59,669 nt of DNA from Gemmata sp. (GTDB lineage: Bacteria; Planctomycetota; Planctomycetia; Gemmatales; Gemmataceae), in assembly GCA_025055115.1 (NCBI GenBank), contig JANWYJ010000020.1:1-59669 (forward strand). The letters run 5' to 3'. Below the pieces are notes generated by a model. The model was not told the origin of the DNA, ran no database searches, and saw only the letters and a list, made by a program, of their open reading frames with translations. The translations under genes and the position numbers were made by a program. Of this stretch, positions 1 through 59,669 are shown one piece after another (position 1 is the stretch's first letter; every line of letters begins with the position of its first letter).

Positions 1-2604
1 CAGGGTTTGCGCGCCGAGCCGTCGGTGATCTTCGTCGGTGATGGCCTGAGCGATGAGGCTCGGGATAGTCCCTACCCGGTGATCGCGGGGTTGAACCCTG
101 CGGCCCGCAGCCCCCTGGGGCCGTTTCTGCCCCCTGGAGTCGATACCCTAGGCGACGACGACATCGTTCTGCTCGAATGGGACGGCTCCGACCTCAACGG
201 CCTGCCACCGGGAACACCGATTCGCCTGCGCTACTTCGACCCTGAAGTGGAAGGCGCCGGCGTCGTGAAGGAAGCGACCTTCACACTGCGCGGCTACATC
301 CGCTTCCCCGGCCCGGCGCAAGACCGGCACCTGGTTCCTGAAATCGCTGGTGTCACCGATGCCCGCGCCGATCTGTACAACTGGGACCGCCCCCCGGTGC
401 TACCTAAAGAAACCATCCGCCAGCGTGTGCCCGACAAACACCCCCGCAGCCAGTTCTTCAACGTTCACAAGGCCACGCCGATGGCGTACCTCACGTTGGC
501 CACCGCGCGGCGCCTCTTCAGCAGCCGCTATGGCGCTGATACCTCCCTGCGCATTGCCCCCGCCGAAGGGAAAAGCCTCGAACAAACCGCCGACGAACTC
601 CGCGGCACGCTTGTACAACACCTCGACCCCGCCGCCAACGGTTTCGCCTTCGACCCGATTCGCGAGCGGCTCTTGGCCGCCAGCCGCGGCGGCAACGACT
701 TTGGCCTGCTCTTTCTGGGTTTCAGTTGCTTCCTCATTGTCGCCGCGTTGATGCTGGTCGGGCTACTCTTTCGGCTGTCGTTGGAACGGCGTGCCAAGGA
801 AGTCGGGCTGCTGTTAGCCACCGGTTTCGCAGTGGGTTCCGTGCGACGCTTGCTCCTGGCCGAAGGGCTGATGGTCGCCGTTGTCGGCGCGGCTGTCGGG
901 CTGGTAGCCGCCGTGGCGTATAACCGGTTGCTGCTGGAGCTTCTCATCCACCTGTGGCCCGATGCGGAAGTGCGCTCGTACCTGCAGCCGCACGTCTCGG
1001 CAGAGAGTTTCGCCATCGGATTCATCGCCACGGTTGTGATGGCCGGTACGGCCCTGTGGTGGAGTCTGCGGGGGTTGGTGAAGGTTCCGCCACCGGCCTT
1101 GTTGCGAGGTGAAACCACCGTCGTTACCCCGAGCGGGCACAGACCGCGCCGCGGCATGATGGTGTTGGCTGTGGTCGCCTTGGCCAGCGGCCTGGGCCTG
1201 ATCGCCGCCGGAGGAACGATCGACAACCCGGACCTGCAAGCTCTCACATTCTTCAGCGGTGGCGGCATGCTGTTGGCCGTCGCCCTGATGGCGCTTTGGC
1301 TGTGGATGAACCGCACGCGCCATGCAGTCGTCAACGGCCGAGGGCTGGCGGCCTTGGCCACTCTCGGTCGCCGCAACGCGGCGCGCAACCCGGGCCGCAG
1401 CCTCTTGACCGCATTGATGCTGGGCGCCGCAGCGTTCTTGCTGGTGGCCGTCGAGAGTTTCCGCCGGCAACCCGATCGCGAATTCCTCAACAAAACGGGC
1501 GGCAGCGGCGGCTACAACCTCGTCGCAGAGTGCGATGTCCCGCTGTTTCAAGCGTTCGATTCTGGCCCGGGTCGCGCCGATCTCGAACGGCAACTGCAGC
1601 GAGCATTCGCACCACCCGAGGCCGACCCGGCCGCACCGCCCCCCACGGCCGCGTTTCACGCCGCCCAAGAGCAACTGGCAGCCATCGAAGAGGTGCTGCC
1701 CCTGCGGGTCCGCAGCGGCGACGACGCTAGCTGCGCCAACTTATTCCAAGCGACCCGGCCACGCATTCTAGGCATTCCCGATGCGTTTCTGCACGGTGAA
1801 AAACGCTTCAAGTTCTACGCCGCCCGCGCCACAAGCGACGACGAGAAAGCCAACCCCTGGCGGCTTCTGCTGGCCCATCCGGCCCCAGACGAAATCCCCG
1901 TCATCTGCGAACAAAACACCGCGCAATGGATGCTGAAAAAAGCCGTCGGCGATACCTTTGTGATGCCCGGCGACGATGGCCGCGACCTCACTTTCCGCAT
2001 CGTGGCGACATTGGTCGATAGTCCATTTCAAAGTGAACTGATTATCAGCGACTCGCACTTTGCCCGCGTCTTCCCCCAGCCAACGGGCTATCGCGCATTC
2101 CTTATCCGCACACGTGCGGGAAGTGAAGACGCCGTCGCCCGCCTGTTGCAGATCGGTTTGCGTGCCAACGGGTTGACTGTCACCTCGACGCGCGAGCGGG
2201 TCGCGAACTATCAAGCCGTGATCGGCGCATACCTCTCAACGTTCCAACTCCTAGGAGGTCTGGGGTTACTTCTGGGTGTCCTGGGGTTGGCTGTGGTCAT
2301 CCTGCGTGGCGTGTGGGAACGGGTGGGCGAATTGGCGCTGTTGCGGGCGGTGGGCTATCGGCCCGGCACGTTGCAGTTTCTCGTTCTCGTGGAGCATGTG
2401 TTCTTGTTAGTATGGGGGTTACTTGCGGGGGTTGCGGCGGCGGCAGCGTCGGTCGCCCCGCATGTGGCCGGCGGAGCGCGTGTGCCGTGGACCAATCTCG
2501 CGACGCTCTTGGGGTTGGCCCTCGGCTTGGGCTTGGTCGTGGCGGCCTGCGCCACAGCGGGTATCCTGCGCGTGCCGCTGATTCCGGCCCTGCGGCGGGA
2601 ATAG
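1..2604 (+). CDS. ABC transporter permease, FtsX/MacB type (5'-truncated by window edge)
   Basis: The reading frame is open from the first base, so the true start and probably the first membrane helix lie upstream. What remains (about 867 codons) is a double-FtsX permease. The first membrane block has helices near codons 235-256, 288-310 and 336-355, around the typical stretch LERRAKEVGLLLATGF. Helices near 385-405 and 417-433 link it to a second half that opens with NPGRSLLTALMLGAAAFLL (about 462-485). A large extracytoplasmic domain follows, then three C-terminal helices (743-770, 792-818, 832-855) with the matching motif ERVGELALLRAVGY. Such permeases work with a separate ATPase in export or lipoprotein release; the ATPase gene is probably upstream. 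Substrate unknown. Confidence 0.9.
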   Translation, partial: QGLRAEPSVIFVGDGLSDEARDSPYPVIAGLNPAARSPLGPFLPPGVDTLGDDDIVLLEWDGSDLNGLPPGTPIRLRYFDPEVEGAGVVKEATFTLRGYIRFPGPAQDRHLVPEIAGVTDARADLYNWDRPPVLPKETIRQRVPDKHPRSQFFNVHKATPMAYLTLATARRLFSSRYGADTSLRIAPAEGKSLEQTADELRGTLVQHLDPAANGFAFDPIRERLLAASRGGNDFGLLFLGFSCFLIVAALMLVGLLFRLSLERRAKEVGLLLATGFAVGSVRRLLLAEGLMVAVVGAAVGLVAAVAYNRLLLELLIHLWPDAEVRSYLQPHVSAESFAIGFIATVVMAGTALWWSLRGLVKVPPPALLRGETTVVTPSGHRPRRGMMVLAVVALASGLGLIAAGGTIDNPDLQALTFFSGGGMLLAVALMALWLWMNRTRHAVVNGRGLAALATLGRRNAARNPGRSLLTALMLGAAAFLLVAVESFRRQPDREFLNKTGGSGGYNLVAECDVPLFQAFDSGPGRADLERQLQRAFAPPEADPAAPPPTAAFHAAQEQLAAIEEVLPLRVRSGDDASCANLFQATRPRILGIPDAFLHGEKRFKFYAARATSDDEKANPWRLLLAHPAPDEIPVICEQNTAQWMLKKAVGDTFVMPGDDGRDLTFRIVATLVDSPFQSELIISDSHFARVFPQPTGYRAFLIRTRAGSEDAVARLLQIGLRANGLTVTSTRERVANYQAVIGAYLSTFQLLGGLGLLLGVLGLAVVILRGVWERVGELALLRAVGYRPGTLQFLVLVEHVFLLVWGLLAGVAAAAASVAPHVAGGARVPWTNLATLLGLALGLGLVVAACATAGILRVPLIPALRRE

Positions 2605-2662
2605 CGCAACCACAGCCGCTCCCCAAGCTCCTTGTGAATCCCTCCTTCCACGGAAACAGGCC

Positions 2663-3565
2663 ATGATCAAACTGGGTATGCTCGATTTCGACACTTCGCA
2701 TTGTGTCGCGTTCACGACGCGTCTGAATCACATCGGCAACGATAAGGAGCAGTTTGTTGAGGGGGCGAAAGTTGTCATCGCTTGCCCGGGGGAATCGAAG
2801 TTGTCGCCGGAACGGATTCCGGGTTTCACCGAGCAGATGAAAAAATTCGGCGTCCCCCTGGTCGAAAAGCCACAAGAGATGATCGGCCGGGTGGACGGCA
2901 TGTTGATCATGTCGCTCGATGGCACGGTGCATTACGAGCGAGCCAAGCCGTTTTTGGAAGCGGGTATTCCTTGCTTTATCGACAAACCCTATGCCTGCTC
3001 GGTGGACGACGCCAAGAAGATGGCCGAGTTGGCCGCGAAAAAGAAGGTGCCGATCTTCTCGTCGTCGTCGTTGCGGTATGCTCCGGAGGTGGTCGCCTCT
3101 GCGGCTGATCCCAAGCCGGGGAAATTGCAGGGCTGCACGGTGTACGGTCCGGCGTCGCTGTCGCCGATTCCCGAGCGTAATCCGGGGTTGTTTCACTATG
3201 GGATTCACGCGGTCGAAATTCTTTATGCGCTGATGGGTCCGGGTTGCCAGCGCGTCACCTGTACGCACCAGAAAGACGTCGATGTGGTGACGGGAACGTG
3301 GAAGGATGGTCGCGTAGCCACGGTGCGTGGTAACCGCCGCGGGCCGGGGGCGTATGGTTTCACCGCATTTGCCGAAAAAAGCATCACGGCGGTGGAAGTC
3401 GGCACCAAGTTCATCTACCGTGAACTGCTCAAGAAGGTGGTCGCGATGTTCCAGACCGGCCAAGCGCCGCTGGACATCGCCGAAACGATTGAGATGGTCG
3501 CCTTTATGCAAGCTGCCAACAAAAGCGGTGCCAATCACGGTGTTGGGGAGACTCTGCAGCGATGA
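2663..3565 (+). CDS. Gfo/Idh/MocA-family oxidoreductase, short form
   Basis: This 300-residue protein has the NAD(P)-binding plus C-terminal barrel layout of Gfo/Idh/MocA sugar oxidoreductases. The clearest family mark is PCFIDKPYACSVDDAKKMAE (about residues 109-128), matching the usual EKP motif followed by a helix. The N-terminus is atypical: where GxGxxG is expected it reads MIKLGMLDFDTSHC, so cofactor binding is less certain. It has no signal peptide, unlike the exported paralogue at 33842. Its end overlaps the next start by 4 bases (ATGA), implying translational coupling with the beta-propeller gene. Substrate cannot be inferred. Confidence 0.82.
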   Translation: MIKLGMLDFDTSHCVAFTTRLNHIGNDKEQFVEGAKVVIACPGESKLSPERIPGFTEQMKKFGVPLVEKPQEMIGRVDGMLIMSLDGTVHYERAKPFLEAGIPCFIDKPYACSVDDAKKMAELAAKKKVPIFSSSSLRYAPEVVASAADPKPGKLQGCTVYGPASLSPIPERNPGLFHYGIHAVEILYALMGPGCQRVTCTHQKDVDVVTGTWKDGRVATVRGNRRGPGAYGFTAFAEKSITAVEVGTKFIYRELLKKVVAMFQTGQAPLDIAETIEMVAFMQAANKSGANHGVGETLQR

Positions 3566-4878
3566 TACGTCCAGCATGGTGGTTTGCCCTCATCAGTATT
3601 GTCACCGGGTCGTTGCCGCCAGCGGCCTGGGGGGAAGATTGGCCGCGGTGGCGGGGGGTGCGTGGCGACGGCACATGGAACGCGCCGCCCCTGCCGGATC
3701 GATGGCCGGCCGATGGGCTGAAAGTCGTCTGGCGGCAACCGATCGGCGGTGGTTACGCCGGCATCACCGCCGCCTATGGCCGCGTGTACACCATGGACCT
3801 CGAAGAACCACGGCAGAAAGTGGCTGGCGACAAGCCCGATGCCACCGAGCGTGTCCTGTGCTTCGATGCCCGCACCGGGAAGCTATTGTGGTCGCACAAA
3901 TACCCCGTACGCTATGGCCCCCTCGGTGGCTACGCCAACGGTCCCCGGTGTTCGCCTACCATCCATGATGGCAAAGTGTACACTCTTGGCGCGGTCGGCC
4001 ATCTCTTCTGCTTCGACGCCCAAACGGGTCGAATTCTCTGGCAGCACGACACGGTGGCACAGTGGGGTGCCCAGGTCCCGCAGTGGGGTTTCGCCGGTTC
4101 ACCAGTGATCGATGGGGAGAAACTCCTGGTGCACCTGGGGGCCAAAGATGGCGGCTGTCTGGTGGCTTTTCATCGCGAAACCGGCAAAGAAATCTGGCGT
4201 GCCCTCGATGACCCCGCGGGGTATTGCACCCCGGTGGTGATCGCCCCCAAAAGCGGCAAGCAAGTCGTGATCTGGACGCCGGAAAACGTTCATGGCGTGG
4301 CCGCGGAAACGGGTCGGCCACTGTGGAAGGTACCGTACAAGGTCACCTATGGCGTCTCGATCGCGCCGCCGGTGTTTTACGATGGCATCGTGTTCGTCAC
4401 CGGGTATTGGGAAGGTGCGAAGGCCATTCGGCTGGGCGAAAAACCCACCGATGCGGAAGTCATCTGGACCAACGACAAAACCCTCCGCGGACTGATGGCC
4501 CAACCGCTTTACCGCGACAAGCACATCTACACCATCGACCGCGGCTATGGCCTGAGCTGCTTTGAATTGGCCACCGGCCAGAAGCGCTGGGACGACGACA
4601 ACACGCTGACACCCGCCGGCCGCAATCCGCATGCCAGCATCGTATGGTTAGGAAATTCCAACCGTATTTTGGCTCTCAACGCTATAGGCGAGTTGGTACT
4701 GGCCCAGCTCACCCCCGACGGCTACCAGGAGCAGTCGCGCACCAAGGTGTTGAAGGGCGCGGTATGGGGGCATCCGGCCTTCGCCGACCGGTTTGTGTTC
4801 GCGAAAACAGACGGTGCTGAGGCGTGGCAGAAGGGCGGCCCCCACGAGATTGTGTGCATCGAATTGGTCGCCCCATAG
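3562..4878 (+). CDS. Secreted PQQ-like beta-propeller repeat protein
   Basis: A 438-residue protein with an N-terminal signal peptide (MIRPAWWFALISIVTGSLPP, cleavage near AWGED) followed by DWPRWRG, the usual opening of planctomycete PQQ-like propellers. Repeated blades carry the pattern 'GKVYTLGAVGHLFCFDAQTG' and 'TGKLLWSHK', in which a strand, a tight turn and a W recur about every 45-60 residues. These blades resemble PQQ quinoprotein propellers and BamB. No quinoprotein catalytic signature or heme motif was seen, so an enzymatic role is not supported. The start overlaps the preceding Gfo/Idh/MocA gene by 4 bases. Confidence 0.88.
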   Translation: MIRPAWWFALISIVTGSLPPAAWGEDWPRWRGVRGDGTWNAPPLPDRWPADGLKVVWRQPIGGGYAGITAAYGRVYTMDLEEPRQKVAGDKPDATERVLCFDARTGKLLWSHKYPVRYGPLGGYANGPRCSPTIHDGKVYTLGAVGHLFCFDAQTGRILWQHDTVAQWGAQVPQWGFAGSPVIDGEKLLVHLGAKDGGCLVAFHRETGKEIWRALDDPAGYCTPVVIAPKSGKQVVIWTPENVHGVAAETGRPLWKVPYKVTYGVSIAPPVFYDGIVFVTGYWEGAKAIRLGEKPTDAEVIWTNDKTLRGLMAQPLYRDKHIYTIDRGYGLSCFELATGQKRWDDDNTLTPAGRNPHASIVWLGNSNRILALNAIGELVLAQLTPDGYQEQSRTKVLKGAVWGHPAFADRFVFAKTDGAEAWQKGGPHEIVCIELVAP

Positions 4879-4932
4879 CATCTAATCTTGTGTCCACTAT
4901 AATGATTCTGCGCGATTTTTTCGGTTTGTCAA

Positions 4933-5568
4933 ATGGTGCGCATCAAAATTTGCGGCGTGACCACCGCGGACGACGCTCGCTTTGCCGCCGAAGCGGGTGC
5001 TGATGCCGTTGGTCTGAACTTCTATTCATCATCGCCCCGGTATGTGCCGCCAGCCCAAGCGGCGGCGATCATCCGGGAGTTACCGCCGTTCACAGCGACC
5101 GTGGGAGTCTTCGTCCGCACGCCGGTTCGCCAGGTGTGTGCACTCGCCTATCAACTCGGCTTGCGGGCGGTGCAAACCTACGACAGTCTCCCGGCGGAGG
5201 ATACCTTCCCCTTTGCCCACATCCCGGCCTTTCGTGTTCGAGACAGCGCCGACCTGGAAGCGATCCGGCACTTTGTCGCCCACGCTGCTGAAGCCAACCG
5301 TCGACCGGCGGCCATTCTGGTGGATTCACGGGTTGAGGGGCAGTATGGCGGCACCGGGCACAAAGCCCCGTGGGAATTGCTACGGGGCTTCGCGGTCGGC
5401 GTGCCACTCATTCTGGCTGGTGGTCTGACCCCCGAGAATGTGGCTGAAGCGATTGCCATAGTGCGACCGTGGGGCGTGGATGTGGCTAGCGGCGTTGAGC
5501 AAGCCCCAGGGATCAAAGACCGCGCGCTGGTCACCCGCTTCATCGCCAACGTCCGCAGCACCCGATGA
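4933..5568 (+). CDS. trpF: Phosphoribosylanthranilate isomerase
   Basis: Catalyses the third committed step of tryptophan synthesis, isomerising N-(5-phosphoribosyl)anthranilate to CdRP in the cytoplasm. The 211-residue length is normal for a stand-alone TrpF. The N-terminal MVRIKICGVTTADDA carries the general-acid/base cysteine (Cys7). The second catalytic residue is the aspartate in AILVDSRVEGQYGGTG (about residue 132), followed by the phosphate-binding GGTG. The C-terminal phosphate loops PLILAGGLTPENV and GVDVASGVEQAPGIKD are intact. No other trp gene is adjacent, so it appears isolated from the pathway operon. The gap after it is rich in repeats. Confidence 0.96.
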   Translation: MVRIKICGVTTADDARFAAEAGADAVGLNFYSSSPRYVPPAQAAAIIRELPPFTATVGVFVRTPVRQVCALAYQLGLRAVQTYDSLPAEDTFPFAHIPAFRVRDSADLEAIRHFVAHAAEANRRPAAILVDSRVEGQYGGTGHKAPWELLRGFAVGVPLILAGGLTPENVAEAIAIVRPWGVDVASGVEQAPGIKDRALVTRFIANVRSTR

Positions 5569-5929
5569 AATGTCCGCTCAATGGGGCCATAGGGCGTTGT
5601 GCCTTCTCTTTGCCGTGGTGCTGTTCTTTGCTGTGGTTCTGAAGTCACCTCTTTGCTGTGGTTCTGAAGTCACCGCGGTGTTTGTGACGCCGATTGCCGT
5701 CGGCGTCGCTTTATCTTGTTCTGTTCTTTACTGTGGTTCTGAAGTCACCGCGGTGGCCCCATTGAAACTCCATAACACGACAGCCCGTTGTGCCTTCTCA
5801 GCAGTGATTCTGCAGGTCAGCAGTGATTTTGAAGGGTTTTTGAGCGGCGGTACCGCAGAAGGTACCGAATAATATGGATGTGTCTGGATGTGTATATGTC
5901 TGGATGTGTATGTGTCGAGACATGGTGAG
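5569..5929. repeat. Intergenic region with three copies of a 24-bp repeat
   Basis: No credible gene is present. A 24-bp unit beginning CTTTGCTGTGG and ending CTGAAGTCACC occurs at 5626-5649, 5651-5674 and (one mismatch) 5726-5749. Copies two and three are both followed by GCGGTG. The phrase GTTGTGCCTTCTC occurs at both 5597-5609 and 5788-5800, and an octamer TGGATGTG recurs three times between 5876 and 5910. The copies are adjacent or irregularly spaced, so this is degenerate tandem duplication, not a CRISPR array. Confidence 0.8.
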
Positions 5930-6003
<74 letters not shown>

Positions 6004-6060
6004 AAGCTACTATCATCGTATCCACCTGCGGAGGCAGCGTCAACTTCGGCACAGCATTTG

Positions 6061-6198
6061 GCGGTGATCGCACCATCGCATCGCGGTGATCGCACCATCG
6101 CATCGCGGTGATCGCACCATCGCATCGCGGTGATCGCACCATCGGTGATCGCACCATCGGTGATCGCACCATCGCATCGCGGTGATCGCACCATCGCA
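6061..6198. repeat. Minisatellite, seven units of 15-22 bp
   Basis: Seven head-to-tail units share the 15-bp core GGTGATCGCACCATC. Units 1-3 (6061-6126) are identical 22-mers starting GC and ending GCATC. The next are 17, 15 and 20 bp variants (6127-6178), and the last is 20 bp (6179-6198). The internal GGTG/CACC is a small inverted repeat. There are no spacers, so it is not CRISPR. The tract lies between the tRNA and the DUF1549/1553 gene. The rest of 6004-6368 shows nothing recognisable. Variable copy number between strains would be expected. Confidence 0.92.
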
Positions 6199-6368
6199 GC
6201 CCGCGGAGTGTTCACAACACTGCGAACGTCTTGGATGGCATCCGGCCTGCTGCGCTTGCTGCTTTGGAGTTTTCATACAACTCCAAACTTCTCTGATTGC
6301 ATCCTCTGGGCCTGTTCGCATAAATTGATGAGGGAGAGTGAAGTGTTCCTACGCGGGGATGGCCGGCC

Positions 6369-8690
6369 ATGACACGCAGCGCTGTGCTTGTGACCGTACT
6401 GGTGAGTGGCATGTTCATGATCCCACCAGTCGATGGCCAAGAACGGTACACCGAACCGGAACTGAAGCCCGCTGATCGCAACCACTGGGCTTATGTGCCG
6501 CCCCAACGTCCGAGGGTGCCCCCCGGCTCCCGCAACCCCATCGATGCGTTTGTGCACAGCCGGTTGGCCGAAAAAGGCCTCAAACCATCACCCCCGGCCG
6601 ACAAACTCACGCTGCTGCGCCGCGTCAGCTTGGACCTGACGGGTTTGCCGCCGACACCGGCCGAAGTGGAGGCATTTTTACAAGACGAATCGCCCCAGGC
6701 TTATACGAAAGTGGTCGAACGGTTGCTCGCCAGCCCCCATTTTGGCGAGCGCTGGGCCAGCCATTGGCTGGATGTCGTGCGCTTCGCCGAAAGTAACGGT
6801 TATGAACTCGACAAAGAACGCCCCCATGCCTGGCGTTATCGCGATTATGTCATTCAGAGTTTCAACGACGATAAACCGTACGATCGCTTTGTCCAAGAAC
6901 AGATCGCGGGCGACTTGATATGGCAGGCGCAGTGGCGCCCCGGCCGTGGTTGGCGCGGACTTTTTGACCATATTCAAACCCCGCCGGCTGCCGAGCCATT
7001 GATCGCCACGGGTCTGCATCGGTGTGGTCCTGTCCATATGGTCAGTGGCAATCTCGATGCCGAAGTGTTGCGTCAAGAGGTGCTGACGGAAATGGTCAAC
7101 GGTGTGGGCGCGGCCTTCCTCGGCCTCACCTTCGCCTGTTGCCGCTGTCATGATCACAAATTCGATGCTCTCAGTATGGGCGATTACTACCGGTTACAGG
7201 CCTTCTTTGGCGGGACTACCTATGTCGATGTGGATATTGCCACAGCGCGCGAACGGGCCGACTACCAACGCAAAGCCGAGGCCATCCAGGCCCAGATCGC
7301 GCCGCTGAAAAAACAGATCCAAGCACTCGATGAACCGGTGCGTGCCCGAGTGGCCCAGGAGAAACGCAATAAGCTCGAACCGAAATACCGCGCGGCCCTT
7401 GACACGCCCCCCGACCAACGGACGCCCGAACAGAAAATGCTCGCGGCCCATGCCAAAACCCTCATCCAAGTGCGCTGGGATGAAATTCTGGCGGCCATGC
7501 CCCCCGCGGATTTAGCCCGACGCACCCAATTGCGGCAACAACTCCACCAGTTGGAAGCAACGCTGCCGCCGCCACCCGCGACCGCTTGGGCCATCGCCGA
7601 AACCCAACCCCACGCTCAAACCTTCGTTTTGAAGCGCGGCGATCCGCACCGGAAAGCCACCGAAGTTCGCCCGGGCTATCCGCGCGTCATTGCGGGCCAG
7701 GCACCGCCGCCGCGCTCGCGCCTTGATCTGGCCGCCTGGCTCACGCAGCCCGACCATCCACTGACCGCCCGTGTCATCGTCAACCGGCTCTGGCACTATC
7801 ACTTCGGCCGCGGTCTGGTCGCCACGCCCAACGACTTCGGCGTTCGTGGCGAGCCGCCCACCCATCCCGAATTGCTCGATTGGCTCGCCTGCGAGTTGGT
7901 CCAACCCACGATCTCTGGTGGAGTACCGACCCCCAAGTGGTCCCTGAAGCACATTCACCGCTTGATTGTCACGAGCGAAACCTACCAACAATCCGCGACA
8001 ACGACCCACGGAGCCGCGGTCGATCCCGACAACAAACTCCTGTGGCGCATGAACCGCCAGCGTCTGGAGGCCGAAGCGATTCGCGATGCGATTCTTGCCG
8101 TCGCTGGTACGCTCACCCGTGACCTGGGCGGGCCATCGGTCAAAGTTCCCTTGGAACCCGAAGTGTACGATCTCATTTTCACCGAAGGCGAACCCGATGG
8201 CCTGTGGCCCGTAACACCCGATCCACGACAACACACGCGGCGATCGATTTATCTTTTCAACAAACGCAATGTGCGGCTTCCACTGCTGGAAGCCTTCGAC
8301 CAACCCGATACCCTCAACTCCTGCGCGGTACGTCCCGTCAGCACCTTCGCCCCCCAAGCGCTCATCCTGATGAATAATCCCTTCGTTCTCGCCCAAGGCA
8401 AGGCGCTGGCGATCGCCTTGGTACGGGATGTCGGCAATGATGTTGACCAACAACTCGACGAACTGTACCGCCGCGCGGTGGGGCGCCGGCCCACGGCCAC
8501 CGAACGCGAACTGGGCCTGCAATTCCTCCGCGAACAAACCGCCACCATCCGCCAACGTCTCCGCGCCGATCAACCCATCGGTCTGGATGCCAACGATCTT
8601 CCCGCCAACGCCGATCGCGCGGCCGTACGGGCTTTGGCCGATCTGTGCGTGGTCCTTTTCAACACCCACGAGTTTGTCTATCGGCCCTGA
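6369..8690 (+). CDS. DUF1549 and DUF1553 domain protein (planctomycete cytochrome-like)
   Basis: A 773-residue exported protein: signal peptide MTRSAVLVTVLVSGMFMIPP, then DUF1549 (about residues 45-290) with LLRRVSLDLTGLPPTPAEVE and FGERWASHWLDVVRFAESNG, a linker with charged helices (about 295-400), and DUF1553 (about 440-760) with LTARVIVNRLWHYHFGRGLV. A c-type heme attachment motif CCRCH occurs at residues 257-261 in FACCRCHDHKFDAL, where most family members have a CxxCHDHKFD motif. The N-terminal PSCyt1 cytochrome module found on many relatives is absent. These proteins are abundant in Planctomycetes; their biochemical role is unproven, though redox or polysaccharide-related functions have been proposed. 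Confidence 0.93.
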   Translation: MTRSAVLVTVLVSGMFMIPPVDGQERYTEPELKPADRNHWAYVPPQRPRVPPGSRNPIDAFVHSRLAEKGLKPSPPADKLTLLRRVSLDLTGLPPTPAEVEAFLQDESPQAYTKVVERLLASPHFGERWASHWLDVVRFAESNGYELDKERPHAWRYRDYVIQSFNDDKPYDRFVQEQIAGDLIWQAQWRPGRGWRGLFDHIQTPPAAEPLIATGLHRCGPVHMVSGNLDAEVLRQEVLTEMVNGVGAAFLGLTFACCRCHDHKFDALSMGDYYRLQAFFGGTTYVDVDIATARERADYQRKAEAIQAQIAPLKKQIQALDEPVRARVAQEKRNKLEPKYRAALDTPPDQRTPEQKMLAAHAKTLIQVRWDEILAAMPPADLARRTQLRQQLHQLEATLPPPPATAWAIAETQPHAQTFVLKRGDPHRKATEVRPGYPRVIAGQAPPPRSRLDLAAWLTQPDHPLTARVIVNRLWHYHFGRGLVATPNDFGVRGEPPTHPELLDWLACELVQPTISGGVPTPKWSLKHIHRLIVTSETYQQSATTTHGAAVDPDNKLLWRMNRQRLEAEAIRDAILAVAGTLTRDLGGPSVKVPLEPEVYDLIFTEGEPDGLWPVTPDPRQHTRRSIYLFNKRNVRLPLLEAFDQPDTLNSCAVRPVSTFAPQALILMNNPFVLAQGKALAIALVRDVGNDVDQQLDELYRRAVGRRPTATERELGLQFLREQTATIRQRLRADQPIGLDANDLPANADRAAVRALADLCVVLFNTHEFVYRP

Positions 8691-8732
8691 TCCTGCGGAC
8701 GACAACGGCGGCGAAATACGCCATCGGAAGTG

Positions 8733-10112
8733 TCACTCGATGACGAACGTGGCCACCCGATCCAGGTTCACCTGATCCGGTGGGTAATCCTTGCGCGCCG
8801 GCATCCGCGGATAAACCTCGGGGAATACATAGCGACCAGTGGGCCATTCGGCCGGCCAATCGTCGGGTAACTCCGCGGTGGTGAATCGTTGCTCCGGTCC
8901 AGGCGGGATTTTCCGACCACTGGCATCACGCAGCGGCACACCCACCAGCACCCGCGGACCATTGGGCGCAGCGGGCAATGCCTTCGTGGACACCACCGAC
9001 GAGACATTGAAGAAATCGTACTTCAAACCATCCCGATCCGCGGCCAACCGTTCGACCATCCGCCGCATCAACAGGTTCATCCGATCACGATCCTGGGGAT
9101 GAACCAAATCCAACTTGGGGGCACAAAACGCCACACGGGTGATCCACCGCGGCCGGAACTGATGAGGCAGAAATACCTTACTCAAGCCGCGCGCCATAGG
9201 ACCCAATAGCGGATGTTCCCCTGGTGCGAGAACCTCGAACAGATCGCGGATGATCTGGCGGTTGTCGTCGTACATGCCCACGCCACCCGCCAGAAGCATG
9301 GTGACATCCACCAACACCACCAACGCTGTGCACGAACGAAAGGCGGCGATGGTAGGCTCGACAATCGATTGGACATAACGATTATAACGCTCGGAGAATG
9401 ATTGGGCTAAGTCGGGATAGCGGTGGCGCAGCGATTCCGACAGGGGGCAAAATTGCTGCTGCTCATCCAGGCCGCAGTAACGCACTGCGGCCAGTTCCTC
9501 CGCCGACGCGGGCCGGGCCGGCTGACCTTTCAAGTCCAGTAAGAACGTGGAGGGCGACACCAGCGGCTTGTAGTTCAAAATCAGTTGAGCCAGAGCCAGT
9601 CGATACGTGGCCAATAGCTCGGTTTCTGTAACCTGTGCTTGCTGCAGCGTGTCTAAAAACGCGGCACAGCAGGTGCGGTAGGCCGTATCGTTGACGAACT
9701 GATGCAACATCCGTTCCGACCAAGCCGTGAAGTCCCGCCCCAGCATCGCGGCATCGGCAATGCGCTCGCCGGGCAGATCGTAGAGTTTCAGAAGGCAGTC
9801 GCTGAAAGTCCAATCCGAACGTTCAAATTGGCAGACGAATTGGGACCGATCTTTGGTCTTCTCCGGCCAACGGCCGTAGTTGACCAACGAATCGCGATAA
9901 CCGGTGTAGTTGAAGGCCGCCCAGCCGGCATCGGGTTCGCGGATCGTGAAGCGGCGGAGGGTGGTGCCGGGTGAGCCGATCGGGAACCGATCGGGGTCGT
10001 GGTCTTGGAGGTGGTTGATGAGCGAAGTCAGTAGGACAGTCTTGCCAGCATTGTAAAGACCCACCACTCCCACCCGAACTTCGGTCGTTTTCCAGCGCAG
10101 CAAATTGTTCAT
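8733..10112 (-). CDS. YcjX-like P-loop GTPase (DUF463 family)
   Basis: The start at 10112 gives 459 residues, close to E. coli YcjX (about 465). An extension to 10169 adds an unlikely cysteine/arginine-rich leader and was not used. The N-terminus carries a Walker A loop GLYNAGKT at residues 18-25. LYDLPGERIAD resembles a G3-type DxxG motif. TALVVLVDVTMLLAGGVGMY fits a core strand of the fold. YcjX proteins are cytoplasmic nucleotide-binding proteins linked in enterobacteria to the PspF/YcjF stress neighbourhood, but no psp gene is nearby, so the role here is open. It is convergent with the preceding DUF1549/1553 gene. Confidence 0.88.
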   Translation of the reverse strand: MNNLLRWKTTEVRVGVVGLYNAGKTVLLTSLINHLQDHDPDRFPIGSPGTTLRRFTIREPDAGWAAFNYTGYRDSLVNYGRWPEKTKDRSQFVCQFERSDWTFSDCLLKLYDLPGERIADAAMLGRDFTAWSERMLHQFVNDTAYRTCCAAFLDTLQQAQVTETELLATYRLALAQLILNYKPLVSPSTFLLDLKGQPARPASAEELAAVRYCGLDEQQQFCPLSESLRHRYPDLAQSFSERYNRYVQSIVEPTIAAFRSCTALVVLVDVTMLLAGGVGMYDDNRQIIRDLFEVLAPGEHPLLGPMARGLSKVFLPHQFRPRWITRVAFCAPKLDLVHPQDRDRMNLLMRRMVERLAADRDGLKYDFFNVSSVVSTKALPAAPNGPRVLVGVPLRDASGRKIPPGPEQRFTTAELPDDWPAEWPTGRYVFPEVYPRMPARKDYPPDQVNLDRVATFVIE

Positions 10113-10268
10113 CGTTGCTGGTTCTCCCCCACAACCCACCCTGCGGCGTTTTGAGCAGTAGCAACCCACAGGCCGGCCTGATGGCAGCTACGCTCAGGCC
10201 ATCCAACCCGGGAATTCTGCGATCCTTTACAATAAGCACAGGCCCCAAGTTCCTCGTGGGTGAGTTTT

Positions 10269-10688
10269 ATGTGTGCCCTGCGGTTGAGTCGGCTCGATCA
10301 CTGTTCGGTCATCATAACCGATGTCGGGAAAGCTCGCAGCTTCTACCGCGACGTGTTGGGTTTGACGGAGATTGCCAAACCCCGAACGTTCGATTTTGTG
10401 GCGCTGTGGTTTCAACTCGAAGATGGCCAGACGATCCATCTGTTGCAAAAGCCGCACGCGGATAGCCGCAGTCCGCGTCACTTCGCGCTGCGCGTGGCCG
10501 ATGCCCAAGCGGCCCGCGAACATTTCCGTGCCCACGGTATCGACATTCAAGAAACCGGCCCGATCCCCGGCTGCGATCGCTTTTTCGTTGTTGACCCCGA
10601 CGGCAACCGCATCGAAATCATCCAATGGTTGCAACCGTACGACCCGCTGACCAGCGGGGCCAACACCCTTGACGGAAACACGCGGTAA
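10269..10688 (+). CDS. VOC-family (glyoxalase/dioxygenase fold) protein
   Basis: A 139-residue single-domain vicinal-oxygen-chelate protein. It begins RLDHCSVIITDVGKARSFYR, matching the first metal-ligand histidine and strand-helix of the fold. It continues with HFALRVADAQAAREHF, a second candidate metal-ligand region, and ends FFVVDPDGNRIEIIQW, the usual final strand with the metal-ligand glutamate. Members include glyoxalases, fosfomycin-type enzymes and dioxygenases; the substrate cannot be assigned. GTG at 10260 is an alternative start. The last 39 bases of the gene are duplicated 71 bp downstream. Confidence 0.85.
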   Translation: MCALRLSRLDHCSVIITDVGKARSFYRDVLGLTEIAKPRTFDFVALWFQLEDGQTIHLLQKPHADSRSPRHFALRVADAQAAREHFRAHGIDIQETGPIPGCDRFFVVDPDGNRIEIIQWLQPYDPLTSGANTLDGNTR

Positions 10689-10751
10689 CCGTTAGCAGGG
10701 CTTCGGAGGGCCACCCGCTGACCAGCGGGGCCAGCACCCTTGACAGAAACC
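10642..10751. repeat. Direct repeat duplicating the 3' end of the VOC gene
   Basis: A 39-bp segment starting ACCCGCTGACCAGCGG at 10642-10680, inside the end of the VOC reading frame, recurs at 10713-10751 with two mismatches. The second copy is non-coding and sits between the VOC gene and uvrC. The repeat includes CCGCTGACCAGCGG, a perfect 14-bp palindrome, so each copy can form a short hairpin. Confidence 0.9.
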
Positions 10752-10789
10752 AGTGCTGGCCGCTACAATCAACTGTACGGAGGAACACC

Positions 10790-12136
10790 ATGCCGGAAGA
10801 CCCACAACCCGCCATCCGTCCCCCAACGCCCGACCCCTCGGAGCCGGCGGCCAAAGCTCGCGCCTTTCCCACCACGGCCGGTGTTTATCTGATGAAAGAC
10901 GCCAGCGGTAACGTCATTTACGTGGGCAAAGCCAAGAATCTCCGCAGCCGCGCTACATCCTACTTCAGTCCCGAGGCCATCCACGACCCGCGCATCCGCG
11001 ATTGGATCGGCCAGGTCCGCGATGTGGACTATATCGAAACGGCCGATCCCATTGCGGCGATCTTTCTGGAAGCGCGCATGATTAAAGACTTGCGGCCCAA
11101 GTTCAACAAGGAACTGAAGGACGACAAAACCTTCCCGTATCTGCAAATTCGCATCCGGGAGGAATTTCCCCGCGTGGAGATCACCCGAAAACCACGCCGC
11201 CGGGGTGTGCGGCTCTATGGGCCTTTCACCAGCGCCAAGAGTTTGCGCCAGGCGGTGGACGTATTGCAGCGGCTATTCCAATTTCGCACGTGCACCCTCG
11301 ACATCCGCTCCCACGAGAAACGGTGGAAGTGGTTCCGCCCCTGTTTGCTGCACAGCATTCGTCGCTGTACGGCACCGTGCAATCTGCGGGTGAGCCGGGA
11401 GGATTACCGCGCTCAGATCAAGAAGCTCATCTTGGTTCTGGAAGGCCAGAAGGACAAACTCATTGGCCGGATGAAGCGGGAGATGCTTGCGGCCAGTGAA
11501 GCTTTCAACTTCGAGAAGGCCCAACGTCTCCGCGACGAAATGACCGCTCTGGAGAAACTCGACTGCCGCGGCGATGTGAACACCGACGCTCAACCCGAAG
11601 TCTTTCCCATCGACCCCAAGAAAGGCCTGCGGGGATTGCAAAAAGTGCTGGGCCTGGCCAAGCCGCCGCGAACCATTGAAGGCATCGACATTGCTCACCT
11701 TGCCGGGCAGGATACGGTCGCGTCGGTGGTGGCGTTTCTCGATGGCTTGCCGTTCAAACCGGGTTATCGGCGATTCAAGATTCAGTCGGTGCCAGGCATC
11801 GACGATTTTGCCAGCCTGCGTGAGGTCGTCACGCGGCGGTTTCGCCGGCTGCGCGAGGACGACGAGGTTTTCCCCGATATTTTGCTCATCGACGGTGGCA
11901 AAGGGCAACTTCACGCCGCGTGCGACGCCTTTGCGGCACTGGGTATCGAGCCGCCGTGCGTGATTTCCTTGGCCAAACAACAGGAGGAGATTTTTCGCCC
12001 CGGTCGGGCCGAGCCGATCCGGCTGAGTCGGCATTCCGCGGCTTTGCGGCTGTTGCAATATGTTCGTGATGAAGCCCACCGATTCGCCCAGCACTACCAC
12101 CACATGCTGCGGCGCAAGCGCATCACCGACGAATAA
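10790..12136 (+). CDS. uvrC: UvrABC excinuclease subunit C, short form
   Basis: UvrC makes the 3' and 5' incisions of nucleotide excision repair. The 448 residues contain the GIY-YIG nuclease (GVYLMKDASG, IYVGKAKNLRSR, about residues 31-55), the UVR/UvrB-contact helix (SEAFNFEKAQRLRDEM, about 238-253) and the RNase H-like nuclease (EGIDIAHLAG, LLIDGGKGQL, RDEAHRFAQHYH). The protein stops right after that domain. It is about 150 residues shorter than the usual 600 and lacks the C-terminal tandem helix-hairpin-helix domain. The start has a purine-rich site (GGAGG) upstream. No frameshift was seen, so the truncation looks natural. Confidence 0.95.
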   Translation: MPEDPQPAIRPPTPDPSEPAAKARAFPTTAGVYLMKDASGNVIYVGKAKNLRSRATSYFSPEAIHDPRIRDWIGQVRDVDYIETADPIAAIFLEARMIKDLRPKFNKELKDDKTFPYLQIRIREEFPRVEITRKPRRRGVRLYGPFTSAKSLRQAVDVLQRLFQFRTCTLDIRSHEKRWKWFRPCLLHSIRRCTAPCNLRVSREDYRAQIKKLILVLEGQKDKLIGRMKREMLAASEAFNFEKAQRLRDEMTALEKLDCRGDVNTDAQPEVFPIDPKKGLRGLQKVLGLAKPPRTIEGIDIAHLAGQDTVASVVAFLDGLPFKPGYRRFKIQSVPGIDDFASLREVVTRRFRRLREDDEVFPDILLIDGGKGQLHAACDAFAALGIEPPCVISLAKQQEEIFRPGRAEPIRLSRHSAALRLLQYVRDEAHRFAQHYHHMLRRKRITDE

Positions 12137-12194
12137 TGCCCGGCTCCGAAGATAGCGAAGTTCATCACCGCGGTGCCCCCCCAACCACGATGCG

Positions 12195-12286
12195 GAGCTT
12201 CCCTTGGGGATGACGCCGACACGCCGGTGTGGTACATCGGCTACGACGCCGATCGACAAAGACGCCGAGCTTTCCTCGGGGGTGAC
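12195..12286. repeat. Imperfect 20-bp repeat in a convergent gap
   Basis: The convergent gap between uvrC and the SMP-30 gene (12137-12295) contains two imperfect copies of a 20-mer, GAGCTTCCCTTGGGGATGAC at 12195-12214 and a diverged copy at 12267-12286, with the motif GACGCCGA recurring between them. No gene is seen in the gap. Confidence 0.6.
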
Positions 12287-12295
12287 ATCTCTTTG

Positions 12296-13198
12296 TCACT
12301 GTCGGGCCGCGCCGCGAACACGCATCGGTATGGCGTACAATCCGGAGCTGGCCGTGATAAAGAGGGTTTTCTTGTCTTTGCCGCCGAAGCAGACGTTCGC
12401 GGTCCAGCGTTCGGGAACGTCGATGTGGGCGATTTTCTCACCGGTTTTGGCGAAGATCGTCACACCTTGACCGGTCAGATAGACATTCCCGTGTTCGTCG
12501 ATGGTCATGCCGTCGGAGCCTTGCTCGCAGAAGAGCTTGCGGTTTTTGAGCGTGCCATCCGGGTCGATGTCGTATTGATACGTCTTGTGGGCGCCGATGT
12601 CGGCCACATAGAGTGTTTTGCCATCGGGGGTGCCAATGAGGCCGTTGGGTTGTTTCAACTCGCCGGCCTTTGCACGGCTCAGCCGACCCTCGGGGCGGAG
12701 CAAGTAGACCGCGTTTTGGTCTTGTTCCGGTCCGCCGCGTTTCCAATACGAGCGTTTGTAATACGGATCGGTGAAAAAGGCGCTGCCATCGTCGCGAACC
12801 CAAACATCGTTGGGGCCGTTGAGCCGCTTACCATCGTAATCTTTGACGAGCACCGTGATTTTCTTGGTTGTCACGTCAATCTTCCACAACTCATTCTTTT
12901 CATCGGCACAGGCCCACAAATAACCGTCTTTGTCGAAGGCCAGACCATTGGAGCGGCCCGACGGTTCCAGGAAAAGGCTCAGTTTGCCGTCGGTGCTCCA
13001 CTTCCAGATGCGATCGTTCGGTTGATCGGTGAAGTACACATTTCCGTCGGCATCGGGGGCTGGGCCTTCGGTGAAGCGAAAATCGCCAGCGAGTTTTTTC
13101 ACTTTGGCCCCCGGTTCGACGGGGGATCGATCGTCGGCGACGATCGGGGTTGTCGTGGCGACAGTGAATGTGGCAAGCAGGAAGATCGTGCGCATCAT
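12296..13198 (-). CDS. Exported SMP-30/gluconolactonase/LRE-family protein
   Basis: Starting at 13198 gives 300 residues with a signal peptide (MMRTIFLLATFTVATTTPIV, cleavage near VADDR). An upstream extension is built from a duplicated sequence and was rejected. The six-bladed propeller shows the usual metal-site signatures: FTEGPAPDADGNVYFTD (glutamate ligand), KRLNGPNDVWVRDDG (asparagine ligand) and GSDGMTIDEHGNVY (aspartate ligand). Family members hydrolyse sugar lactones or related esters; the substrate here is unknown and the location is likely periplasmic. The neighbour ruvX lies upstream on the same strand but is separated by a duplicated spacer. Confidence 0.9.
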   Translation of the reverse strand: MMRTIFLLATFTVATTTPIVADDRSPVEPGAKVKKLAGDFRFTEGPAPDADGNVYFTDQPNDRIWKWSTDGKLSLFLEPSGRSNGLAFDKDGYLWACADEKNELWKIDVTTKKITVLVKDYDGKRLNGPNDVWVRDDGSAFFTDPYYKRSYWKRGGPEQDQNAVYLLRPEGRLSRAKAGELKQPNGLIGTPDGKTLYVADIGAHKTYQYDIDPDGTLKNRKLFCEQGSDGMTIDEHGNVYLTGQGVTIFAKTGEKIAHIDVPERWTANVCFGGKDKKTLFITASSGLYAIPMRVRGAARQ

Positions 13199-13231
13199 CG
13201 GTGTGGCTTCCCGTTGTGGAATCAAGAATCG

Positions 13232-13278
13232 ATCGATCCGTTCCATCCTGGAGAGAATCGATCCGTTCCATCCTGGAG
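13232..13278. repeat. Tandem 22-bp duplication upstream of the SMP-30 gene
   Basis: ATCGATCCGTTCCATCCTGG plus two more bases occurs at 13232-13253 and again, identical, at 13257-13278. The tract fills the short gap between the ruvX stop and the SMP-30 start, so it may include that gene's promoter or leader region. Confidence 0.9.
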
Positions 13279-13300
13279 GGAATAGTAATGCGGGCTTTTT

Positions 13301-13828
13301 TCATTCACTGCCATGGGCCGGCGCGCCGGCTTCAATGTAGGTTTGCAAGAGCATCTGCGCGGCGACACGATCCACCCGGGCTTTCCGTTGCCTTTGGGTG
13401 AGGTGGGTATCGAGCAAAACCGATTCCGCGGCCGCCGACGTATAGCGTTCATCCCACATCACCACGGGTAGATGCACCTCCGCGGCCAGCCAGGTCGCAA
13501 AGCGGCGGGCTTCGGCCGACATTTCGCTTTCTTCACCGTGGGCATGCAGGGGCAGGCCCACCACGATGCCCACCACGGCATTTTCGGTGACCAGCTGGCG
13601 GAAGCGCGTGATCATTGCGGGATTGTTGGGGATGGTGGCCACGGGTGATGCGATCCGCCGCTGTGGATCGCAGATCGCCAAACCGATGCGGCGACGGCCA
13701 TAATCCACGCCCAACAAACGCCCCTGGCGGGGGATCGGTCCCCGGACCGGCCCCACGGTAGTTGGATCGGCGGCAGCCGCGGCTGCCGCTGCAGCTGCCA
13801 TCGTCTGTTCGTGGCCCGGTTCGCTCAT
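13301..13828 (-). CDS. ruvX: Putative pre-16S rRNA nuclease / Holliday junction resolvase-like protein (YqgF)
   Basis: A 175-residue RNase H-fold protein of the RuvX/YqgF family, implicated in 16S rRNA 5'-end maturation. The active-site strand is RLLGVDYGRRRIGLAICD with aspartate at residue 42. The mid-domain glutamate-containing strand WDERYTSAAAES and the late aspartate in KARVDRVAAQMLLQTY are in place. The N-terminus is unusual: a run of ten alanines (residues 11-20) encoded by GCN repeats lies in a 35-residue extension before the fold, so a later start is possible. The gene overlaps manC by 4 bases and is probably the last gene of that operon. Confidence 0.94.
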   Translation of the reverse strand: MSEPGHEQTMAAAAAAAAAADPTTVGPVRGPIPRQGRLLGVDYGRRRIGLAICDPQRRIASPVATIPNNPAMITRFRQLVTENAVVGIVVGLPLHAHGEESEMSAEARRFATWLAAEVHLPVVMWDERYTSAAAESVLLDTHLTQRQRKARVDRVAAQMLLQTYIEAGAPAHGSE

Positions 13829-14913
13829 GTGTACTGCCCACGGCCGGTTGCTTTCAGCTTCTCCACGATCTCTTTCACTTTATCCTCATATTGGCGGGCG
13901 GCGACCAGCAGTGCGTTGCCGTCTTGGATGATGAGTAGATCGTTCACGCCATAGGTTGCGATCAGCCGGTCGGGATCGCCGACAATGACGCAGCGGTGCG
14001 TGTGAATGCCGCAGTGGTTGGCCAGAACGGTGTTGTGATCGGCATCTTGGGGGTTGCGTCGCTCTAGCGCCAGCCAACTGCCGACATCATCCCAGGTGAA
14101 CGGAGCCGTCAGAACCAACACCTTGCCATCGCGGGCCGCGTCCTGCATCACGGCATAGTCGATGCTGATTTTCTCGGCGGTGGGATAGTGGCTGCGAAAA
14201 ACCCGTTCAAAGTGGGGTCCATCCCAGGCCTCGGCGATGTGCAGTACCAATTCATGCAGAGCGGGTTTGCGGGCATGCAATTCAGCCAGAATGGTTCGTG
14301 GCTTCCACACGAAAATACCGCTATTCCAATCATACTGCCCGCTGGCGACATAGCGCTCCGCCGTCTCCGCGGGAGGTTTTTCGGCAAATTCCACAACCTG
14401 GTAGGCAGCGACATTCTGTCGGGCACCGATCGAGGCCCCGCGTTGGATGTAACCGTAGCCGGTGGCCGGAAACGTCGGCCGGATACCGAAGGTGATGAGT
14501 TTTTCGGGATGATCGTGAGCGAATTGTTCGGCGGCATGCAGGGCGCGGCGAAACTCTTGCACCGGTTCGATGACGTGATCGGCGGGCATCACGGCGATCG
14601 TGGCGTCGGGATCGACTTTGCCGATGATGGCGGCCCCCAAGCCGACACAGGGCGCGGTGTCACGTCCTTGGGGTTCGCCGATGATCTGGGATGCTGGCAG
14701 TTCCGGCAGCTGGCGGCGGGTTTCCGCGACGTGGGCTTCTCCCGTGATCACCCACGTGCGCTCCGGGGGAATGGGGGCGGCGATGCGGTCGACCGTTGCT
14801 TGGAGCAGTGTGCGATCACCGCTGAAGGTGAGAAACTGTTTGGGCCGGCTGGAGCGGCTACGGGGCCAAAAGCGGGTTCCCCCTCCGCCCGCCATGATCA
14901 TCGCATGCAGCAT
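13825..14913 (-). CDS. manC: Mannose-1-phosphate guanylyltransferase
   Basis: Makes GDP-mannose from mannose-1-phosphate and GTP for polysaccharide and glycan synthesis. The 362 residues begin with MLHAMIMAGGGGTRFWPRSR, the nucleotide-binding signature, followed by RPKQFL with the catalytic lysine region. Other family blocks include VMPADHVIEPVQEF, GYGYIQRG and VEFAEKPP. FTWDDVGSWLAL is a strong GDP-mannose pyrophosphorylase signature. The C-terminal phosphomannose isomerase domain of bifunctional ManC/AlgA enzymes is absent. It lies 7 bp after the UDP-sugar pyrophosphorylase gene and overlaps ruvX, forming a three-gene operon. Confidence 0.95.
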   Translation of the reverse strand: MLHAMIMAGGGGTRFWPRSRSSRPKQFLTFSGDRTLLQATVDRIAAPIPPERTWVITGEAHVAETRRQLPELPASQIIGEPQGRDTAPCVGLGAAIIGKVDPDATIAVMPADHVIEPVQEFRRALHAAEQFAHDHPEKLITFGIRPTFPATGYGYIQRGASIGARQNVAAYQVVEFAEKPPAETAERYVASGQYDWNSGIFVWKPRTILAELHARKPALHELVLHIAEAWDGPHFERVFRSHYPTAEKISIDYAVMQDAARDGKVLVLTAPFTWDDVGSWLALERRNPQDADHNTVLANHCGIHTHRCVIVGDPDRLIATYGVNDLLIIQDGNALLVAARQYEDKVKEIVEKLKATGRGQYT

Positions 14914-14920
14914 CCGTCGG

Positions 14921-16315
14921 TTACCTCAGTACGTGCGGGCCGTGCAGGACCTTCTCCTGCAGAAGAACGGTTTGGGCATGAATTTTTTCCGCCAATTCCT
15001 CGGCATCCAGAGCCAATAGCGGCGAAATTTCCACCGGATGCCCGCGGGTGTCAATACCGGCTTGCGCCAGCCATTGGGTATGCAGCGCGATCATGGCGGC
15101 TCGGGCCGTTTCGGGCGAATCCGGCCCGTGGGCATTCTTGATGGGTGCAAATTCTTCGGCCCGCGCGGTGGGGACGACCAACCACCGTTCCGCATGCGGC
15201 AATGCATCGAAGATGAAGCGCTCGAATTTGACCGCGTTGGCCTGACCTGCAGGTTTCACGACGTCCCCGCGCTGCGGGTCGAAATGTTCCACCTCTTTGA
15301 AAGCCGGACGATAGGGCAAACTGTCGGCGGCCATTTCGGTCACGCGCTGCAGGTAGGTCATGCGGAAAACATGAATCGCCGGGCTGCCTGCCCGAAAACG
15401 CAATTCTCCGCCAGCCTCCCGCGCCGCGGCCAACTCGGGGGGAAGCAACGAATACTCGATGATGGCACAACGACCGCGGGAGGCGACCAGGACCCCCACC
15501 TTTTCGGCCGGATCGGTTTTGATAACCACTTTCGATGAAGCCTCCGCGGCCGTGGCAATGTGGCGGCCGAGAAAGCCGGGATCGCACACTTTCACCAAGG
15601 GATTATCGACTTGGAAGTAGAAAAGATGTTCCACGCCGCGATCCATCAATTCACTGAGCAAGCCAGAATCGGCCAGGGCCGTGAAAGCGCCACCATGACC
15701 GTTGGGGCTGAGTAAGAGCTTGCCGGGAGCGGCGAGCAATAATTGGCCAGTGTCGGCCCCCACCGCGGGCATGGTGCCTTGTTGGAAGAACCGCACTTGT
15801 GTGCGTGCCAGGCCAAAGTAGTTGTTCTCCTCGAAGTAGGCCCGGGTCGGGGCGTCGGTCGCGGGGCTGGTCATGATGAGAAACAATAGCGGCCGACGGT
15901 AGCGGCGGCTGAGGGCCAGAACTTTTTCCGCATGAATTTGATAGAGCGTCGCCCCGGAAACCGCCCCTACGGGAAACATCCCCTTGGGTTCGGAGGTTTT
16001 CAGCCGGGTTGCTTGCCCCCCGGCGACCAATAGCACCGCGACTTGCCCCTGCCGCAGAGCGTCTTCCCCCCGGGCTTTTTCCTCCGCGGTGAACGTCGGA
16101 GCGGTCAGTGGTACTGGCTCGAGGCTGTCAGGAAGCGTGTTTTTCGTCGTAAGTACTTGTCGATAAAGATTTTCCAGCTCCGCCAGATCAATTGCCGCCA
16201 ACTGCTCCACGAGCTGAGCGCGTTGGGTATGATCCAATTGGTCCCACCCATACAGAACGTGGTCCTGATGATGGCGGCGGAGGCGTTCGCGAAGTTCCGC
16301 GGGTGGGGTGGACAT
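14921..16315 (-). CDS. UDPGP-family UTP-sugar-1-phosphate uridylyltransferase
   Basis: A 464-residue eukaryote-type (UDPGP family) pyrophosphorylase, closer in layout to UDP-N-acetylhexosamine pyrophosphorylases (UAP1/AGX1) than to bacterial GalU. The uridine-binding loop is LLVAGGQATRLKTSEPKGM (about residues 95-113). FYFQVDNPLVKVCDPGFLG and VGVLVASRGRCAIIEYS match the conserved sugar-binding and metal-binding stretches of the family. VKFERFIFDALPHAE is another recognisable block. It makes UDP-GlcNAc or UDP-glucose; sequence inspection alone does not decide which. It heads the operon with manC and ruvX. Confidence 0.88.
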   Translation of the reverse strand: MSTPPAELRERLRRHHQDHVLYGWDQLDHTQRAQLVEQLAAIDLAELENLYRQVLTTKNTLPDSLEPVPLTAPTFTAEEKARGEDALRQGQVAVLLVAGGQATRLKTSEPKGMFPVGAVSGATLYQIHAEKVLALSRRYRRPLLFLIMTSPATDAPTRAYFEENNYFGLARTQVRFFQQGTMPAVGADTGQLLLAAPGKLLLSPNGHGGAFTALADSGLLSELMDRGVEHLFYFQVDNPLVKVCDPGFLGRHIATAAEASSKVVIKTDPAEKVGVLVASRGRCAIIEYSLLPPELAAAREAGGELRFRAGSPAIHVFRMTYLQRVTEMAADSLPYRPAFKEVEHFDPQRGDVVKPAGQANAVKFERFIFDALPHAERWLVVPTARAEEFAPIKNAHGPDSPETARAAMIALHTQWLAQAGIDTRGHPVEISPLLALDAEELAEKIHAQTVLLQEKVLHGPHVLR

Positions 16316-16352
16316 GGTTCACTCGCCTTTCCGAGCTTTCCCGCTGCGCTAG

Positions 16353-16386
16353 CCTTGGCGGCTGTGACGCCTTGGCGGCTGTGACG
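16353..16386. repeat. Perfect 17-bp tandem duplication
   Basis: CCTTGGCGGCTGTGACG is repeated twice head to tail (16353-16369 and 16370-16386) in the 76-bp gap between the MBL hydrolase stop and the start of the sugar-nucleotide operon. It lies just outside the MBL gene stop codon. Confidence 0.95.
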
Positions 16387-16391
16387 TTGGG

Positions 16392-17195
16392 CTAGAACGG
16401 AAACTTCAAGCCATCGTAGGCTGGTTCAACGCCGGGCGGCAGCGTGGTCATCAACTCGTCGTAGTCCATCGTATGGGCCATGTGGGTTAAGTAGGCGCGG
16501 TGTGGCCGCAAGCGAGCGATTGTTTCCAACGCTTGTTCGAGGCTGAAATGGGCCGGGTGCGGTTTGCCCGGACGCAGAGCGTCGATGATCAAGACTTCCA
16601 AATCTTCCAACAAAGGCCAACTGCGCTCGGGAATGGCGCTGACATCCGTACAATACGCCACATTACCCACGCGAAAGCCCAAGACGTTGAACTTCCCATG
16701 ATGCAACGGAATCGGGGTGAACAGTTCCCCCAACACTTCAAAGGGGCGTTCATCGATGCGTCGTGGTTCCAATCGTGGCACCATGCCCATCGGCAAACCG
16801 TCGTTCACGGGGTCAAAGGCATAGCCGAAGGCTTGCCGGATGACCGCCTCCACTTCGTCGGTACAAAAGATGGGCAAGGGGCCGTGGAGCTTGACGGGAA
16901 AAATCCGCAAATCATCCAGTCCGTACAGATGATCAACATGATAATGCGTATAAACGACGGCGTGAACGATCTTGACGTTCTCGCGGAGCAACTGCAATCG
17001 TAACTCCGGCGTGGTGTCGATGAGGATATTGCCGCGGGGAGTACGAATCAGCACCGAACAGCGATAGCGGTGATTTTTCGGATTGGCGGAAGTGCAAACG
17101 CGGCAATCGCAGCCCAGCATCGGCACACCCATCGACGTGCCGGTGCCCAAGAAGGTGAAAGTTCGTTGACCGGTATGCGGATCGTGCATTCTCAC
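16392..17195 (-). CDS. MBL-fold metallo-hydrolase (PhnP-like)
   Basis: A 267-residue cytoplasmic metallo-beta-lactamase-fold hydrolase. FTFLGTGTSMGVPMLGCDC and CTSANPKNHRYRCS match the PhnP/lipoyltransferase-associated phosphodiesterase subgroup. The metal-binding motif HxHxDH is present as THYHVDHLYGL (about residue 80). Further ligands are likely the histidine in PIPLHHGKFNVLGF, the aspartate in AYCTDVSAIPE and the terminal histidine in AYLTHMAHTMDY. Likely a phosphodiesterase acting on a small cyclic or nucleotide-like substrate. No phn genes are nearby. A second ATG six bases in is an equally good start. Confidence 0.9.
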   Translation of the reverse strand: MRMHDPHTGQRTFTFLGTGTSMGVPMLGCDCRVCTSANPKNHRYRCSVLIRTPRGNILIDTTPELRLQLLRENVKIVHAVVYTHYHVDHLYGLDDLRIFPVKLHGPLPIFCTDEVEAVIRQAFGYAFDPVNDGLPMGMVPRLEPRRIDERPFEVLGELFTPIPLHHGKFNVLGFRVGNVAYCTDVSAIPERSWPLLEDLEVLIIDALRPGKPHPAHFSLEQALETIARLRPHRAYLTHMAHTMDYDELMTTLPPGVEPAYDGLKFPF

Positions 17196-17317
17196 GGGGC
17201 TATTTCATCGCCGGTCGGGGATGCTGACAAGGTGAATTTGCGGATGGCTGAACCGAAAAACTCCGTGGGCAGGCTCCAGGCCAAGGCCCACGGAGGGCGT
17301 GCACCAACGGCAAGGTC

Positions 17318-19249
17318 TTACCGGCCCCAATCCTCGGCCGGGGCACCGCCGATGGGTCGGGATTGCGGCCGCGCTTTGTCCAAGTGAACCTGTTGATACC
17401 CCCCGCTGGCTAGGAAGTAAAGAATCAACAGCAAGAAGCCGACCGCCAAGATCGCCGGAACGGTCGCCGTGTACAAGAGAGCTTGTTTGGCCCCATAAAG
17501 GCGTGCTGCGTTGAGCGGTTGTTGATCGTTCCGATAGTTCGGCTCTCCTTCTTCATCCCACCACTTTTTGAGCTTCAGGAGATTCTCTTTGAGTTTAGCC
17601 TCCACCGGCTTGCCCTCTTTTTCCAAACGGGCAATCGTTTCGAGATCGAGTTCCAACGTCGTTTTCTGCTGAGCTAGACGATACCCATGCTCGTCAACAA
17701 TGCCGCTCCAATCGTCGAAGACTTTCAGTTTGGCATTGTCCAAACCGGCCACTTTCGGAGCGTACTCGGGCGCGTACTGCGACACGACCGGGAAGCCACG
17801 CAGGCTGGGTTGGCCGTCGTCGTCGCGGGCCATGTAGCGATTGTAGGTGTTGGGTGCCGTTTGTTGCAGCTTCGCCACAGCGAAGTAGTCTTGCTTGTAG
17901 CCGATCCCAGGACCGCCGAACAAGCCGGCGGCCATCATGCCGATGCCACCGCTGAGGCCCAACGCCAAGGCCCCCCCTTTGGGGAAGCGTTCCGAAATCA
18001 CCCCCAGCAATGTCGGCCAATAAAACGTCTTCCCGAGAGCATACACGGTGACACCGACCATCCACGGCCACATGGCATTGGTGAAGTCTTGGCCAAGCAT
18101 CCACAAGCCAATGGTGCCCAGAACAGCGGTCGCAAAGAGTAAGCCAACCGGGTTGATCTTGTGGACGATCGGGCCAGCGAAAAACCGCAGCGTGAACATT
18201 AAGGCATTAGTCCACAAGAAAGCATACAGGGCCAGGGTTTCGTTCCCCAAGACGCGGTCGGTGATGTTGCCGATCCAGCTATCGGTGCCCAGTTCGACAT
18301 AACCCACCAAGGCGTGCATGAGGTACAAAAACGCGATAATGAAGCTGCCCAACGCGAAGCGGGTGATGAGGCCGTAGCCGAACCAGATGGCCCCCGCAAT
18401 GGCCCAACCGATCCAATCGAGTCTCGGCATGTCGGCTTTGGCCAGCAGCGGTGGCAATTCGTTGTTGAGAAGAACACCCACAAGGCCCACAGCCACCGCC
18501 ACACCGACCATGCCGACGGTGCGCATCATTTCCGGCAGCGTTACACCGGCGGTTTTGGCTTCCGAGTGCGGGAATGGCCGATTGAACATCATCAGGCCGT
18601 ACAGCACCACCGGAATGAGAAAGACCCCCAATTTGATTTCCCACCGCGTTTCCGGGGCCAGTTCCTTGAAGCCCAGAACGATCAACGCCCCAAGAATCAG
18701 GCCCAACGGCCAGCCCGCATGGAGGATGTTGAGCCAATGGGTTTTGTTTCGCGGGAACAAGGTAGCGGTCAGGGGATTGATAACTGCTTCACAGGTGCCA
18801 TTGCCCAGAGCAAATAACCACATCCCGATGTAGAGGCACCAGTAAGCTCCTTCCTTGCCCATCGAGTTATAAAGCGGGGTGGCCGCAAACGTCACCCCGG
18901 CACTGGCGGCGTGCAATAAGAACGCCACCAGCATCAGCTTCCCATAGCCGAACTGATCGGCACAGAAACTGAAAAAAATGATGGCGATACCAAAGCCGAT
19001 CAGCCCGCCTCCGGTGATCGTGCCCAATTCGCTCTGGGTAAAGCCGAACTGATTGCCCCAATCCTTCAGAATGAACGCGCGGACCGAAAATCCAATGCCC
19101 GCGGCAATCAGGGTGAAAAAACTGGCCCAAAAGAGGATTTTGTCGTTGAGTGAAGGTGAACTGGACTGAGAACTCACGGAGGAACTCCCGGCAAAGGTGG
19201 ACAGGGGATCCAACACTGGCTGCGGGGGGGAGTTTAGCAATCCCCGCAC
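17318..19249 (-). CDS. MFS transporter with large soluble insertion
   Basis: A 643-residue major facilitator protein, much longer than the usual 400-450. The first half has about six helices beginning ILFWASFFTLIAAGIGFSV, with the family loop FFSFCADQFGYGKLMLVAF. The second half includes VLGTIGLWMLGQDFTN and LLGVISERFPKGGALALG, the intracellular loop signature. After the penultimate helices near FGGPGIGYKQDYFAV there is a soluble charged segment of roughly 130 residues (KTTLELDLETIARLEKEGKP) before a final helix AILAVGFLLLILYFLA. Substrate not recognisable; sugar or organic-acid transport is typical. Its N-terminus is serine-rich. Confidence 0.85.
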   Translation of the reverse strand: MRGLLNSPPQPVLDPLSTFAGSSSVSSQSSSPSLNDKILFWASFFTLIAAGIGFSVRAFILKDWGNQFGFTQSELGTITGGGLIGFGIAIIFFSFCADQFGYGKLMLVAFLLHAASAGVTFAATPLYNSMGKEGAYWCLYIGMWLFALGNGTCEAVINPLTATLFPRNKTHWLNILHAGWPLGLILGALIVLGFKELAPETRWEIKLGVFLIPVVLYGLMMFNRPFPHSEAKTAGVTLPEMMRTVGMVGVAVAVGLVGVLLNNELPPLLAKADMPRLDWIGWAIAGAIWFGYGLITRFALGSFIIAFLYLMHALVGYVELGTDSWIGNITDRVLGNETLALYAFLWTNALMFTLRFFAGPIVHKINPVGLLFATAVLGTIGLWMLGQDFTNAMWPWMVGVTVYALGKTFYWPTLLGVISERFPKGGALALGLSGGIGMMAAGLFGGPGIGYKQDYFAVAKLQQTAPNTYNRYMARDDDGQPSLRGFPVVSQYAPEYAPKVAGLDNAKLKVFDDWSGIVDEHGYRLAQQKTTLELDLETIARLEKEGKPVEAKLKENLLKLKKWWDEEGEPNYRNDQQPLNAARLYGAKQALLYTATVPAILAVGFLLLILYFLASGGYQQVHLDKARPQSRPIGGAPAEDWGR

Positions 19250-19455
19250 GCTGATTCCAGCGAAAAGCCGCCAAGCATCGCCGCCACGCCCAGGCTGTCG
19301 GCCGTCGACAAGCGACCGCGGCGGGCTGATCCGAGCACCACAACGCCCGTTCTCATACCTTCGGGCGTGACAATCCCGCCACGATGGGGTTTAATGATAC
19401 CACAAGTTTGGATTCGCCCGTAACCTTGTCCCCCTTCCTGGCCGGAGAGCGACTC

Positions 19456-20499
19456 ATGCTTCCCACCACCAACATCCCTTCGTGTCCCGAATGTGAATCA
19501 GGCACGCCCCTCGACCGTCGCGATTTTATCCGCGTCGTTGGTACCACAGCCACCGTTGCCGCGGTGGGCCTGACACCCCTCCAAAAAGCTCGTGCCGCCC
19601 GGGCCGAAAAACAAGCCCAAGCCGAGGCTTTGGTCTTTGAACTGTATCAAACCCTCAGTCCCGAACAAAAGAAGAAATTGACCCGCCCGTGGGACCACAA
19701 ACCCTCCGCCACCGACAAAGTCACCAGCCGCCTGGCCACCGGCAACGCCGCGGTCGATAAGCTGATGATTGGGCTGGAATACAACAAAAAGCAAATCGAA
19801 TTGCTCGATAAGATTTTCCGCGCCATCGCCAATGGCGATGAAGGCTACAAGCGCCTCAGCCGCAACGGCAAGTTCGATAATAGTGGCGATTTTGAAAGCA
19901 TCAGCGCCATCCTCTACGGCGAAGCGGTCGAGGGCAAGAAATTCTCCCTGGTGTTCACCGGTCACCACCTCACGGTCCGCTGCGACGGCAATTCCGAAGA
20001 GGCTACCGCCTTCGGCGGCCCGCTCTATTATGGCCACAGCCCCAGCGGGTTTGCGACGACCAACGTCTTCTACCATCAAACCAAAGCCGCCATGGAGCTA
20101 TTTCACGCCCTCGATAAATCGGCCAAAGAAGTCGCGCTCATCACCGATGAGAAAAAGAAATGGCGCGATGAACACGGCGGTATGAAGCTGCCCAAGAAAG
20201 GCGAACGTGTTCCCGGCTTGTACTTCCAAGATATGTCGCCCACCCAAAAGGAACTGACCGAAAAGCTCATGAAAGAGCTGATTGCACCCTACCGGAAAGA
20301 AGACGGCGACGAGGTGATGGAACTGATCAAAGCCACCGGAGGCATGGAGAAAATCGCCATGGCCTTCTACACCGAAGGCCGTGTCAGCGACAAAGAACCC
20401 TGGACCTACTGGCGGCTGGAAGGCCCCGGCTTTGTGTGGAGCTTCCGCGCCCTGCCGCACATTCACACCTTCGTCTATGTGAATAGCAAACTGGCCTAA
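19456..20499 (+). CDS. DUF3500 family protein with Tat signal
   Basis: The start at 19456, preceded by GGAGAG, gives 347 residues; an upstream extension to 19384 is unlikely. A twin-arginine-type signal is visible near the N-terminus (PLDRRDFIRVVGTTATVAAV), implying folded export. The rest is DUF3500: EALVFELYQTLSPEQKKKL near the start, then GEAVEGKKFSLVFTGHHLTV and GGPLYYGHSPSGFATTNVFY in the middle, and EGPGFVWSFRALPHIHTFVY at the end with several conserved-looking histidines. The function of the family is not established. It diverges from the MFS transporter and converges on the BBP7 gene. Confidence 0.87.
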   Translation: MLPTTNIPSCPECESGTPLDRRDFIRVVGTTATVAAVGLTPLQKARAARAEKQAQAEALVFELYQTLSPEQKKKLTRPWDHKPSATDKVTSRLATGNAAVDKLMIGLEYNKKQIELLDKIFRAIANGDEGYKRLSRNGKFDNSGDFESISAILYGEAVEGKKFSLVFTGHHLTVRCDGNSEEATAFGGPLYYGHSPSGFATTNVFYHQTKAAMELFHALDKSAKEVALITDEKKKWRDEHGGMKLPKKGERVPGLYFQDMSPTQKELTEKLMKELIAPYRKEDGDEVMELIKATGGMEKIAMAFYTEGRVSDKEPWTYWRLEGPGFVWSFRALPHIHTFVYVNSKLA

Positions 20500-20557
20500 G
20501 TGATTCACACGCCAACTGTTAGGCAAAAATGTGATTCACACGCCAACTGTTAGGCAA
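20500..20557. repeat. 27-bp direct repeat abutting the DUF3500 stop codon
   Basis: GTGATTCACACGCCAACTGT plus seven more bases occurs at 20500-20526 and 20531-20557, beginning directly after the DUF3500 stop. The two copies are identical. They lie in the convergent gap before the BBP7 gene. Confidence 0.93.
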
Positions 20558-20606
20558 CAATCCCCGCCCCGTGACGCCCGAACCGGCCGCCACCAGGCGG
20601 GGACCC

Positions 20607-20717
20607 CCGCTCCACCTAGAAATTCAACCCAGCTTGGATGAACGACTTCCATTCGCGACAAATCACCCAAACCTCTGAACCCGCTCCACCTAGAAATTCA
20701 ACCCGGCTTGGATGAAC
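20607..20717. repeat. 37-bp direct repeat duplicating the 3' end of the BBP7 gene
   Basis: A 37-bp segment at 20681-20717 covers the last codons and stop of the minus-strand BBP7 gene (ending ..IQAGLNF, stop). It recurs with one mismatch at 20607-20643, downstream of the gene. The outer copy therefore encodes a disconnected second copy of the C-terminal strand and stop codon. Confidence 0.93.
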
Positions 20718-21823
20718 AGCCCTTCGAGTGTCAGGTTGGACGGACGCGTCTGCACTTTCCCCGGCGCGACATCGTCCACCACGCGCGGACGCTCGAACAT
20801 CCCTTGCCAATGGGTCACTTCAAACCCGGCCCGCAGCGACAGCGTCCGGTATTGCCAGCCGCCGCCGATGGCCAAACTGCCCATCGGCACCACTTTCTGC
20901 ACATCGTAACGTGTGTTGACGTAAGTCGTTGCGCCATTGTCATTGGTTTCAATGACGGCATTGGAATTCCGCCCACTGATCAACCCAGCAATCGCTCGGG
21001 AGTACAGGTGAAAGCCGTGCCAGGCCACCATCACCCCTTCGACACCGATAAGCGGGCCAAAACCTTGGAACCGCGAACGGGTATTGACGCGGGCCAATCG
21101 GGCATCGGCCCCATCGTAGAAGGCATTGAGAATCTGTTTGGTATCGTTGAACCGAAAGCCGCCCAGAAACCGTAGTCCGAAGTGGTCGTCGAATTGCACA
21201 CGCCGGGCCGCGAGCATGTCGAAATTGTTGTAATCCAAGTCGGCGTCTGCCGTGGCGCTCAAGGCGCGGTCGATCAGCCCCGGCCGGGTGAGCGTGGGGT
21301 ATAGGATGCCCCCGCCGGCCAACACGGTGCTGTTATCGCCGCTGGTGAAGTAGGTATAGGCAAACGCCGCATCCCAGTTTCCATCACCGAAGTGATAGCC
21401 GGTCTCGATGCGGAAACCTGTACCCACGCCATATTTGAGCGATTCGATGGGGCCACGGATCGCCAAACCCGTGTCCAAATTCCGAACAACGTAATCAAAA
21501 TCGGAATTCCGAGGCCGCATCAACAGGAACTCCCCTTGGACGTACCACCCCGTGTGGTGCGGGAGGAAGGGCGTCAGATACGGAGGAATCCCATCAGGAC
21601 CGGTGGGGCTGTCATGGCCCGAATGACGGGCGAAGCCGTGCTTGCCAGGACCGTTGATCGGAATGAGATCATCCAGCCCTGGTAGTTCGCGGAGCGGCGG
21701 GTGGTCGTTGGACATGCCCCCGCCGGCTGGATAAGCCGGTGGCTGGGCGCATGCCGCCGTCGCCCCAGCCACTACGACGATGACGACTCCTAACAGGTCA
21801 AACTCCCACCGCTTCTGCGCCAT
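20690..21823 (-). CDS. BBP7 family outer-membrane beta-barrel protein
   Basis: A 377-residue exported protein: a signal peptide (LLGVVIVVVAGATAACA) is followed by a proline- and glycine-rich linker and then an outer-membrane barrel. GWYVQGEFLLMRPRNSDFDY is the opening strand typical of BBP7, a family largely confined to Planctomycetes. Alternating-residue strands continue through WDAAFAYTYFTSGDN, FGLRFLGGFRFNDTKQ and LSLRAGFEVTHWQGMF. The protein ends in the terminal phenylalanine (FIQAGLNF) expected for BAM-dependent insertion. Ligand or porin function is unknown. Confidence 0.88.
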   Translation of the reverse strand: MAQKRWEFDLLGVVIVVVAGATAACAQPPAYPAGGGMSNDHPPLRELPGLDDLIPINGPGKHGFARHSGHDSPTGPDGIPPYLTPFLPHHTGWYVQGEFLLMRPRNSDFDYVVRNLDTGLAIRGPIESLKYGVGTGFRIETGYHFGDGNWDAAFAYTYFTSGDNSTVLAGGGILYPTLTRPGLIDRALSATADADLDYNNFDMLAARRVQFDDHFGLRFLGGFRFNDTKQILNAFYDGADARLARVNTRSRFQGFGPLIGVEGVMVAWHGFHLYSRAIAGLISGRNSNAVIETNDNGATTYVNTRYDVQKVVPMGSLAIGGGWQYRTLSLRAGFEVTHWQGMFERPRVVDDVAPGKVQTRPSNLTLEGLFIQAGLNF

Positions 21824-21993
21824 AGCCGATCCCCCCCAGCCTTGCCAATCCCCCCCAGCCTTGAGCGATCCAGACTCGGGGGCCAGCCATAGCGATTGTT
21901 GTCGAACCGTGCAACGGTATTTGGGAAGGAATCGTGCCGCCGCGGCGCCTGAAGCCGTGTTCGAGCGAACCGGACCTGATCGCTTAGCGGATG

Positions 21994-22019
21994 ATCAGTT
22001 CATCGATGAGTGAACTGAT
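21994..22019. other. Perfect inverted repeat, 9-bp arms
   Basis: ATCAGTTCA (21994-22002) and TGAACTGAT (22011-22019) flank an 8-base loop in the 420-bp gap between the BBP7 and PhyH genes. No T-run follows on either strand, so a classical intrinsic terminator is not supported. It could be an operator or an RNA hairpin downstream of the minus-strand PhyH gene. Confidence 0.55.
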
Positions 22020-22028
22020 GTTTATTGC

Positions 22029-22264
22029 GGCTCCTGCACTAACGGTTATTCTGGCTCCTGCACCAACGGGCCGGCATCGGCGTATGTCTTTCGCTTGCGA
22101 TCAGCAGCGAAAATACCAGCATCCGACGGTGCCTGTACCAACATGCCGGCATCGGCGTATGTCTTTCGCAGTACGCAACGAACTTGCGCCAGCGGTTATT
22201 CTGGCTCCTGGACCAGCGGTTATTCTGACTCCTGCACCAACGGTTATTCTGACTCCTGCAACAA
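22029..22264. repeat. Two interleaved repeat families at the 3' end of the PhyH gene
   Basis: A 24-bp unit starting CGGTTATTCTG occurs at 22043-22066, 22193-22216, 22217-22240 and 22241-22264, with a partial copy at 22029-22042. The last copy is the 3' end of the minus-strand PhyH gene and contains its stop codon, so each unit repeats a C-terminal QESE-stop-like segment. A second 24-bp unit, CCGGCATCGGCGTATGTCTT plus four bases, occurs identically at 22071-22094 and 22146-22169. The remainder of 21824-22243 holds no recognisable gene. Confidence 0.9.
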
Positions 22265-23095
22265 CGATCGGGCGCTGGTGTCGCGGTGATCCTCCAGCCA
22301 GGCGACCGGACCGCTTTCCGCAAAGCGTTTGATGCCGACTTGCTTGATCGCCGAATCAGGAACAACCGCAAGCGGCGTGTAGCGGGGATGATGGCTTTCC
22401 TTGTAGGGGTCATTCGCTTTGGCGTTGTAGCAGCAAATCATAGCCCAGCGCGGTTGGTCGCTGGTGTTCTGATCGCTGCGGTGCAGCAAATTGGAGTGGA
22501 AAAAGAGGGCATCGCCTGGGTTCATGAGCACATAGACTAGCGGGAATTGCTCCGGCCGTTTGAGAAGCTCTTGGACCCGTTCACGATCGGCTCCGGCTTG
22601 ATCGCCGGTCAGAACATGATTGATCCGCCCGCAATGGTGGGAATTCTCGATCACTTGCAAACAGCCATTCTCCTTTGTGCACGGATCGACAGCGATGAAC
22701 ACGCTGGTCAGATTGGGGGTGAGAACGCCATTTTGATACCAATAGCCATAATCTTGATGCCACGCCCACGCGCCGCCGACTTTGGCATCTTTCAGAATCA
22801 TCTTTGAATGATAGTGGTAGACTTCCCCTCCCAGCAGTTTTTCGGCACTGCGAACCATCCGCTCACAGCGGGCGAACATGCCATAGATGCCCTCGCCGGG
22901 ATGATTCCACAGCGATAACCGGACAACGCCGCCTTCGCCATCGGCCCGGCCAAACGAGCGGCGATCCAGCTCATTGTCTTCCTTGGCGGCCCGGCGGAGT
23001 AAGTCCATTTCTTCGGAGTCGAAGAACGCTCGGGCTAGGTAGTAGCCCCGGTTGTGGTATTCGCGAACGGCGTCATCCGAGAGAGGTGATGGCAT
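22244..23095 (-). CDS. Phytanoyl-CoA dioxygenase (PhyH) family protein
   Basis: A 283-residue Fe(II)/2-oxoglutarate-dependent oxygenase. The metal triad is visible as HQD in WAWHQDYGYWY (about residues 112-118) and a distal histidine in DALFFHSNLLHRSDQN (about 200-210). Downstream NTSDQPRWAMICCYNA is the usual end of the core fold, with an arginine placed to bind 2-oxoglutarate. The layout resembles ectoine hydroxylase and related small-molecule hydroxylases; the substrate cannot be told. It diverges from the CxxCH cytochrome gene across a 92-bp gap. Its last codons fall in a tandem repeat, so the C-terminal tail may vary. Confidence 0.9.
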   Translation of the reverse strand: MPSPLSDDAVREYHNRGYYLARAFFDSEEMDLLRRAAKEDNELDRRSFGRADGEGGVVRLSLWNHPGEGIYGMFARCERMVRSAEKLLGGEVYHYHSKMILKDAKVGGAWAWHQDYGYWYQNGVLTPNLTSVFIAVDPCTKENGCLQVIENSHHCGRINHVLTGDQAGADRERVQELLKRPEQFPLVYVLMNPGDALFFHSNLLHRSDQNTSDQPRWAMICCYNAKANDPYKESHHPRYTPLAVVPDSAIKQVGIKRFAESGPVAWLEDHRDTSARSLLQESE

Positions 23096-23187
23096 GGCTC
23101 AAGCTCCCGAAAACAGGATCGCATTGCAGCTGGTTTCCGATTACCATATCCCAAACGTTGCATTTTCCCAACCCATCCGTAGCTGTT

Positions 23188-26178
23188 ATGAGACGAACTG
23201 TGCTGGTCGCGGTGTTGTGTGCGAGTCTTGGCCCCGTGGCAGCTGTGGCCGCCGACCGGCCGATCCCCCCCGACCAAGCCGCGGCCAAAATGACAGTTCC
23301 GGCTGGTTTCAAGGTCACCCTTTTCGCCGGCGAGCCGGACATTGTGCAGCCAATCGCCTTCACCTTCGACGATCGTGGTCGGATGTGGGTGGTGGAATGT
23401 CTCAGTTATCCGAAGTGGAGCCGCGACGGCCGAGGCCACGACCGCGTCGTGATTCTGGAAGATACCAACGGCGACGGGGTTCACGACAAGAAGACGGTTT
23501 TCCTCGATAACGGCGCGAATCTGTCGGGAATTGAAATCGGTTTCGGCGGTGTTTGGCTGTGTTCCCTGCCGCACCTGCTGTTTGTCCCGCTGCGCGATGG
23601 CGATCAACCAGGACCGCCCCAAGTGATCCTCGACGGTTGGAACCTCGTGGAAACCAAGCATAACGTCTTCAACTCCCTCACCTGGGGGCCGGACGGTTGG
23701 CTGTATGGTTGTAACGGCATCCAGTCCAAATCGTGGATTGGTCCGCCCGGGACGCCCCGCGAGAAACGAACCTACATGGATTGCGGCGTGTGGCGCTACC
23801 ATCCGACGCGGCGGGTCTTTGAAGTGGTCGCCCACGGCACGACCAACCCCTTCGGCCTCGATTTCGACGACCACGGCGAGTTATTCATCACCAACTGTGT
23901 GATCGACCATCTTTTCCATTTCGTCCCGGGGGGGCACTACGAACGCATGTACGGTCAGGATGCCAACCCCTACGCCTATCAACTGATGAAAAGCTGTGTC
24001 GATTACAAACATTGGGCCGGCGGCGATTGGACCAGCTCGCGCAGCACGGGCGTTGGTGGTAAACCGGAACACTCCGATTATGGCGGTGGCCACGCCCACA
24101 GTGGCTGTGCCATCTACTTGAGCGATCAATTCCCCCCTGAGTACCGCAATACGCTTTTCACCTGCAATATCCACGGCAATCGCATCAATAACGACGGTTT
24201 ACAACGCACTGCGCAGGGGATGAAAGGTATCCGCCGGCCCGATTTTCTGTTCGCCAACGATTCCTGGTTCCGCGGTGTGTGTGTGAAGGTCGGTCCGGAG
24301 GGCGCGTTGTACGTCAGCGATTGGTGCGATACCGGCGAGTGTCACAATTACGACAAAGCCGATACCAGCAATGGCCGCATCTACCGTATTGTTTACCAAA
24401 CGGCTAAGCCTTTCACCGGGAATGTGGCCACCAGGACCAACGCCGAACTGGTGGAGCTGCATCGTTCGCCCAACGAATGGCTGGTGCGGAAAGCCCGGCG
24501 GGTGCTTCAGGAGCGGGCCGCCGCAGGCCAACTGGCCCCCGAAACACTCCAGGCCCTGCGGAAAATCCAAGACAGCGCCGCCGCGGTCGGGCAACGCCTG
24601 CGGGCCAGCTGGACACTGCTGGCCACCGGGCAATTCACCCTCGCGGATGCCCGCAGCCTTGTGGCCGCCGACGATATTTCTCTGCGGGCCTGGGGCGTGC
24701 GCGGAATGCTCAGTTGTAATGAGAAACCCGAGATCGTGGAGCGGATGCTGGCCGACGTGCTGAAAACGGAGAATTCGGAGTTTGTCCTCATGCACGTCGC
24801 CTCGGCGTTGTCGCGCTGCCCCGCCCACCAGGCCCTGATTCGGCAACTGGCCCAGCGTCTCGACGGGACCGAACCGCCTCACCTGACATCCCTGACGTGG
24901 TACCGGATCGCCGCGTGGCTGGCGAGCGAGCCGCATCAGGCCCTGGGAATTCTCACCGAGCTTCGTAGCCCCCGCTTGCGGCAAAACATCGTCCGTTTCC
25001 TCCTGAGCGGCCCTCCCGATCAGACCCAGCAAGAGCTGGCCCGACTGCTCCGTTGGCTCCCGAAAGCCGCACCGGCCGAAGCGTATCGGGTACTTCAAGC
25101 GATGCGCGAAAGCCTCGTAGGTCGCCAGAACCTCCGGGTGCTGCCCGAGTGGGCGGAAGTCCAGAAGCATTTTCGCGGCACGAATCGCGCCCTGGAGCGG
25201 GAAATCGAGGCGTTGTCGGTGATTTTCGGCGATACCGCGGTCATGGCGGAACTGCACAAACGGATCACCGATACGAACTTGCCCGTGGAAGAACGGCAAT
25301 TCGCCATCGAACTATTAACCCCCAAGAAACTGCCCGATTTGGCCAAAACCCTCCACGGCCTTCTCGACGATCCGGCTCTGCGCCGCACGGCGTTGCGGGC
25401 CTTGGCCGCCGTGCCCGACGCCGGCACCCCAGCTGCGATTCTGAAGGCCTACCCGCACTTCCGGGCCGAGGAAAAACGCACGGCTGTTGAAACTCTGGCC
25501 AGTCGTCCCAGCTTTGCCCTTGAACTTCTCAACGCCATCGAGCGCGGAACTGTTCCGCGAACGGACCTCCCCGTGGCCACCGCACGGCAACTGTTGGCGT
25601 TCAACGATCAGCAACTCGCGGCCCGTCTGGACAAAGTGTGGGGGCAGATCAACCCCGTCGCTCCCGAGCGGCTTGCCCGCATCCAGAAATGGAAACAACT
25701 TCTCACCGACGAAGCGCTTCAGCGGGCCGATGTGGTCAATGGGCGACGGCTTTTCCGCCAACATTGTGCATCCTGTCACAAGATGTTTGGCGACGGCGAA
25801 GCGGTCGGACCAGAGCTGACCGGCTCGCAGCGGGCCAACCTCGACTATATCCTCGAAAACCTCATCGATCCCAGCGCGGTCGTTCCCCGCGATTTTCGCG
25901 TCATCCATTTCCTCACCACGGATGATCGCGTCGTCGCTGGTATTATCGTGCGTGAAACCCCCGATGCGGTCACGATTCGGACCACCACCGACCAGGTGAT
26001 CTTGTCCACCGCCGATATTGTTCGTCGGAAACCGACCAATCTTTCCCTGATGCCCGAGGGCCTTCTCGATAGTCTTCAACCCGATGAAGTGCGCGACCTG
26101 ATCGCGTATCTGCGTGTGCCAGACCAAGTGCCGGACAACAAGCCGGCCAACAAGGGACTACCTATGCCCAAAAACTGA
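23188..26178 (+). CDS. PVC-type heme-binding CxxCH protein (membrane-bound dehydrogenase-like)
   Basis: The start at 23188 gives 996 residues with a signal peptide (MRRTVLVAVLCASLGPVAAV). A longer frame upstream is out-of-place sequence antisense to PhyH. Residues about 30-390 form a Piru_Ver-type beta-propeller (PAGFKVTLFAGEPDIVQPIA, DRGRMWVVECLSYP, LTWGPDGWLYGCNGIQS). The middle is a HEAT-like helical region (about 400-830). The end is a c-type cytochrome domain with the heme motif CASCH at residues 860-864 and a plausible axial methionine in LSLMPEGLLDSLQPDEV. This architecture is characteristic of Planctomycetes and Verrucomicrobia, with a presumed periplasmic dehydrogenase or electron-transfer role. 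Confidence 0.95.
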   Translation: MRRTVLVAVLCASLGPVAAVAADRPIPPDQAAAKMTVPAGFKVTLFAGEPDIVQPIAFTFDDRGRMWVVECLSYPKWSRDGRGHDRVVILEDTNGDGVHDKKTVFLDNGANLSGIEIGFGGVWLCSLPHLLFVPLRDGDQPGPPQVILDGWNLVETKHNVFNSLTWGPDGWLYGCNGIQSKSWIGPPGTPREKRTYMDCGVWRYHPTRRVFEVVAHGTTNPFGLDFDDHGELFITNCVIDHLFHFVPGGHYERMYGQDANPYAYQLMKSCVDYKHWAGGDWTSSRSTGVGGKPEHSDYGGGHAHSGCAIYLSDQFPPEYRNTLFTCNIHGNRINNDGLQRTAQGMKGIRRPDFLFANDSWFRGVCVKVGPEGALYVSDWCDTGECHNYDKADTSNGRIYRIVYQTAKPFTGNVATRTNAELVELHRSPNEWLVRKARRVLQERAAAGQLAPETLQALRKIQDSAAAVGQRLRASWTLLATGQFTLADARSLVAADDISLRAWGVRGMLSCNEKPEIVERMLADVLKTENSEFVLMHVASALSRCPAHQALIRQLAQRLDGTEPPHLTSLTWYRIAAWLASEPHQALGILTELRSPRLRQNIVRFLLSGPPDQTQQELARLLRWLPKAAPAEAYRVLQAMRESLVGRQNLRVLPEWAEVQKHFRGTNRALEREIEALSVIFGDTAVMAELHKRITDTNLPVEERQFAIELLTPKKLPDLAKTLHGLLDDPALRRTALRALAAVPDAGTPAAILKAYPHFRAEEKRTAVETLASRPSFALELLNAIERGTVPRTDLPVATARQLLAFNDQQLAARLDKVWGQINPVAPERLARIQKWKQLLTDEALQRADVVNGRRLFRQHCASCHKMFGDGEAVGPELTGSQRANLDYILENLIDPSAVVPRDFRVIHFLTTDDRVVAGIIVRETPDAVTIRTTTDQVILSTADIVRRKPTNLSLMPEGLLDSLQPDEVRDLIAYLRVPDQVPDNKPANKGLPMPKN

Positions 26179-26285
26179 ACAGGCCCTTGGGAGTCGAAGC
26201 GGTGAACTCTCTTCGTTCACTCTCCCACGGCATCGGTTCTTCCCCCTCTTGGCGCAAGAAGGTTTTGGTGAACTGAGGAAACGTC

Positions 26286-27983
26286 ATGGTACGCGGGTGG
26301 ATAGTCGGCATGGTCTTCTGCATATTCACACCGGTGGTCGATGCGGCCGAACGTCCGGTTGCTGAAGCCGGCAAGGCGGGGCGATCGGTGGTCGTGGCCA
26401 ATAACGGCATGGTGGCCACGAGTCATCCGCTGGCTGCGCAAATCGGTTTGGACATTCTCCAAAAAGGCGGCAATGCTGTGGACGCAGCGATTGCGACCAG
26501 CGCCGCCATTGGCCTGATGGAACCGATGTCGTGTGGCATCGGTGGCGACTTGTTCGCGATCGTTTACGAGGCCAAGACGAAACGGCTCTATGGCCTCAAC
26601 GCCAGCGGCGCCGCCCCGCAACGTATGACGCGGCAACTATTTGCCAAGAAAGGACTTAAAGAAATCCCCGAGCGCGGACCACTGACGTGGTCGGTTCCGG
26701 GCTGCGTCGATGGCTGGGACGAACTCCGCCGCAAATTCGGTACGATGAGCTTCCAAGAATTACTCGCTCCGAGTATCGCATACGCCGAAAAGGGTGTGCC
26801 GGTGCCCGAAGTGATCGCCCGCTACTGGCGCAGCGCGGAAAACAACACTGACGACGACTTCCGCCGTGTGTATCTGGTCCACGGCCGATCACCCCGCGAA
26901 GGTGAACTGTTCAAAAACCCCGCCTTGGCTAACACCTATCGGCTGATTGCTCAAGACGGCCGGGATGCCTTCTATCGGGGAACCATCGCCCAAAAGTTGG
27001 TGGCCTTCAGTGAGAAAAAAGGTGGCCTGTTCACCCGCGACGACCTGGCTGGCCACCGTTCGGAGTGGGTCGAACCGGTGAAGACCACCTATCGCGGCTA
27101 CGAGGTTTGGGAACTGCCGCCGCCGGGGCAAGGGATTGCGGTCTTGCAGATGCTCAACCTGTTGGAACCGCACAATATTGCGACAATGGGGCCGCGGTCT
27201 GCGGATTACTGGCATTTGTTCATCGAAGCGAAAAAACTCGCCTACGCCGACCGGGCAAAATTCTATGCGGACCCGAAGTTCGCCCAAGTCCCGGTGGCGG
27301 AATTGATCTCCAAAAACTATGCCGCGCAGCGGGCCAAGCTGATCAATCCCCGGCAAGCCCTCGTGAACGTTCCGGCGGGTGATCCCAAATTGGGTCAAGC
27401 CGACACGATCTATTTGTGCGTGGTCGATAAAGATCGTAATTGCGTTTCGTTGATTCAGAGCAATTACTTCGGGTTCGGCTCGGGTCTGGCTTCGGCCGAG
27501 CTGGGCTTCGTCCTGCAGAATCGGGCCAATCTCTTCGCCCTCGACGAACAGCATGCCAACCGCCTGGAACCGGGCAAACGGCCTTTCCATACCATCATTC
27601 CCGCGATGGTCACCCAGAACGGCCGGCCGTTTTTCACCTTCGGTGTCATGGGTGGCGACATGCAACCGCAAGGGCAGGTTCAAGTTCTGGTCAATCTGAT
27701 CGACTTTGGGATGAATGTTCAAGCCGCCGGGGAAGCGCCGCGAATCGAGCATGTGGGCAGTGCCACGCCCCGTGGCGAAGCGGAAAAAGCCCACGGTGGG
27801 ACTGTCCGCGCCGAACCGGGTATACCCGACGAGGTGGTGGCCGAATTGCAACGTCGGGGCCACGTTGTGGAGCGGGTGAAGGTCAATGGCGGGGGTTTTC
27901 AGGGTATCCTCATCGACCCCAAAACCGGGGTTTTGCACGGCGGCAGTGAAGCCCGCAAAGATGGGGCGGCTGTCGGTTATTGA
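26286..27983 (+). CDS. ggt: Gamma-glutamyltransferase
   Basis: A 565-residue Ntn-hydrolase precursor with a signal peptide (MVRGWIVGMVFCIFTPVV). The large-subunit part contains GGNAVDAAIATSAAIGLMEP and the substrate-binding SCGIGGDLFAIVY. Autocleavage is expected before Thr374 in GQADTIYLCVVDKDRN, generating the catalytic N-terminal threonine of the small subunit. The oxyanion and glutamate pocket region is less canonical, with SNYFGFGSGL followed by GFVLQNRANLF. KRPFHTIIPAMVTQNGRPFF and GVMGGDMQPQGQVQ are strong family blocks. It would cleave glutathione or gamma-glutamyl amides in the periplasm. A GAGGA site precedes the start. Confidence 0.95.
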   Translation: MVRGWIVGMVFCIFTPVVDAAERPVAEAGKAGRSVVVANNGMVATSHPLAAQIGLDILQKGGNAVDAAIATSAAIGLMEPMSCGIGGDLFAIVYEAKTKRLYGLNASGAAPQRMTRQLFAKKGLKEIPERGPLTWSVPGCVDGWDELRRKFGTMSFQELLAPSIAYAEKGVPVPEVIARYWRSAENNTDDDFRRVYLVHGRSPREGELFKNPALANTYRLIAQDGRDAFYRGTIAQKLVAFSEKKGGLFTRDDLAGHRSEWVEPVKTTYRGYEVWELPPPGQGIAVLQMLNLLEPHNIATMGPRSADYWHLFIEAKKLAYADRAKFYADPKFAQVPVAELISKNYAAQRAKLINPRQALVNVPAGDPKLGQADTIYLCVVDKDRNCVSLIQSNYFGFGSGLASAELGFVLQNRANLFALDEQHANRLEPGKRPFHTIIPAMVTQNGRPFFTFGVMGGDMQPQGQVQVLVNLIDFGMNVQAAGEAPRIEHVGSATPRGEAEKAHGGTVRAEPGIPDEVVAELQRRGHVVERVKVNGGGFQGILIDPKTGVLHGGSEARKDGAAVGY

Positions 27984-28083
27984 GGCCGTGGCCGTCGGTT
28001 GCCAGCGGGGTTGGCCAGCGTCGATCGTCGCTGGGCGGTGTCGTCGCAACGGCGGTGGGTCGCCGGTGGAGCCGGCGCGGAGG

Positions 28084-29118
28084 CTATCGTTGCGCCATCA
28101 TCTTGGCGATGATCGCATCGACAAATGCTGTGGTCGTCGCGGTGCCGCCGATGTCGCGGGTGCGGACGAGTCCTTCGGTCAGTACCGCTTCCACGGCGTT
28201 GCGAATCCGCTCCGCCGCCGCGACCTCGCCCCGATCGCGCAGAAGCTCGGTGGCCGGCAGGATCAAAGGCAAAGGATTGGCGGTATCGGGGGGGACCTGC
28301 TCATGGCTGGCTCCATAGACCGCTTCATACACTGTGATACCATCGCCCACGTTGATGGCCGCCGAAGTACTCACCCCGCCGACTAACCCCGTGCCTAAAT
28401 CCGACAACAAATCGCCGTACAGATTCCCCGCGGCGATCACTTCGAACTGCTGCGGCCGGCTGACCAGTTGATTGCAGGCGTTATCGACAATCAAATCTTT
28501 CGGGGTGATGTCGGGAAACTCGCGGGCCACCCGGTAGAAGCAATCGAGGAATAATCCATCGGCCATCTTCAGGATGTTGGCCTTGTGGATGCAGTGAACC
28601 GTCTTGCGTCCGGTCTTGCGGGCCAGTTCAAAGGCCAGCCGGAAGAAGCGCAGGCAGGCTTTTTCCGTGACAATTTTGAAGCTTTGGACCACCCCGGGCA
28701 CGATTTCATGTTCGCTGGCGGTGTACAAATCTTCGGTGATTTCGCGCACCAGAAGAAAATCGACGCCGGTGAAGCGGCTGCGAATCCCCGGTAGGTTGTG
28801 AACCGGACGGATCGACGCATAAAGCCCCAGCGCCCGCCGAAAGGCCACGTTATAGTTCGTGGGCACTTGAGGTCCGTGTGCGGTGGGCATGCCCACGCCT
28901 TTGGGCTGCAAAAGCTTCGTCTTCAGAGCCACCCCGCACTTGCGGATCGCCGCGAAGGTGGATTCCGGGAGGGCCTCGTGGCCCAGCTCCAGCGCCGCTC
29001 GACCCGCGGTGTGTACGTCGAATGCCACCGGCACCTGGGCGGCTTCGAACAATCGCCGCACCGCGAGTTCTTGATCGCGCCCCAAACCACCACCTTGAAC
29101 AAACACCACCGGATGCAT
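28084..29118 (-). CDS. Isocitrate/isopropylmalate dehydrogenase family protein
   Basis: A 344-residue NAD(P)-dependent beta-decarboxylating dehydrogenase. Recognisable blocks are YASIRPVHNLPGIRSRF, which carries substrate-binding arginines, and DFLLVREITEDLYTASEHEI. The catalytic region is KTVHCIHKANILKMADGLF with its lysine, and the metal-binding aspartates lie around NLYGDLLSDLGTGLVGG. The length and the START-like VREITEDLY place it among NAD-linked isocitrate dehydrogenases more than LeuB, but the exact substrate is uncertain. It is convergent with the gamma-glutamyltransferase gene. A 13-bp tandem duplication lies just before its start. Confidence 0.9.
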   Translation of the reverse strand: MHPVVFVQGGGLGRDQELAVRRLFEAAQVPVAFDVHTAGRAALELGHEALPESTFAAIRKCGVALKTKLLQPKGVGMPTAHGPQVPTNYNVAFRRALGLYASIRPVHNLPGIRSRFTGVDFLLVREITEDLYTASEHEIVPGVVQSFKIVTEKACLRFFRLAFELARKTGRKTVHCIHKANILKMADGLFLDCFYRVAREFPDITPKDLIVDNACNQLVSRPQQFEVIAAGNLYGDLLSDLGTGLVGGVSTSAAINVGDGITVYEAVYGASHEQVPPDTANPLPLILPATELLRDRGEVAAAERIRNAVEAVLTEGLVRTRDIGGTATTTAFVDAIIAKMMAQR

Positions 29119-29136
29119 GAATCCCTATCTCCCCAA

Positions 29137-29162
29137 GGATGATTCTGAGGGATGATTCTGAG
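29137..29162. repeat. Perfect 13-bp tandem duplication
   Basis: GGATGATTCTGAG is repeated head to tail (29137-29149, 29150-29162) just upstream of the start of the minus-strand isocitrate dehydrogenase-like gene, where a promoter or ribosome binding site would be expected. Confidence 0.9.
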
Positions 29163-29267
29163 CCAGCCAGGGTCTGTCGAAACACTCGCCGCTGTGGGCG
29201 TTCGCCGGCCAGGTCCGGCGGTTGCGGCTCTTGTTGCGTACTTATCTGGCTACGGGGGCAATGCTTA

Positions 29268-29741
29268 TCATAAGGTTGCGAAGACCTCTTTGAGCGATGG
29301 GAAGTTGAACGCCAGCACCTGCCATCCGCTTGGGGCGTCGTAAACAACAATCACCCAGGCCACACACCCCCGCTGATATTTCTCCAGATAGGTCAGACGG
29401 ACCAAAGCCGGGCTGATACTCGTCTCGCGGCAAAATTCCAGTTCCCCCGCCGCGCCATAACTGGTGACAAACTGCTGCCGTGTGGCCAGCACTCCGTCGC
29501 GGAGTTTCTGGAATTCATCGTCGGGTAACTCGCTAAAGCCGGGCCGGAGAATGGTAAAGAATTCATCGTACCGGCCGGTTTTGAGCAGTTGGACGACTTC
29601 ATCGGCAAACACGCGGGCACCACTGGGCGGCGGCGGCGCGGGGCTTGCTGCCGGCGCTGGGAAGACCCGCGCCAGCACCAAACTGAACAACGCTCCCACC
29701 ACTCCACCGAGCAACCCAGCCAACCATACCGTGCGCGACAC
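29268..29741 (-). CDS. Hypothetical membrane-anchored protein
   Basis: Not recognised. A GTG start at 29741, preceded by a GGGGGA site, gives 157 residues; an ATG at 29816 would add 25 residues without obvious merit. The N-terminus is a single hydrophobic anchor (TVWLAGLLGGVVGALFSLVL), then a proline/alanine linker (PAPAASPAPPPPSGA) and a compact alpha/beta domain (EVVQLLKTGRYDEFFTILRP through SGWQVLAFNFPSL). The layout of a small domain on an N-terminal anchor suggests a periplasmic or surface protein, and the domain has the feel of a cystatin/NTF2-like or DUF4019-like fold, which is only a guess. Confidence 0.7.
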   Translation of the reverse strand: MSRTVWLAGLLGGVVGALFSLVLARVFPAPAASPAPPPPSGARVFADEVVQLLKTGRYDEFFTILRPGFSELPDDEFQKLRDGVLATRQQFVTSYGAAGELEFCRETSISPALVRLTYLEKYQRGCVAWVIVVYDAPSGWQVLAFNFPSLKEVFATL

Positions 29742-29846
29742 CCTATTCCCCCCGAAAACCAGTGACAATTCTAACCAGTGACAAATCTGCGGACGCCGAC
29801 CCCCGGCCCGACCCATTCACCCCACCGCGGCCGCCACGGCCGCCGT

Positions 29847-30821
29847 TCACCACGGCGGTTCCCGCAGCGGTTCCATCGCGGGGCAGCTCGTCAGGCTCGT
29901 GGGTGCCACAAACACACATCCCGCATTGGGGCACTGGGCCCGCATCGTTGGCGGCATGCCTTCAACCGCCGTTGTGAGTATGAGCTTGACCCCATCCGGA
30001 CGCGGCACCAAAAGCGGGCACGTCACGCGTGGAGAACCCGGCGTGGTCCATTCCTCTTGGGCTTCACCGGTCGCCAAATCATAGCGCACCGCCCGGCCAT
30101 GGGCGGCGAAGTGGGGATTATAAAACGCAATAATGACGCTACCATCCCCAGCATCACACATCCCATCAGGAAACCCCGGCTCTTGCGCCAAATCCAGGGA
30201 AATGGCTGGCGGCGTCACAGTCCGCGCGGCGATATCCAGATGATAGCGTTGCACACGTCGCGTGGGGGTATCAATATCCCACAGCAGGAATCGGCCATTG
30301 TGGCGTTGGATCACTTTACCGTTGGAGCAGGTCTGATCTGCGGCCAGGATGGACACGCGATTGTCCTCGACGGTGTACAAATACAGATGGCCGAGGGGTT
30401 CGCGGAAAGCAACGTCTTTGGTCCCGAATACGACCGCTGTGCCACCGGGAACCACCGCGGCATCGTTGATGATCGTTCGCGGGTTGTCGTCGGGGATGGC
30501 CACGAGCGGATCGGACCAGGTTCCTTCCCACACATCGACCAGGCGCAGGACTTTGTCCATCCCGACAAGGGCGTGGTGCGGCGTGGCGGTGGGGATGAGA
30601 AAGCCGGGCCGGCCCGGGCAGGCGATCGCGAAATCATCGCTCCCATCACTGTCGGGAAAATGGACATGGATTTCCCCCTCCGTGGCTTGAGGATCGAGTT
30701 GGATGTTGACCCACACCAGGGCTGCGCGACCATCGAGAATCATCCACCGTGGACCTTCGGGCAAAAAGCGGTCGCTTTCATTGGCGAAGTCGATATAAAC
30801 TTGGGCCGGAGTGGAGCGCAT
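29847..30821 (-). CDS. SMP-30/gluconolactonase/LRE-family protein (cytoplasmic form)
   Basis: A 324-residue regucalcin-like propeller without signal peptide, distinct from the exported paralogue at 12296. The metal-site signatures are FLPEGPRWMILDGRAALVWV (glutamate), PRTIINDAAVVPGGTAVV (asparagine) and GFPDGMCDAGDGSVIIAFY (aspartate). CSNGKVIQRHNGRFLLWDI corresponds to the central catalytic strand region. It probably hydrolyses a sugar lactone. The divergent neighbour across 101 bp is a short-chain dehydrogenase; an SDR plus lactonase pair would fit a sugar-oxidation pathway, which is inference from context only. Confidence 0.85.
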   Translation of the reverse strand: MRSTPAQVYIDFANESDRFLPEGPRWMILDGRAALVWVNIQLDPQATEGEIHVHFPDSDGSDDFAIACPGRPGFLIPTATPHHALVGMDKVLRLVDVWEGTWSDPLVAIPDDNPRTIINDAAVVPGGTAVVFGTKDVAFREPLGHLYLYTVEDNRVSILAADQTCSNGKVIQRHNGRFLLWDIDTPTRRVQRYHLDIAARTVTPPAISLDLAQEPGFPDGMCDAGDGSVIIAFYNPHFAAHGRAVRYDLATGEAQEEWTTPGSPRVTCPLLVPRPDGVKLILTTAVEGMPPTMRAQCPNAGCVFVAPTSLTSCPAMEPLREPPW

Positions 30822-30922
30822 GGTCGTTCTCCGTTACTTCTTCGCCTAACTTAGTGGAAGAGCCAGACCCACACCAGACCCCCGGGGTCCCAACTCGATC
30901 CCCGACTCGACCAGGGTTGCGT

Positions 30923-31714
30923 ATGTTGCACGGGAAAACGGCATTGATCACAGGAAGCAGTCAAGGCATCGGCTTGGGGGTGGCCCAAGCCTATGCGGCC
31001 AGCCGGGCCAAGGTGGTGGTGACGTCCGAAAAGCCACTGGCCCAATGCCCCGAAGTCCAACGGCTGCTGAGCGACTACGAACAGACGCGCTATATCCAAG
31101 CCGATCTACTGACCGACGGCGAACCCGAACGCCTGGTGGCCGAGGCCTGGGCGGCTTTCGGTGGCATCGACATCCTCGTGAACAATCTGGGAACCTACAA
31201 AGAACCACCCCTGACGGAAATCACCCGCGACCATTTCGATTTCATCTTTCGCTTGAACGTCTGGGTGCCGATTGCCATCACACGCGAAGTGGTGCGGCGG
31301 GCGCGGGCGGCTCATCGCGGCGGACGGATTCTCTTCAGTTCCTCCTTGAATGCCGTGCGCTCCGAACCTCAGCACACACTCTACGACGCCAGCAAAGGGG
31401 CGATCAACGCCCTCACACGGCAACTGGCTATCGAATTGGCGCCCTATGGATTCACCACGGCGGCGGTCGCCCCCGGGCTGGTCGAAACCCCACTGACCGA
31501 CTTCGGATTGAAATCCAGCCCCGCGGAACGGGCCGCGATCATCGAACAAATCCCCCTGCGCCGCATCGCCACGGTCGACGATGTCGCGTGGTGGTATGTG
31601 TTCTTAGCCAGCGACCGGGCCTCGTACAGCACCGGCAGCATCTTCACCGTCGACGGCGGGCTGGACGCCCAGCAAATGGCCGTCCGCCCCATCACAGCCG
31701 CGGAACAACATTGA
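30923..31714 (+). CDS. Short-chain dehydrogenase/reductase (SDR)
   Basis: The ATG at 30923 gives 263 residues, normal for a classical SDR; the frame is open further upstream but without family sequence. The cofactor loop is TALITGSSQGIGLGVA, the structural motif is DILVNNLGTY (NNxG), the catalytic serine lies in ILFSSSLNAVRS, and the YxxxK pair is YDASKGAINALTRQLAIELA. The C-terminus has VAPGLVETPLTDFG and SIFTVDGGLDAQ, typical of the family. Substrate unknown. It is divergent from a lactonase-like gene, possibly functionally paired. Confidence 0.93.
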   Translation: MLHGKTALITGSSQGIGLGVAQAYAASRAKVVVTSEKPLAQCPEVQRLLSDYEQTRYIQADLLTDGEPERLVAEAWAAFGGIDILVNNLGTYKEPPLTEITRDHFDFIFRLNVWVPIAITREVVRRARAAHRGGRILFSSSLNAVRSEPQHTLYDASKGAINALTRQLAIELAPYGFTTAAVAPGLVETPLTDFGLKSSPAERAAIIEQIPLRRIATVDDVAWWYVFLASDRASYSTGSIFTVDGGLDAQQMAVRPITAAEQH

Positions 31715-31816
31715 ACGATGCCGTCTGTGTGCCACTGCGATGTCGTATTGTGGGCGCGGGCATGCTCGCAGCAGAGGCCTACTTTCCCCCAAGCCGGTTC
31801 ACCCGTGTGCCACAGT

Positions 31817-31860
31817 CACACGCCGTGGTGACCTCGACCACACGCCGTGGTGACCTCGAC
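31817..31860. repeat. Perfect 22-bp tandem duplication in a convergent gap
   Basis: CACACGCCGTGGTGACCTCG plus AC occurs at 31817-31838 and, identical and immediately adjacent, at 31839-31860. The 242-bp convergent gap between the SDR and the amidohydrolase holds nothing else recognisable. Confidence 0.95.
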
Positions 31861-31956
31861 CTCGGCGGTTGCAAGGCCCGTGCCACCACCCGGTAGCAGT
31901 TTCGGGCGGTGGGGCTTGGCCTGTTCCATTCGCGGGGTCGTGCCAGTGCGTTCGGG

Positions 31957-33624
31957 TCACTTTCGTTGGTAAACGACTTTTCCGCCAACGATGGTCAGCA
32001 GCACGTGGGTATCGGCGATGTGGTCGCGTTGGGCGGGGTCGAAGATGTCACGCGATAGCAAGACGAAGTCCGCCAGTTTACCGACTTCAATTGTGCCGCG
32101 GTCCGCTTCCTGGAAGGCTGCATAGGCACTGCCCCAGGTATAGGCGCGCACGGCTTCGGCCACGCTGATGCGTTGTTCGGGGAACCAACCCTGGGGGTGT
32201 TTGCCGTCGAGGGTGCGGCGGTTGACCGCAGCATCAATGCCGGCCAGGACATTCAGGGGTGCAACCGGCCAATCGGAACCGAACGCCAGTATCGCCCCAT
32301 GATCCAACAGGGAGCGGAACGCGTAGGAACTGGCACAGCGCTTGGCGCCAATGCGGGCTTCGGCCCACCGGCCATCGTCGATGGCATGATACGGTTGCAT
32401 CGAGGCGATGACTTGCAACTCCCGGAAACGCTTGTAGTCTTCTGGGCGCAAATGTTGCACGTGTTCGATGCGGAACCGACGATCGCGGGCGCCATTTTGC
32501 CGCGCGACCTCGGCGTACAGGTCGAGCAACACGCTGTTGGCTTGATCGCCAATGGCGTGGATACACACATTCAGCCCGGCGGCGTCGGCGGCGCGAATAT
32601 AGCTGCGCAGGGTATCGGGCGCGGTGACATACACGCCGGTGTTCTTCGGGTCGTTCTCATAGGGTGCGAACATCTTAGCCGTACTGCTACCCAGTGAGCC
32701 ATCCACGAAGCCTTTGACGCCGCCGATGCGGAGATAATCGTGGCCGAAATCGGCCATCACCCCCGCGGTGCTGAGGTCGCGGTACAGGGCGATGGGCCAA
32801 CGCAGGTCGATGCGACAGGTGAGTTTGCCGTCGCGGGCCAGCCGTTGGTAGATGCGGAAGAGCTTGCGGCGCGTTTCGGGGTCGCTGCCATCGAGGTCTT
32901 GCACACTGGTAACACCATGTTCCGCACAGGCTTTTTGGGCGGCAAGAACGGCTTCGAGAATCTCTTCATCGCTCGGCTCGGGAATGAGCCGATCGACCAG
33001 GGCCATAGCGTTGTCTTTGAGAATTCCCGACGGAGTTTTGCCATCGGCCAAGCGTTCGATGACCCCACCGGGCGGGTCTGGGGTGGCCGCGGTAATCCCC
33101 GCCAGCTTCAAGGCTGCGGAATTGGCCAACCCCATATGACCGTCGTAGCGACGGATGAACACGGGGCGATCCTTGACGTATTGGTCGATGGTGGCGGCGG
33201 TGGGCAATCGGCCACCGAAGGTGCGGTCGTGGTCCCACAACCCGCCGACGATCCACCGTTCCCGGGGTGTTTTCTGGTCGAACTCCCGCAGCCGCCGACC
33301 GAATTCGGCTTCATCTTTGGCATCTTTCAAGTCGATCCGCGATAGCGATAGCCCGCCACTGAGGAAGTGCAGGTGACTATCGTAGAACCCCGGTACCAGT
33401 CGGCGGCCGCCCAGGTCGATGACGCGGGTATTGGCCCCAGCGCAGGCCTTCACCTCGGCATCGGTCCCCACGCGCACAATCCGGCCGCGCCACACGGCGA
33501 CCGCCTGCACCTCGGGCTGTTGCGCGTTCCCCGTCCAGATGCGGCCGTTAAAGACGATCAGATCCGCCACCCCCGCACCGTCCGCGGGGGTTGTGAGCAG
33601 TGTCAGCCACAGCAATGTCGTCAT
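31957..33624 (-). CDS. Exported amidohydrolase (YtcJ-like)
   Basis: A 555-residue metal-dependent hydrolase of the amidohydrolase superfamily, with a short signal peptide (MTTLLWLTLLTTPADG). The N-terminal composite sheet ADLIVFNGRIWTGNAQQPEV leads into VPGFYDSHLHFLSGG with the first metal ligands His84 and His86. RWIVGGLWDHDRTFGGRLP and RRYDGHMGLANSAALKLAGI are diagnostic of the YtcJ subgroup. Further ligands are likely in NVCIHAIGDQANS and RIEHVQHL, and the catalytic aspartate in AFGSDWPVAPLNVL. Substrates of this group are mostly unknown imidates or N-formyl amides. Confidence 0.93.
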   Translation of the reverse strand: MTTLLWLTLLTTPADGAGVADLIVFNGRIWTGNAQQPEVQAVAVWRGRIVRVGTDAEVKACAGANTRVIDLGGRRLVPGFYDSHLHFLSGGLSLSRIDLKDAKDEAEFGRRLREFDQKTPRERWIVGGLWDHDRTFGGRLPTAATIDQYVKDRPVFIRRYDGHMGLANSAALKLAGITAATPDPPGGVIERLADGKTPSGILKDNAMALVDRLIPEPSDEEILEAVLAAQKACAEHGVTSVQDLDGSDPETRRKLFRIYQRLARDGKLTCRIDLRWPIALYRDLSTAGVMADFGHDYLRIGGVKGFVDGSLGSSTAKMFAPYENDPKNTGVYVTAPDTLRSYIRAADAAGLNVCIHAIGDQANSVLLDLYAEVARQNGARDRRFRIEHVQHLRPEDYKRFRELQVIASMQPYHAIDDGRWAEARIGAKRCASSYAFRSLLDHGAILAFGSDWPVAPLNVLAGIDAAVNRRTLDGKHPQGWFPEQRISVAEAVRAYTWGSAYAAFQEADRGTIEVGKLADFVLLSRDIFDPAQRDHIADTHVLLTIVGGKVVYQRK

Positions 33625-33794
33625 CGTTATGAACCCACTGTCGTACTGAGGAAGTCGTACCGAGCAACCATCGTGAGCACAGCCTCTGGCGGTTCAGAAA
33701 TGGCTACCCCTGTGGCCAATGGAACGGCCTGCGCCATGCTATGGTTGGCCGGCTCATCACCGGTTGGCCAATACTCGGGCCAGCACCCGGCGCG

Positions 33795-33822
33795 TGTTGG
33801 CCTTCGGAGCCTTCGGCCAACA
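33795..33822 (-). terminator. Hairpin downstream of the Gfo/Idh/MocA gene, possible terminator
   Basis: TGTTGGCC (33795-33802) pairs perfectly with GGCCAACA (33815-33822) around a 12-base loop that itself contains complementary bases. It lies 20-47 bases past the stop of the minus-strand gene at 33842. No clear T-run follows, so it is only a weak intrinsic terminator candidate. The rest of 33625-33841 shows nothing recognisable. Confidence 0.45.
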
Positions 33823-33841
33823 GGCGCCAGCGCGTTATGGG

Positions 33842-35290
33842 TTACACCTTCTCGGGCACGACAAACGGCGGGCGATAGTCGCGTGTCAGCAGTGCGTCGG
33901 CCTCTTTGTCGTTGATAAACCGCTCGGTCTTGCCGTCGAAGGTCAGTTTGCGACCGGCGATGAAGTTCTTGCCATTGAACTGGATGCCGCTGTCTTTGAG
34001 GTGGGCGGCCATGCGTTCGAGAGCCTCGGTGGCGTAATCATCGCCCAGAACCTTCCCCAACTTCGGATCGTAGCTGGCTGGCGTCCCCAAGCGGTAGCTG
34101 ATGTTGCCGAGGTGGCACAATCCGCTGGAATAGTGGCCCACTTCGATATCCGCGTGCAGTTTGGCGCTATCGCGACTGCGGACACATTGGATGAAATTGG
34201 TGAAGTGATCGCCGCCGCGCTTGTCACCACTGACTTTGGGAATCGGTTCGCCGTCGCCTTGCCCTTTGGGGTAGAACTTGTTGCCGGCCACAATACCTTC
34301 CTCGAAATGGAGAATGTTACCGATGGACAACCCGCGAAACGCAGGCGATTTCAGCCCCCGCGTCTCGAAGATGAGCCAGGTGTCGCCAAAGTCAAAGATG
34401 CTGACCAAGGCATTGGGGGTTTGGCCTTGGTCGTTGTTGGCATAGCGGCCCCCGAAGCTGACCACACTCCGGGGCCAGGTAGCGTTGGGGATCACCCAGC
34501 GCGCTTTATCCATTTCGTGAACACCTTGGTTGCCGATATCACCATTGCCGAAATCCCAGAACCAGTGCCAGCGGTAGTGAACCAGGTTCTCGTGGTATTT
34601 TTGTTGCCGGGCTGGCCCCAGCCAGAGGTTCCAGTCGAGGTCGGCTGGTGGGTCTTTTTCCGGTTTGTGGCCAATGTCGCCACGGGTCGTCCCCCCGGTG
34701 CCGCCATCCTTGTAACACAGCCCGCGCGACACGAGCAATTTCCCCAGCTTCCCACTTTTCACCAGCGCGGCCAAATCGGCCCATTGTTGGCTGCTGCGGC
34801 TTTGTGTGCCATGCTGAACAATCCGCTTGTGCTGTCGAGCGATTTCCACCGCGATGCGGCCTTCGTGGATGTTGTGCGAACACGGTTTCTCGACGTACAC
34901 ATCTTTGCCCGCCTGGCAGGCCCAAATGGTCATCAAGGCGTGCCAATGGTTCGGTGTGGCGATCGAAACAACGTTCAGTTCCTTATCTTCGAGAGCTTGC
35001 CGGATGTCGGCCAAGGTCTTGGGAGCCGGCGCATTTTTGCTGGCGATCGTATCGAGATGTTTCTTGAAGGTTTTTTGGTGAGGGTCCACCAGGTAGGCAA
35101 TTTCAACGTTGGGCATGTTGAGATAGGCGCTCACATGAGCACCGCCGCGGCCATTCAACCCCGCCACCGCGACGCGAATGCGATCGTTGGCCCCACGCAC
35201 CCGGGCCGATGACTTGGTTCCACCAATGGCGATAGTCGCTGCGGCCGCTAACGAACCCTGGAGAAACTGACGACGATTCACACGGGCCAT
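33842..35290 (-). CDS. Tat-exported Gfo/Idh/MocA-family oxidoreductase
   Basis: The start at 35290 gives 482 residues; a longer frame to 35434 has no family sequence. The N-terminus is a twin-arginine signal (MARVNRRQFLQGSLAAAATI). The Rossmann core begins RVAVAGLNGRGGAHVSAYL. The central motif is DVYEKPCSHNIHEGRIAVE in its usual EKP form (reading KDVYVEKPCSHN), followed by KRIVQHGTQSRSSQQW. The C-terminal half contains WFWDFGNGDIGNQGVHEMD, characteristic of the planctomycete exported subgroup. Tat export implies cofactor loading in the cytoplasm. Likely a sugar or glycoside oxidoreductase of unknown specificity. Confidence 0.93.
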   Translation of the reverse strand: MARVNRRQFLQGSLAAAATIAIGGTKSSARVRGANDRIRVAVAGLNGRGGAHVSAYLNMPNVEIAYLVDPHQKTFKKHLDTIASKNAPAPKTLADIRQALEDKELNVVSIATPNHWHALMTIWACQAGKDVYVEKPCSHNIHEGRIAVEIARQHKRIVQHGTQSRSSQQWADLAALVKSGKLGKLLVSRGLCYKDGGTGGTTRGDIGHKPEKDPPADLDWNLWLGPARQQKYHENLVHYRWHWFWDFGNGDIGNQGVHEMDKARWVIPNATWPRSVVSFGGRYANNDQGQTPNALVSIFDFGDTWLIFETRGLKSPAFRGLSIGNILHFEEGIVAGNKFYPKGQGDGEPIPKVSGDKRGGDHFTNFIQCVRSRDSAKLHADIEVGHYSSGLCHLGNISYRLGTPASYDPKLGKVLGDDYATEALERMAAHLKDSGIQFNGKNFIAGRKLTFDGKTERFINDKEADALLTRDYRPPFVVPEKV

Positions 35291-35361
35291 GCCATCCACT
35301 CCAAAGCAAAGGGGAGAGAAAGAGAAACACCATTTCTGCACGATACCGACCGCGACCTGCC

Positions 35362-35453
35362 GGTTCAAACGCTTTCTTTCTGACAAAACCCGTGGCGTCA
35401 GCCGCGAACTATCTGGATATTCGCCACGAGCCACAAAGGTTCAAACGCTTTCT
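35362..35453. repeat. 16-bp direct repeat in a divergent gap
   Basis: GGTTCAAACGCTTTCT occurs at 35362-35377 and 35438-35453, each followed shortly by a CCCGTGGCG-like stretch. The divergent gap 35291-35621 between the Tat oxidoreductase and the helicase contains no gene and should hold both promoters. No convincing -10/-35 pair was singled out. Confidence 0.75.
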
Positions 35454-35621
35454 GGCAACCCCCGTGGCGCCAACCGGCGCCGCCGTCACTGTTCCTAGGC
35501 GGTCGGCAGGTCAGGGTGGGGAGCAGACACACGACATTCGGACATCGTCCCGCGCGCAAATCGCTGTTCGCTCGCACGGTGTTCTCTGTTACATTGAACC
35601 TTCGTTCCCTGAGGGTTCCCG

Positions 35622-38078
35622 ATGAGCCATTCCCCCAGCCGCTCGGATTTGGCGTCGCAATACATCGACCAACTGCCCTACCCACCGTATCCGGTGCAAG
35701 AAGAGGCTTTACTGGCCTGGTTCGACTCCGAACAGGGGGTGATGGTCTGTGCACCGACAGGCACGGGCAAAACCCTCATCGCTCAGGCGGCTCTGTTTGA
35801 AGCCCTCCATACCAACACTATCGCCTACTACACAACGCCGCTCATCGCTCTGACGGAGCAAAAGTTCGCGGAAATGCAAGCGGCCGCCGTCCGCTGGGGT
35901 TTCCGTGCCGACGATGTCGGCCTGGTGACCGGCAACCGCCGGGTCAATCCCAACGCGCGCATTCTGATTGTGGTTGCAGAAATTCTCCTCAACCGTCTGC
36001 TCCACCCAGAGGGGTTCGATTTTTCCCCTGTCTCCGCAGTGGTCATGGACGAATTCCATAGTTTCGCCGATCCAGAACGGGGCATCGTCTGGGAACTGAC
36101 CCTCAACATGCTGCCGCGGCATGTCCGGTTGTTGCTCTTATCGGCGACCGTGGGCAACGCTTTGGAATTTGTCACCTGGCTCGATCGTGTCCACGGCCGG
36201 ACGTTGCAACTGGTCGAAAGCCACGAACGCAAGGTCCCCCTGACCTACCGCTGGGTGCCCGACACCTTCTTACACGAACTGATCCTCGCGATGGCCCAAG
36301 GCAGCGACGCCGAACGAAAAACCCCGGCCCTGGTCTTCGCATTCAACCGCGACGAATGCTGGAGTATCGGCGAGCAACTCAAAGGCCTAGACCTGATGAA
36401 CGCCGAGCAGAAAGCGGCTTTGAATCGCTACTGCGACAAACTCGATTGGCCGCACGGCGCCGGCCCCAAACTCAAACAGATGCTCCGCCGTGGCGTCGGT
36501 GTGCACCACGCCGGGTTATTGCCCAAATACCGCCGCGTCGTCGAAGACTTATTCGAGAAGAAACTCCTTTCTGTAGCGTTGTGCACAGAAACTCTCGCCG
36601 CCGGGATCAACTTACCGGCTCGCTCCGTCGTCTTAACGAAATTGGTCAAAGGACCGTTTGGGAAGGAAAAACTCATCGACCCCAGCACCGCGCATCAGAT
36701 TTTCGGCCGCGCCGGTCGCCCCCAGTACGACAAAGAAGGCTTCGTCTTCGCCTTTCCCGATGAAGACGATGTTCGCCTGTTGCGGTGGAAACAACAGTAC
36801 GATCAGATTCCCGAAAAAACCAAAGACCCCGTATTGCTCAAGAAAAAGAAAGACCTCGAACGCAAAAAACCGACCCGCAACAGTCAAAAGAAGTACTGGA
36901 CGGAAGCCGACTTCGAGCGGCTCAAAAATGCCGCACCCGCACGCTTGTACAGCAAAGGCCCCCTGCCCTGGCGGCTGCTGGCGTATTTGCTCAAAGTTTC
37001 ACCCGACGTCGAGAAGATTCGCAGCGTGGTGCGCAAACGCTTACTCGACGCACCGCGTGTCGAAGCCGGAATGAAGCAGCTGACGCGCATGCTCATCACG
37101 CTCCACACCCACGGCTATGTGCGCCTCGAACCCGAACCCCCCGCGGAACATAATCGCGCCTCGTCGGCCACAACTGCCGCCGAGGCCAACCGTCCACGTA
37201 AACCGACGCTGTTGGAAGAAGCCCTAGCGTTGCAAGCCGGTACGCTCGACACGTCGCCCCCGCCCCCCCGCAGCAGCGAACCCAGCGCCGCGGCTCTGTA
37301 TCAACCTCAGTTGGCCCGGCCCACCCCACAACTCGATCAACTGCTGGTCTTTCGCGCCTGTCAACCACTTTATGGCGCGTTTCTCATCAACTGTCTGGGG
37401 ATCGCCAATCGCGCCGAACGAATTCAACTCCTGGAAAGCGTCCTGGAGCTACCGCGACCGATGCTCAAATCGGTACGGGTCCCCTGGGACATGCCCGCCG
37501 GACCACTCCAAACCGAAAAAATCGACCCGGCCCTCGTCGCCAAAGGATTGATCGCTGCCCAACCTCCCCAAAGCGAGGATGACGACGACGAATGGGTTCC
37601 GTGGGACGAACGCCCCCCCGCCTTGGCCGAGAAGGTCCGCATGCTGTTCGACGCAGAATATCCCGATGTGGGCGACTTCGTGACCCAGAGCGTGTGGGCC
37701 GCCGGCGAAGTCCTCCAGTATGGCAACTTCAACACCTATGTCACGAGCAAAGACCTCATCAAGCAAGAAGGTTTGATCTTCCGCCACCTGCTCCGGCTCA
37801 TTCTCCTGACACAAGAATTTGAACAGCTCACGCCGCCGGAACTCACCGCCGAACAATGGAAGACCGAGTTACGCGAAATTTCCGAAAAACTCACGGCCAT
37901 CTGCCGCGCGGTCGACCCGACCAGCACGGAGCAAGCCATCCAGCGCGCCCACGCGGCCGACGTGGTCGAAGGCGAAGAGCATGCCACCGTTGCCACCGCC
38001 AGCGAGCCGATTCAACCTACCCCACCCAGCGAACCCGAAGAAGATGCCGACGCCTTCGCGGCTGGCATTCTCGACTAG
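35622..38078 (+). CDS. Ski2-like superfamily 2 DEAD/DEAH-box helicase
   Basis: An 818-residue nucleic-acid helicase. Walker A is APTGTGKT (residues 44-51), motif II is DEFH in AVVMDEFHSFADP, motif III is LLSAT, and motif VI lies in STAHQIFGRAGRPQYDKEG. VHHAGLLPKYRRVVEDLFEK and LCTETLAAGINLPARSVV are signatures of Ski2/Mtr4/Hel308-type enzymes. The stretch after the core (about 390-480) is lysine-rich. The C-terminal third carries a linker rich in proline and alanine, then a helical domain and an acidic tail (SEPEEDADAFAAGILD). Whether it acts on RNA or DNA is not decidable from sequence. A GAGG site precedes the ATG. Confidence 0.92.
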   Translation: MSHSPSRSDLASQYIDQLPYPPYPVQEEALLAWFDSEQGVMVCAPTGTGKTLIAQAALFEALHTNTIAYYTTPLIALTEQKFAEMQAAAVRWGFRADDVGLVTGNRRVNPNARILIVVAEILLNRLLHPEGFDFSPVSAVVMDEFHSFADPERGIVWELTLNMLPRHVRLLLLSATVGNALEFVTWLDRVHGRTLQLVESHERKVPLTYRWVPDTFLHELILAMAQGSDAERKTPALVFAFNRDECWSIGEQLKGLDLMNAEQKAALNRYCDKLDWPHGAGPKLKQMLRRGVGVHHAGLLPKYRRVVEDLFEKKLLSVALCTETLAAGINLPARSVVLTKLVKGPFGKEKLIDPSTAHQIFGRAGRPQYDKEGFVFAFPDEDDVRLLRWKQQYDQIPEKTKDPVLLKKKKDLERKKPTRNSQKKYWTEADFERLKNAAPARLYSKGPLPWRLLAYLLKVSPDVEKIRSVVRKRLLDAPRVEAGMKQLTRMLITLHTHGYVRLEPEPPAEHNRASSATTAAEANRPRKPTLLEEALALQAGTLDTSPPPPRSSEPSAAALYQPQLARPTPQLDQLLVFRACQPLYGAFLINCLGIANRAERIQLLESVLELPRPMLKSVRVPWDMPAGPLQTEKIDPALVAKGLIAAQPPQSEDDDDEWVPWDERPPALAEKVRMLFDAEYPDVGDFVTQSVWAAGEVLQYGNFNTYVTSKDLIKQEGLIFRHLLRLILLTQEFEQLTPPELTAEQWKTELREISEKLTAICRAVDPTSTEQAIQRAHAADVVEGEEHATVATASEPIQPTPPSEPEEDADAFAAGILD

Positions 38079-38095
38079 CGGGTTGATGTTTGGAA

Positions 38096-38206
38096 GTTGA
38101 GCCAGCCCTCGCGCCGCCGATGCCGTGCTGCGGCCAGGTTCGGCTCAGCAACCATCACGTCAAAGGTTGAGCCAGCCCTCGCGCCGCTGGCGCAGTGCTG
38201 CGGCCA
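38096..38206. repeat. Imperfect direct repeat of about 41 bp
   Basis: GTTGAGCCAGCCCTCGCGCC begins two copies at 38096-38138 and 38166-38206. The first 22 bases are identical; the middle 8 differ, and both copies rejoin at TGCTGCGGCCA. The copies fill the gap between the helicase stop and the APC permease start. Confidence 0.88.
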
Positions 38207-38234
38207 ACCTGCTTTTTTGCTATCATTTCCCATC

Positions 38235-39731
38235 ATGCAACCGTCACAATCGTCGTCATTACCCCGGGTGTTGGGGCCGTGGATCGCCACGGCCATCGTC
38301 GTGGGCACTGTCATTGGCTCGGGCGTTTTCAAAAAAGGCCGCAACGTCGCCGACGATGTTCCGGAAATCGGCCTGGCCATGGCGGTCTGGGCTTTGGGGG
38401 GCGTGCTGACACTGCTGGGCGCCTTGGCCTTGGCCGAAGTGGCTGTGTTGTTTCCCCGGGCGGGCGGCAATTACGTTTTCTTGCGCGAAGGCTACGGCCG
38501 GATGGCGGGGTTCTTGTGGGGTTGGGTGGAATTCTGGATCATTCGCTCGGCCTCCATCGGCGCCCTGGCCACGATGTTCACCGATTCCTTCCACGACATT
38601 CTCAAACAGACGTATTATCCGAATGAGAACGTGGAGGTGTTGCCATTTTCGGCCCGGGCGGCGTTCACGGTGGGGGTGATCGTCGTTTTGGCCGCAGTCA
38701 ATGCCCGTGGTACACGACTGGGCGGCGGTGTACAACTGGCTCTGACACTGCTGAAGGTATTCTCATTGCTATTCATTATTTCACTACCTTTCGCCGTCTA
38801 TGCCTATCACGCCGAACCTACGCTACCGCCGCGGCGCGACAATCTGTCGCCCTTTTGGCCCGACCATTGGGGCGGTGTGAATTGGAGTGGCTTGGGGGTG
38901 GCCTTGGTGGGTGTGTTGTGGGCCTATCATGGGTGGATGAATATTGCCCCGGTCGCGGGGGAAATTCGCGAACCCCAGCGCAACATCCCCCTTTCTCTGT
39001 TCGCCGGGGTGTTCATTCTCATTGTTCTGTACTGTGGAGCGAACCTCGCTTACTACTATGTTGTCCCGCACGAACTGGTGGTGGCGAAGGTCGATAACAA
39101 ACTCTCGGATACACCGTTGGCGACGGAGTTTTGCCGCGGACTGTTAGGCCCCTTCGGAGCCATCATCGCTTCGGCGATCATCATGACGTCGGTCTTTGGC
39201 TCGCTCAATGGGAATTTGCTGGTAGGTCCGCGGCTGCTGTATGCCATGGCCCACGACCGTTTGGCCCCCCAGGTGTTGGGGCGCGTGCATGTGAAGTTCC
39301 AAACCCCGCTGCCGGCCACCGTGGCTCTGGCGGGGCTATCGTGCCTGCAGGTGGTGGTGTTGGGCGTTTTACTGCAAAGCGATCTACCGCTATTCGACAC
39401 CGGCGAATTCACAGCCGACGGCCAACCCATTAAGAACTCCCCCTTCGACGTACTGACCAACTTCGCCATCTTCGGTTCGGTCACATTTGAAACCCTGGCC
39501 GTGGCGAGCATTTTCATGTTCCGCTGGCGCATCCCAGCGACTGTCGCCAACCGCCCGTACCGCTGCTGGGGATACCCCGTGGTGCCACTACTGTATATCG
39601 CCATCATGGCCGCGGTGTTGGTGAACTTCTTCGTCAACCCCAAGCAGCGATGGGAAGCGATGGTCGGTCTGGGATTCATCGCCATCGGCGCGGTCTTGTA
39701 TCGGACCTGCTTGCGTGAGAAAAAAGCATGA
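38235..39731 (+). CDS. APC-family amino acid permease
   Basis: The ATG at 38235 gives 498 residues with about 12 membrane helices. The first helix shows the APC substrate-binding signature in IATAIVVGTVIGSGVFKKG (GSG motif). VLFPRAGGNYVFLREGYG is the conserved helix 2-3 loop, and WAYHGWMNIAPVAGEIREPQRN matches helix 6 to the cytoplasmic E-x-P-x-R loop. SLNGNLLVGPRLLYAMAHDR is another strong block. Likely an inner-membrane amino acid/polyamine transporter, LAT/SLC7-like in layout. Its stop overlaps the next gene's start by 4 bases (ATGA), so it is probably translated together with the PhyH gene. Confidence 0.93.
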   Translation: MQPSQSSSLPRVLGPWIATAIVVGTVIGSGVFKKGRNVADDVPEIGLAMAVWALGGVLTLLGALALAEVAVLFPRAGGNYVFLREGYGRMAGFLWGWVEFWIIRSASIGALATMFTDSFHDILKQTYYPNENVEVLPFSARAAFTVGVIVVLAAVNARGTRLGGGVQLALTLLKVFSLLFIISLPFAVYAYHAEPTLPPRRDNLSPFWPDHWGGVNWSGLGVALVGVLWAYHGWMNIAPVAGEIREPQRNIPLSLFAGVFILIVLYCGANLAYYYVVPHELVVAKVDNKLSDTPLATEFCRGLLGPFGAIIASAIIMTSVFGSLNGNLLVGPRLLYAMAHDRLAPQVLGRVHVKFQTPLPATVALAGLSCLQVVVLGVLLQSDLPLFDTGEFTADGQPIKNSPFDVLTNFAIFGSVTFETLAVASIFMFRWRIPATVANRPYRCWGYPVVPLLYIAIMAAVLVNFFVNPKQRWEAMVGLGFIAIGAVLYRTCLREKKA

Positions 39732-40615
39732 GTTGGCAGGAACAGCTCGAAGCCGATTGGCAGGAACAACTCGAAGCCGATGGCTTCTGCCTGTTGCCGC
39801 AGGCGGTTTCGGCCTCAACTGTCGCCGCGGCCATCGCCCACTGGCAAGCTCTTCTGCAATCGCCGCGAGTGCATGCTTCCCTGGTGATGAGTGCGGCGGG
39901 ATCGGTCTCCGGAGCGCGGAACATCCTCGACCTGTGGCCGGAGGTTGTCGAACTGCTTCGCGTGCCGGCGGTGGGCCGCGCCATCAGTCTGGTTCTTGGG
40001 CCAACGGCTTGCGTCGTGCGCGGATTGTATTTCGACAAGCCGCCGGGGCACTCCTGGGCCTTGCCCTGGCACAAGGATTACACCCTCGCCGTCCAAGCGC
40101 ATCGACCGTCCGCGATCGTCACGAAACCGACAACCAAGGCCGGTGTGCCGCACGTCGTGGCTCCCGCGGATATTCTCGAACGGATGCTGACGGTGCGCAT
40201 TCACCTCGACCCGATGACGGCCGAGAATGGCCCTCTGCGGGTCATTCCCGGTTCGCATCGCAACTACCATCTGGCGGACGATCCTCCGCGGCAGCCGCAA
40301 ACGATCCTCTGCCAAGCCGGCGATGTGCTGCTGATGCGCCCGCTTGTGACTCACGCCAGCGGGCATACCGTCAATGGAACCATCCTGCACCGCCGCATCG
40401 TGCATTTCGAGTGTGCCGCGGCATTCCCTCTGCCGGATGGCATAACTTGGAAGTGGGCGATTCCCCTCACCCCACAGCCGGTGAGGGAGTGGGGCGGCGA
40501 GCACTCAATCGTAGGAGCTTCCCAGTTAGCCGTGGGAGCTTCTCAGCTCGATGGGGGCGCGAGTTGCCATCCTGTGGCCGCGGCCCCGATGTCGCATGAC
40601 AGTAGGGAGGAATAG
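39728..40615 (+). CDS. Phytanoyl-CoA dioxygenase (PhyH) family protein, second copy
   Basis: A 295-residue Fe(II)/2-oxoglutarate oxygenase coupled to the APC permease. The metal motif is WHKD in WALPWHKDYTLAVQ (about residue 117), the distal histidine is in VLLMRPLVTHASGHT, and HRRIVHFECAA ends the core. ENGPLRVIPGSHRNY is a typical PhyH loop. It is only distantly like the PhyH at 22244. Two oddities: residues 3-10 and 11-18 (WQEQLEAD) are an exact duplication caused by a 24-bp in-frame tandem repeat, and the C-terminal 45 residues are low complexity (GASQLAVGASQL) and probably outside the fold. Coupling with a transporter suggests hydroxylation of an imported substrate. Confidence 0.88.
   Translation: MSWQEQLEADWQEQLEADGFCLLPQAVSASTVAAAIAHWQALLQSPRVHASLVMSAAGSVSGARNILDLWPEVVELLRVPAVGRAISLVLGPTACVVRGLYFDKPPGHSWALPWHKDYTLAVQAHRPSAIVTKPTTKAGVPHVVAPADILERMLTVRIHLDPMTAENGPLRVIPGSHRNYHLADDPPRQPQTILCQAGDVLLMRPLVTHASGHTVNGTILHRRIVHFECAAAFPLPDGITWKWAIPLTPQPVREWGGEHSIVGASQLAVGASQLDGGASCHPVAAAPMSHDSREE
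39734..39781. repeat. In-frame 24-bp tandem duplication inside the PhyH gene
   Basis: A 24-bp unit beginning TGGCAGGAACA occurs at 39734-39757 and 39758-39781 with one base difference. It is in frame and encodes WQEQLEAD twice at residues 3-18. It begins six bases after the first base of the start codon. Confidence 0.95.
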
Positions 40616-40634
40616 AAGATTAGAAAGTAAGCGC

Positions 40635-41099
40635 CTAATCTTTGATTTCTTCCTTAACCAAATTGATGTAGTAGGTACCTTTCTTCTCCTCCAGTTTCTT
40701 GGCTAGATAGGCCTGCGCTTCGGCCTTTTGGTTGAAGGGGAATTTTTCGACCACTTTGCTGGCGTTGTCGAACACCACCCAGACGGCCCGGGTGCGCACT
40801 TCTTTGGGTACGCGTGTACGTTTGGCGGCCAGTTTTTTTCCCGCGGCTTTCTTCGATCCTTTTTTCTTTTTGCGTCGGGGTTCGCCCTCTTCGTCTTCGT
40901 AGTCGTGGTCGCTATCCGCTTCGAGATCGATGTCGTCCTCAATGTCGAGGTCTAAATCGTCGCTCAATTCCTCCTCATCTTCGCTTTCTTCGTCGTCGAT
41001 CTCTTCCACTTCTTCTTCTTGTTCTTGTTCTTGTTTGCGGGCTTCCAGAGCTTCCGCTTCACGGCGTAAATCCATGCGGCTGCGTCGTCCTTTCGCCAT
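40635..41099 (-). CDS. Highly charged conserved-looking hypothetical protein
   Basis: Starting at MAKGRRSRMDLRRE (41099) gives 154 residues; the longer frame to 41174 adds an unlikely leader. The first half is extremely acidic (about residues 20-75, long runs of E and D such as EEEVEEIDDEESEDEEE). A basic stretch follows (RRKKKKGSKKAAGKKLAAKR), then a small domain (TRAVWVVFDNASKVVEKFPF, ending KGTYYINLVKEEIKD) that looks folded. No family was recognised. The acid-base-domain pattern suggests a nucleic-acid- or ribosome-associated protein, which is inference. It is convergent with the PhyH gene, 19 bp away. Confidence 0.72.
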   Translation of the reverse strand: MAKGRRSRMDLRREAEALEARKQEQEQEEEVEEIDDEESEDEEELSDDLDLDIEDDIDLEADSDHDYEDEEGEPRRKKKKGSKKAAGKKLAAKRTRVPKEVRTRAVWVVFDNASKVVEKFPFNQKAEAQAYLAKKLEEKKGTYYINLVKEEIKD

Positions 41100-41370
41100 G
41101 CCAGAACCCCTCCGAACGAATACCTTGCGTAGCAGATACTCTAGGTGACGGCAGAACCTCTGACAAGATAGCAACGCCCGCGCCCATTCTCATAACGCGG
41201 GGTGATGGACCGAGGGTTTCCATGCCCCCATTCTTTGTAAATTGACTGGAGGACGTGTGCAAACACCGGGATAGTTGCCGAATACGGTTTATCGTTCGGC
41301 TTTTGTCGGGTTTTGCAACAGTCTCTACAAAAAAAGCAGGCCCTTATGCTGAGTCGATGAGGATTTTCCC

Positions 41371-41553
41371 GTGCTCAACGCCGATCAGTTGTTGGCCAGA
41401 CTCTATGCCCTCCGGAAGGACTATGCCGACGACCCGGAGGATGAAACGTACCAAGCCCTCCATCATGCATTTATGTTCATTAGTTATAATATGGCTGATT
41501 TCCGGGAGTATGTCAAATCGGAAGCGGAAAAAAAACAGGACAAAAATGACTAA
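41371..41553 (+). CDS. Small hypothetical protein (60 residues)
   Basis: Starts with GTG at 41371 and reads LNADQLLARLYALRKDYADD, then a helical body (TYQALHHAFMFISYNMADFR) and a charged tail (EAEKKQDKND). Its even amphipathic pattern and normal codon use suggest a real small protein instead of a chance frame. No family was recognised. The upstream 271-bp spacer (41100-41370) is more AT-rich and includes AAAAAAGCAGG, but no convincing promoter was assigned. Confidence 0.6.
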   Translation: MLNADQLLARLYALRKDYADDPEDETYQALHHAFMFISYNMADFREYVKSEAEKKQDKND

Positions 41554-41618
41554 GGGGTTTGTAAGGCCGTGCCGTTAGGATGGTATGGTTAGTGCTGGCC
41601 TGCCAAGCCACTTGCCAC

Positions 41619-41662
41619 CAACCCTCCACAGTTAAGCTTTCAACCCTCAACAATTAAGCTTT
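41619..41662. repeat. 22-bp tandem duplication upstream of the PaaK-like gene
   Basis: CAACCCTCCACAGTTAAGCT plus TT (41619-41640) is directly followed by a copy with two changes (41641-41662). The tract ends about 35 bases before the PaaK-like gene start, so it overlaps the likely promoter region. Confidence 0.92.
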
Positions 41663-41696
41663 TGTGTAAGCTTGTGTGGGATTCGCTAGGGCATCC

Positions 41697-43007
41697 ATGA
41701 ACCCTGCCAGCGCAGTAGCGAGTGAGGCGACGACGACGCCTCTGGAGCGTCTGCGATCCCTATTGGCAGAAGTTTTGCCGACGAATCGGTTTTATGCTCA
41801 GAAATTCGGCACGTCCACCCCTCCGCCCCTGCGTTCGTGGGCCGACTTGCAGCAATTGCCGTTCACCACGAAAGCAGAACTGCTCGCCGACCAGCAGCAA
41901 CATCCCCCTTACGGAAGTAATCTCACCTACCCTGTGTCGTGTTATTCACGGCTACACCAAACCTCGGGGACCAGCACCGGGCAACCCCTGCGTTGGCTGG
42001 ATACGCCTACATCGTGGGAGTGGATTCTGGACTGTTGGCGGCAGCATTATCAACGTATCGGTTTGACGGCACAGGACCGGGTGTTCTTCCCCTTCTCGTT
42101 TGGGCCGTTTTTAGGTTTTTGGAGTGCGTTTGAATCGGCGGCGCGACTGGGGGCCTTCGTTGCACCCGGCGGCGGGATGAGTAGCCTGGCCCGCCTACGA
42201 TTCATCCTGGACCACGGCATCACGGTGGTTTTTGCCACCCCCACGTATGCTCTGCATCTGGCGGACCTGGCAGCGCGGGAAAAGATCGACCTGGCCAACA
42301 GCCTGGTGCGGGCCTTGGTCGTCGCCGGGGAACCGGGGGGGAGTATCCCCGCGACGCGGCAACGGATCGCCTCGGCGTGGGGAGCGCGGGTGTACGATCA
42401 TTTCGGGCTGACGGAAGTCGGGCCTGTGGCTATTGAAGCCACCGATCGCCCCGGCAGTTTAGAGATTCTCGAAAAGGAGTATCTGGCAGAAGTGGTCGAT
42501 ACTGCCACCGGCGAACCGGTCGGGGCCGGGGAGGTGGGCGAATTGGTACTGACGAACCTTGGGCGGCTCGGAAGCCCGCTGATCCGCTATCGCACCGGGG
42601 ATTGGGTTCGTCTGGCGGAAGGATCGGGCGCCACGGGTGACCGGCACCAGCGTTTGGAAGGTGGAATCCTGGGCCGGGTGGATGATATGATTCATATCCG
42701 GGGGAATAACGTCTATCCCAGTGCGATTGAAGGGATTGTCCGTCGCTTTGCGGAGGTTGTGGAGTTTCGCCTGCATGTGGATCAAAGCCATCCCTTGGCC
42801 GACTTGCGCTTGGAGATCGAACCAACCCCCGGAGCCGAAGCTACGATTGCCGATGCCATCAGCCGGGCGATTCGCGACGAACTGTTGTTTCGGGTGGACG
42901 TCACCCTGGTGCCCCCCGGGTCCTTGCCGCGATTTGAAATGAAAGCTCGTCGCGTGGTCCGCATCCCCCCCCGCGCGACACCGGAGAGGATTTCTCCCCA
43001 CCAATAG
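41697..43007 (+). CDS. Phenylacetate-CoA ligase-like adenylate-forming enzyme
   Basis: The start at 41697 (MNPASAVASEATT) gives 436 residues, the usual size of PaaK-type ligases. The ATP-binding loop is HQTSGTSTGQPLRW (about residues 84-97), the motif equivalent to A5 is YDHFGLTEVGPVAIE, the ribose-binding region is IRYRTGDWVRLAEG, and GRVDDMIHIRGNNVYPSAIE precedes a complete C-terminal subdomain (LPRFEMKARRVVRIP). These features support activation of an aryl or acyl carboxylate as the adenylate and then the CoA thioester. No paa genes flank it, so phenylacetate itself is not implied. It opens the plus-strand run that continues to 57622. Confidence 0.88.
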   Translation: MNPASAVASEATTTPLERLRSLLAEVLPTNRFYAQKFGTSTPPPLRSWADLQQLPFTTKAELLADQQQHPPYGSNLTYPVSCYSRLHQTSGTSTGQPLRWLDTPTSWEWILDCWRQHYQRIGLTAQDRVFFPFSFGPFLGFWSAFESAARLGAFVAPGGGMSSLARLRFILDHGITVVFATPTYALHLADLAAREKIDLANSLVRALVVAGEPGGSIPATRQRIASAWGARVYDHFGLTEVGPVAIEATDRPGSLEILEKEYLAEVVDTATGEPVGAGEVGELVLTNLGRLGSPLIRYRTGDWVRLAEGSGATGDRHQRLEGGILGRVDDMIHIRGNNVYPSAIEGIVRRFAEVVEFRLHVDQSHPLADLRLEIEPTPGAEATIADAISRAIRDELLFRVDVTLVPPGSLPRFEMKARRVVRIPPRATPERISPHQ

Positions 43008-43028
43008 CTCTTGATGATGGAGAAAACT

Positions 43029-45386
43029 ATGAGAGACGGCCGCTGGGTGATAGGACTGGTCGCATTCGTGGTGCTGAGTGTGCCGGCGTCGGCGGGCGAC
43101 TGGATTCACTGGCGTGGGCCGGAGCAAAACGGCTTCTCGCGGGAGAAAAACCTGCCCGGCGAATTCGATCCGAAACTCCGTGAAAAGGGCAACGTCCTGT
43201 GGACGCAACCGTATGGGGGGCGGTCCTCCCCCCTGGTGATGGCGGGCCGGATTTACATCAACCGCGGCACCGGTGAAGGGATTCATGAGGGGGAAGAGAT
43301 CGTTTGCCTGGATGAAAAAACGGGCCAGAAACTGTGGGATTACAAACTCAGCGTCTACCACACCGACATTGTCTCCAGCCGCCTGGGCTGGACGTCAATG
43401 ACCGCGGACCCAGAAACCGGCTACGTCTACTGCCAAAGCACCGCCGGAGAGCTGATCTGCCTGGACAAAAACGGCCAAATGGTCTGGAACCGACAACTGA
43501 CGGAGGAATTCGGCCGGGTGACAGGCTATGGCGGACGGATCGTTTCGCCGTGTTTCGATAGCGGCCTGGTGATCGTAGGGATGCCGAACGCCACCTGGGG
43601 CGACCAGGCCCGAGGGCAGATCCGCTTTGTCGCCTTCGATGGCAAAACCGGGCACGTGGTGTGGTGGCAAACCGTGGGCACTGAATTGTATGGAACGTAC
43701 TATTCCAACCCGGTCATTGCCGTTATCAACGGGCAGCGGCTGTTGATCAGCGGCGGGGGCGACGGTGGTTTGCATGCCCTCAAAGTCCGCACCGGCGAGC
43801 ATGTCTGGAGCAAAACCTTCGCCAAAGGGGTGATCAATGGCTCGCCGATTGTCAGCGGCCATCTGGTCTTCTGCACCCACGGCGAAGAAAATCCCGAGGG
43901 GCCGCCGATCGGGCGGGTCTTCTGCGTCGACGGCTCACAAGTCGACCCGAAAACGAAAGAACCCAAGGTGGTCTGGGATAGCTTCCGCCGTCCGTATAAA
44001 GCCAACCGCAATCAACCGCTGGCCGAGCGCTTCGGACTGGCGTCAGCGGCGCTAGCCGATGGGCTGCTCTACTGTCCCAGCGATACGGGCGAACTGTACT
44101 GCTTCCGCGCCCAAGATGGCGAAATGCTCTGGAAGTACCGCTACGCCACCGAAGTGCGCGGCTCACCGCTGGTGGCTGACGGCAAACTTTACATCTTCGA
44201 TGTCAAAGCGCGTCTTTTGATCCTGACCCTCAACGGCGAGAAAGCTCCAGACCCCGACGAAACGTTCATCTATCGCTTCCCCGGGGAGGGAGGGCTTCTC
44301 AATGAAACCAATGGCACTCCCATCGCCGTCAATGGCCGTGTTTACTTCACGACGCGTACCGATCTGTATTGTCTGGGAAATGCCAAGGCGAAAGTCGAGC
44401 CGGTCACCTACACGCCCTTGCCGCCCGAAACACCTTACAAGCCCGACGCCATCGCCGGGATTCGCTTGTTCCCTGCCGATGTGACCCTCACCCCCGGCAG
44501 CAAGCAGCAATTCCAAGTGATTTACCATGATGCCAATGGCCGCGAGGTGAAAGCCCCCGCCGGCCCCACCACCGGGAAATGGAGCCTGCCCCTGCCCCCC
44601 AAAACCCCCACCGGAGCGCAACCGCCGGCCCTCCAAGGCACGATCAGCGAGGGTCTCCTTACGGTGGCCGCAGCGCCGGCCAGCCAACAGGGCTATGTGG
44701 AAGTGGAAAGCCAAGGCCTGAAAGCCCGCGCCCGTGTTCGCGTCGTTTCCTACCCGCCCTACAGCCAAAACTTCGACAAAATTCCCGAAGGCAGTGTGCC
44801 GGGTGGCTGGGTCAACTGTGCTGGCAAGTTCTTCGTTACCAAACATGCCGATGGCAACATTGTTCTCAGCAAAGTGAATACCGACTCCCGACCGCCGATC
44901 TCCCGCGCCAATGCCTATTTCACCCCCCCCGATGCCAGCAACTACACCATCCAAGCCGACCTGTGGGGCGAGCTGATGCGCGACAAGACCCCCGACATGG
45001 GGCTTGTCAACAGCCGCTATACGCTCATACTGGATGGCAAAGTGGACCCGGAAACCGGCAAACGCTCGGTCCGTATTGCGTCGTGGGAAGCCCGCCCACG
45101 GATCAATCACACGGTGGTGTTCGACTGGAAACCGAACACCTGGTACACGGTCAAATTCACCGTCGAACCCAAGGCCAAAACCGCCTTACTCCGCGGGAAA
45201 GTCTGGGAACGCGGAACACCCGAACCTGAACAATGGACCATCGAGTTTGAAGACCCCATGCCGACCCGCAACGGCGCCGCGGCTCTCTATGGCTATGTCC
45301 CGAATATCGCCCCCCGCGACGACGGCACCGTTTTACCCGGCAGCGCCATTTACTACGACAATGTCATCCTCACTCCCAACAAATAG
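43029..45386 (+). CDS. Secreted multidomain PQQ-like beta-propeller protein
   Basis: ATG at 43029, with GGAGA six bases upstream, gives 785 residues; earlier in-frame starts exist at 43011-43017. A signal peptide (WVIGLVAFVVLSVPASA) is followed by GDWIHWRGPEQNGFSREKN and a propeller up to about residue 455 (EIVCLDEKTGQKLWDYKL, ELYCFRAQDGEMLWKYRY). After a proline-rich linker comes an Ig-like segment (GIRLFPADVTLTPGSKQQFQ), then a C-terminal beta-sandwich resembling LamG/DUF1080 folds (YTIQADLWGELMRDKTPDM, TWYTVKFTVEPKAKTALL). Likely a surface or periplasmic binding protein; no catalytic signature seen. The stop region is duplicated 17 bp downstream. Confidence 0.87.
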   Translation: MRDGRWVIGLVAFVVLSVPASAGDWIHWRGPEQNGFSREKNLPGEFDPKLREKGNVLWTQPYGGRSSPLVMAGRIYINRGTGEGIHEGEEIVCLDEKTGQKLWDYKLSVYHTDIVSSRLGWTSMTADPETGYVYCQSTAGELICLDKNGQMVWNRQLTEEFGRVTGYGGRIVSPCFDSGLVIVGMPNATWGDQARGQIRFVAFDGKTGHVVWWQTVGTELYGTYYSNPVIAVINGQRLLISGGGDGGLHALKVRTGEHVWSKTFAKGVINGSPIVSGHLVFCTHGEENPEGPPIGRVFCVDGSQVDPKTKEPKVVWDSFRRPYKANRNQPLAERFGLASAALADGLLYCPSDTGELYCFRAQDGEMLWKYRYATEVRGSPLVADGKLYIFDVKARLLILTLNGEKAPDPDETFIYRFPGEGGLLNETNGTPIAVNGRVYFTTRTDLYCLGNAKAKVEPVTYTPLPPETPYKPDAIAGIRLFPADVTLTPGSKQQFQVIYHDANGREVKAPAGPTTGKWSLPLPPKTPTGAQPPALQGTISEGLLTVAAAPASQQGYVEVESQGLKARARVRVVSYPPYSQNFDKIPEGSVPGGWVNCAGKFFVTKHADGNIVLSKVNTDSRPPISRANAYFTPPDASNYTIQADLWGELMRDKTPDMGLVNSRYTLILDGKVDPETGKRSVRIASWEARPRINHTVVFDWKPNTWYTVKFTVEPKAKTALLRGKVWERGTPEPEQWTIEFEDPMPTRNGAAALYGYVPNIAPRDDGTVLPGSAIYYDNVILTPNK

Positions 45387-45412
45387 CCGTGAACGTCCAA
45401 TAGCTGTGAACG
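45383..45412. repeat. 13-bp repeat spanning the stop codon of the propeller gene
   Basis: ATAGCCGTGAACG (45383-45395), which contains the TAG stop, recurs with one mismatch at 45400-45412. It is a small instance of the gene-end duplication pattern. Confidence 0.75.
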
Positions 45413-45500
45413 GCTCAGGGCGGCGGCAGAAGCATTGCCCCGCCCCAACGAATGAATCGCACCGGACTTTCACTCTTTCTCCGACAGAGGGCCTCGACGA

Positions 45501-47207
45501 ATGCCTCGCACTCTGACCAAACAGCTCATCTTGGGCAGCGCCGCGGTGGTGGCCTTCGGCCTGGCCGCGGTTTTCTCGATCGGCTCGCCCACAAGCGCTG
45601 AATCGCAAGCCGCGCCGACAGCCGCCGGCCCCAGCGACCACGTCATGATGGGCGGCACGATCTTCCGCAACATGATCAACACCATCGACAAAGGCATCGC
45701 GGACAAATTCGCCCCCGAAGGCGACCAACTGCTGTGGAAAGCCAGCCTCGGCAGCCGCGCCTACGGCGGCCCTGTCATCGCCGGCGGCAAAATCTTCGTC
45801 GGCACCAACAACGAGCAACCCCGCAACAAACGGGATGTTGACAAAAACGGCCAACCCATCGATCGCGGCATCCTCATGTGCTTTGAGGAAAAAACCGGCC
45901 GCTTCCTCTGGCAAGCCGTGCACGACAAATTGCCCAGCGGCCTGGTCCACGATTGGCCCAAAGAAGGTATCTGCTCTACGCCTTTGGTGGAAAACGACCG
46001 CGTCTACTACGTCTCCAATCGCTGCACGGTCGTTTGTGCCGATGTCGAAGGGTTCGCCAACGGCAATCAGGGTATCGAAACCGAGAAATACAAAGACCCC
46101 ACCGATGCCGACATCATTTGGGAATACGATATGATGAAGGAACTCAACGTATTCCCCCACAACATGTCGGCCTGCTCGCCGTTGATTGTCGGCGATATTC
46201 TTTACATCGTGACCGCCAACGGCGTCGATGAGGGGCACATCAATATTCCCTCGCCGGAAGCGCCAAGCTTCATCGCCCTCGACAAAAAGACCGGCAAACT
46301 GCTGTGGAAAAGCGCCGCCCCCGGCAAGAATATCATGCATGGGCAATGGTCCAACCCCGTGTATGCGGAGATTGATGGCGTCCGCCAGGTGATTTTCCCC
46401 GGGGGTGATGGATGGCTGCGATCGTATGTCCCCGAAACGGGGGAAGAATTGTGGCGTTTCGACTGCAACCCCAAAGATGCGGTCTATGAACTGGGTGGCA
46501 CCGGAACCCGCAACGACTTCATCGGCACCCCGGTGGTTGCCAATGGCAAAATCTACATCGGCGTCGGCCAAGACCCCGAACACAGCACCGGGATTGCCAA
46601 CTTCTTCTGCATTGCGCCGAAAAAAGACAAACGCGGCGACATTTCGAAATACCTCGAAACCCGCGAAAAAGGGCCTGACGGCAAAGACAAGATCGGAGAG
46701 AAGCCCAACCCCAATTCGTGTGAATTGTGGCGCTACGGCGGTGTCGAAGACCGCAACCACGCCCCCCGCGACTTCAAGTTCGGCCGGACCATGTCGACCG
46801 CCTGCGTCATCGACGGTCTCGTGTACATCTCCGAGTTGCAGGGCTTTTTGCACTGCCTCGATGCCGAAACCGGCAAACACTACTGGTATTACGACACAAA
46901 AGCGTCGATCTGGGGTTCGCCCTATTATGTCGATGGCAAAGTCTTTCTCGCCACCGACTCCGGCGACCTGTTTATCTTCAAACACGACAAGGACAAAATG
47001 GTTTACGACCCCATCGAAGCTGGGAAAAACGCTGCCACCCAGAAAGAGGCCCGCGCCCGGCAACGGGAGGTCCAAAAGAAAGTCGAGGAGCGCTTCTTGC
47101 TGTCGAAAGTCGAGTTCGACGCCCCGATCCGCTCCACCCCAGTGGTCGCGAACGGGGTCTTGTATGTCATGACGGAGAAAACGCTCTACGCCCTGAAGAC
47201 CAAGTAA
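45501..47207 (+). CDS. Secreted PQQ-like beta-propeller protein
   Basis: A 568-residue exported protein: a signal peptide (LILGSAAVVAFGLAAVFSIG) is followed by a propeller with blades such as GGPVIAGGKIFVGTNNEQPR, PSFIALDKKTGKLLWKSAAP, QGFLHCLDAETGKHYWYYDT and SPYYVDGKVFLATDSGDLFI. The last part has a charged helix (TQKEARARQREVQKKVEERF) and one more blade. Compared with the propellers at 3562 and 51220 it is longer and has charged insertions (LETREKGPDGKDKIGEKPNP). It lies 114 bp downstream of another propeller gene. No quinoprotein catalytic residues could be identified. Confidence 0.87.
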   Translation: MPRTLTKQLILGSAAVVAFGLAAVFSIGSPTSAESQAAPTAAGPSDHVMMGGTIFRNMINTIDKGIADKFAPEGDQLLWKASLGSRAYGGPVIAGGKIFVGTNNEQPRNKRDVDKNGQPIDRGILMCFEEKTGRFLWQAVHDKLPSGLVHDWPKEGICSTPLVENDRVYYVSNRCTVVCADVEGFANGNQGIETEKYKDPTDADIIWEYDMMKELNVFPHNMSACSPLIVGDILYIVTANGVDEGHINIPSPEAPSFIALDKKTGKLLWKSAAPGKNIMHGQWSNPVYAEIDGVRQVIFPGGDGWLRSYVPETGEELWRFDCNPKDAVYELGGTGTRNDFIGTPVVANGKIYIGVGQDPEHSTGIANFFCIAPKKDKRGDISKYLETREKGPDGKDKIGEKPNPNSCELWRYGGVEDRNHAPRDFKFGRTMSTACVIDGLVYISELQGFLHCLDAETGKHYWYYDTKASIWGSPYYVDGKVFLATDSGDLFIFKHDKDKMVYDPIEAGKNAATQKEARARQREVQKKVEERFLLSKVEFDAPIRSTPVVANGVLYVMTEKTLYALKTK

Positions 47208-47336
47208 CGCCGCAGGCGGACGGCGTGGGGGACCGACCCAGTTACACCCACGCTGAGCCTGCGGTTATCCACCATGGAAATTCCGTCTGCTTCGAGAATT
47301 CGTTGCCTTACCACGCCTTACACGGGAGAGAAGGTC

Positions 47337-48521
47337 GTGAAAGACACGCCCGGCAAGCCGGCCCCTGTCACCGGCGCGACATTGGAAGAAAAGATTAAAA
47401 ACGCCAAAGCCCAACTCGACGCCCACATCCGGGAGGTCGTGCGCTGGCACTTCAGCCCGGAAACCGGCACCCCCTTCTGGCTCGAAAAAGCCAAAGAATT
47501 CGACTTCGACCCCCTCAAAGATATTAACGGCTGGGAAGACATTAAGAAATTCCCCATTTTCCAAGACGATTGGCTCCGCGGTGGCCCCGTGCGCCGGTGG
47601 GTCCCCAAAGGCTATGCCGACCGGCCCATTTATGTCTTTGAAACCGGGGGCACCACCGGTCTGCCCAAAACCCGGGTTGTCATCGACGACTTCCGCATCG
47701 ACTACGAAATGATGTCCGACACCCTGCCGGACGAATACTTCCCCCGTGGCTCCAACTGGCTCATGCTGGGGCCGAGTGGTCCCCGCCGCTTGCGCCTGGC
47801 TATTGAACATTTGGCCCAATATCGCGGCGGTATTTGCTTCTGCGTCGATCTCGACCCCCGCTATGTGGTCCGTTGCCTCAAAGATCGCAAAATTGCGGAA
47901 GCCCAATACTACAAAGACCATGTGATCGACCAAGCCCTGACCATCCTCGCCGGTGGGCACGACATCAAATGCATGTTCACCACACCCAAGCTGTTGGCCG
48001 GTTTGGATGAGGCGCTGCGGGCCGGCAAGCTCGAAGAGAAGTACCGGTCTCTGGGTAAACCGATCCCACCAGGCGGATTACGTTCCATCCGCAGCACAGG
48101 CATCACCGGTATCTTCTCCGGAGGCACCGAGTTCACCCCCCAATTCACCCGCGAAGCCTACGAAGAAATGCTCGACAACGGGGCCGTCTACATGACCCCC
48201 ACCTACGGCAACACCCTCATGGGCCTGGCCTGCTCCAAGCCCATCGGCCCACACGACAACTTCAAAATCACCTACTACGCCCCCCAACCACGCGCAGTGA
48301 TCGAAGTGGTCAATCCGAAAAACTACAACGAACTGGTGCCCTACGGCTGCACCGGACGAGTGCTGCTGAGCACTTTCACCAAAGAATTCTTTGTGCCGCG
48401 CTTCCCCGAACGCGACGAAGGCGAACGTGAACCGCCCTACGAAAAGTACCCCTGGGATGGTGTCAGCGGTGTGCGACCCTTCAGTGAATTGGCAGCCACT
48501 ACGGTGGTTGGTGTCTATTGA
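47337..48521 (+). CDS. EhpF-like adenylate-forming enzyme (acyl/aryl-acid activating)
   Basis: GTG at 47337, just after GGGAGAGAAGG, gives 394 residues; an ATG at 47274 would add 21 residues of odd composition. Early sequence includes VVRWHFSPETGTPFWLEKAK. The P-loop-like ATP motif is YVFETGGTTGLPKTRVV, and SIRSTGITGIFSGGTEFTPQ and VYMTPTYGNTLMGLAC follow as the nucleotide pocket. The whole resembles EhpF of the griseoluteate pathway and the LuxE acyl-protein synthetases. The small C-terminal subdomain of standard ligases is reduced. It is followed 59 bp later by a LuxC/EhpG-like reductase, the same pairing as in the ehp cluster, supporting acid activation for reduction. Confidence 0.75.
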   Translation: MKDTPGKPAPVTGATLEEKIKNAKAQLDAHIREVVRWHFSPETGTPFWLEKAKEFDFDPLKDINGWEDIKKFPIFQDDWLRGGPVRRWVPKGYADRPIYVFETGGTTGLPKTRVVIDDFRIDYEMMSDTLPDEYFPRGSNWLMLGPSGPRRLRLAIEHLAQYRGGICFCVDLDPRYVVRCLKDRKIAEAQYYKDHVIDQALTILAGGHDIKCMFTTPKLLAGLDEALRAGKLEEKYRSLGKPIPPGGLRSIRSTGITGIFSGGTEFTPQFTREAYEEMLDNGAVYMTPTYGNTLMGLACSKPIGPHDNFKITYYAPQPRAVIEVVNPKNYNELVPYGCTGRVLLSTFTKEFFVPRFPERDEGEREPPYEKYPWDGVSGVRPFSELAATTVVGVY

Positions 48522-48580
48522 TCCCACAAGGCCCCGCTTCTCCGGGGTCTTCTCTCTAACTCCCTGAAAACAAATAACTT

Positions 48581-50017
48581 ATGATTCAGATACCAGCCCT
48601 CCGCTTCGGCAAAACCTACACCAGCCTCGACAAAGCCCAACTGATTCACCACGTCACCGGCGAGCCGATCGCGGAAGTCAGCCAGGTGACAGGTTCGATG
48701 ATTGCCCGTGATTTGGCCAACATGGCCCGGGCGCACCGCGAACTGCGTTCCATCCCCATTCGCGACATTCTGGCGATGTATGCCAAAGCCGCGGACTACT
48801 TTCTGAACTCTGCTCTGCCCTGTGGCGACGCCGAGCTGACCTACGATCAATACATCCGCCATCTGTCCGCGACTACCGGCAGCCCCATCGTTTTCTGCGA
48901 TCGCAACGCGCGGAAGGTGCATTATGTTCTTTCCCACATTGAGGAGGTGATCGGCGGTTTAACCCGCGGATTGCCGCTCGAAGCCTTCGACAAAGGCTAC
49001 ACCACCGCCGGGGGACGGATGCAGGCCTTTTTCCCCACGACCGATGTGTTGGGGGCCGTCTTGCCGTCGAACTCACCGGGCGTTCACTCGCTATGGGTAC
49101 CGACGATTGCCTTCAAAATCCCCCTGCTGTTGAAGCCTGGCCGCGAAGAGCCGTGGACGCCCTACCGGGTCATTCAAGCCTTCATCAAAGCTGGCATTCC
49201 GGCCACCGTGATGGGTTTCCTCCCGACCGACCATGCCGGAAGTGCTGATATATTAAGGCTTTGTGGCCGCAGCATGGCCTTCGGCGACGATCGCAGCATG
49301 GCCCCGTACAAAAACGATCCGCGCGTTGAAATCCACGGCACCGGGTACTCGAAAATTCTCATCGGGGCCGACCAGGCCGACCGTTGGGAAGAGCACCTCG
49401 ACGTTCTGGTTGAAGCGGTCGCGGCCAACGGGGGCCGAGCGTGCGTCAACACCAGCGCGATTTGGACGCCCAAAAACGCCGACGCCATCGCCTGGGGTAT
49501 GGCCAAGCGCTTGGCCACGGTCAAACCGCGTCCGTGGGACGATCCGCAGTGCGAAATCAGCGCCTTCGCCAAGCCGGAAGTGGCCGAAGCGATCAACAAC
49601 ATGGTGGACGAGGGATTGAAAACGCCCGGTGCCCGCGACGTGACCCAGGAGGTCCGCGGCACCCCCCGGTTGGTGAAAGAGGGCCGCTGCGCCTGGCTGT
49701 TACCCACGGTGATCCGCTGCGATTCCCCCGACCATCCGTTGGCGAATAAGGAGTTTTTGTTCCCCTACACGAGTGTCATAGAATATCCTCACGCCGACTT
49801 GCTCCAGCGGATCGGCTATACCCTTGCGGCCACAGCACTAACCGAAGACCCCGCATTCATTGCGGAGTGTATGGGGTGCGCGAATATTGAACGACTCAAC
49901 ATCGGGCCGCTCCCCACCAACCGGTTGACTTGGGACCAGCCGCATGAAGGGAATTTGTTCACCCACCTCTATAAGCAACGAGCCCTCCAGTTTGCGCACG
50001 CCGTCACCGCGGCTTAA
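48581..50017 (+). CDS. LuxC/EhpG-like acyl reductase (aldehyde dehydrogenase superfamily)
   Basis: A 478-residue member of the aldehyde dehydrogenase superfamily. The nucleotide-binding region includes DVLGAVLPSNSPGVHSLWVP and KPGREEPWTPYRVIQAFIKA. The catalytic cysteine is Cys288 in ANGGRACVNTSAIWTP. The late motif is NKEFLFPYTSVIEYPHADLL. The overall pattern matches LuxC-type reductases, which take an activated acyl group onto cysteine and reduce it to the aldehyde with NAD(P)H. Its position directly after the EhpF-like gene and overlapping the alcohol dehydrogenase gene suggests sequential activation, reduction to aldehyde and reduction to alcohol. Confidence 0.82.
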   Translation: MIQIPALRFGKTYTSLDKAQLIHHVTGEPIAEVSQVTGSMIARDLANMARAHRELRSIPIRDILAMYAKAADYFLNSALPCGDAELTYDQYIRHLSATTGSPIVFCDRNARKVHYVLSHIEEVIGGLTRGLPLEAFDKGYTTAGGRMQAFFPTTDVLGAVLPSNSPGVHSLWVPTIAFKIPLLLKPGREEPWTPYRVIQAFIKAGIPATVMGFLPTDHAGSADILRLCGRSMAFGDDRSMAPYKNDPRVEIHGTGYSKILIGADQADRWEEHLDVLVEAVAANGGRACVNTSAIWTPKNADAIAWGMAKRLATVKPRPWDDPQCEISAFAKPEVAEAINNMVDEGLKTPGARDVTQEVRGTPRLVKEGRCAWLLPTVIRCDSPDHPLANKEFLFPYTSVIEYPHADLLQRIGYTLAATALTEDPAFIAECMGCANIERLNIGPLPTNRLTWDQPHEGNLFTHLYKQRALQFAHAVTAA

Positions 50018-51152
50018 CCTGCCGCCGTTCGACTTCCAACCGCTGGGGCGCGTGATTTTTGCCCCGGGGGCGATCGAACGATTGGGCGAAGCTGTGCGCT
50101 CGGTTGGTGGTACGCGGGTGTTGCTGGTCACCGACCCCGGCTTGGAGCAAGCGGGCCACCCCCAGCGGGCCATGGCCGTGATGCGCGCCGCGGGGGTTGA
50201 AGTCTTTCTCTTCGATGGTGTTAAAGAGAACCCCACCGAACGGGAAGTCGCCGCCGGCGTGACAGTCGCACGGTCGCACCACGTCGATTGCCTGGTCGCC
50301 GTCGGCGGTGGCAGCTCCATGGATTGTGCCAAAGGGATCAACTTCATCCTGACCAATGGCGGTCGCATGGCCGATTACAAGGGCCACGGCAAAGCCACGC
50401 AACCCATGCTGCCCTCGATTGGCGTTCCCACCACCGCCGGCACCGGCAGCGAAGCCCAAAGCTATGCTCTGATCACCGACGAGCGAACCCACCTCAAAAT
50501 GGCCTGCGGGGATAAGAAAGCCGCCTTCCGGGTCGCCATTCTCGATCCGGAACTGACCCATTCGCAACCGCGCCATGTCACCGCCGTCACGGGCATCGAT
50601 GCGATTGCCCACGCCATCGAGTCCTACGTCTGCACCAAGCGTAATGCCGTATCCTCGATGTGTGCCCGCGCGGCCTTTGCGTACCTGGAAGCCAACTTCG
50701 AGCGTGTCCTCAAGTCGCCCCAGGATGCCGCCGCCCGCGCCGCGATGCAGATTGGCGCGCATCTGGCCGGCATGGCCATCGAAAACGCCATGCTCGGTGT
50801 CTGCCACAGTTGCGCCAACCCCCTTACCGCCCACTATGGCCTCACCCACGGGGTCGCTATTGGGTTGATGCTGCCCCACGTCATTCGTTTCAACGCGGCG
50901 GTCGTGGATGACCTATACGCCGATTTGATCCACGCCCCGGGTTTCAGTCGACCCGCCGGAGAAGTCCTCGCCAACCGGATTACCGAACTGACCCGGGCCG
51001 CAGGGCTGCCGCAATCGCTTCGCGAATGTGGCGTCAGTGATACGATACTCGCGGTACTCGCCGAAGAAGCGAATCAGCAGTGGACAGCCCGATTCAACCC
51101 CCGCCCGGTGAGCGAAACCGACATTCTCCAACTCTATCAAGCCGCCTGGTAG
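49944..51152 (+). CDS. Iron-containing (group III) alcohol dehydrogenase
   Basis: A 402-residue protein by the ATG at 49944, overlapping the reductase gene by 74 bp; a TTG at 49992 or GTG at 50053 would shorten the overlap and may be the true start. The cofactor site is VAVGGGSSMDCAKGINFI, followed by PSIGVPTTAGTGSEAQSYAL. The iron-site region is TGIDAIAHAIESYVCTKRN with histidine and aspartate ligands, and later histidines lie in GVCHSCANPLTAHYGLTHGV, which fits the family pattern. It would interconvert aldehyde and alcohol with NAD(P)H. The tight overlap indicates co-expression with the LuxC-like reductase. Confidence 0.9.
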   Translation: MKGICSPTSISNEPSSLRTPSPRLNLPPFDFQPLGRVIFAPGAIERLGEAVRSVGGTRVLLVTDPGLEQAGHPQRAMAVMRAAGVEVFLFDGVKENPTEREVAAGVTVARSHHVDCLVAVGGGSSMDCAKGINFILTNGGRMADYKGHGKATQPMLPSIGVPTTAGTGSEAQSYALITDERTHLKMACGDKKAAFRVAILDPELTHSQPRHVTAVTGIDAIAHAIESYVCTKRNAVSSMCARAAFAYLEANFERVLKSPQDAAARAAMQIGAHLAGMAIENAMLGVCHSCANPLTAHYGLTHGVAIGLMLPHVIRFNAAVVDDLYADLIHAPGFSRPAGEVLANRITELTRAAGLPQSLRECGVSDTILAVLAEEANQQWTARFNPRPVSETDILQLYQAAW

Positions 51153-51219
51153 CCCCGTGGTTCGTGGGTCGCAACTATACTCAAGGGGTGGGTGCGGGCT
51201 AGCGTCGTGAGGAACCGCC

Positions 51220-52314
51220 ATGACCCGTGTTGTGATCGCCGTCCTCCTTGCCGCCATCGTGCCGGCCATCAGTTGGGCCGATTGGCCACTCTTCCGTGGC
51301 GACCCCCTGATGAGCGGCACCAGCACAACGGCCAAACTCCCAGAGCAGCTGGACATCCGCTGGGAGTTTCAGACTGGAGATAGTGTCGAGGGTGCCCCGG
51401 CGATTGTCGCCGGCGTTGTCTACATTGCCTCGCTGGATAAACACCTTTACGCCCTCGATCTGGCCACGGGCCAACAAAAGTGGAAGGTGAAGTTGGGGGC
51501 CATGAAAGCCCCCCCGAGCGTTCGTGGCGACCGCGTCTATGTCGGCAATCTCGATGGCATTTTTTACTGCCTCAAAACCAGCGATGGTTCGAAAGTGTGG
51601 GAATTTGAGACGATGGGGGAAATCATCGCCGGATGCAATTTCCACGGCGATCACGTTCTCATCGGTTCTCACGATTCCACCTTCTATTGCCTCAATCGCG
51701 ACGGCAAGAAGGTGTGGGAAGTGAAGACGGATGGGCCGATCAATGGTGCCCCCGCGGTCCTGGGCGATACCACCTTCGTGGCCGGCTGTGATAGCCTTCT
51801 GCACATTCTGGATGCGAAAACAGGCCGTGAACTGGGAACCATCGAACTCGATGGCCAGGCGGCGGCCACCGCGGCCGTGGCCAACGACCACGCCTACATC
51901 GGGACGATGGCCAATACCGTGGTCGCGGTCGATCTGAAAACCAAAAAGAAAGTGTGGTCATTTGAAGCTCCGGTGCGGCAACAGCCGTTTTATGCCTCGG
52001 CGGCCGCCGCGGAGCTGATTGTCGCCGCCAGTCGCGACAAAAAGGTGTATGGTTTGGACCCCAAGACCGGTAAAGCCATCTGGAGCTTCACCACGGCGGG
52101 GCAAGTCGATGCCTCACCGGTGGTCGTGGGTGGACGGGTCTACGTCGGTTGTCTCAATGACGATGGCAATTTCTACGTTCTGGATCTCAAAACCGGTCAG
52201 AAGCTCCAAGAATTGGAATTGGATGCCGCGGTTACCGGTTCGGCGGCCGTTGGCCCGGATTGCCTGGTGGTCGGCACCGATCGCGGCAAGGTTTACTGTC
52301 TGGGCAAGAAATGA
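51220..52314 (+). CDS. Secreted PQQ-like beta-propeller protein (BamB-like)
   Basis: A 364-residue exported propeller, compact and regular. The signal peptide is MTRVVIAVLLAAIVPAISWA, followed by DWPLFRGDPLMSGTS. About seven near-identical blades follow, e.g. KHLYALDLATGQQKWKVKLG, GIFYCLKTSDGSKVWEFETM, STFYCLNRDGKKVWEVKTDG and KKVYGLDPKTGKAIWSFTTA. The strict blade repeat is like BamB or quinoprotein propellers without catalytic residues. A GAGGA site precedes the ATG. Its stop overlaps the start of the radical SAM gene (ATGA), which ties it to the following cluster. Confidence 0.9.
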   Translation: MTRVVIAVLLAAIVPAISWADWPLFRGDPLMSGTSTTAKLPEQLDIRWEFQTGDSVEGAPAIVAGVVYIASLDKHLYALDLATGQQKWKVKLGAMKAPPSVRGDRVYVGNLDGIFYCLKTSDGSKVWEFETMGEIIAGCNFHGDHVLIGSHDSTFYCLNRDGKKVWEVKTDGPINGAPAVLGDTTFVAGCDSLLHILDAKTGRELGTIELDGQAAATAAVANDHAYIGTMANTVVAVDLKTKKKVWSFEAPVRQQPFYASAAAAELIVAASRDKKVYGLDPKTGKAIWSFTTAGQVDASPVVVGGRVYVGCLNDDGNFYVLDLKTGQKLQELELDAAVTGSAAVGPDCLVVGTDRGKVYCLGKK

Positions 52315-53768
52315 ACAAGCACGGCGATGGGCTGGCTTCGGCCCGCGCCCAGCGGATTCTTGTGAGTCCTACGCATCAGGCCACCATGATGACCCTCAGC
52401 GCTGCCGAACAAGAAAAAACCGGGTTGGGTAACTACTTCATCGCCAATTACCCCCCGTTTTCCTTTTGGAAGAGCGACTTTCTTCCGGAGGCCATCGCGG
52501 CGCTCCAGCGCCCCCCCCGCCCTGGGGTACCGCTGGGGCTGTATCTGCACATCCCTTTTTGCCGCAAACGCTGCAAATTCTGCTACTTCCGCGTGTACAC
52601 GGATAAAAACGCCAACGACATCGCCACGTATCTGGATGCGCTTGTACACGAAGTTCAACTGTTGGCGCAGACGCCCTGCGTCGGCGGACGGCCGCTCGAT
52701 TACGTCTACTTCGGCGGGGGAACGCCCTCGTATCTGAGCGCCGCCCAACTCGACGATCTCATGACCCGACTGCGGGCCATCCTGCCGTGGGATTGTGCCC
52801 GGGAAGTGACCTTTGAATGCGAACCGGGCACCCTGCAAAAGCATAAATTGGAAACCCTCCGGCGGCACGGCATCACTCGCCTGAGCCTGGGGGTGGAGAA
52901 TTTCAAGCCCGAAATCCTGCAATACAACGGCCGCGCCCACCTCGAAGAAGAAATCTACCGAGCCTTCGCCTGGGCCCGCGAACTGGGTTTCCCACAAATC
53001 AACATCGACCTCATCGCCGGCATGGTGGGTGAAGATTGGGATAACTGGAAACGCTGTGTCGACAAAACCCTCGCCTTGGCTCCCGATTGCGTCACGATCT
53101 ATCAGATGGAATTGCCTTACAACACCGTCTTTTCCAAAGAAATCCAACAGCTCCAAACCCTCACCGACAGCCGCTCGCGAACGGCCCTCGAACTGGCAAC
53201 ACCATCGGCCACCCCGGGGCTAGCCCTCAGTATCGCCGATTGGCCCACCAAACGCGCCTGGGTGCACTACGCGTTCGACGAATTTGTGAAAAACGGTTAC
53301 GAAATCTCCAGTGCCACCACCGTGGTGAAGAACAAAGCCACCACACGCTTCATCTATCGGGAAGCTCTGTGGCGCGGGGCCGACATGTTCGGCACCGGCG
53401 TGGCCTCGTTCGGCCATATCAATGGTGTGCACATCCAAAATGTGGATACCTGGGAAGCCTACATCGAGAAACTGCAACATGGTCAGCTGCCCTTCGGCCG
53501 TGCCTTCCCCACCAGCGAGCGCGACCGCCTCATCCGCGAAGTGGTGTTGCTATTGAAAACGGGCCATCTCGACATCGCGTACTTCCGGGACAAATATGGC
53601 GTTGATATTCGTACCGAATTTGCCGACGTTCTCCACCGTCTGAGCCAGGAAGGTTGGCTGACCATTGGCGATGAGAGTATCGACTGCACACTCCCGGGCC
53701 TCATTCAGATCGACCGCCACCTTCCCGCATTCTTCGATCGCCGCTACATCAGTTCTCGCTATACCTAA
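52311..53768 (+). CDS. HemN-like radical SAM protein
   Basis: The ATG at 52311 overlaps the propeller stop and gives 485 residues; an internal ATG at 52386 is a possible alternative. The cluster motif CxxxCxxC is HIPFCRKRCKFCYFRVY with Cys84, Cys88 and Cys91. VYFGGGTPSYLSAAQLDDL and TFECEPGTLQKHKLETLRR are SAM-site motifs, and RLSLGVENFKPEILQYNGRAH and PQINIDLIAGMVGEDWDNW match the coproporphyrinogen oxidase-like group. It has the HemN_C-like tail (DKYGVDIRTEFADVLHRLSQ). HemN's CxC after the cluster is replaced by CYF, and no other heme genes are near, so a dedicated non-heme radical reaction in this cluster is more likely than porphyrin synthesis. Confidence 0.9.
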   Translation: MNKHGDGLASARAQRILVSPTHQATMMTLSAAEQEKTGLGNYFIANYPPFSFWKSDFLPEAIAALQRPPRPGVPLGLYLHIPFCRKRCKFCYFRVYTDKNANDIATYLDALVHEVQLLAQTPCVGGRPLDYVYFGGGTPSYLSAAQLDDLMTRLRAILPWDCAREVTFECEPGTLQKHKLETLRRHGITRLSLGVENFKPEILQYNGRAHLEEEIYRAFAWARELGFPQINIDLIAGMVGEDWDNWKRCVDKTLALAPDCVTIYQMELPYNTVFSKEIQQLQTLTDSRSRTALELATPSATPGLALSIADWPTKRAWVHYAFDEFVKNGYEISSATTVVKNKATTRFIYREALWRGADMFGTGVASFGHINGVHIQNVDTWEAYIEKLQHGQLPFGRAFPTSERDRLIREVVLLLKTGHLDIAYFRDKYGVDIRTEFADVLHRLSQEGWLTIGDESIDCTLPGLIQIDRHLPAFFDRRYISSRYT

Positions 53769-53807
53769 CTGGGGCCGTTGTTGCCCCCAGCGCAGGTGAT
53801 CAAACGT

Positions 53808-54275
53808 ATGCTCGCGTCGCGGACATTTCTGATGGGCCAATACCCGGCCGAACTGCCGGGGGAGCTGCGTTATTGCAAAAATCATATGTGGTGCCGTGTG
53901 GGTAGCGACAATATCCACACCTTGGGTTTCACCGCGTATGCCGTGCGGCTGATGCAAGATGTCTACTTTCTGGAGTGGCGCATCGAACCCGGATGGGTCA
54001 CCGCAAAACAAGAAATCGGCTTCATCGAAACCCAGAAAGCCACGTCGGGGCTGTATGCTCCCCTCAGCGGTCGCATCGTGCAGTTCAACGCCGATCTGCT
54101 CAACGATCCTGGCATAATCAACGTCGATAACTACGGCCGCGGCTGGTTGTTTCAATTCCAAGGCGACCTGCGCGATAGCCTCGACGTCAACGAATACTAC
54201 AACCACCTGGAAAGCGGCTGGGAGAATACCCAACGGCTCCTCAAAGGGCAAATCAACGCCTCCGAGAAGGACTAA
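53808..54275 (+). CDS. GcvH-like lipoyl-carrier protein
   Basis: The ATG at 53808, preceded by AGGTGA, gives 155 residues, near the size of glycine cleavage H proteins (about 130). NHMWCRVGSDNIHTLGFTAY matches the opening strands of GcvH (H..W..., G.T..A). IGFIETQKATSGLYAPLSGR aligns with the lipoylation segment, placing the modifiable lysine at residue 77, followed by LLNDPGIINVDNYGRGWLFQ, the usual GcvH ending. The start is ambiguous (TTG 53778). No gcvT or gcvP gene is in the window; it lies between a radical SAM gene and a ferredoxin-like gene. That context suggests a lipoyl carrier for another reaction. Confidence 0.85.
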   Translation: MLASRTFLMGQYPAELPGELRYCKNHMWCRVGSDNIHTLGFTAYAVRLMQDVYFLEWRIEPGWVTAKQEIGFIETQKATSGLYAPLSGRIVQFNADLLNDPGIINVDNYGRGWLFQFQGDLRDSLDVNEYYNHLESGWENTQRLLKGQINASEKD

Positions 54276-54344
54276 CTGGTTGTTCCCCGGTAGCGCGTCG
54301 GATACGATCAACTCCACAATGGTCCGCCCTCACCCGGAGTTCCT

Positions 54345-55439
54345 ATGGCTCGTTCGCGTGTCACGGTTGTTCTTTCGCAAGCGCCCGGCAAACACCCCGG
54401 CAAGCGGGCTTTGGAAGAAAGCATTGTGGCCGCTTTATTGATGGAACCGGAACTGGAAGTTTCGGTCGTTCCTCATCTGTACGACCTGCATCCCGATCAT
54501 ACCGGGATGCTGTTCCTCGAATCCGTCAGCGGCGATATGGTGGTTCTGTCGTGGTTATATCCCCGCGCGGCCTTCTGGCTATTGGACCGCAACGGGATTA
54601 AAGGCCATTGGGGGGCCTCCCAACTCCAACCTCCCGCCGACGAGGAGGACGAAGCCGACGCCGAGACCGATACGCCCGTCGATAAACCCGAACCCATCGG
54701 CGCCAGCGGCCCCATCCCCGAGCGCTACATCTACACCCTCGATTTGCGGGATTCCAACAAGTATGAAGATTACGTTGCCGAAGTGAAGCGCATTGCTGCG
54801 GAGTGCCGCCAGCGCCGGGCCACCCAAGCCCACGCCCACGCTGCGGAGAATCCCCCATTATTGCAACTTGGCCGAGCGCTCAGGCCGTCGTCAGCGCTGA
54901 CTTCCACTGCCCCCCCAGCACCACCGCCGGACGAACCCTCCTCCGCGGCTCTGCCGGCGTTCACACCGGAGGCGCTTTTGGCCCCCACCGGGCGGCGATG
55001 GTATCCGGTTATCGACTATAACCGCTGTACGAACTGTCTGGAATGCCTGGATTTCTGCCTCTTTGGCGTCTACGGCGTCGATGCGTTCGAGCGGATTATT
55101 GTTGAAAACCAAGACCAATGCAAAAAGGGCTGCCCCGCGTGCAGTCGCGTCTGCCCCCAGCAGGCGATTATGTTCCCCGAATACAAGTCGCCCGCCATCG
55201 CCGGGGCCAACACCGGTACGGTCGGTGGACTGAAAATCGACCTCAGCCGCCTCTTCGGCGGCGAGGCCGGCGACGCCTTGGCCCTGGCGGTGCAAGAACG
55301 CGACCGCGAACTGGTCAACGACGGCCGCGCAGCCGTCGGCATGACCGTCGGCATCCCCAAACGCCAAACTCATAAACCCCAAGCCCCCAAAGACGAACTC
55401 GATAAACTGGTCGATGACCTCGATAACCTCGGCTTGTGA
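54345..55439 (+). CDS. 4Fe-4S ferredoxin-domain protein with novel N-terminal domain
   Basis: A 364-residue protein. The N-terminal 90 residues (SRVTVVLSQAPGKHPGKRAL, VSVVPHLYDLHPDHTGMLFL, MVVLSWLYPRAAFWLLDRNG) form an alpha/beta domain not assigned to a family. An acidic and proline/alanine-rich middle (about 95-215) follows, then a cysteine-rich module: NRCTNCLECLDFCLFGVYG with Cys228, 231, 234 and 238, and QCKKGCPACSRVCPQQAI with Cys259, 263, 266 and 270. The eight cysteines suit two 4Fe-4S clusters. A charged C-terminal tail ends in DELDKLVDDLDNLGL. The GGAG site precedes the ATG. Probably an electron carrier for the neighbouring radical SAM or lipoyl-linked chemistry. Confidence 0.8.
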   Translation: MARSRVTVVLSQAPGKHPGKRALEESIVAALLMEPELEVSVVPHLYDLHPDHTGMLFLESVSGDMVVLSWLYPRAAFWLLDRNGIKGHWGASQLQPPADEEDEADAETDTPVDKPEPIGASGPIPERYIYTLDLRDSNKYEDYVAEVKRIAAECRQRRATQAHAHAAENPPLLQLGRALRPSSALTSTAPPAPPPDEPSSAALPAFTPEALLAPTGRRWYPVIDYNRCTNCLECLDFCLFGVYGVDAFERIIVENQDQCKKGCPACSRVCPQQAIMFPEYKSPAIAGANTGTVGGLKIDLSRLFGGEAGDALALAVQERDRELVNDGRAAVGMTVGIPKRQTHKPQAPKDELDKLVDDLDNLGL

Positions 55440-55774
55440 CAACCAACGCCATCACACCAATGACCCCCACGCGCCACCCCAACGGCCAGGCGCTCCTTCC
55501 TTCCCAGCCAACGACTGCCGCCTTCAACCCCACGATCACAAGGAACCATCGCGACCCCCTCCCGGTCGGAATGCCCCGGAAACCCTCCTAGCAAGGATTG
55601 CCCCCATCCCTCACCGACCCGGCGATTCTTCGTGCCAACTCGCCGTAACGGCGGTACACCCACCGCGCGCCGCGGAGAAGCCGGTGATCGCAGACTGTCC
55701 TTGCCCAGGGACGACCCCGATTTTCGGCTGTTTTTTTGATTTTCGGCTGAGTTTTCCTCCTGAGGATTCCGACG
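55440..55774. other. 335-bp intergenic region, with 12-bp repeat
   Basis: No gene recognised. It contains GATTTTCGGCTG at 55719-55730 and 55738-55749, separated by a T-run, close to the cyclase start and its GAGGA site (55752-55765). The long gap suggests the cyclase may have its own promoter, although none could be assigned. Confidence 0.6.
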
Positions 55775-57622
55775 ATGGATGCCCAACGGCTGGCCGCCGC
55801 TTACCAAACAGCACGCGCCACTCTGCTTGCCCAACGGGTCGCGGCGGGACATTGGGTGGGCCAGTTATCAACCTCCGCCCTCTCCACGGCCACCGCGATC
55901 ATGGCGTTGCATCGGGTCGATCCTTCCGCCCATCGTGACCGCATTGCCGCCGGTCTGCGTTGGCTGGTGCGTCATCAAAACGCCGACGGCGGTTGGGGCG
56001 ATACTCCTCAGAGTCTTTCCAATATCTCCACGTCGATGTTGTGCCGGGCGGCCTTGGCCCTATGCGGGGACCACGACTACGCGCAGGCCACCGCCCGGCT
56101 CGAAAACTACCTGACCGCCCACGCCGGGGCCACGGCCACCGCCCGCGCTGCGGCGATTCGCGCCCGCTACGGGGCCGACCGCACCTTCTCCGTGCCGATT
56201 CTGATGGCCTGTGCCTTGGCGGGGTTGGTGCCCTGGAGGGAAGTCCCACGGCTGCCGTTTGAACTGGCTTGCTTGCCCCAAAGTTGGTATCGCTTCGCCC
56301 GCCTGCCGGTTGTCAGTTATGCCCTGCCTGCCCTTATCGCTATTGGCCAGTGCATTCATCATCATCGCCCGTCGTGGAATCCGCTGCGCAATGTCGTTCG
56401 CCGCCTGGCGATGGCCCCCACGCTGAAGGTCTTGCGCCGGATCCAACCTTCGACCGGCGGCTATTTGGAAGCCACACCGCTGACCAGTTTCGTCCTCATG
56501 GCGTTGGCCTCGATCCCGCGGCCGCGTACGGCCTCGGAACAGCAGGTTCTGGATCAGGGCATTCACTTCCTCATCCACTCCGTTCGGGCCGATGGCAGTT
56601 GGCCGATTGATACGAACCTCGCGACCTGGGTCACCACGGGCAGTGTCAATGCCTTAGCGGCTGCGGGTGATCTGGAGACCCTCGATTCCCAAGAGGCTAT
56701 CCGCACTTGGCTCATCCAGCAGCAATACCACAACCGCCACCCCTACACCGGAGCCGATCCGGGGGGGTGGGCCTGGACCGACCTTCCCGGCGGGGTTCCC
56801 GATGCCGACGACACCCCCGGAGCTTTACTGGCTCTTCACGCGTTGCGCGTGGCCGATACCACCATCATTCACCGTGGTCTGAAGTGGCTTCTTTCTCTCC
56901 AAAATCGCGATGGCGGATGGCCCACCTTCTGCCGCGGTTGGGGCACCTTGCCGTTTGATCGAAGCGGCACCGATTTGACCGCCCATGCCCTGCGCGCCCT
57001 TCATGCCTGGCGAGGCAGTTGCCCCCCCTGTTGGCCGATTCCCCAGGCCATCGCTCGCGGACTGGATTATCTGAAGCGGCAGCAGCGGCCGGATGGTTCC
57101 TGGTTGCCCTTGTGGTTTGGCAATCAGCATGCCCCCGACGACATCAACCCCGTCTATGGGACCGCACGCGTCCTTGCCGCCTACCGCGATTTAGGACTGG
57201 CCCATTCCCCCGAATGCCAGCGGGGCGTCGCCTATCTGCGAGCTGTTCAGAATCGGGATGGCGGTTGGGGGGGCGCTGCCCAGTGCCCTTCGAGCGTTGA
57301 AGAAACGGCTTTAGCCCTCGAAGTCCTGATCGATCTGGGGAATGCGGCGGAGAACCAACCGGCTCAGCCCGCAGCCCCGCAGGGCCCGACGCCCGCGGCA
57401 GGACACTTTGCCGCTGCCATCACCTCGGGCGTAGAATGGCTGGTCGATGCGGTCGAGCGTGGGCGTTTGAGCGAACCTAGCCCGATTGGCTTCTACTTCG
57501 CCAAGTTGTGGTACTCCGAACAATTGTACCCGATCATCTTCACCGTTGCGGCATTGGGGCGAGCCTGGCAGACGCTGCGCGGCTCTTATGCCCTGAGGCT
57601 TGTTGATCACCAAACTCCGTGA
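55775..57622 (+). CDS. Class II terpene cyclase (squalene-hopene cyclase-like, DxDD)
   Basis: A 615-residue cyclase, close to the usual 620-640 of squalene-hopene cyclases. QW-type repeats recur: GHWVGQLSTSALSTATAIMA near the start, QNADGGWGDTPQSLSN, SLQNRDGGWPTFCRGW, QQRPDGSWLPLWFGNQ and VQNRDGGWGGAAQCPSSVE. The protonating DxDD motif is DADD at residues 343-346 (GGVPDADDTPGALLALH), corresponding to the DxDDTA of SHC. The C-terminus PIGFYFAKLWYSEQLYPIIF resembles the terminal SHC block. It lacks the usual SHC N-terminal wording, so the substrate (squalene, sterol precursor or another polyprenoid) is open. It ends the plus-strand cluster. Confidence 0.87.
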   Translation: MDAQRLAAAYQTARATLLAQRVAAGHWVGQLSTSALSTATAIMALHRVDPSAHRDRIAAGLRWLVRHQNADGGWGDTPQSLSNISTSMLCRAALALCGDHDYAQATARLENYLTAHAGATATARAAAIRARYGADRTFSVPILMACALAGLVPWREVPRLPFELACLPQSWYRFARLPVVSYALPALIAIGQCIHHHRPSWNPLRNVVRRLAMAPTLKVLRRIQPSTGGYLEATPLTSFVLMALASIPRPRTASEQQVLDQGIHFLIHSVRADGSWPIDTNLATWVTTGSVNALAAAGDLETLDSQEAIRTWLIQQQYHNRHPYTGADPGGWAWTDLPGGVPDADDTPGALLALHALRVADTTIIHRGLKWLLSLQNRDGGWPTFCRGWGTLPFDRSGTDLTAHALRALHAWRGSCPPCWPIPQAIARGLDYLKRQQRPDGSWLPLWFGNQHAPDDINPVYGTARVLAAYRDLGLAHSPECQRGVAYLRAVQNRDGGWGGAAQCPSSVEETALALEVLIDLGNAAENQPAQPAAPQGPTPAAGHFAAAITSGVEWLVDAVERGRLSEPSPIGFYFAKLWYSEQLYPIIFTVAALGRAWQTLRGSYALRLVDHQTP

Positions 57623-57663
57623 TGCCTGCGGATCACGAAATTTGATGATGCCTGCCCATCAAA
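57619..57663. repeat. Two short hairpins at the cyclase stop codon
   Basis: GTGAT (57619-57623) and ATCAC (57632-57636) flank a loop beginning GCCTGC, and this includes the TGA stop. A second hairpin, TTTGATG (57641-57647) with CATCAAA (57657-57663), flanks a similar GCCTGC loop. The pair looks like a duplicated hairpin with compensating arm changes. An A-run, not a T-run, follows, so a plus-strand intrinsic terminator is not supported. Confidence 0.6.
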
Positions 57664-57739
57664 AAAAAGGCACAAATGGCTAGTTAGCAACCCTTGCACT
57701 AGGCATTTTTGTCTATTTTTGTCCAATTTTGTTGAAAAG

Positions 57740-57755
57740 TGTTCCACGTGGAACG
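57740..57755. other. Candidate parS site (ParB-binding palindrome)
   Basis: GTTCCACGTGGAAC at 57741-57754 is a perfect 14-bp palindrome, and with flanks reads TGTTCCACGTGGAACG. This matches the parS form known from Pseudomonas and is close to the general TGTTTCACGTGAAACA consensus. No parA, parB or dnaA gene lies in the window. It sits between the terpene cyclase and cas2, outside coding sequence. Confidence 0.6.
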
Positions 57756-57765
57756 TCGGCGAAGA

Positions 57766-57795
57766 TCAGAATATTAACCATCAGAATATTAACCA
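57766..57795. repeat. Perfect 15-bp tandem repeat upstream of cas2
   Basis: TCAGAATATTAACCA is repeated head to tail at 57766-57780 and 57781-57795, ending 16 bases before the cas2 start. The tract is AT-rich relative to its surroundings and may overlap the cas2 promoter or leader. Confidence 0.93.
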
Positions 57796-57811
57796 TCCGA
57801 ATGTCATCGGT

Positions 57812-58144
57812 ATGCCCTATCTGATTGCTTATGACATTGCTCATCCACGCCGGTTGCGCCGCGTGGCACGCCGATTGGAGCGGCACGCCCTGCGCTGTCA
57901 GAAGTCCGTGTTTTGGTACACCGGCACTCTCCAGTCGTTGCACGCTTTGCTCGATGAGTTGGCCGCTCTCATTGATCCCGACGCGGATGTGGTGCAAGCG
58001 TGGCCGGTGGGGGCTACTGTGCCGGTTGAAGGTTTCTTCTGTGGTCAGCCACGTTTGGCTGTTGGTCCGGCTTTGGTTGTTGCGGGTAGCTTCCGTCGCG
58101 TTGTTACACCGCCGCCGGCATCGGCTTGGCCTACTGATTGCTGA
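57812..58144 (+). CDS. cas2: CRISPR-associated endonuclease Cas2
   Basis: The start at 57812 gives 110 residues. The N-terminal strand MPYLIAYDIAHPRRLRRVAR matches the Cas2 ferredoxin-fold opening, with the active-site aspartate in YDI. RRLERHALRCQKSVFWYTG and LDELAALIDPDADVVQAWPV continue the fold. The upstream in-frame extension to 57719 would translate the parS-like palindrome and a tandem repeat, so it was rejected. The C-terminal 35 residues (about 75-110) are longer than the typical Cas2. It pairs with the Cas1 gene 116 bp downstream in the spacer-acquisition complex. Confidence 0.93.
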   Translation: MPYLIAYDIAHPRRLRRVARRLERHALRCQKSVFWYTGTLQSLHALLDELAALIDPDADVVQAWPVGATVPVEGFFCGQPRLAVGPALVVAGSFRRVVTPPPASAWPTDC

Positions 58145-58260
58145 TGTCCTTACGCTTTCCCTTTTGAACGTTGATCCTGGCAAGATGGTTTGCTCTATCG
58201 GCTCTCACGCGCAAGACCCCTTGGGACCTGTTTCTCGGACCTGCTGAGGAGAACCTCGGG

Positions 58261-59265
58261 ATGCCACCGATGACTGCTTGGCGTGCTCCTGTGGCCCATC
58301 TCGTGGGGCCGGGTGTTCTGAACATCCGCAACGGCCGCTTGGTTTTTCAGCCGCCTGAACAGGCGCCGCTGCAAATCGATGCTTCCGCTCTGACCAACCT
58401 GTATTGCTATGGTGATGTTTCGATTTCTGGGCCTGCTTTCGAAGTTCTTTTCCGCCATGGTGTCGCTGTTGCTTGGCTATCCCCTGCCGGCCATCGTTGC
58501 CGCGGACGGCTCGTCCATCCTCAGGCCACCACTACCCTTACGCGCCTTCGTCAGCACCGCGCCATCGCCCGGCCGGCGGTTCGTCTCCAATGGGCCCAGC
58601 AGCTGGTCACGGCCAAAATCACTGCCATGATCCATGCGGCCCGTCATTACCAGCGTCATTCCCATACTGCGGCGGGTGATCTTCTCGTTGAACTCCACGC
58701 CGCTTTGCCACGAGTTGCTACAGCTACGGCCTTGCCCCAGTTGTTGGGTTTCGAAGGGGCGACGACCGCGGCCTGGTTCCGCTTCTATGCCACCTTGTTC
58801 CGCACCCCGTGGACCTTTCACCAACGCACACGACGCCCCCCCACCGATCCTGTCAATGCCTTGCTCAGCCTGGGCTACACCTTGCTTCTCCAACGAGCGC
58901 AAGCCCAAGCGGAAGCCCGCGGCTTCGAAATCTACCTGGGCGGACTGCATCACTTCCGACCAGGGCGGCCTTCCCTCGCCTGCGATCTGATCGAACCGCT
59001 ACGCGTTCCCGCGGTCGATCGTTGGGTGGTGGCCATCTGTAACCAACACGAACTCAACCCCAGTCACTTCCAGTCCGACGAAGAAACCGGCGGTTTTCGC
59101 TTGCAACCCCAGTACTTTGGGCGTATCATCTACAGCTGGGAAACCCATTGGGCGAAAACCAGTTGCGATACGGTCCTTGCTCATTGGCTGGATCAATTCG
59201 AACAACTCATTCAACAGTCGGGGCAACTCCCGGCCAGTGACGATAACGAATCGGATGATCTTTGA
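58261..59265 (+). CDS. cas1: CRISPR-associated endonuclease Cas1
   Basis: ATG at 58261 with a GAGGAG site gives 334 residues, normal for Cas1. The N-terminal beta domain contains LYCYGDVSISGPAFEVLFRH and VAWLSPAGHRCRGRLVHPQ. The C-terminal helical domain has the metal residues: a glutamate in LLGFEGATTAAWFRFY, a histidine in YLGGLHHFRPGRPSLACD, and an aspartate in CDLIEPLRVPAVDRWVV. Cas1 integrates new spacers together with Cas2. The reading frame remains open to 58171, but that leader has no Cas1 sequence. The acidic tail ends DDNESDDL. The array follows after 257 bp. Confidence 0.95.
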   Translation: MPPMTAWRAPVAHLVGPGVLNIRNGRLVFQPPEQAPLQIDASALTNLYCYGDVSISGPAFEVLFRHGVAVAWLSPAGHRCRGRLVHPQATTTLTRLRQHRAIARPAVRLQWAQQLVTAKITAMIHAARHYQRHSHTAAGDLLVELHAALPRVATATALPQLLGFEGATTAAWFRFYATLFRTPWTFHQRTRRPPTDPVNALLSLGYTLLLQRAQAQAEARGFEIYLGGLHHFRPGRPSLACDLIEPLRVPAVDRWVVAICNQHELNPSHFQSDEETGGFRLQPQYFGRIIYSWETHWAKTSCDTVLAHWLDQFEQLIQQSGQLPASDDNESDDL

Positions 59266-59522
59266 CAAACGATTTCGCTTCCAGCCGATTTCGGTTCCAG
59301 CCGGCCGCGAACCGAAAGAGACAACAGCTTGGCCCACCTCGAAAATCTTCGTGTTGGCCGCCGGGGGGTGGGCAGCAACGTATCTTGCTGTAATTCAGCG
59401 ACTTAGGAAACACTATCCCTGCATAGACCATCCGCAGGTACGTCTGATGCCCCGACTTCTCCCCCCCGTTGGGCTAAGACACTGGACAAATCCTGAATGT
59501 TCCATAAGATAGAACTACGGCC
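59266..59522 (+). promoter_or_regulatory. CRISPR leader with candidate promoter
   Basis: The 257 bases between cas1 and the first repeat contain no gene. TGGACA (59483-59488) and TAAGAT (59505-59510) with a 16-bp spacer form a sigma-70-like pair; the predicted start near 59517 is about 6 bases before the first repeat. Position and orientation suit array transcription away from cas1. Confidence 0.6.
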
Positions 59523-59669
59523 GTCTCAGACGTGCCCGGCCCTTCGGGGCCATTGAAACAAAATAATCGTGTATACGTACTACCCAAATGACCAAGTCTC
59601 AGACGTGCCCGGCCCTTCGGGGCCATTGAAACTGGCGGGAATGGCGGGGCAGTGGCCGGCGGGGGTCTC
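59523..59669 (+). CRISPR. CRISPR array, leader-proximal end, continues past the window
   Basis: Two identical 37-bp repeats lie at 59523-59559 and 59596-59632, starting GTCTCAGACG and ending ATTGAAAC. The intervening spacer is 36 bases (59560-59595), and the second spacer is 32 bases (59633-59664). The window ends with GTCTC at 59665-59669, the first five bases of a third repeat. Repeat positions 16-29 read GGCCCTTCGGGGCC, a 5-bp stem with a TTCG tetraloop. The ATTGAAAC end indicates plus-strand transcription. The subtype cannot be set because the interference genes are out of view. Confidence 0.95.

Follow-up and report, generated by a model that had tools for sequence, protein, structure and literature searches.

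Protein-bound lipoate provides a dithiol/disulfide arm that ferries a group between active sites. Beyond the H protein of glycine cleavage (GcvH; PF01597, TIGR00527), the GcvH-like proteins include GcvH-L, which is associated with a sirtuin/macrodomain, together with the GcvH_rel_desulf (NF045810) and TIGR03077 families, none of which is named as a glycine-cleavage H protein. A role outside glycine cleavage is experimentally established for LbpA (PMC6067878, PMC10332631), in which, in the cited sections of the first of these reports, one cysteine near the N-terminus and one near the C-terminus are strictly conserved, some archaeal LbpAs excepted (PMC6067878). The same sections count five characterised lipoate-dependent complexes in addition to the sHdr system to which LbpA belongs (PMC6067878), while GcvH itself is described as having a relay role in the lipoate assembly of some bacteria (PMC10332631).

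The window considered here, a stretch of 59,669 nucleotides, is contig C95 of a 4.93-Mb Gemmata genome (100 contigs, 98% complete), and it contains a gene for a GcvH-like protein, hereafter GcvH2. This protein shares with GcvH its family, its length range, the lipoyl-lysine motif and an H-x-W element, but it falls below the GcvH cut-offs, lies in a clade of its own, has lost the Glu of H-E-W, carries an extension and a tail, and stands in another gene context. Its likeness to LbpA is that of a GcvH-like lipoyl protein outside glycine cleavage with the acceptor lysine present and, for GcvH2 and its divergent form GcvH2b alike, with a possible HdrA-like partner domain alongside. The differences are that LbpA is found with sHdr genes and GcvH2 with isoprenoid genes, and that the genes for LipA and the LplA/LipB family are here on contigs other than the window; sHdr LbpA is lipoylated by sLpl(AB)/LipS1/LipS2. 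GcvH-L, GcvH_rel_desulf and TIGR03077 are comparable as extra GcvH-like proteins; GcvH2 scores 47.3 bits against the GcvH_rel_desulf model (cut-off 150) and 24.2 bits against TIGR03077 (cut-off 144.05), and no sirtuin or macrodomain occurs among the window neighbours scanned. Since LbpA is already known as a carrier outside glycine cleavage, GcvH2 is a further variant and not the first of its kind. Most probably it serves an isoprenoid-lipid pathway of planctomycetes as a lipoylated carrier, be it of electrons or of a substrate, a role in which the lipoylation, the redox role of the arm and the product are what we infer from the genes.

The GcvH2 gene and its neighbours

The genes of the neighbourhood are as follows.

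41676-47207, +, outer set: a PaaK-like ligase (41676-43007) and two PQQ beta-propeller proteins (43011-45386, 45501-47207)
47274-48521, +, short AMP-forming acyl ligase-like protein, PaaK/LuxE-like (PF00501 24.2 bits, cut-off 29.9)
48581-50017, +, divergent aldehyde dehydrogenase (ALDH; PF00171 57.3 bits)
49944-51152, +, iron-containing alcohol dehydrogenase (Fe-ADH; PF00465 165.1 bits)
51220-52314, +, PQQ/BamB-type beta-propeller protein (PF13360 203.6 bits)
52371-53768, +, HemN-like radical SAM protein with CX3CX2C, exact start uncertain (PF04055 80 bits, PF06969 27.6 bits)
53808-54275, +, GcvH2, GcvH-fold lipoyl carrier of 155 aa (PF01597 80.1 bits, alignment A1, tree)
54036-54038, +, predicted lipoylation site Lys77, codon AAA in FIETQKATSGLYAP (read off the sequence)
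54345-55439, +, HdrN-ferredoxin fusion: alpha/beta N-terminal domain (about residues 1-168) and two 4Fe-4S motifs (alignment A2, Fer4 Pfam)
55775-57622, +, squalene-hopene-cyclase-like protein with DADD at residue 343 (PF13243 137.6 bits, PF13249 96.3 bits)

GcvH2 is contained in the open reading frame 53778-54275 (+). The majority of its relatives start at the position of the ATG at 53808, which makes this codon a better start than the TTG further upstream at 53778. Its match to Pfam GCV_H has an E value of 1.6e-22, and its best match to H proteins in the PDB one of 2e-21. Lys77, in which an earlier note on this DNA had recognised a kept lipoylation lysine, is indeed invariant across the 23 sequences of alignment A1; moreover, the acceptor lysine is present in all 87 rows of a larger alignment (26 canonical, 35 GcvH2, 24 GcvH2b and 2 GcvH3). 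An N-terminal extension and a C-terminal tail are both conserved within the family. That the gene is a chance artefact can be excluded, because 42 of 59 nearby genomes (this genome counted) hold a match of at least 138 bits, the next match being at 74 bits.

The flanking genes are those that the earlier note had described, namely a HemN-type radical SAM gene upstream and a gene for a two-motif 4Fe-4S protein downstream. In the former protein C64, C68 and C71 are invariant (alignment A3); it lies under the cut-offs of all 19 NCBIfam models that it matches, and its best PDB match besides HemN is the methyltransferase NocN (E 2e-26). In the latter both cysteine sets, C228, C231, C234 and C238, and C259, C263, C266 and C270, are invariant (A2). 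The cyclase-like protein is likewise under the NCBIfam cyclase cut-offs (TIGR01507, 136.5 v 431.1 bits); the class II DXDD motif is conserved in a 30-row alignment of its family, and its presence suggests that the protein could function in the manner of a class II cyclase. Directly after its gene, near the contig end, are genes for Cas2 (PF09827) and Cas1 (PF01867) at 57719-59265, and a tRNA-Arg (acg) is encoded on the minus strand at 5929-6003.

On the other side of the radical SAM gene, the Fe-ADH reading frame overlaps the gene before it, and its true start is probably later. The ALDH has a Cys in GGRACVN and is devoid of the ELGG string, motifs which we take to indicate a possible acylating (CoA/thioester) reductase. 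A C-terminal domain was looked for in the short acyl ligase and not found. The three PQQ/BamB-type propellers (43011-47207 and 51220-52314) are interleaved with the ligases and dehydrogenases, an association that recurs in distant genomes; in many loci, moreover, the neighbour of the radical SAM gene is a homologue of the propeller at 51220-52314.

Separation from the glycine cleavage H proteins

A separate gcv operon, for which the earlier note had proposed a search, is present and complete on contig C93, where gcvT, gcvH, gcvPA and gcvPB stand consecutively (Pfam-supported). The same search, extended to LplA and LipA, finds LipA on C57, adjoining one LplA/LipB-family protein, and two further members of that family on C39 and C16, making three in the genome. 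In other words, the lipoylation machinery is present and the window gene is unneeded for glycine cleavage. Within the window, tblastn with the genome's own GcvT, GcvPA and GcvPB yields no significant match (lowest E 0.021, with GcvT; 0.52 with GcvPA), in agreement with the claim that no gcvT or gcvP lies nearby, while the genome's own GcvH matches the GcvH2 reading frame at E 3e-18. Against the NCBIfam GcvH equivalog and subfamily models GcvH2 is below the cut-offs (83.0 v 115.85 and 91.3 v 117), whereas the GcvH of C93 clears both, at 124.6 and 132.1.

The phylogeny is of a piece with these scores. An IQ-TREE analysis of the 87 rows, which has no LbpA row and in which the canonical rows include E. 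coli, Halobellus, Nonomuraea, Ruegeria, Priestia and this genome's own GcvH, yields a branch of support 100/93 with all 26 canonical rows on one side and GcvH2, GcvH2b and GcvH3, the window protein included, on the other. GcvH2 therefore stands outside the canonical clade. Together with the C93 operon, this split supports the description of GcvH2 as a lipoyl carrier outside glycine cleavage; the earlier note had named as the contrary case a position inside the canonical clade with no other gcvH in the genome, and neither half of it is what was found.

One residue marks the division, the Glu of H-E-W, which is near the arm cavity and presumably holds the aminomethyl arm. It is present in 25 of the 26 canonical rows, the sole exception being a short, unannotated Priestia plasmid row, and in none of the 61 rows of GcvH2, GcvH2b and GcvH3. 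Four other residues of the H protein, E12, S67, D68 and Y70, have been tested as cavity residues, with glycine formation slowed by D68A and S67A and raised by E12A and Y70A (PMC10185560, in the part cited here). The HEW Glu is outside these four, since E12, by the numbering used here, directly precedes the His. At the corresponding positions the window GcvH2 has Asn, Ser, Gly and Tyr; the change at D68 is not family-wide, Asp or Glu being retained in 20 of 35 GcvH2 rows.

GcvH2 is widespread among the relatives of this organism. In the 59-genome search, 41 of the 42 GcvH2 genomes have a second match at canonical level, the exception being G041, whose other matches are GcvH3 and one of 20.7 bits. 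Across 392 genomes of the phylum, 45 score at least 148 bits with the A1 profile, the next score being 100.6; 36 of these are in the window's class, of which 40 genomes were sampled, and the remaining nine fall in two families outside it, f54 and f57. GcvH2 was not found in the searched genomes of two families within the class (f3 and f8). A contig scan, which reaches close relatives only, returns 27 loci, all in planctomycete-titled records, the closest named being Gemmata, other Gemmataceae and some labelled Isosphaera or Singulisphaera. Among the best 25 of 151 plasmid records matched by GcvH2, the named features are gcvH, with one row adding a hypothetical protein. The divergent form of other families, GcvH2b (24 tree rows), mostly has the motif EGFKA and scores 84-101 bits with A1, a range that also holds other, unclassified matches, such that GcvH2b is set by tree and context.

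Two genomes, G040 and G041, have in addition an extra GcvH-like gene, GcvH3, 33-34% identical and with the lysine retained, on the strand opposite to the cluster:

L078:12713-13162, +, GcvH3
L079:6893-7336, -, GcvH3

A canonical or spare glycine-cleavage H protein is thus rejected on the tree, the scores, the HEW residue and the gene context, and it is very probable that GcvH2 is not a glycine-cleavage protein.

Two gene modules and their isoprenoid genes

The context of GcvH2 was followed through 68 close loci, consisting of the window and L036-L102, a set in which genomes are partly duplicated and many contigs are short. By clustering, GcvH2 is present in 66 of these loci, the ferredoxin protein in 57, the HemN-like radical SAM protein in 54 and the cyclase-like protein in 39, with Fe-ADH and ALDH in 19 each and the short ligase in 16. 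Distant genomes split this neighbourhood into two modules. Module A comprises PQQ propellers, the PaaK-like and short ligases, ALDH, Fe-ADH, the HemN-like radical SAM protein and a small gene termed 'chl', and some of its distant loci also contain homologues of the outer set (41676-47207). Module B, an operon with GcvH2b at its head, further comprises a CobW/G3E GTPase (PF02492, 91 bits), the small protein HdrN, a two-cluster ferredoxin, a second radical SAM protein termed rSAM2, a DUF116-polyprenyl synthase, a small alpha-alpha toroid protein and a cyclase. Two of these have the following positions.

C48:44846-46597 in the window's own genome (870 bits), also L086:612-2465, DUF116-polyprenyl synthase fusion
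L160:8356-9477 and relatives, in the own genome C55:8326-9420, CobW/G3E-family GTPase, after GcvH2b in the former

The synthase matches PF00348 at 148 bits with its first Asp-rich motif conserved, and seven of its cysteines are invariant across 16 sequences. The chl gene has a weak likeness to Rv2949c-type chorismate lyase; an assignment as chorismate lyase was considered and is weak, one of three members matching PF01947 at E 0.021 and 15.3 bits against a cut-off of 22.

Among the 24 GcvH2b loci, HdrN and the ferredoxin occur in every one, the GTPase in 23, the DUF116-polyprenyl synthase in 22, rSAM2 in 19, the toroid protein in 18 and the cyclase in 15, some absences being contig ends; in 21 of 23 the reading frame of GcvH2b overlaps or directly adjoins that of the GTPase, and gcvT or gcvPA is found in none of the 24. 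These counts have to be read with the sampling in mind, as 16 of the 20 loci of one set were chosen as GcvH-like and DUF116 matches on the same contig. The other four were chosen by score, two of them (L214, L216) proving to be module B and two (L215, L217) canonical GcvH beside gcvP/gcvT. Five loci, L157-L161, were chosen by GcvH score in genomes bearing the HemN-like protein, before DUF116 positions had been searched, and in all five GcvH2b, GTPase, HdrN, ferredoxin and the DUF116-polyprenyl synthase are present, with rSAM2 and the cyclase in four. Conversely, 20 distant loci around the HemN-like gene (L162-L181) contain the ligase in 9, ALDH in 10, Fe-ADH in 14 and chl in 12, and GcvH2b in one. 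These counts assign GcvH2 primarily to module B. The two modules are merged, with GcvH2 at the joint, in the window and at loci such as L086, L148 and L153. Moreover, depending on the genome, chl accompanies either module A or the polyprenyl synthase, which suggests a single pathway.

The co-occurrence of the genes points the same way. The DUF116-polyprenyl synthase is present in 97 of the 392 genomes of the phylum and in all 45 with GcvH2 (Fisher p 3e-32, shared ancestry ignored), lying within 15 kb of GcvH2 in 28 of the 45; the HemN-like radical SAM protein is present in 43 of the 45 and in 88 overall, the p-values again ignoring shared ancestry. The association of GcvH2 with the synthase is inflated by common ancestry. 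Outside the window's class, both module markers are found in 34 genomes, one alone in 24 and 17, and neither in 277; among all 392, 26 have the synthase and no HemN-like protein and 17 the reverse, which speaks against a strict pairing of the two. Within the window's own genome, the synthase on C48 has a chl match whose end is some 140 bases away, C35 encodes a relative of rSAM2 (63% identity) and C55 one of the GTPase (57%), and hence this genome holds relatives of the module genes that are missing from the window.

The link to isoprenoids follows from gene content, namely the polyprenyl synthase domain and the DXDD cyclase-like protein, and it is probable that GcvH2 serves this set of iron-sulfur/radical and isoprenoid-lipid genes. 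Such linkage leaves the action of the arm within the pathway as a proposal. A planctomycete GcvH paralogue, or a GcvH with terpenoid genes, is the subject, by title or opening lines of the abstract, of no paper among the matches listed in open-access PubMed Central, and the gene context of GcvH2 appears to be undescribed in the literature searched.

The iron-sulfur partner and the proposed use of the lipoyl arm

The downstream partner of GcvH2 bears on what the arm may do. Stand-alone HdrN has a C-x-C motif, a central Cys and a C-x-x-R motif, with C10, C12, C44, C68 and R71 invariant in 16 sequences. The N-terminal domain of the window protein is connected to it through an intermediate, in that profile comparison relates the window domain to proteins of family f54 at E 6e-21 and the f54 form to stand-alone HdrN at E 1.3e-7, with 0 of 60 shuffles reaching either score; the direct comparison of window-type domain and HdrN is weak (E 0.002 and 0.0005), such that the link runs via the f54 form. 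The HdrN-like domain of the window and its close relatives is without the cysteines of stand-alone HdrN, and any redox work of the window form must therefore rest on its ferredoxin half.

Stand-alone HdrN is in turn likely, though unproven, to be related to the N-terminal domain of HdrA, with which its cysteine pattern is similar, HdrN being without the FAD domain. The hhalign comparison of the two stands at the edge of significance, with E 0.0045 for 24 sequences and 0.00074 for three, and 1 of 150 and 0 of 150 column shuffles, respectively, reach the score. In VIA-align they superpose with Z 7.4, a value in the tool's common range, at 3.8 rmsd over 108 aligned residues with 18% identity; in a second-look structure list for HdrN, headed by a designed protein, HdrA chains rank 2, 4, 7, 8 and 21 (Z 6.2 to 7.4, 16-18% identity). 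In these structural alignments it would probably be the N-terminal domain of HdrA specifically with which HdrN aligns. Direct comparison with HdrA gives E 0.32 for the f54-type and 0.095 for the window-type domain, Foldseek with the stand-alone HdrN model (pLDDT 87) gives nothing at E 0.001 or less, and phmmer of HdrN against the PDB gives nothing meaningful. AlphaFold2 predicts the alpha/beta domain of the window protein with confidence and its ferredoxin half poorly (mean pLDDT 63). That model likewise has no Foldseek match at E 0.001 or less; its VIA-align matches are common alpha/beta folds, such as response-regulator receivers, and HdrA is absent from the best 50 rows.

The preferred reading is that GcvH2 is a dedicated lipoylated carrier which joins iron-sulfur/radical chemistry to isoprenoid-lipid synthesis; in its full redox form a probability of roughly 0.4 is assigned to it. 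An LplA/LipB-family enzyme and LipA would place lipoate on Lys77, and the arm would then alternate between its disulfide (lipoyl) and dithiol (dihydrolipoyl) forms, taking up two electrons from the adjoining HdrN-ferredoxin or passing them to it. The electron pool would feed iron-sulfur steps, namely those of the radical SAM enzymes and of the Cys-rich DUF116 domain of the polyprenyl synthase, and these steps would ready an isoprenoid, possibly with an aromatic head, for the DXDD cyclase. Electron carriage is judged the likeliest use of the arm, followed by acyl carriage and then sulfur carriage, because few neighbours are as constant as the ferredoxin protein (57 of 68 and 24 of 24 loci). Taken as a whole, a lipoate-dependent pathway in which GcvH2, a ferredoxin protein of possibly HdrA-like ancestry, radical SAM enzymes and the DUF116-polyprenyl synthase assemble an isoprenoid or aromatic-isoprenoid lipid, as yet undescribed, and cyclise it is put forward tentatively, at somewhat less than even odds.

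If true, this would bring lipoate into lipid biosynthesis, in addition to the 2-oxoacid and acetoin dehydrogenases, glycine cleavage and sulfur oxidation. Indeed, one more lipoyl carrier, which occurs in 36 of the 40 sampled genomes of the window's class and is tied in several families to genes for isoprenoid and iron-sulfur chemistry, would in itself widen the roles of lipoate. GcvH2 would also offer a way into a planctomycete pathway that is conserved and apparently undescribed, with its genes scattered among several loci. Cultured Gemmataceae offer a means of testing the prediction.

Alternatively, the arm may carry an acyl group. NocN-type radical SAM enzymes act on carrier-bound substrates, and a PaaK/LuxE-like ligase could load an organic acid, perhaps a chorismate-derived aromatic, as a dihydrolipoyl thioester, which the HemN-like enzyme would modify and the dehydrogenases release as aldehyde or alcohol. 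The NocN match of the HemN-like enzyme is in keeping with such a sequence, as are its presence in nearly every GcvH2 genome, the position of gcvH2 directly after its gene in many Gemmataceae-type loci and the ligase, ALDH and Fe-ADH genes that precede this pair in some loci. In distant families, however, the HemN-like gene and its partners are kept at another locus, where GcvH2b was seen once in 20, while GcvH2b remains with the ferredoxin and the polyprenyl synthase; moreover, 17 genomes that bear the HemN-like protein are without the module B marker. Acyl carriage is accordingly considered unlikely.

Sulfur carriage after the manner of LbpA, in which the arm would hold sulfane sulfur or act as the sulfur donor when a C-S bond of the isoprenoid product is formed, ranks below acyl carriage and is doubtful. 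It has the precedent of LbpA itself (PMC6067878, PMC10332631, as cited above) and the resemblance of HdrN to HdrA in its favour, but the LbpA cysteine pair is absent from GcvH2: the window protein has Cys23 and Cys29 only, the C-terminal cysteine being missing, and in 35 GcvH2 rows the best N-side column has 18 cysteines and the best C-side column 3. HdrA, moreover, is represented in the whole genome by a single match of 31.5 bits to model NF041778, over 60 of 771 positions, with none at E 1e-60, and no sHdr component, HdrB/CCG-family protein or sulfurtransferase is found among the window neighbours scanned. A plasmid search with HdrA returned two records, Ilyobacter and Picosynechococcus. Membership of the sHdr-LbpA group, in a comparison whose tree is without LbpA sequences, is rejected on the missing cysteine pair and the missing HdrA. 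Of the sHdr parallel that the earlier note had drawn, therefore, membership is unsupported, given the absence of the C-terminal Cys, of HdrA and of sHdr components among the neighbours scanned, and a weak functional echo stands in the resemblance of HdrN, encoded near GcvH2b in distant genomes, to the HdrA N-terminal domain.

It is highly improbable that GcvH2 is an additional H protein of glycine cleavage, or a relay for lipoyl or octanoyl groups, that is in the locus by coincidence, for although it is of the GcvH family with an intact lysine motif and, in the window, retains the equivalents of E. coli S67 and Y70 (PMC10185560, in the part cited), and although GcvH has the relay role noted above in some bacteria (PMC10332631, likewise), nearly all GcvH2 genomes hold a canonical-level second match, the HEW Glu is lost throughout, the window protein has no acid equivalent to E. 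coli D68 (variable as this position is in the family), and gcvT and gcvPA are absent from the GcvH2b loci.

The preferred reading places the ferredoxin protein beside GcvH2, and the loci vary in this regard. A ferredoxin of the window's family was not found near GcvH2 in G040 and G041, and several other GcvH2 loci, for example L063, L081, L083 and L154, are without a nearby ferredoxin match. In G040 a gene for a DGC-domain protein stands after GcvH2, where others have the ferredoxin, with a Rieske oxygenase adjoining. In genome G328 a DGC-domain protein gene (L146:5033-6046, +) lies between those of GcvH2 and the ferredoxin.
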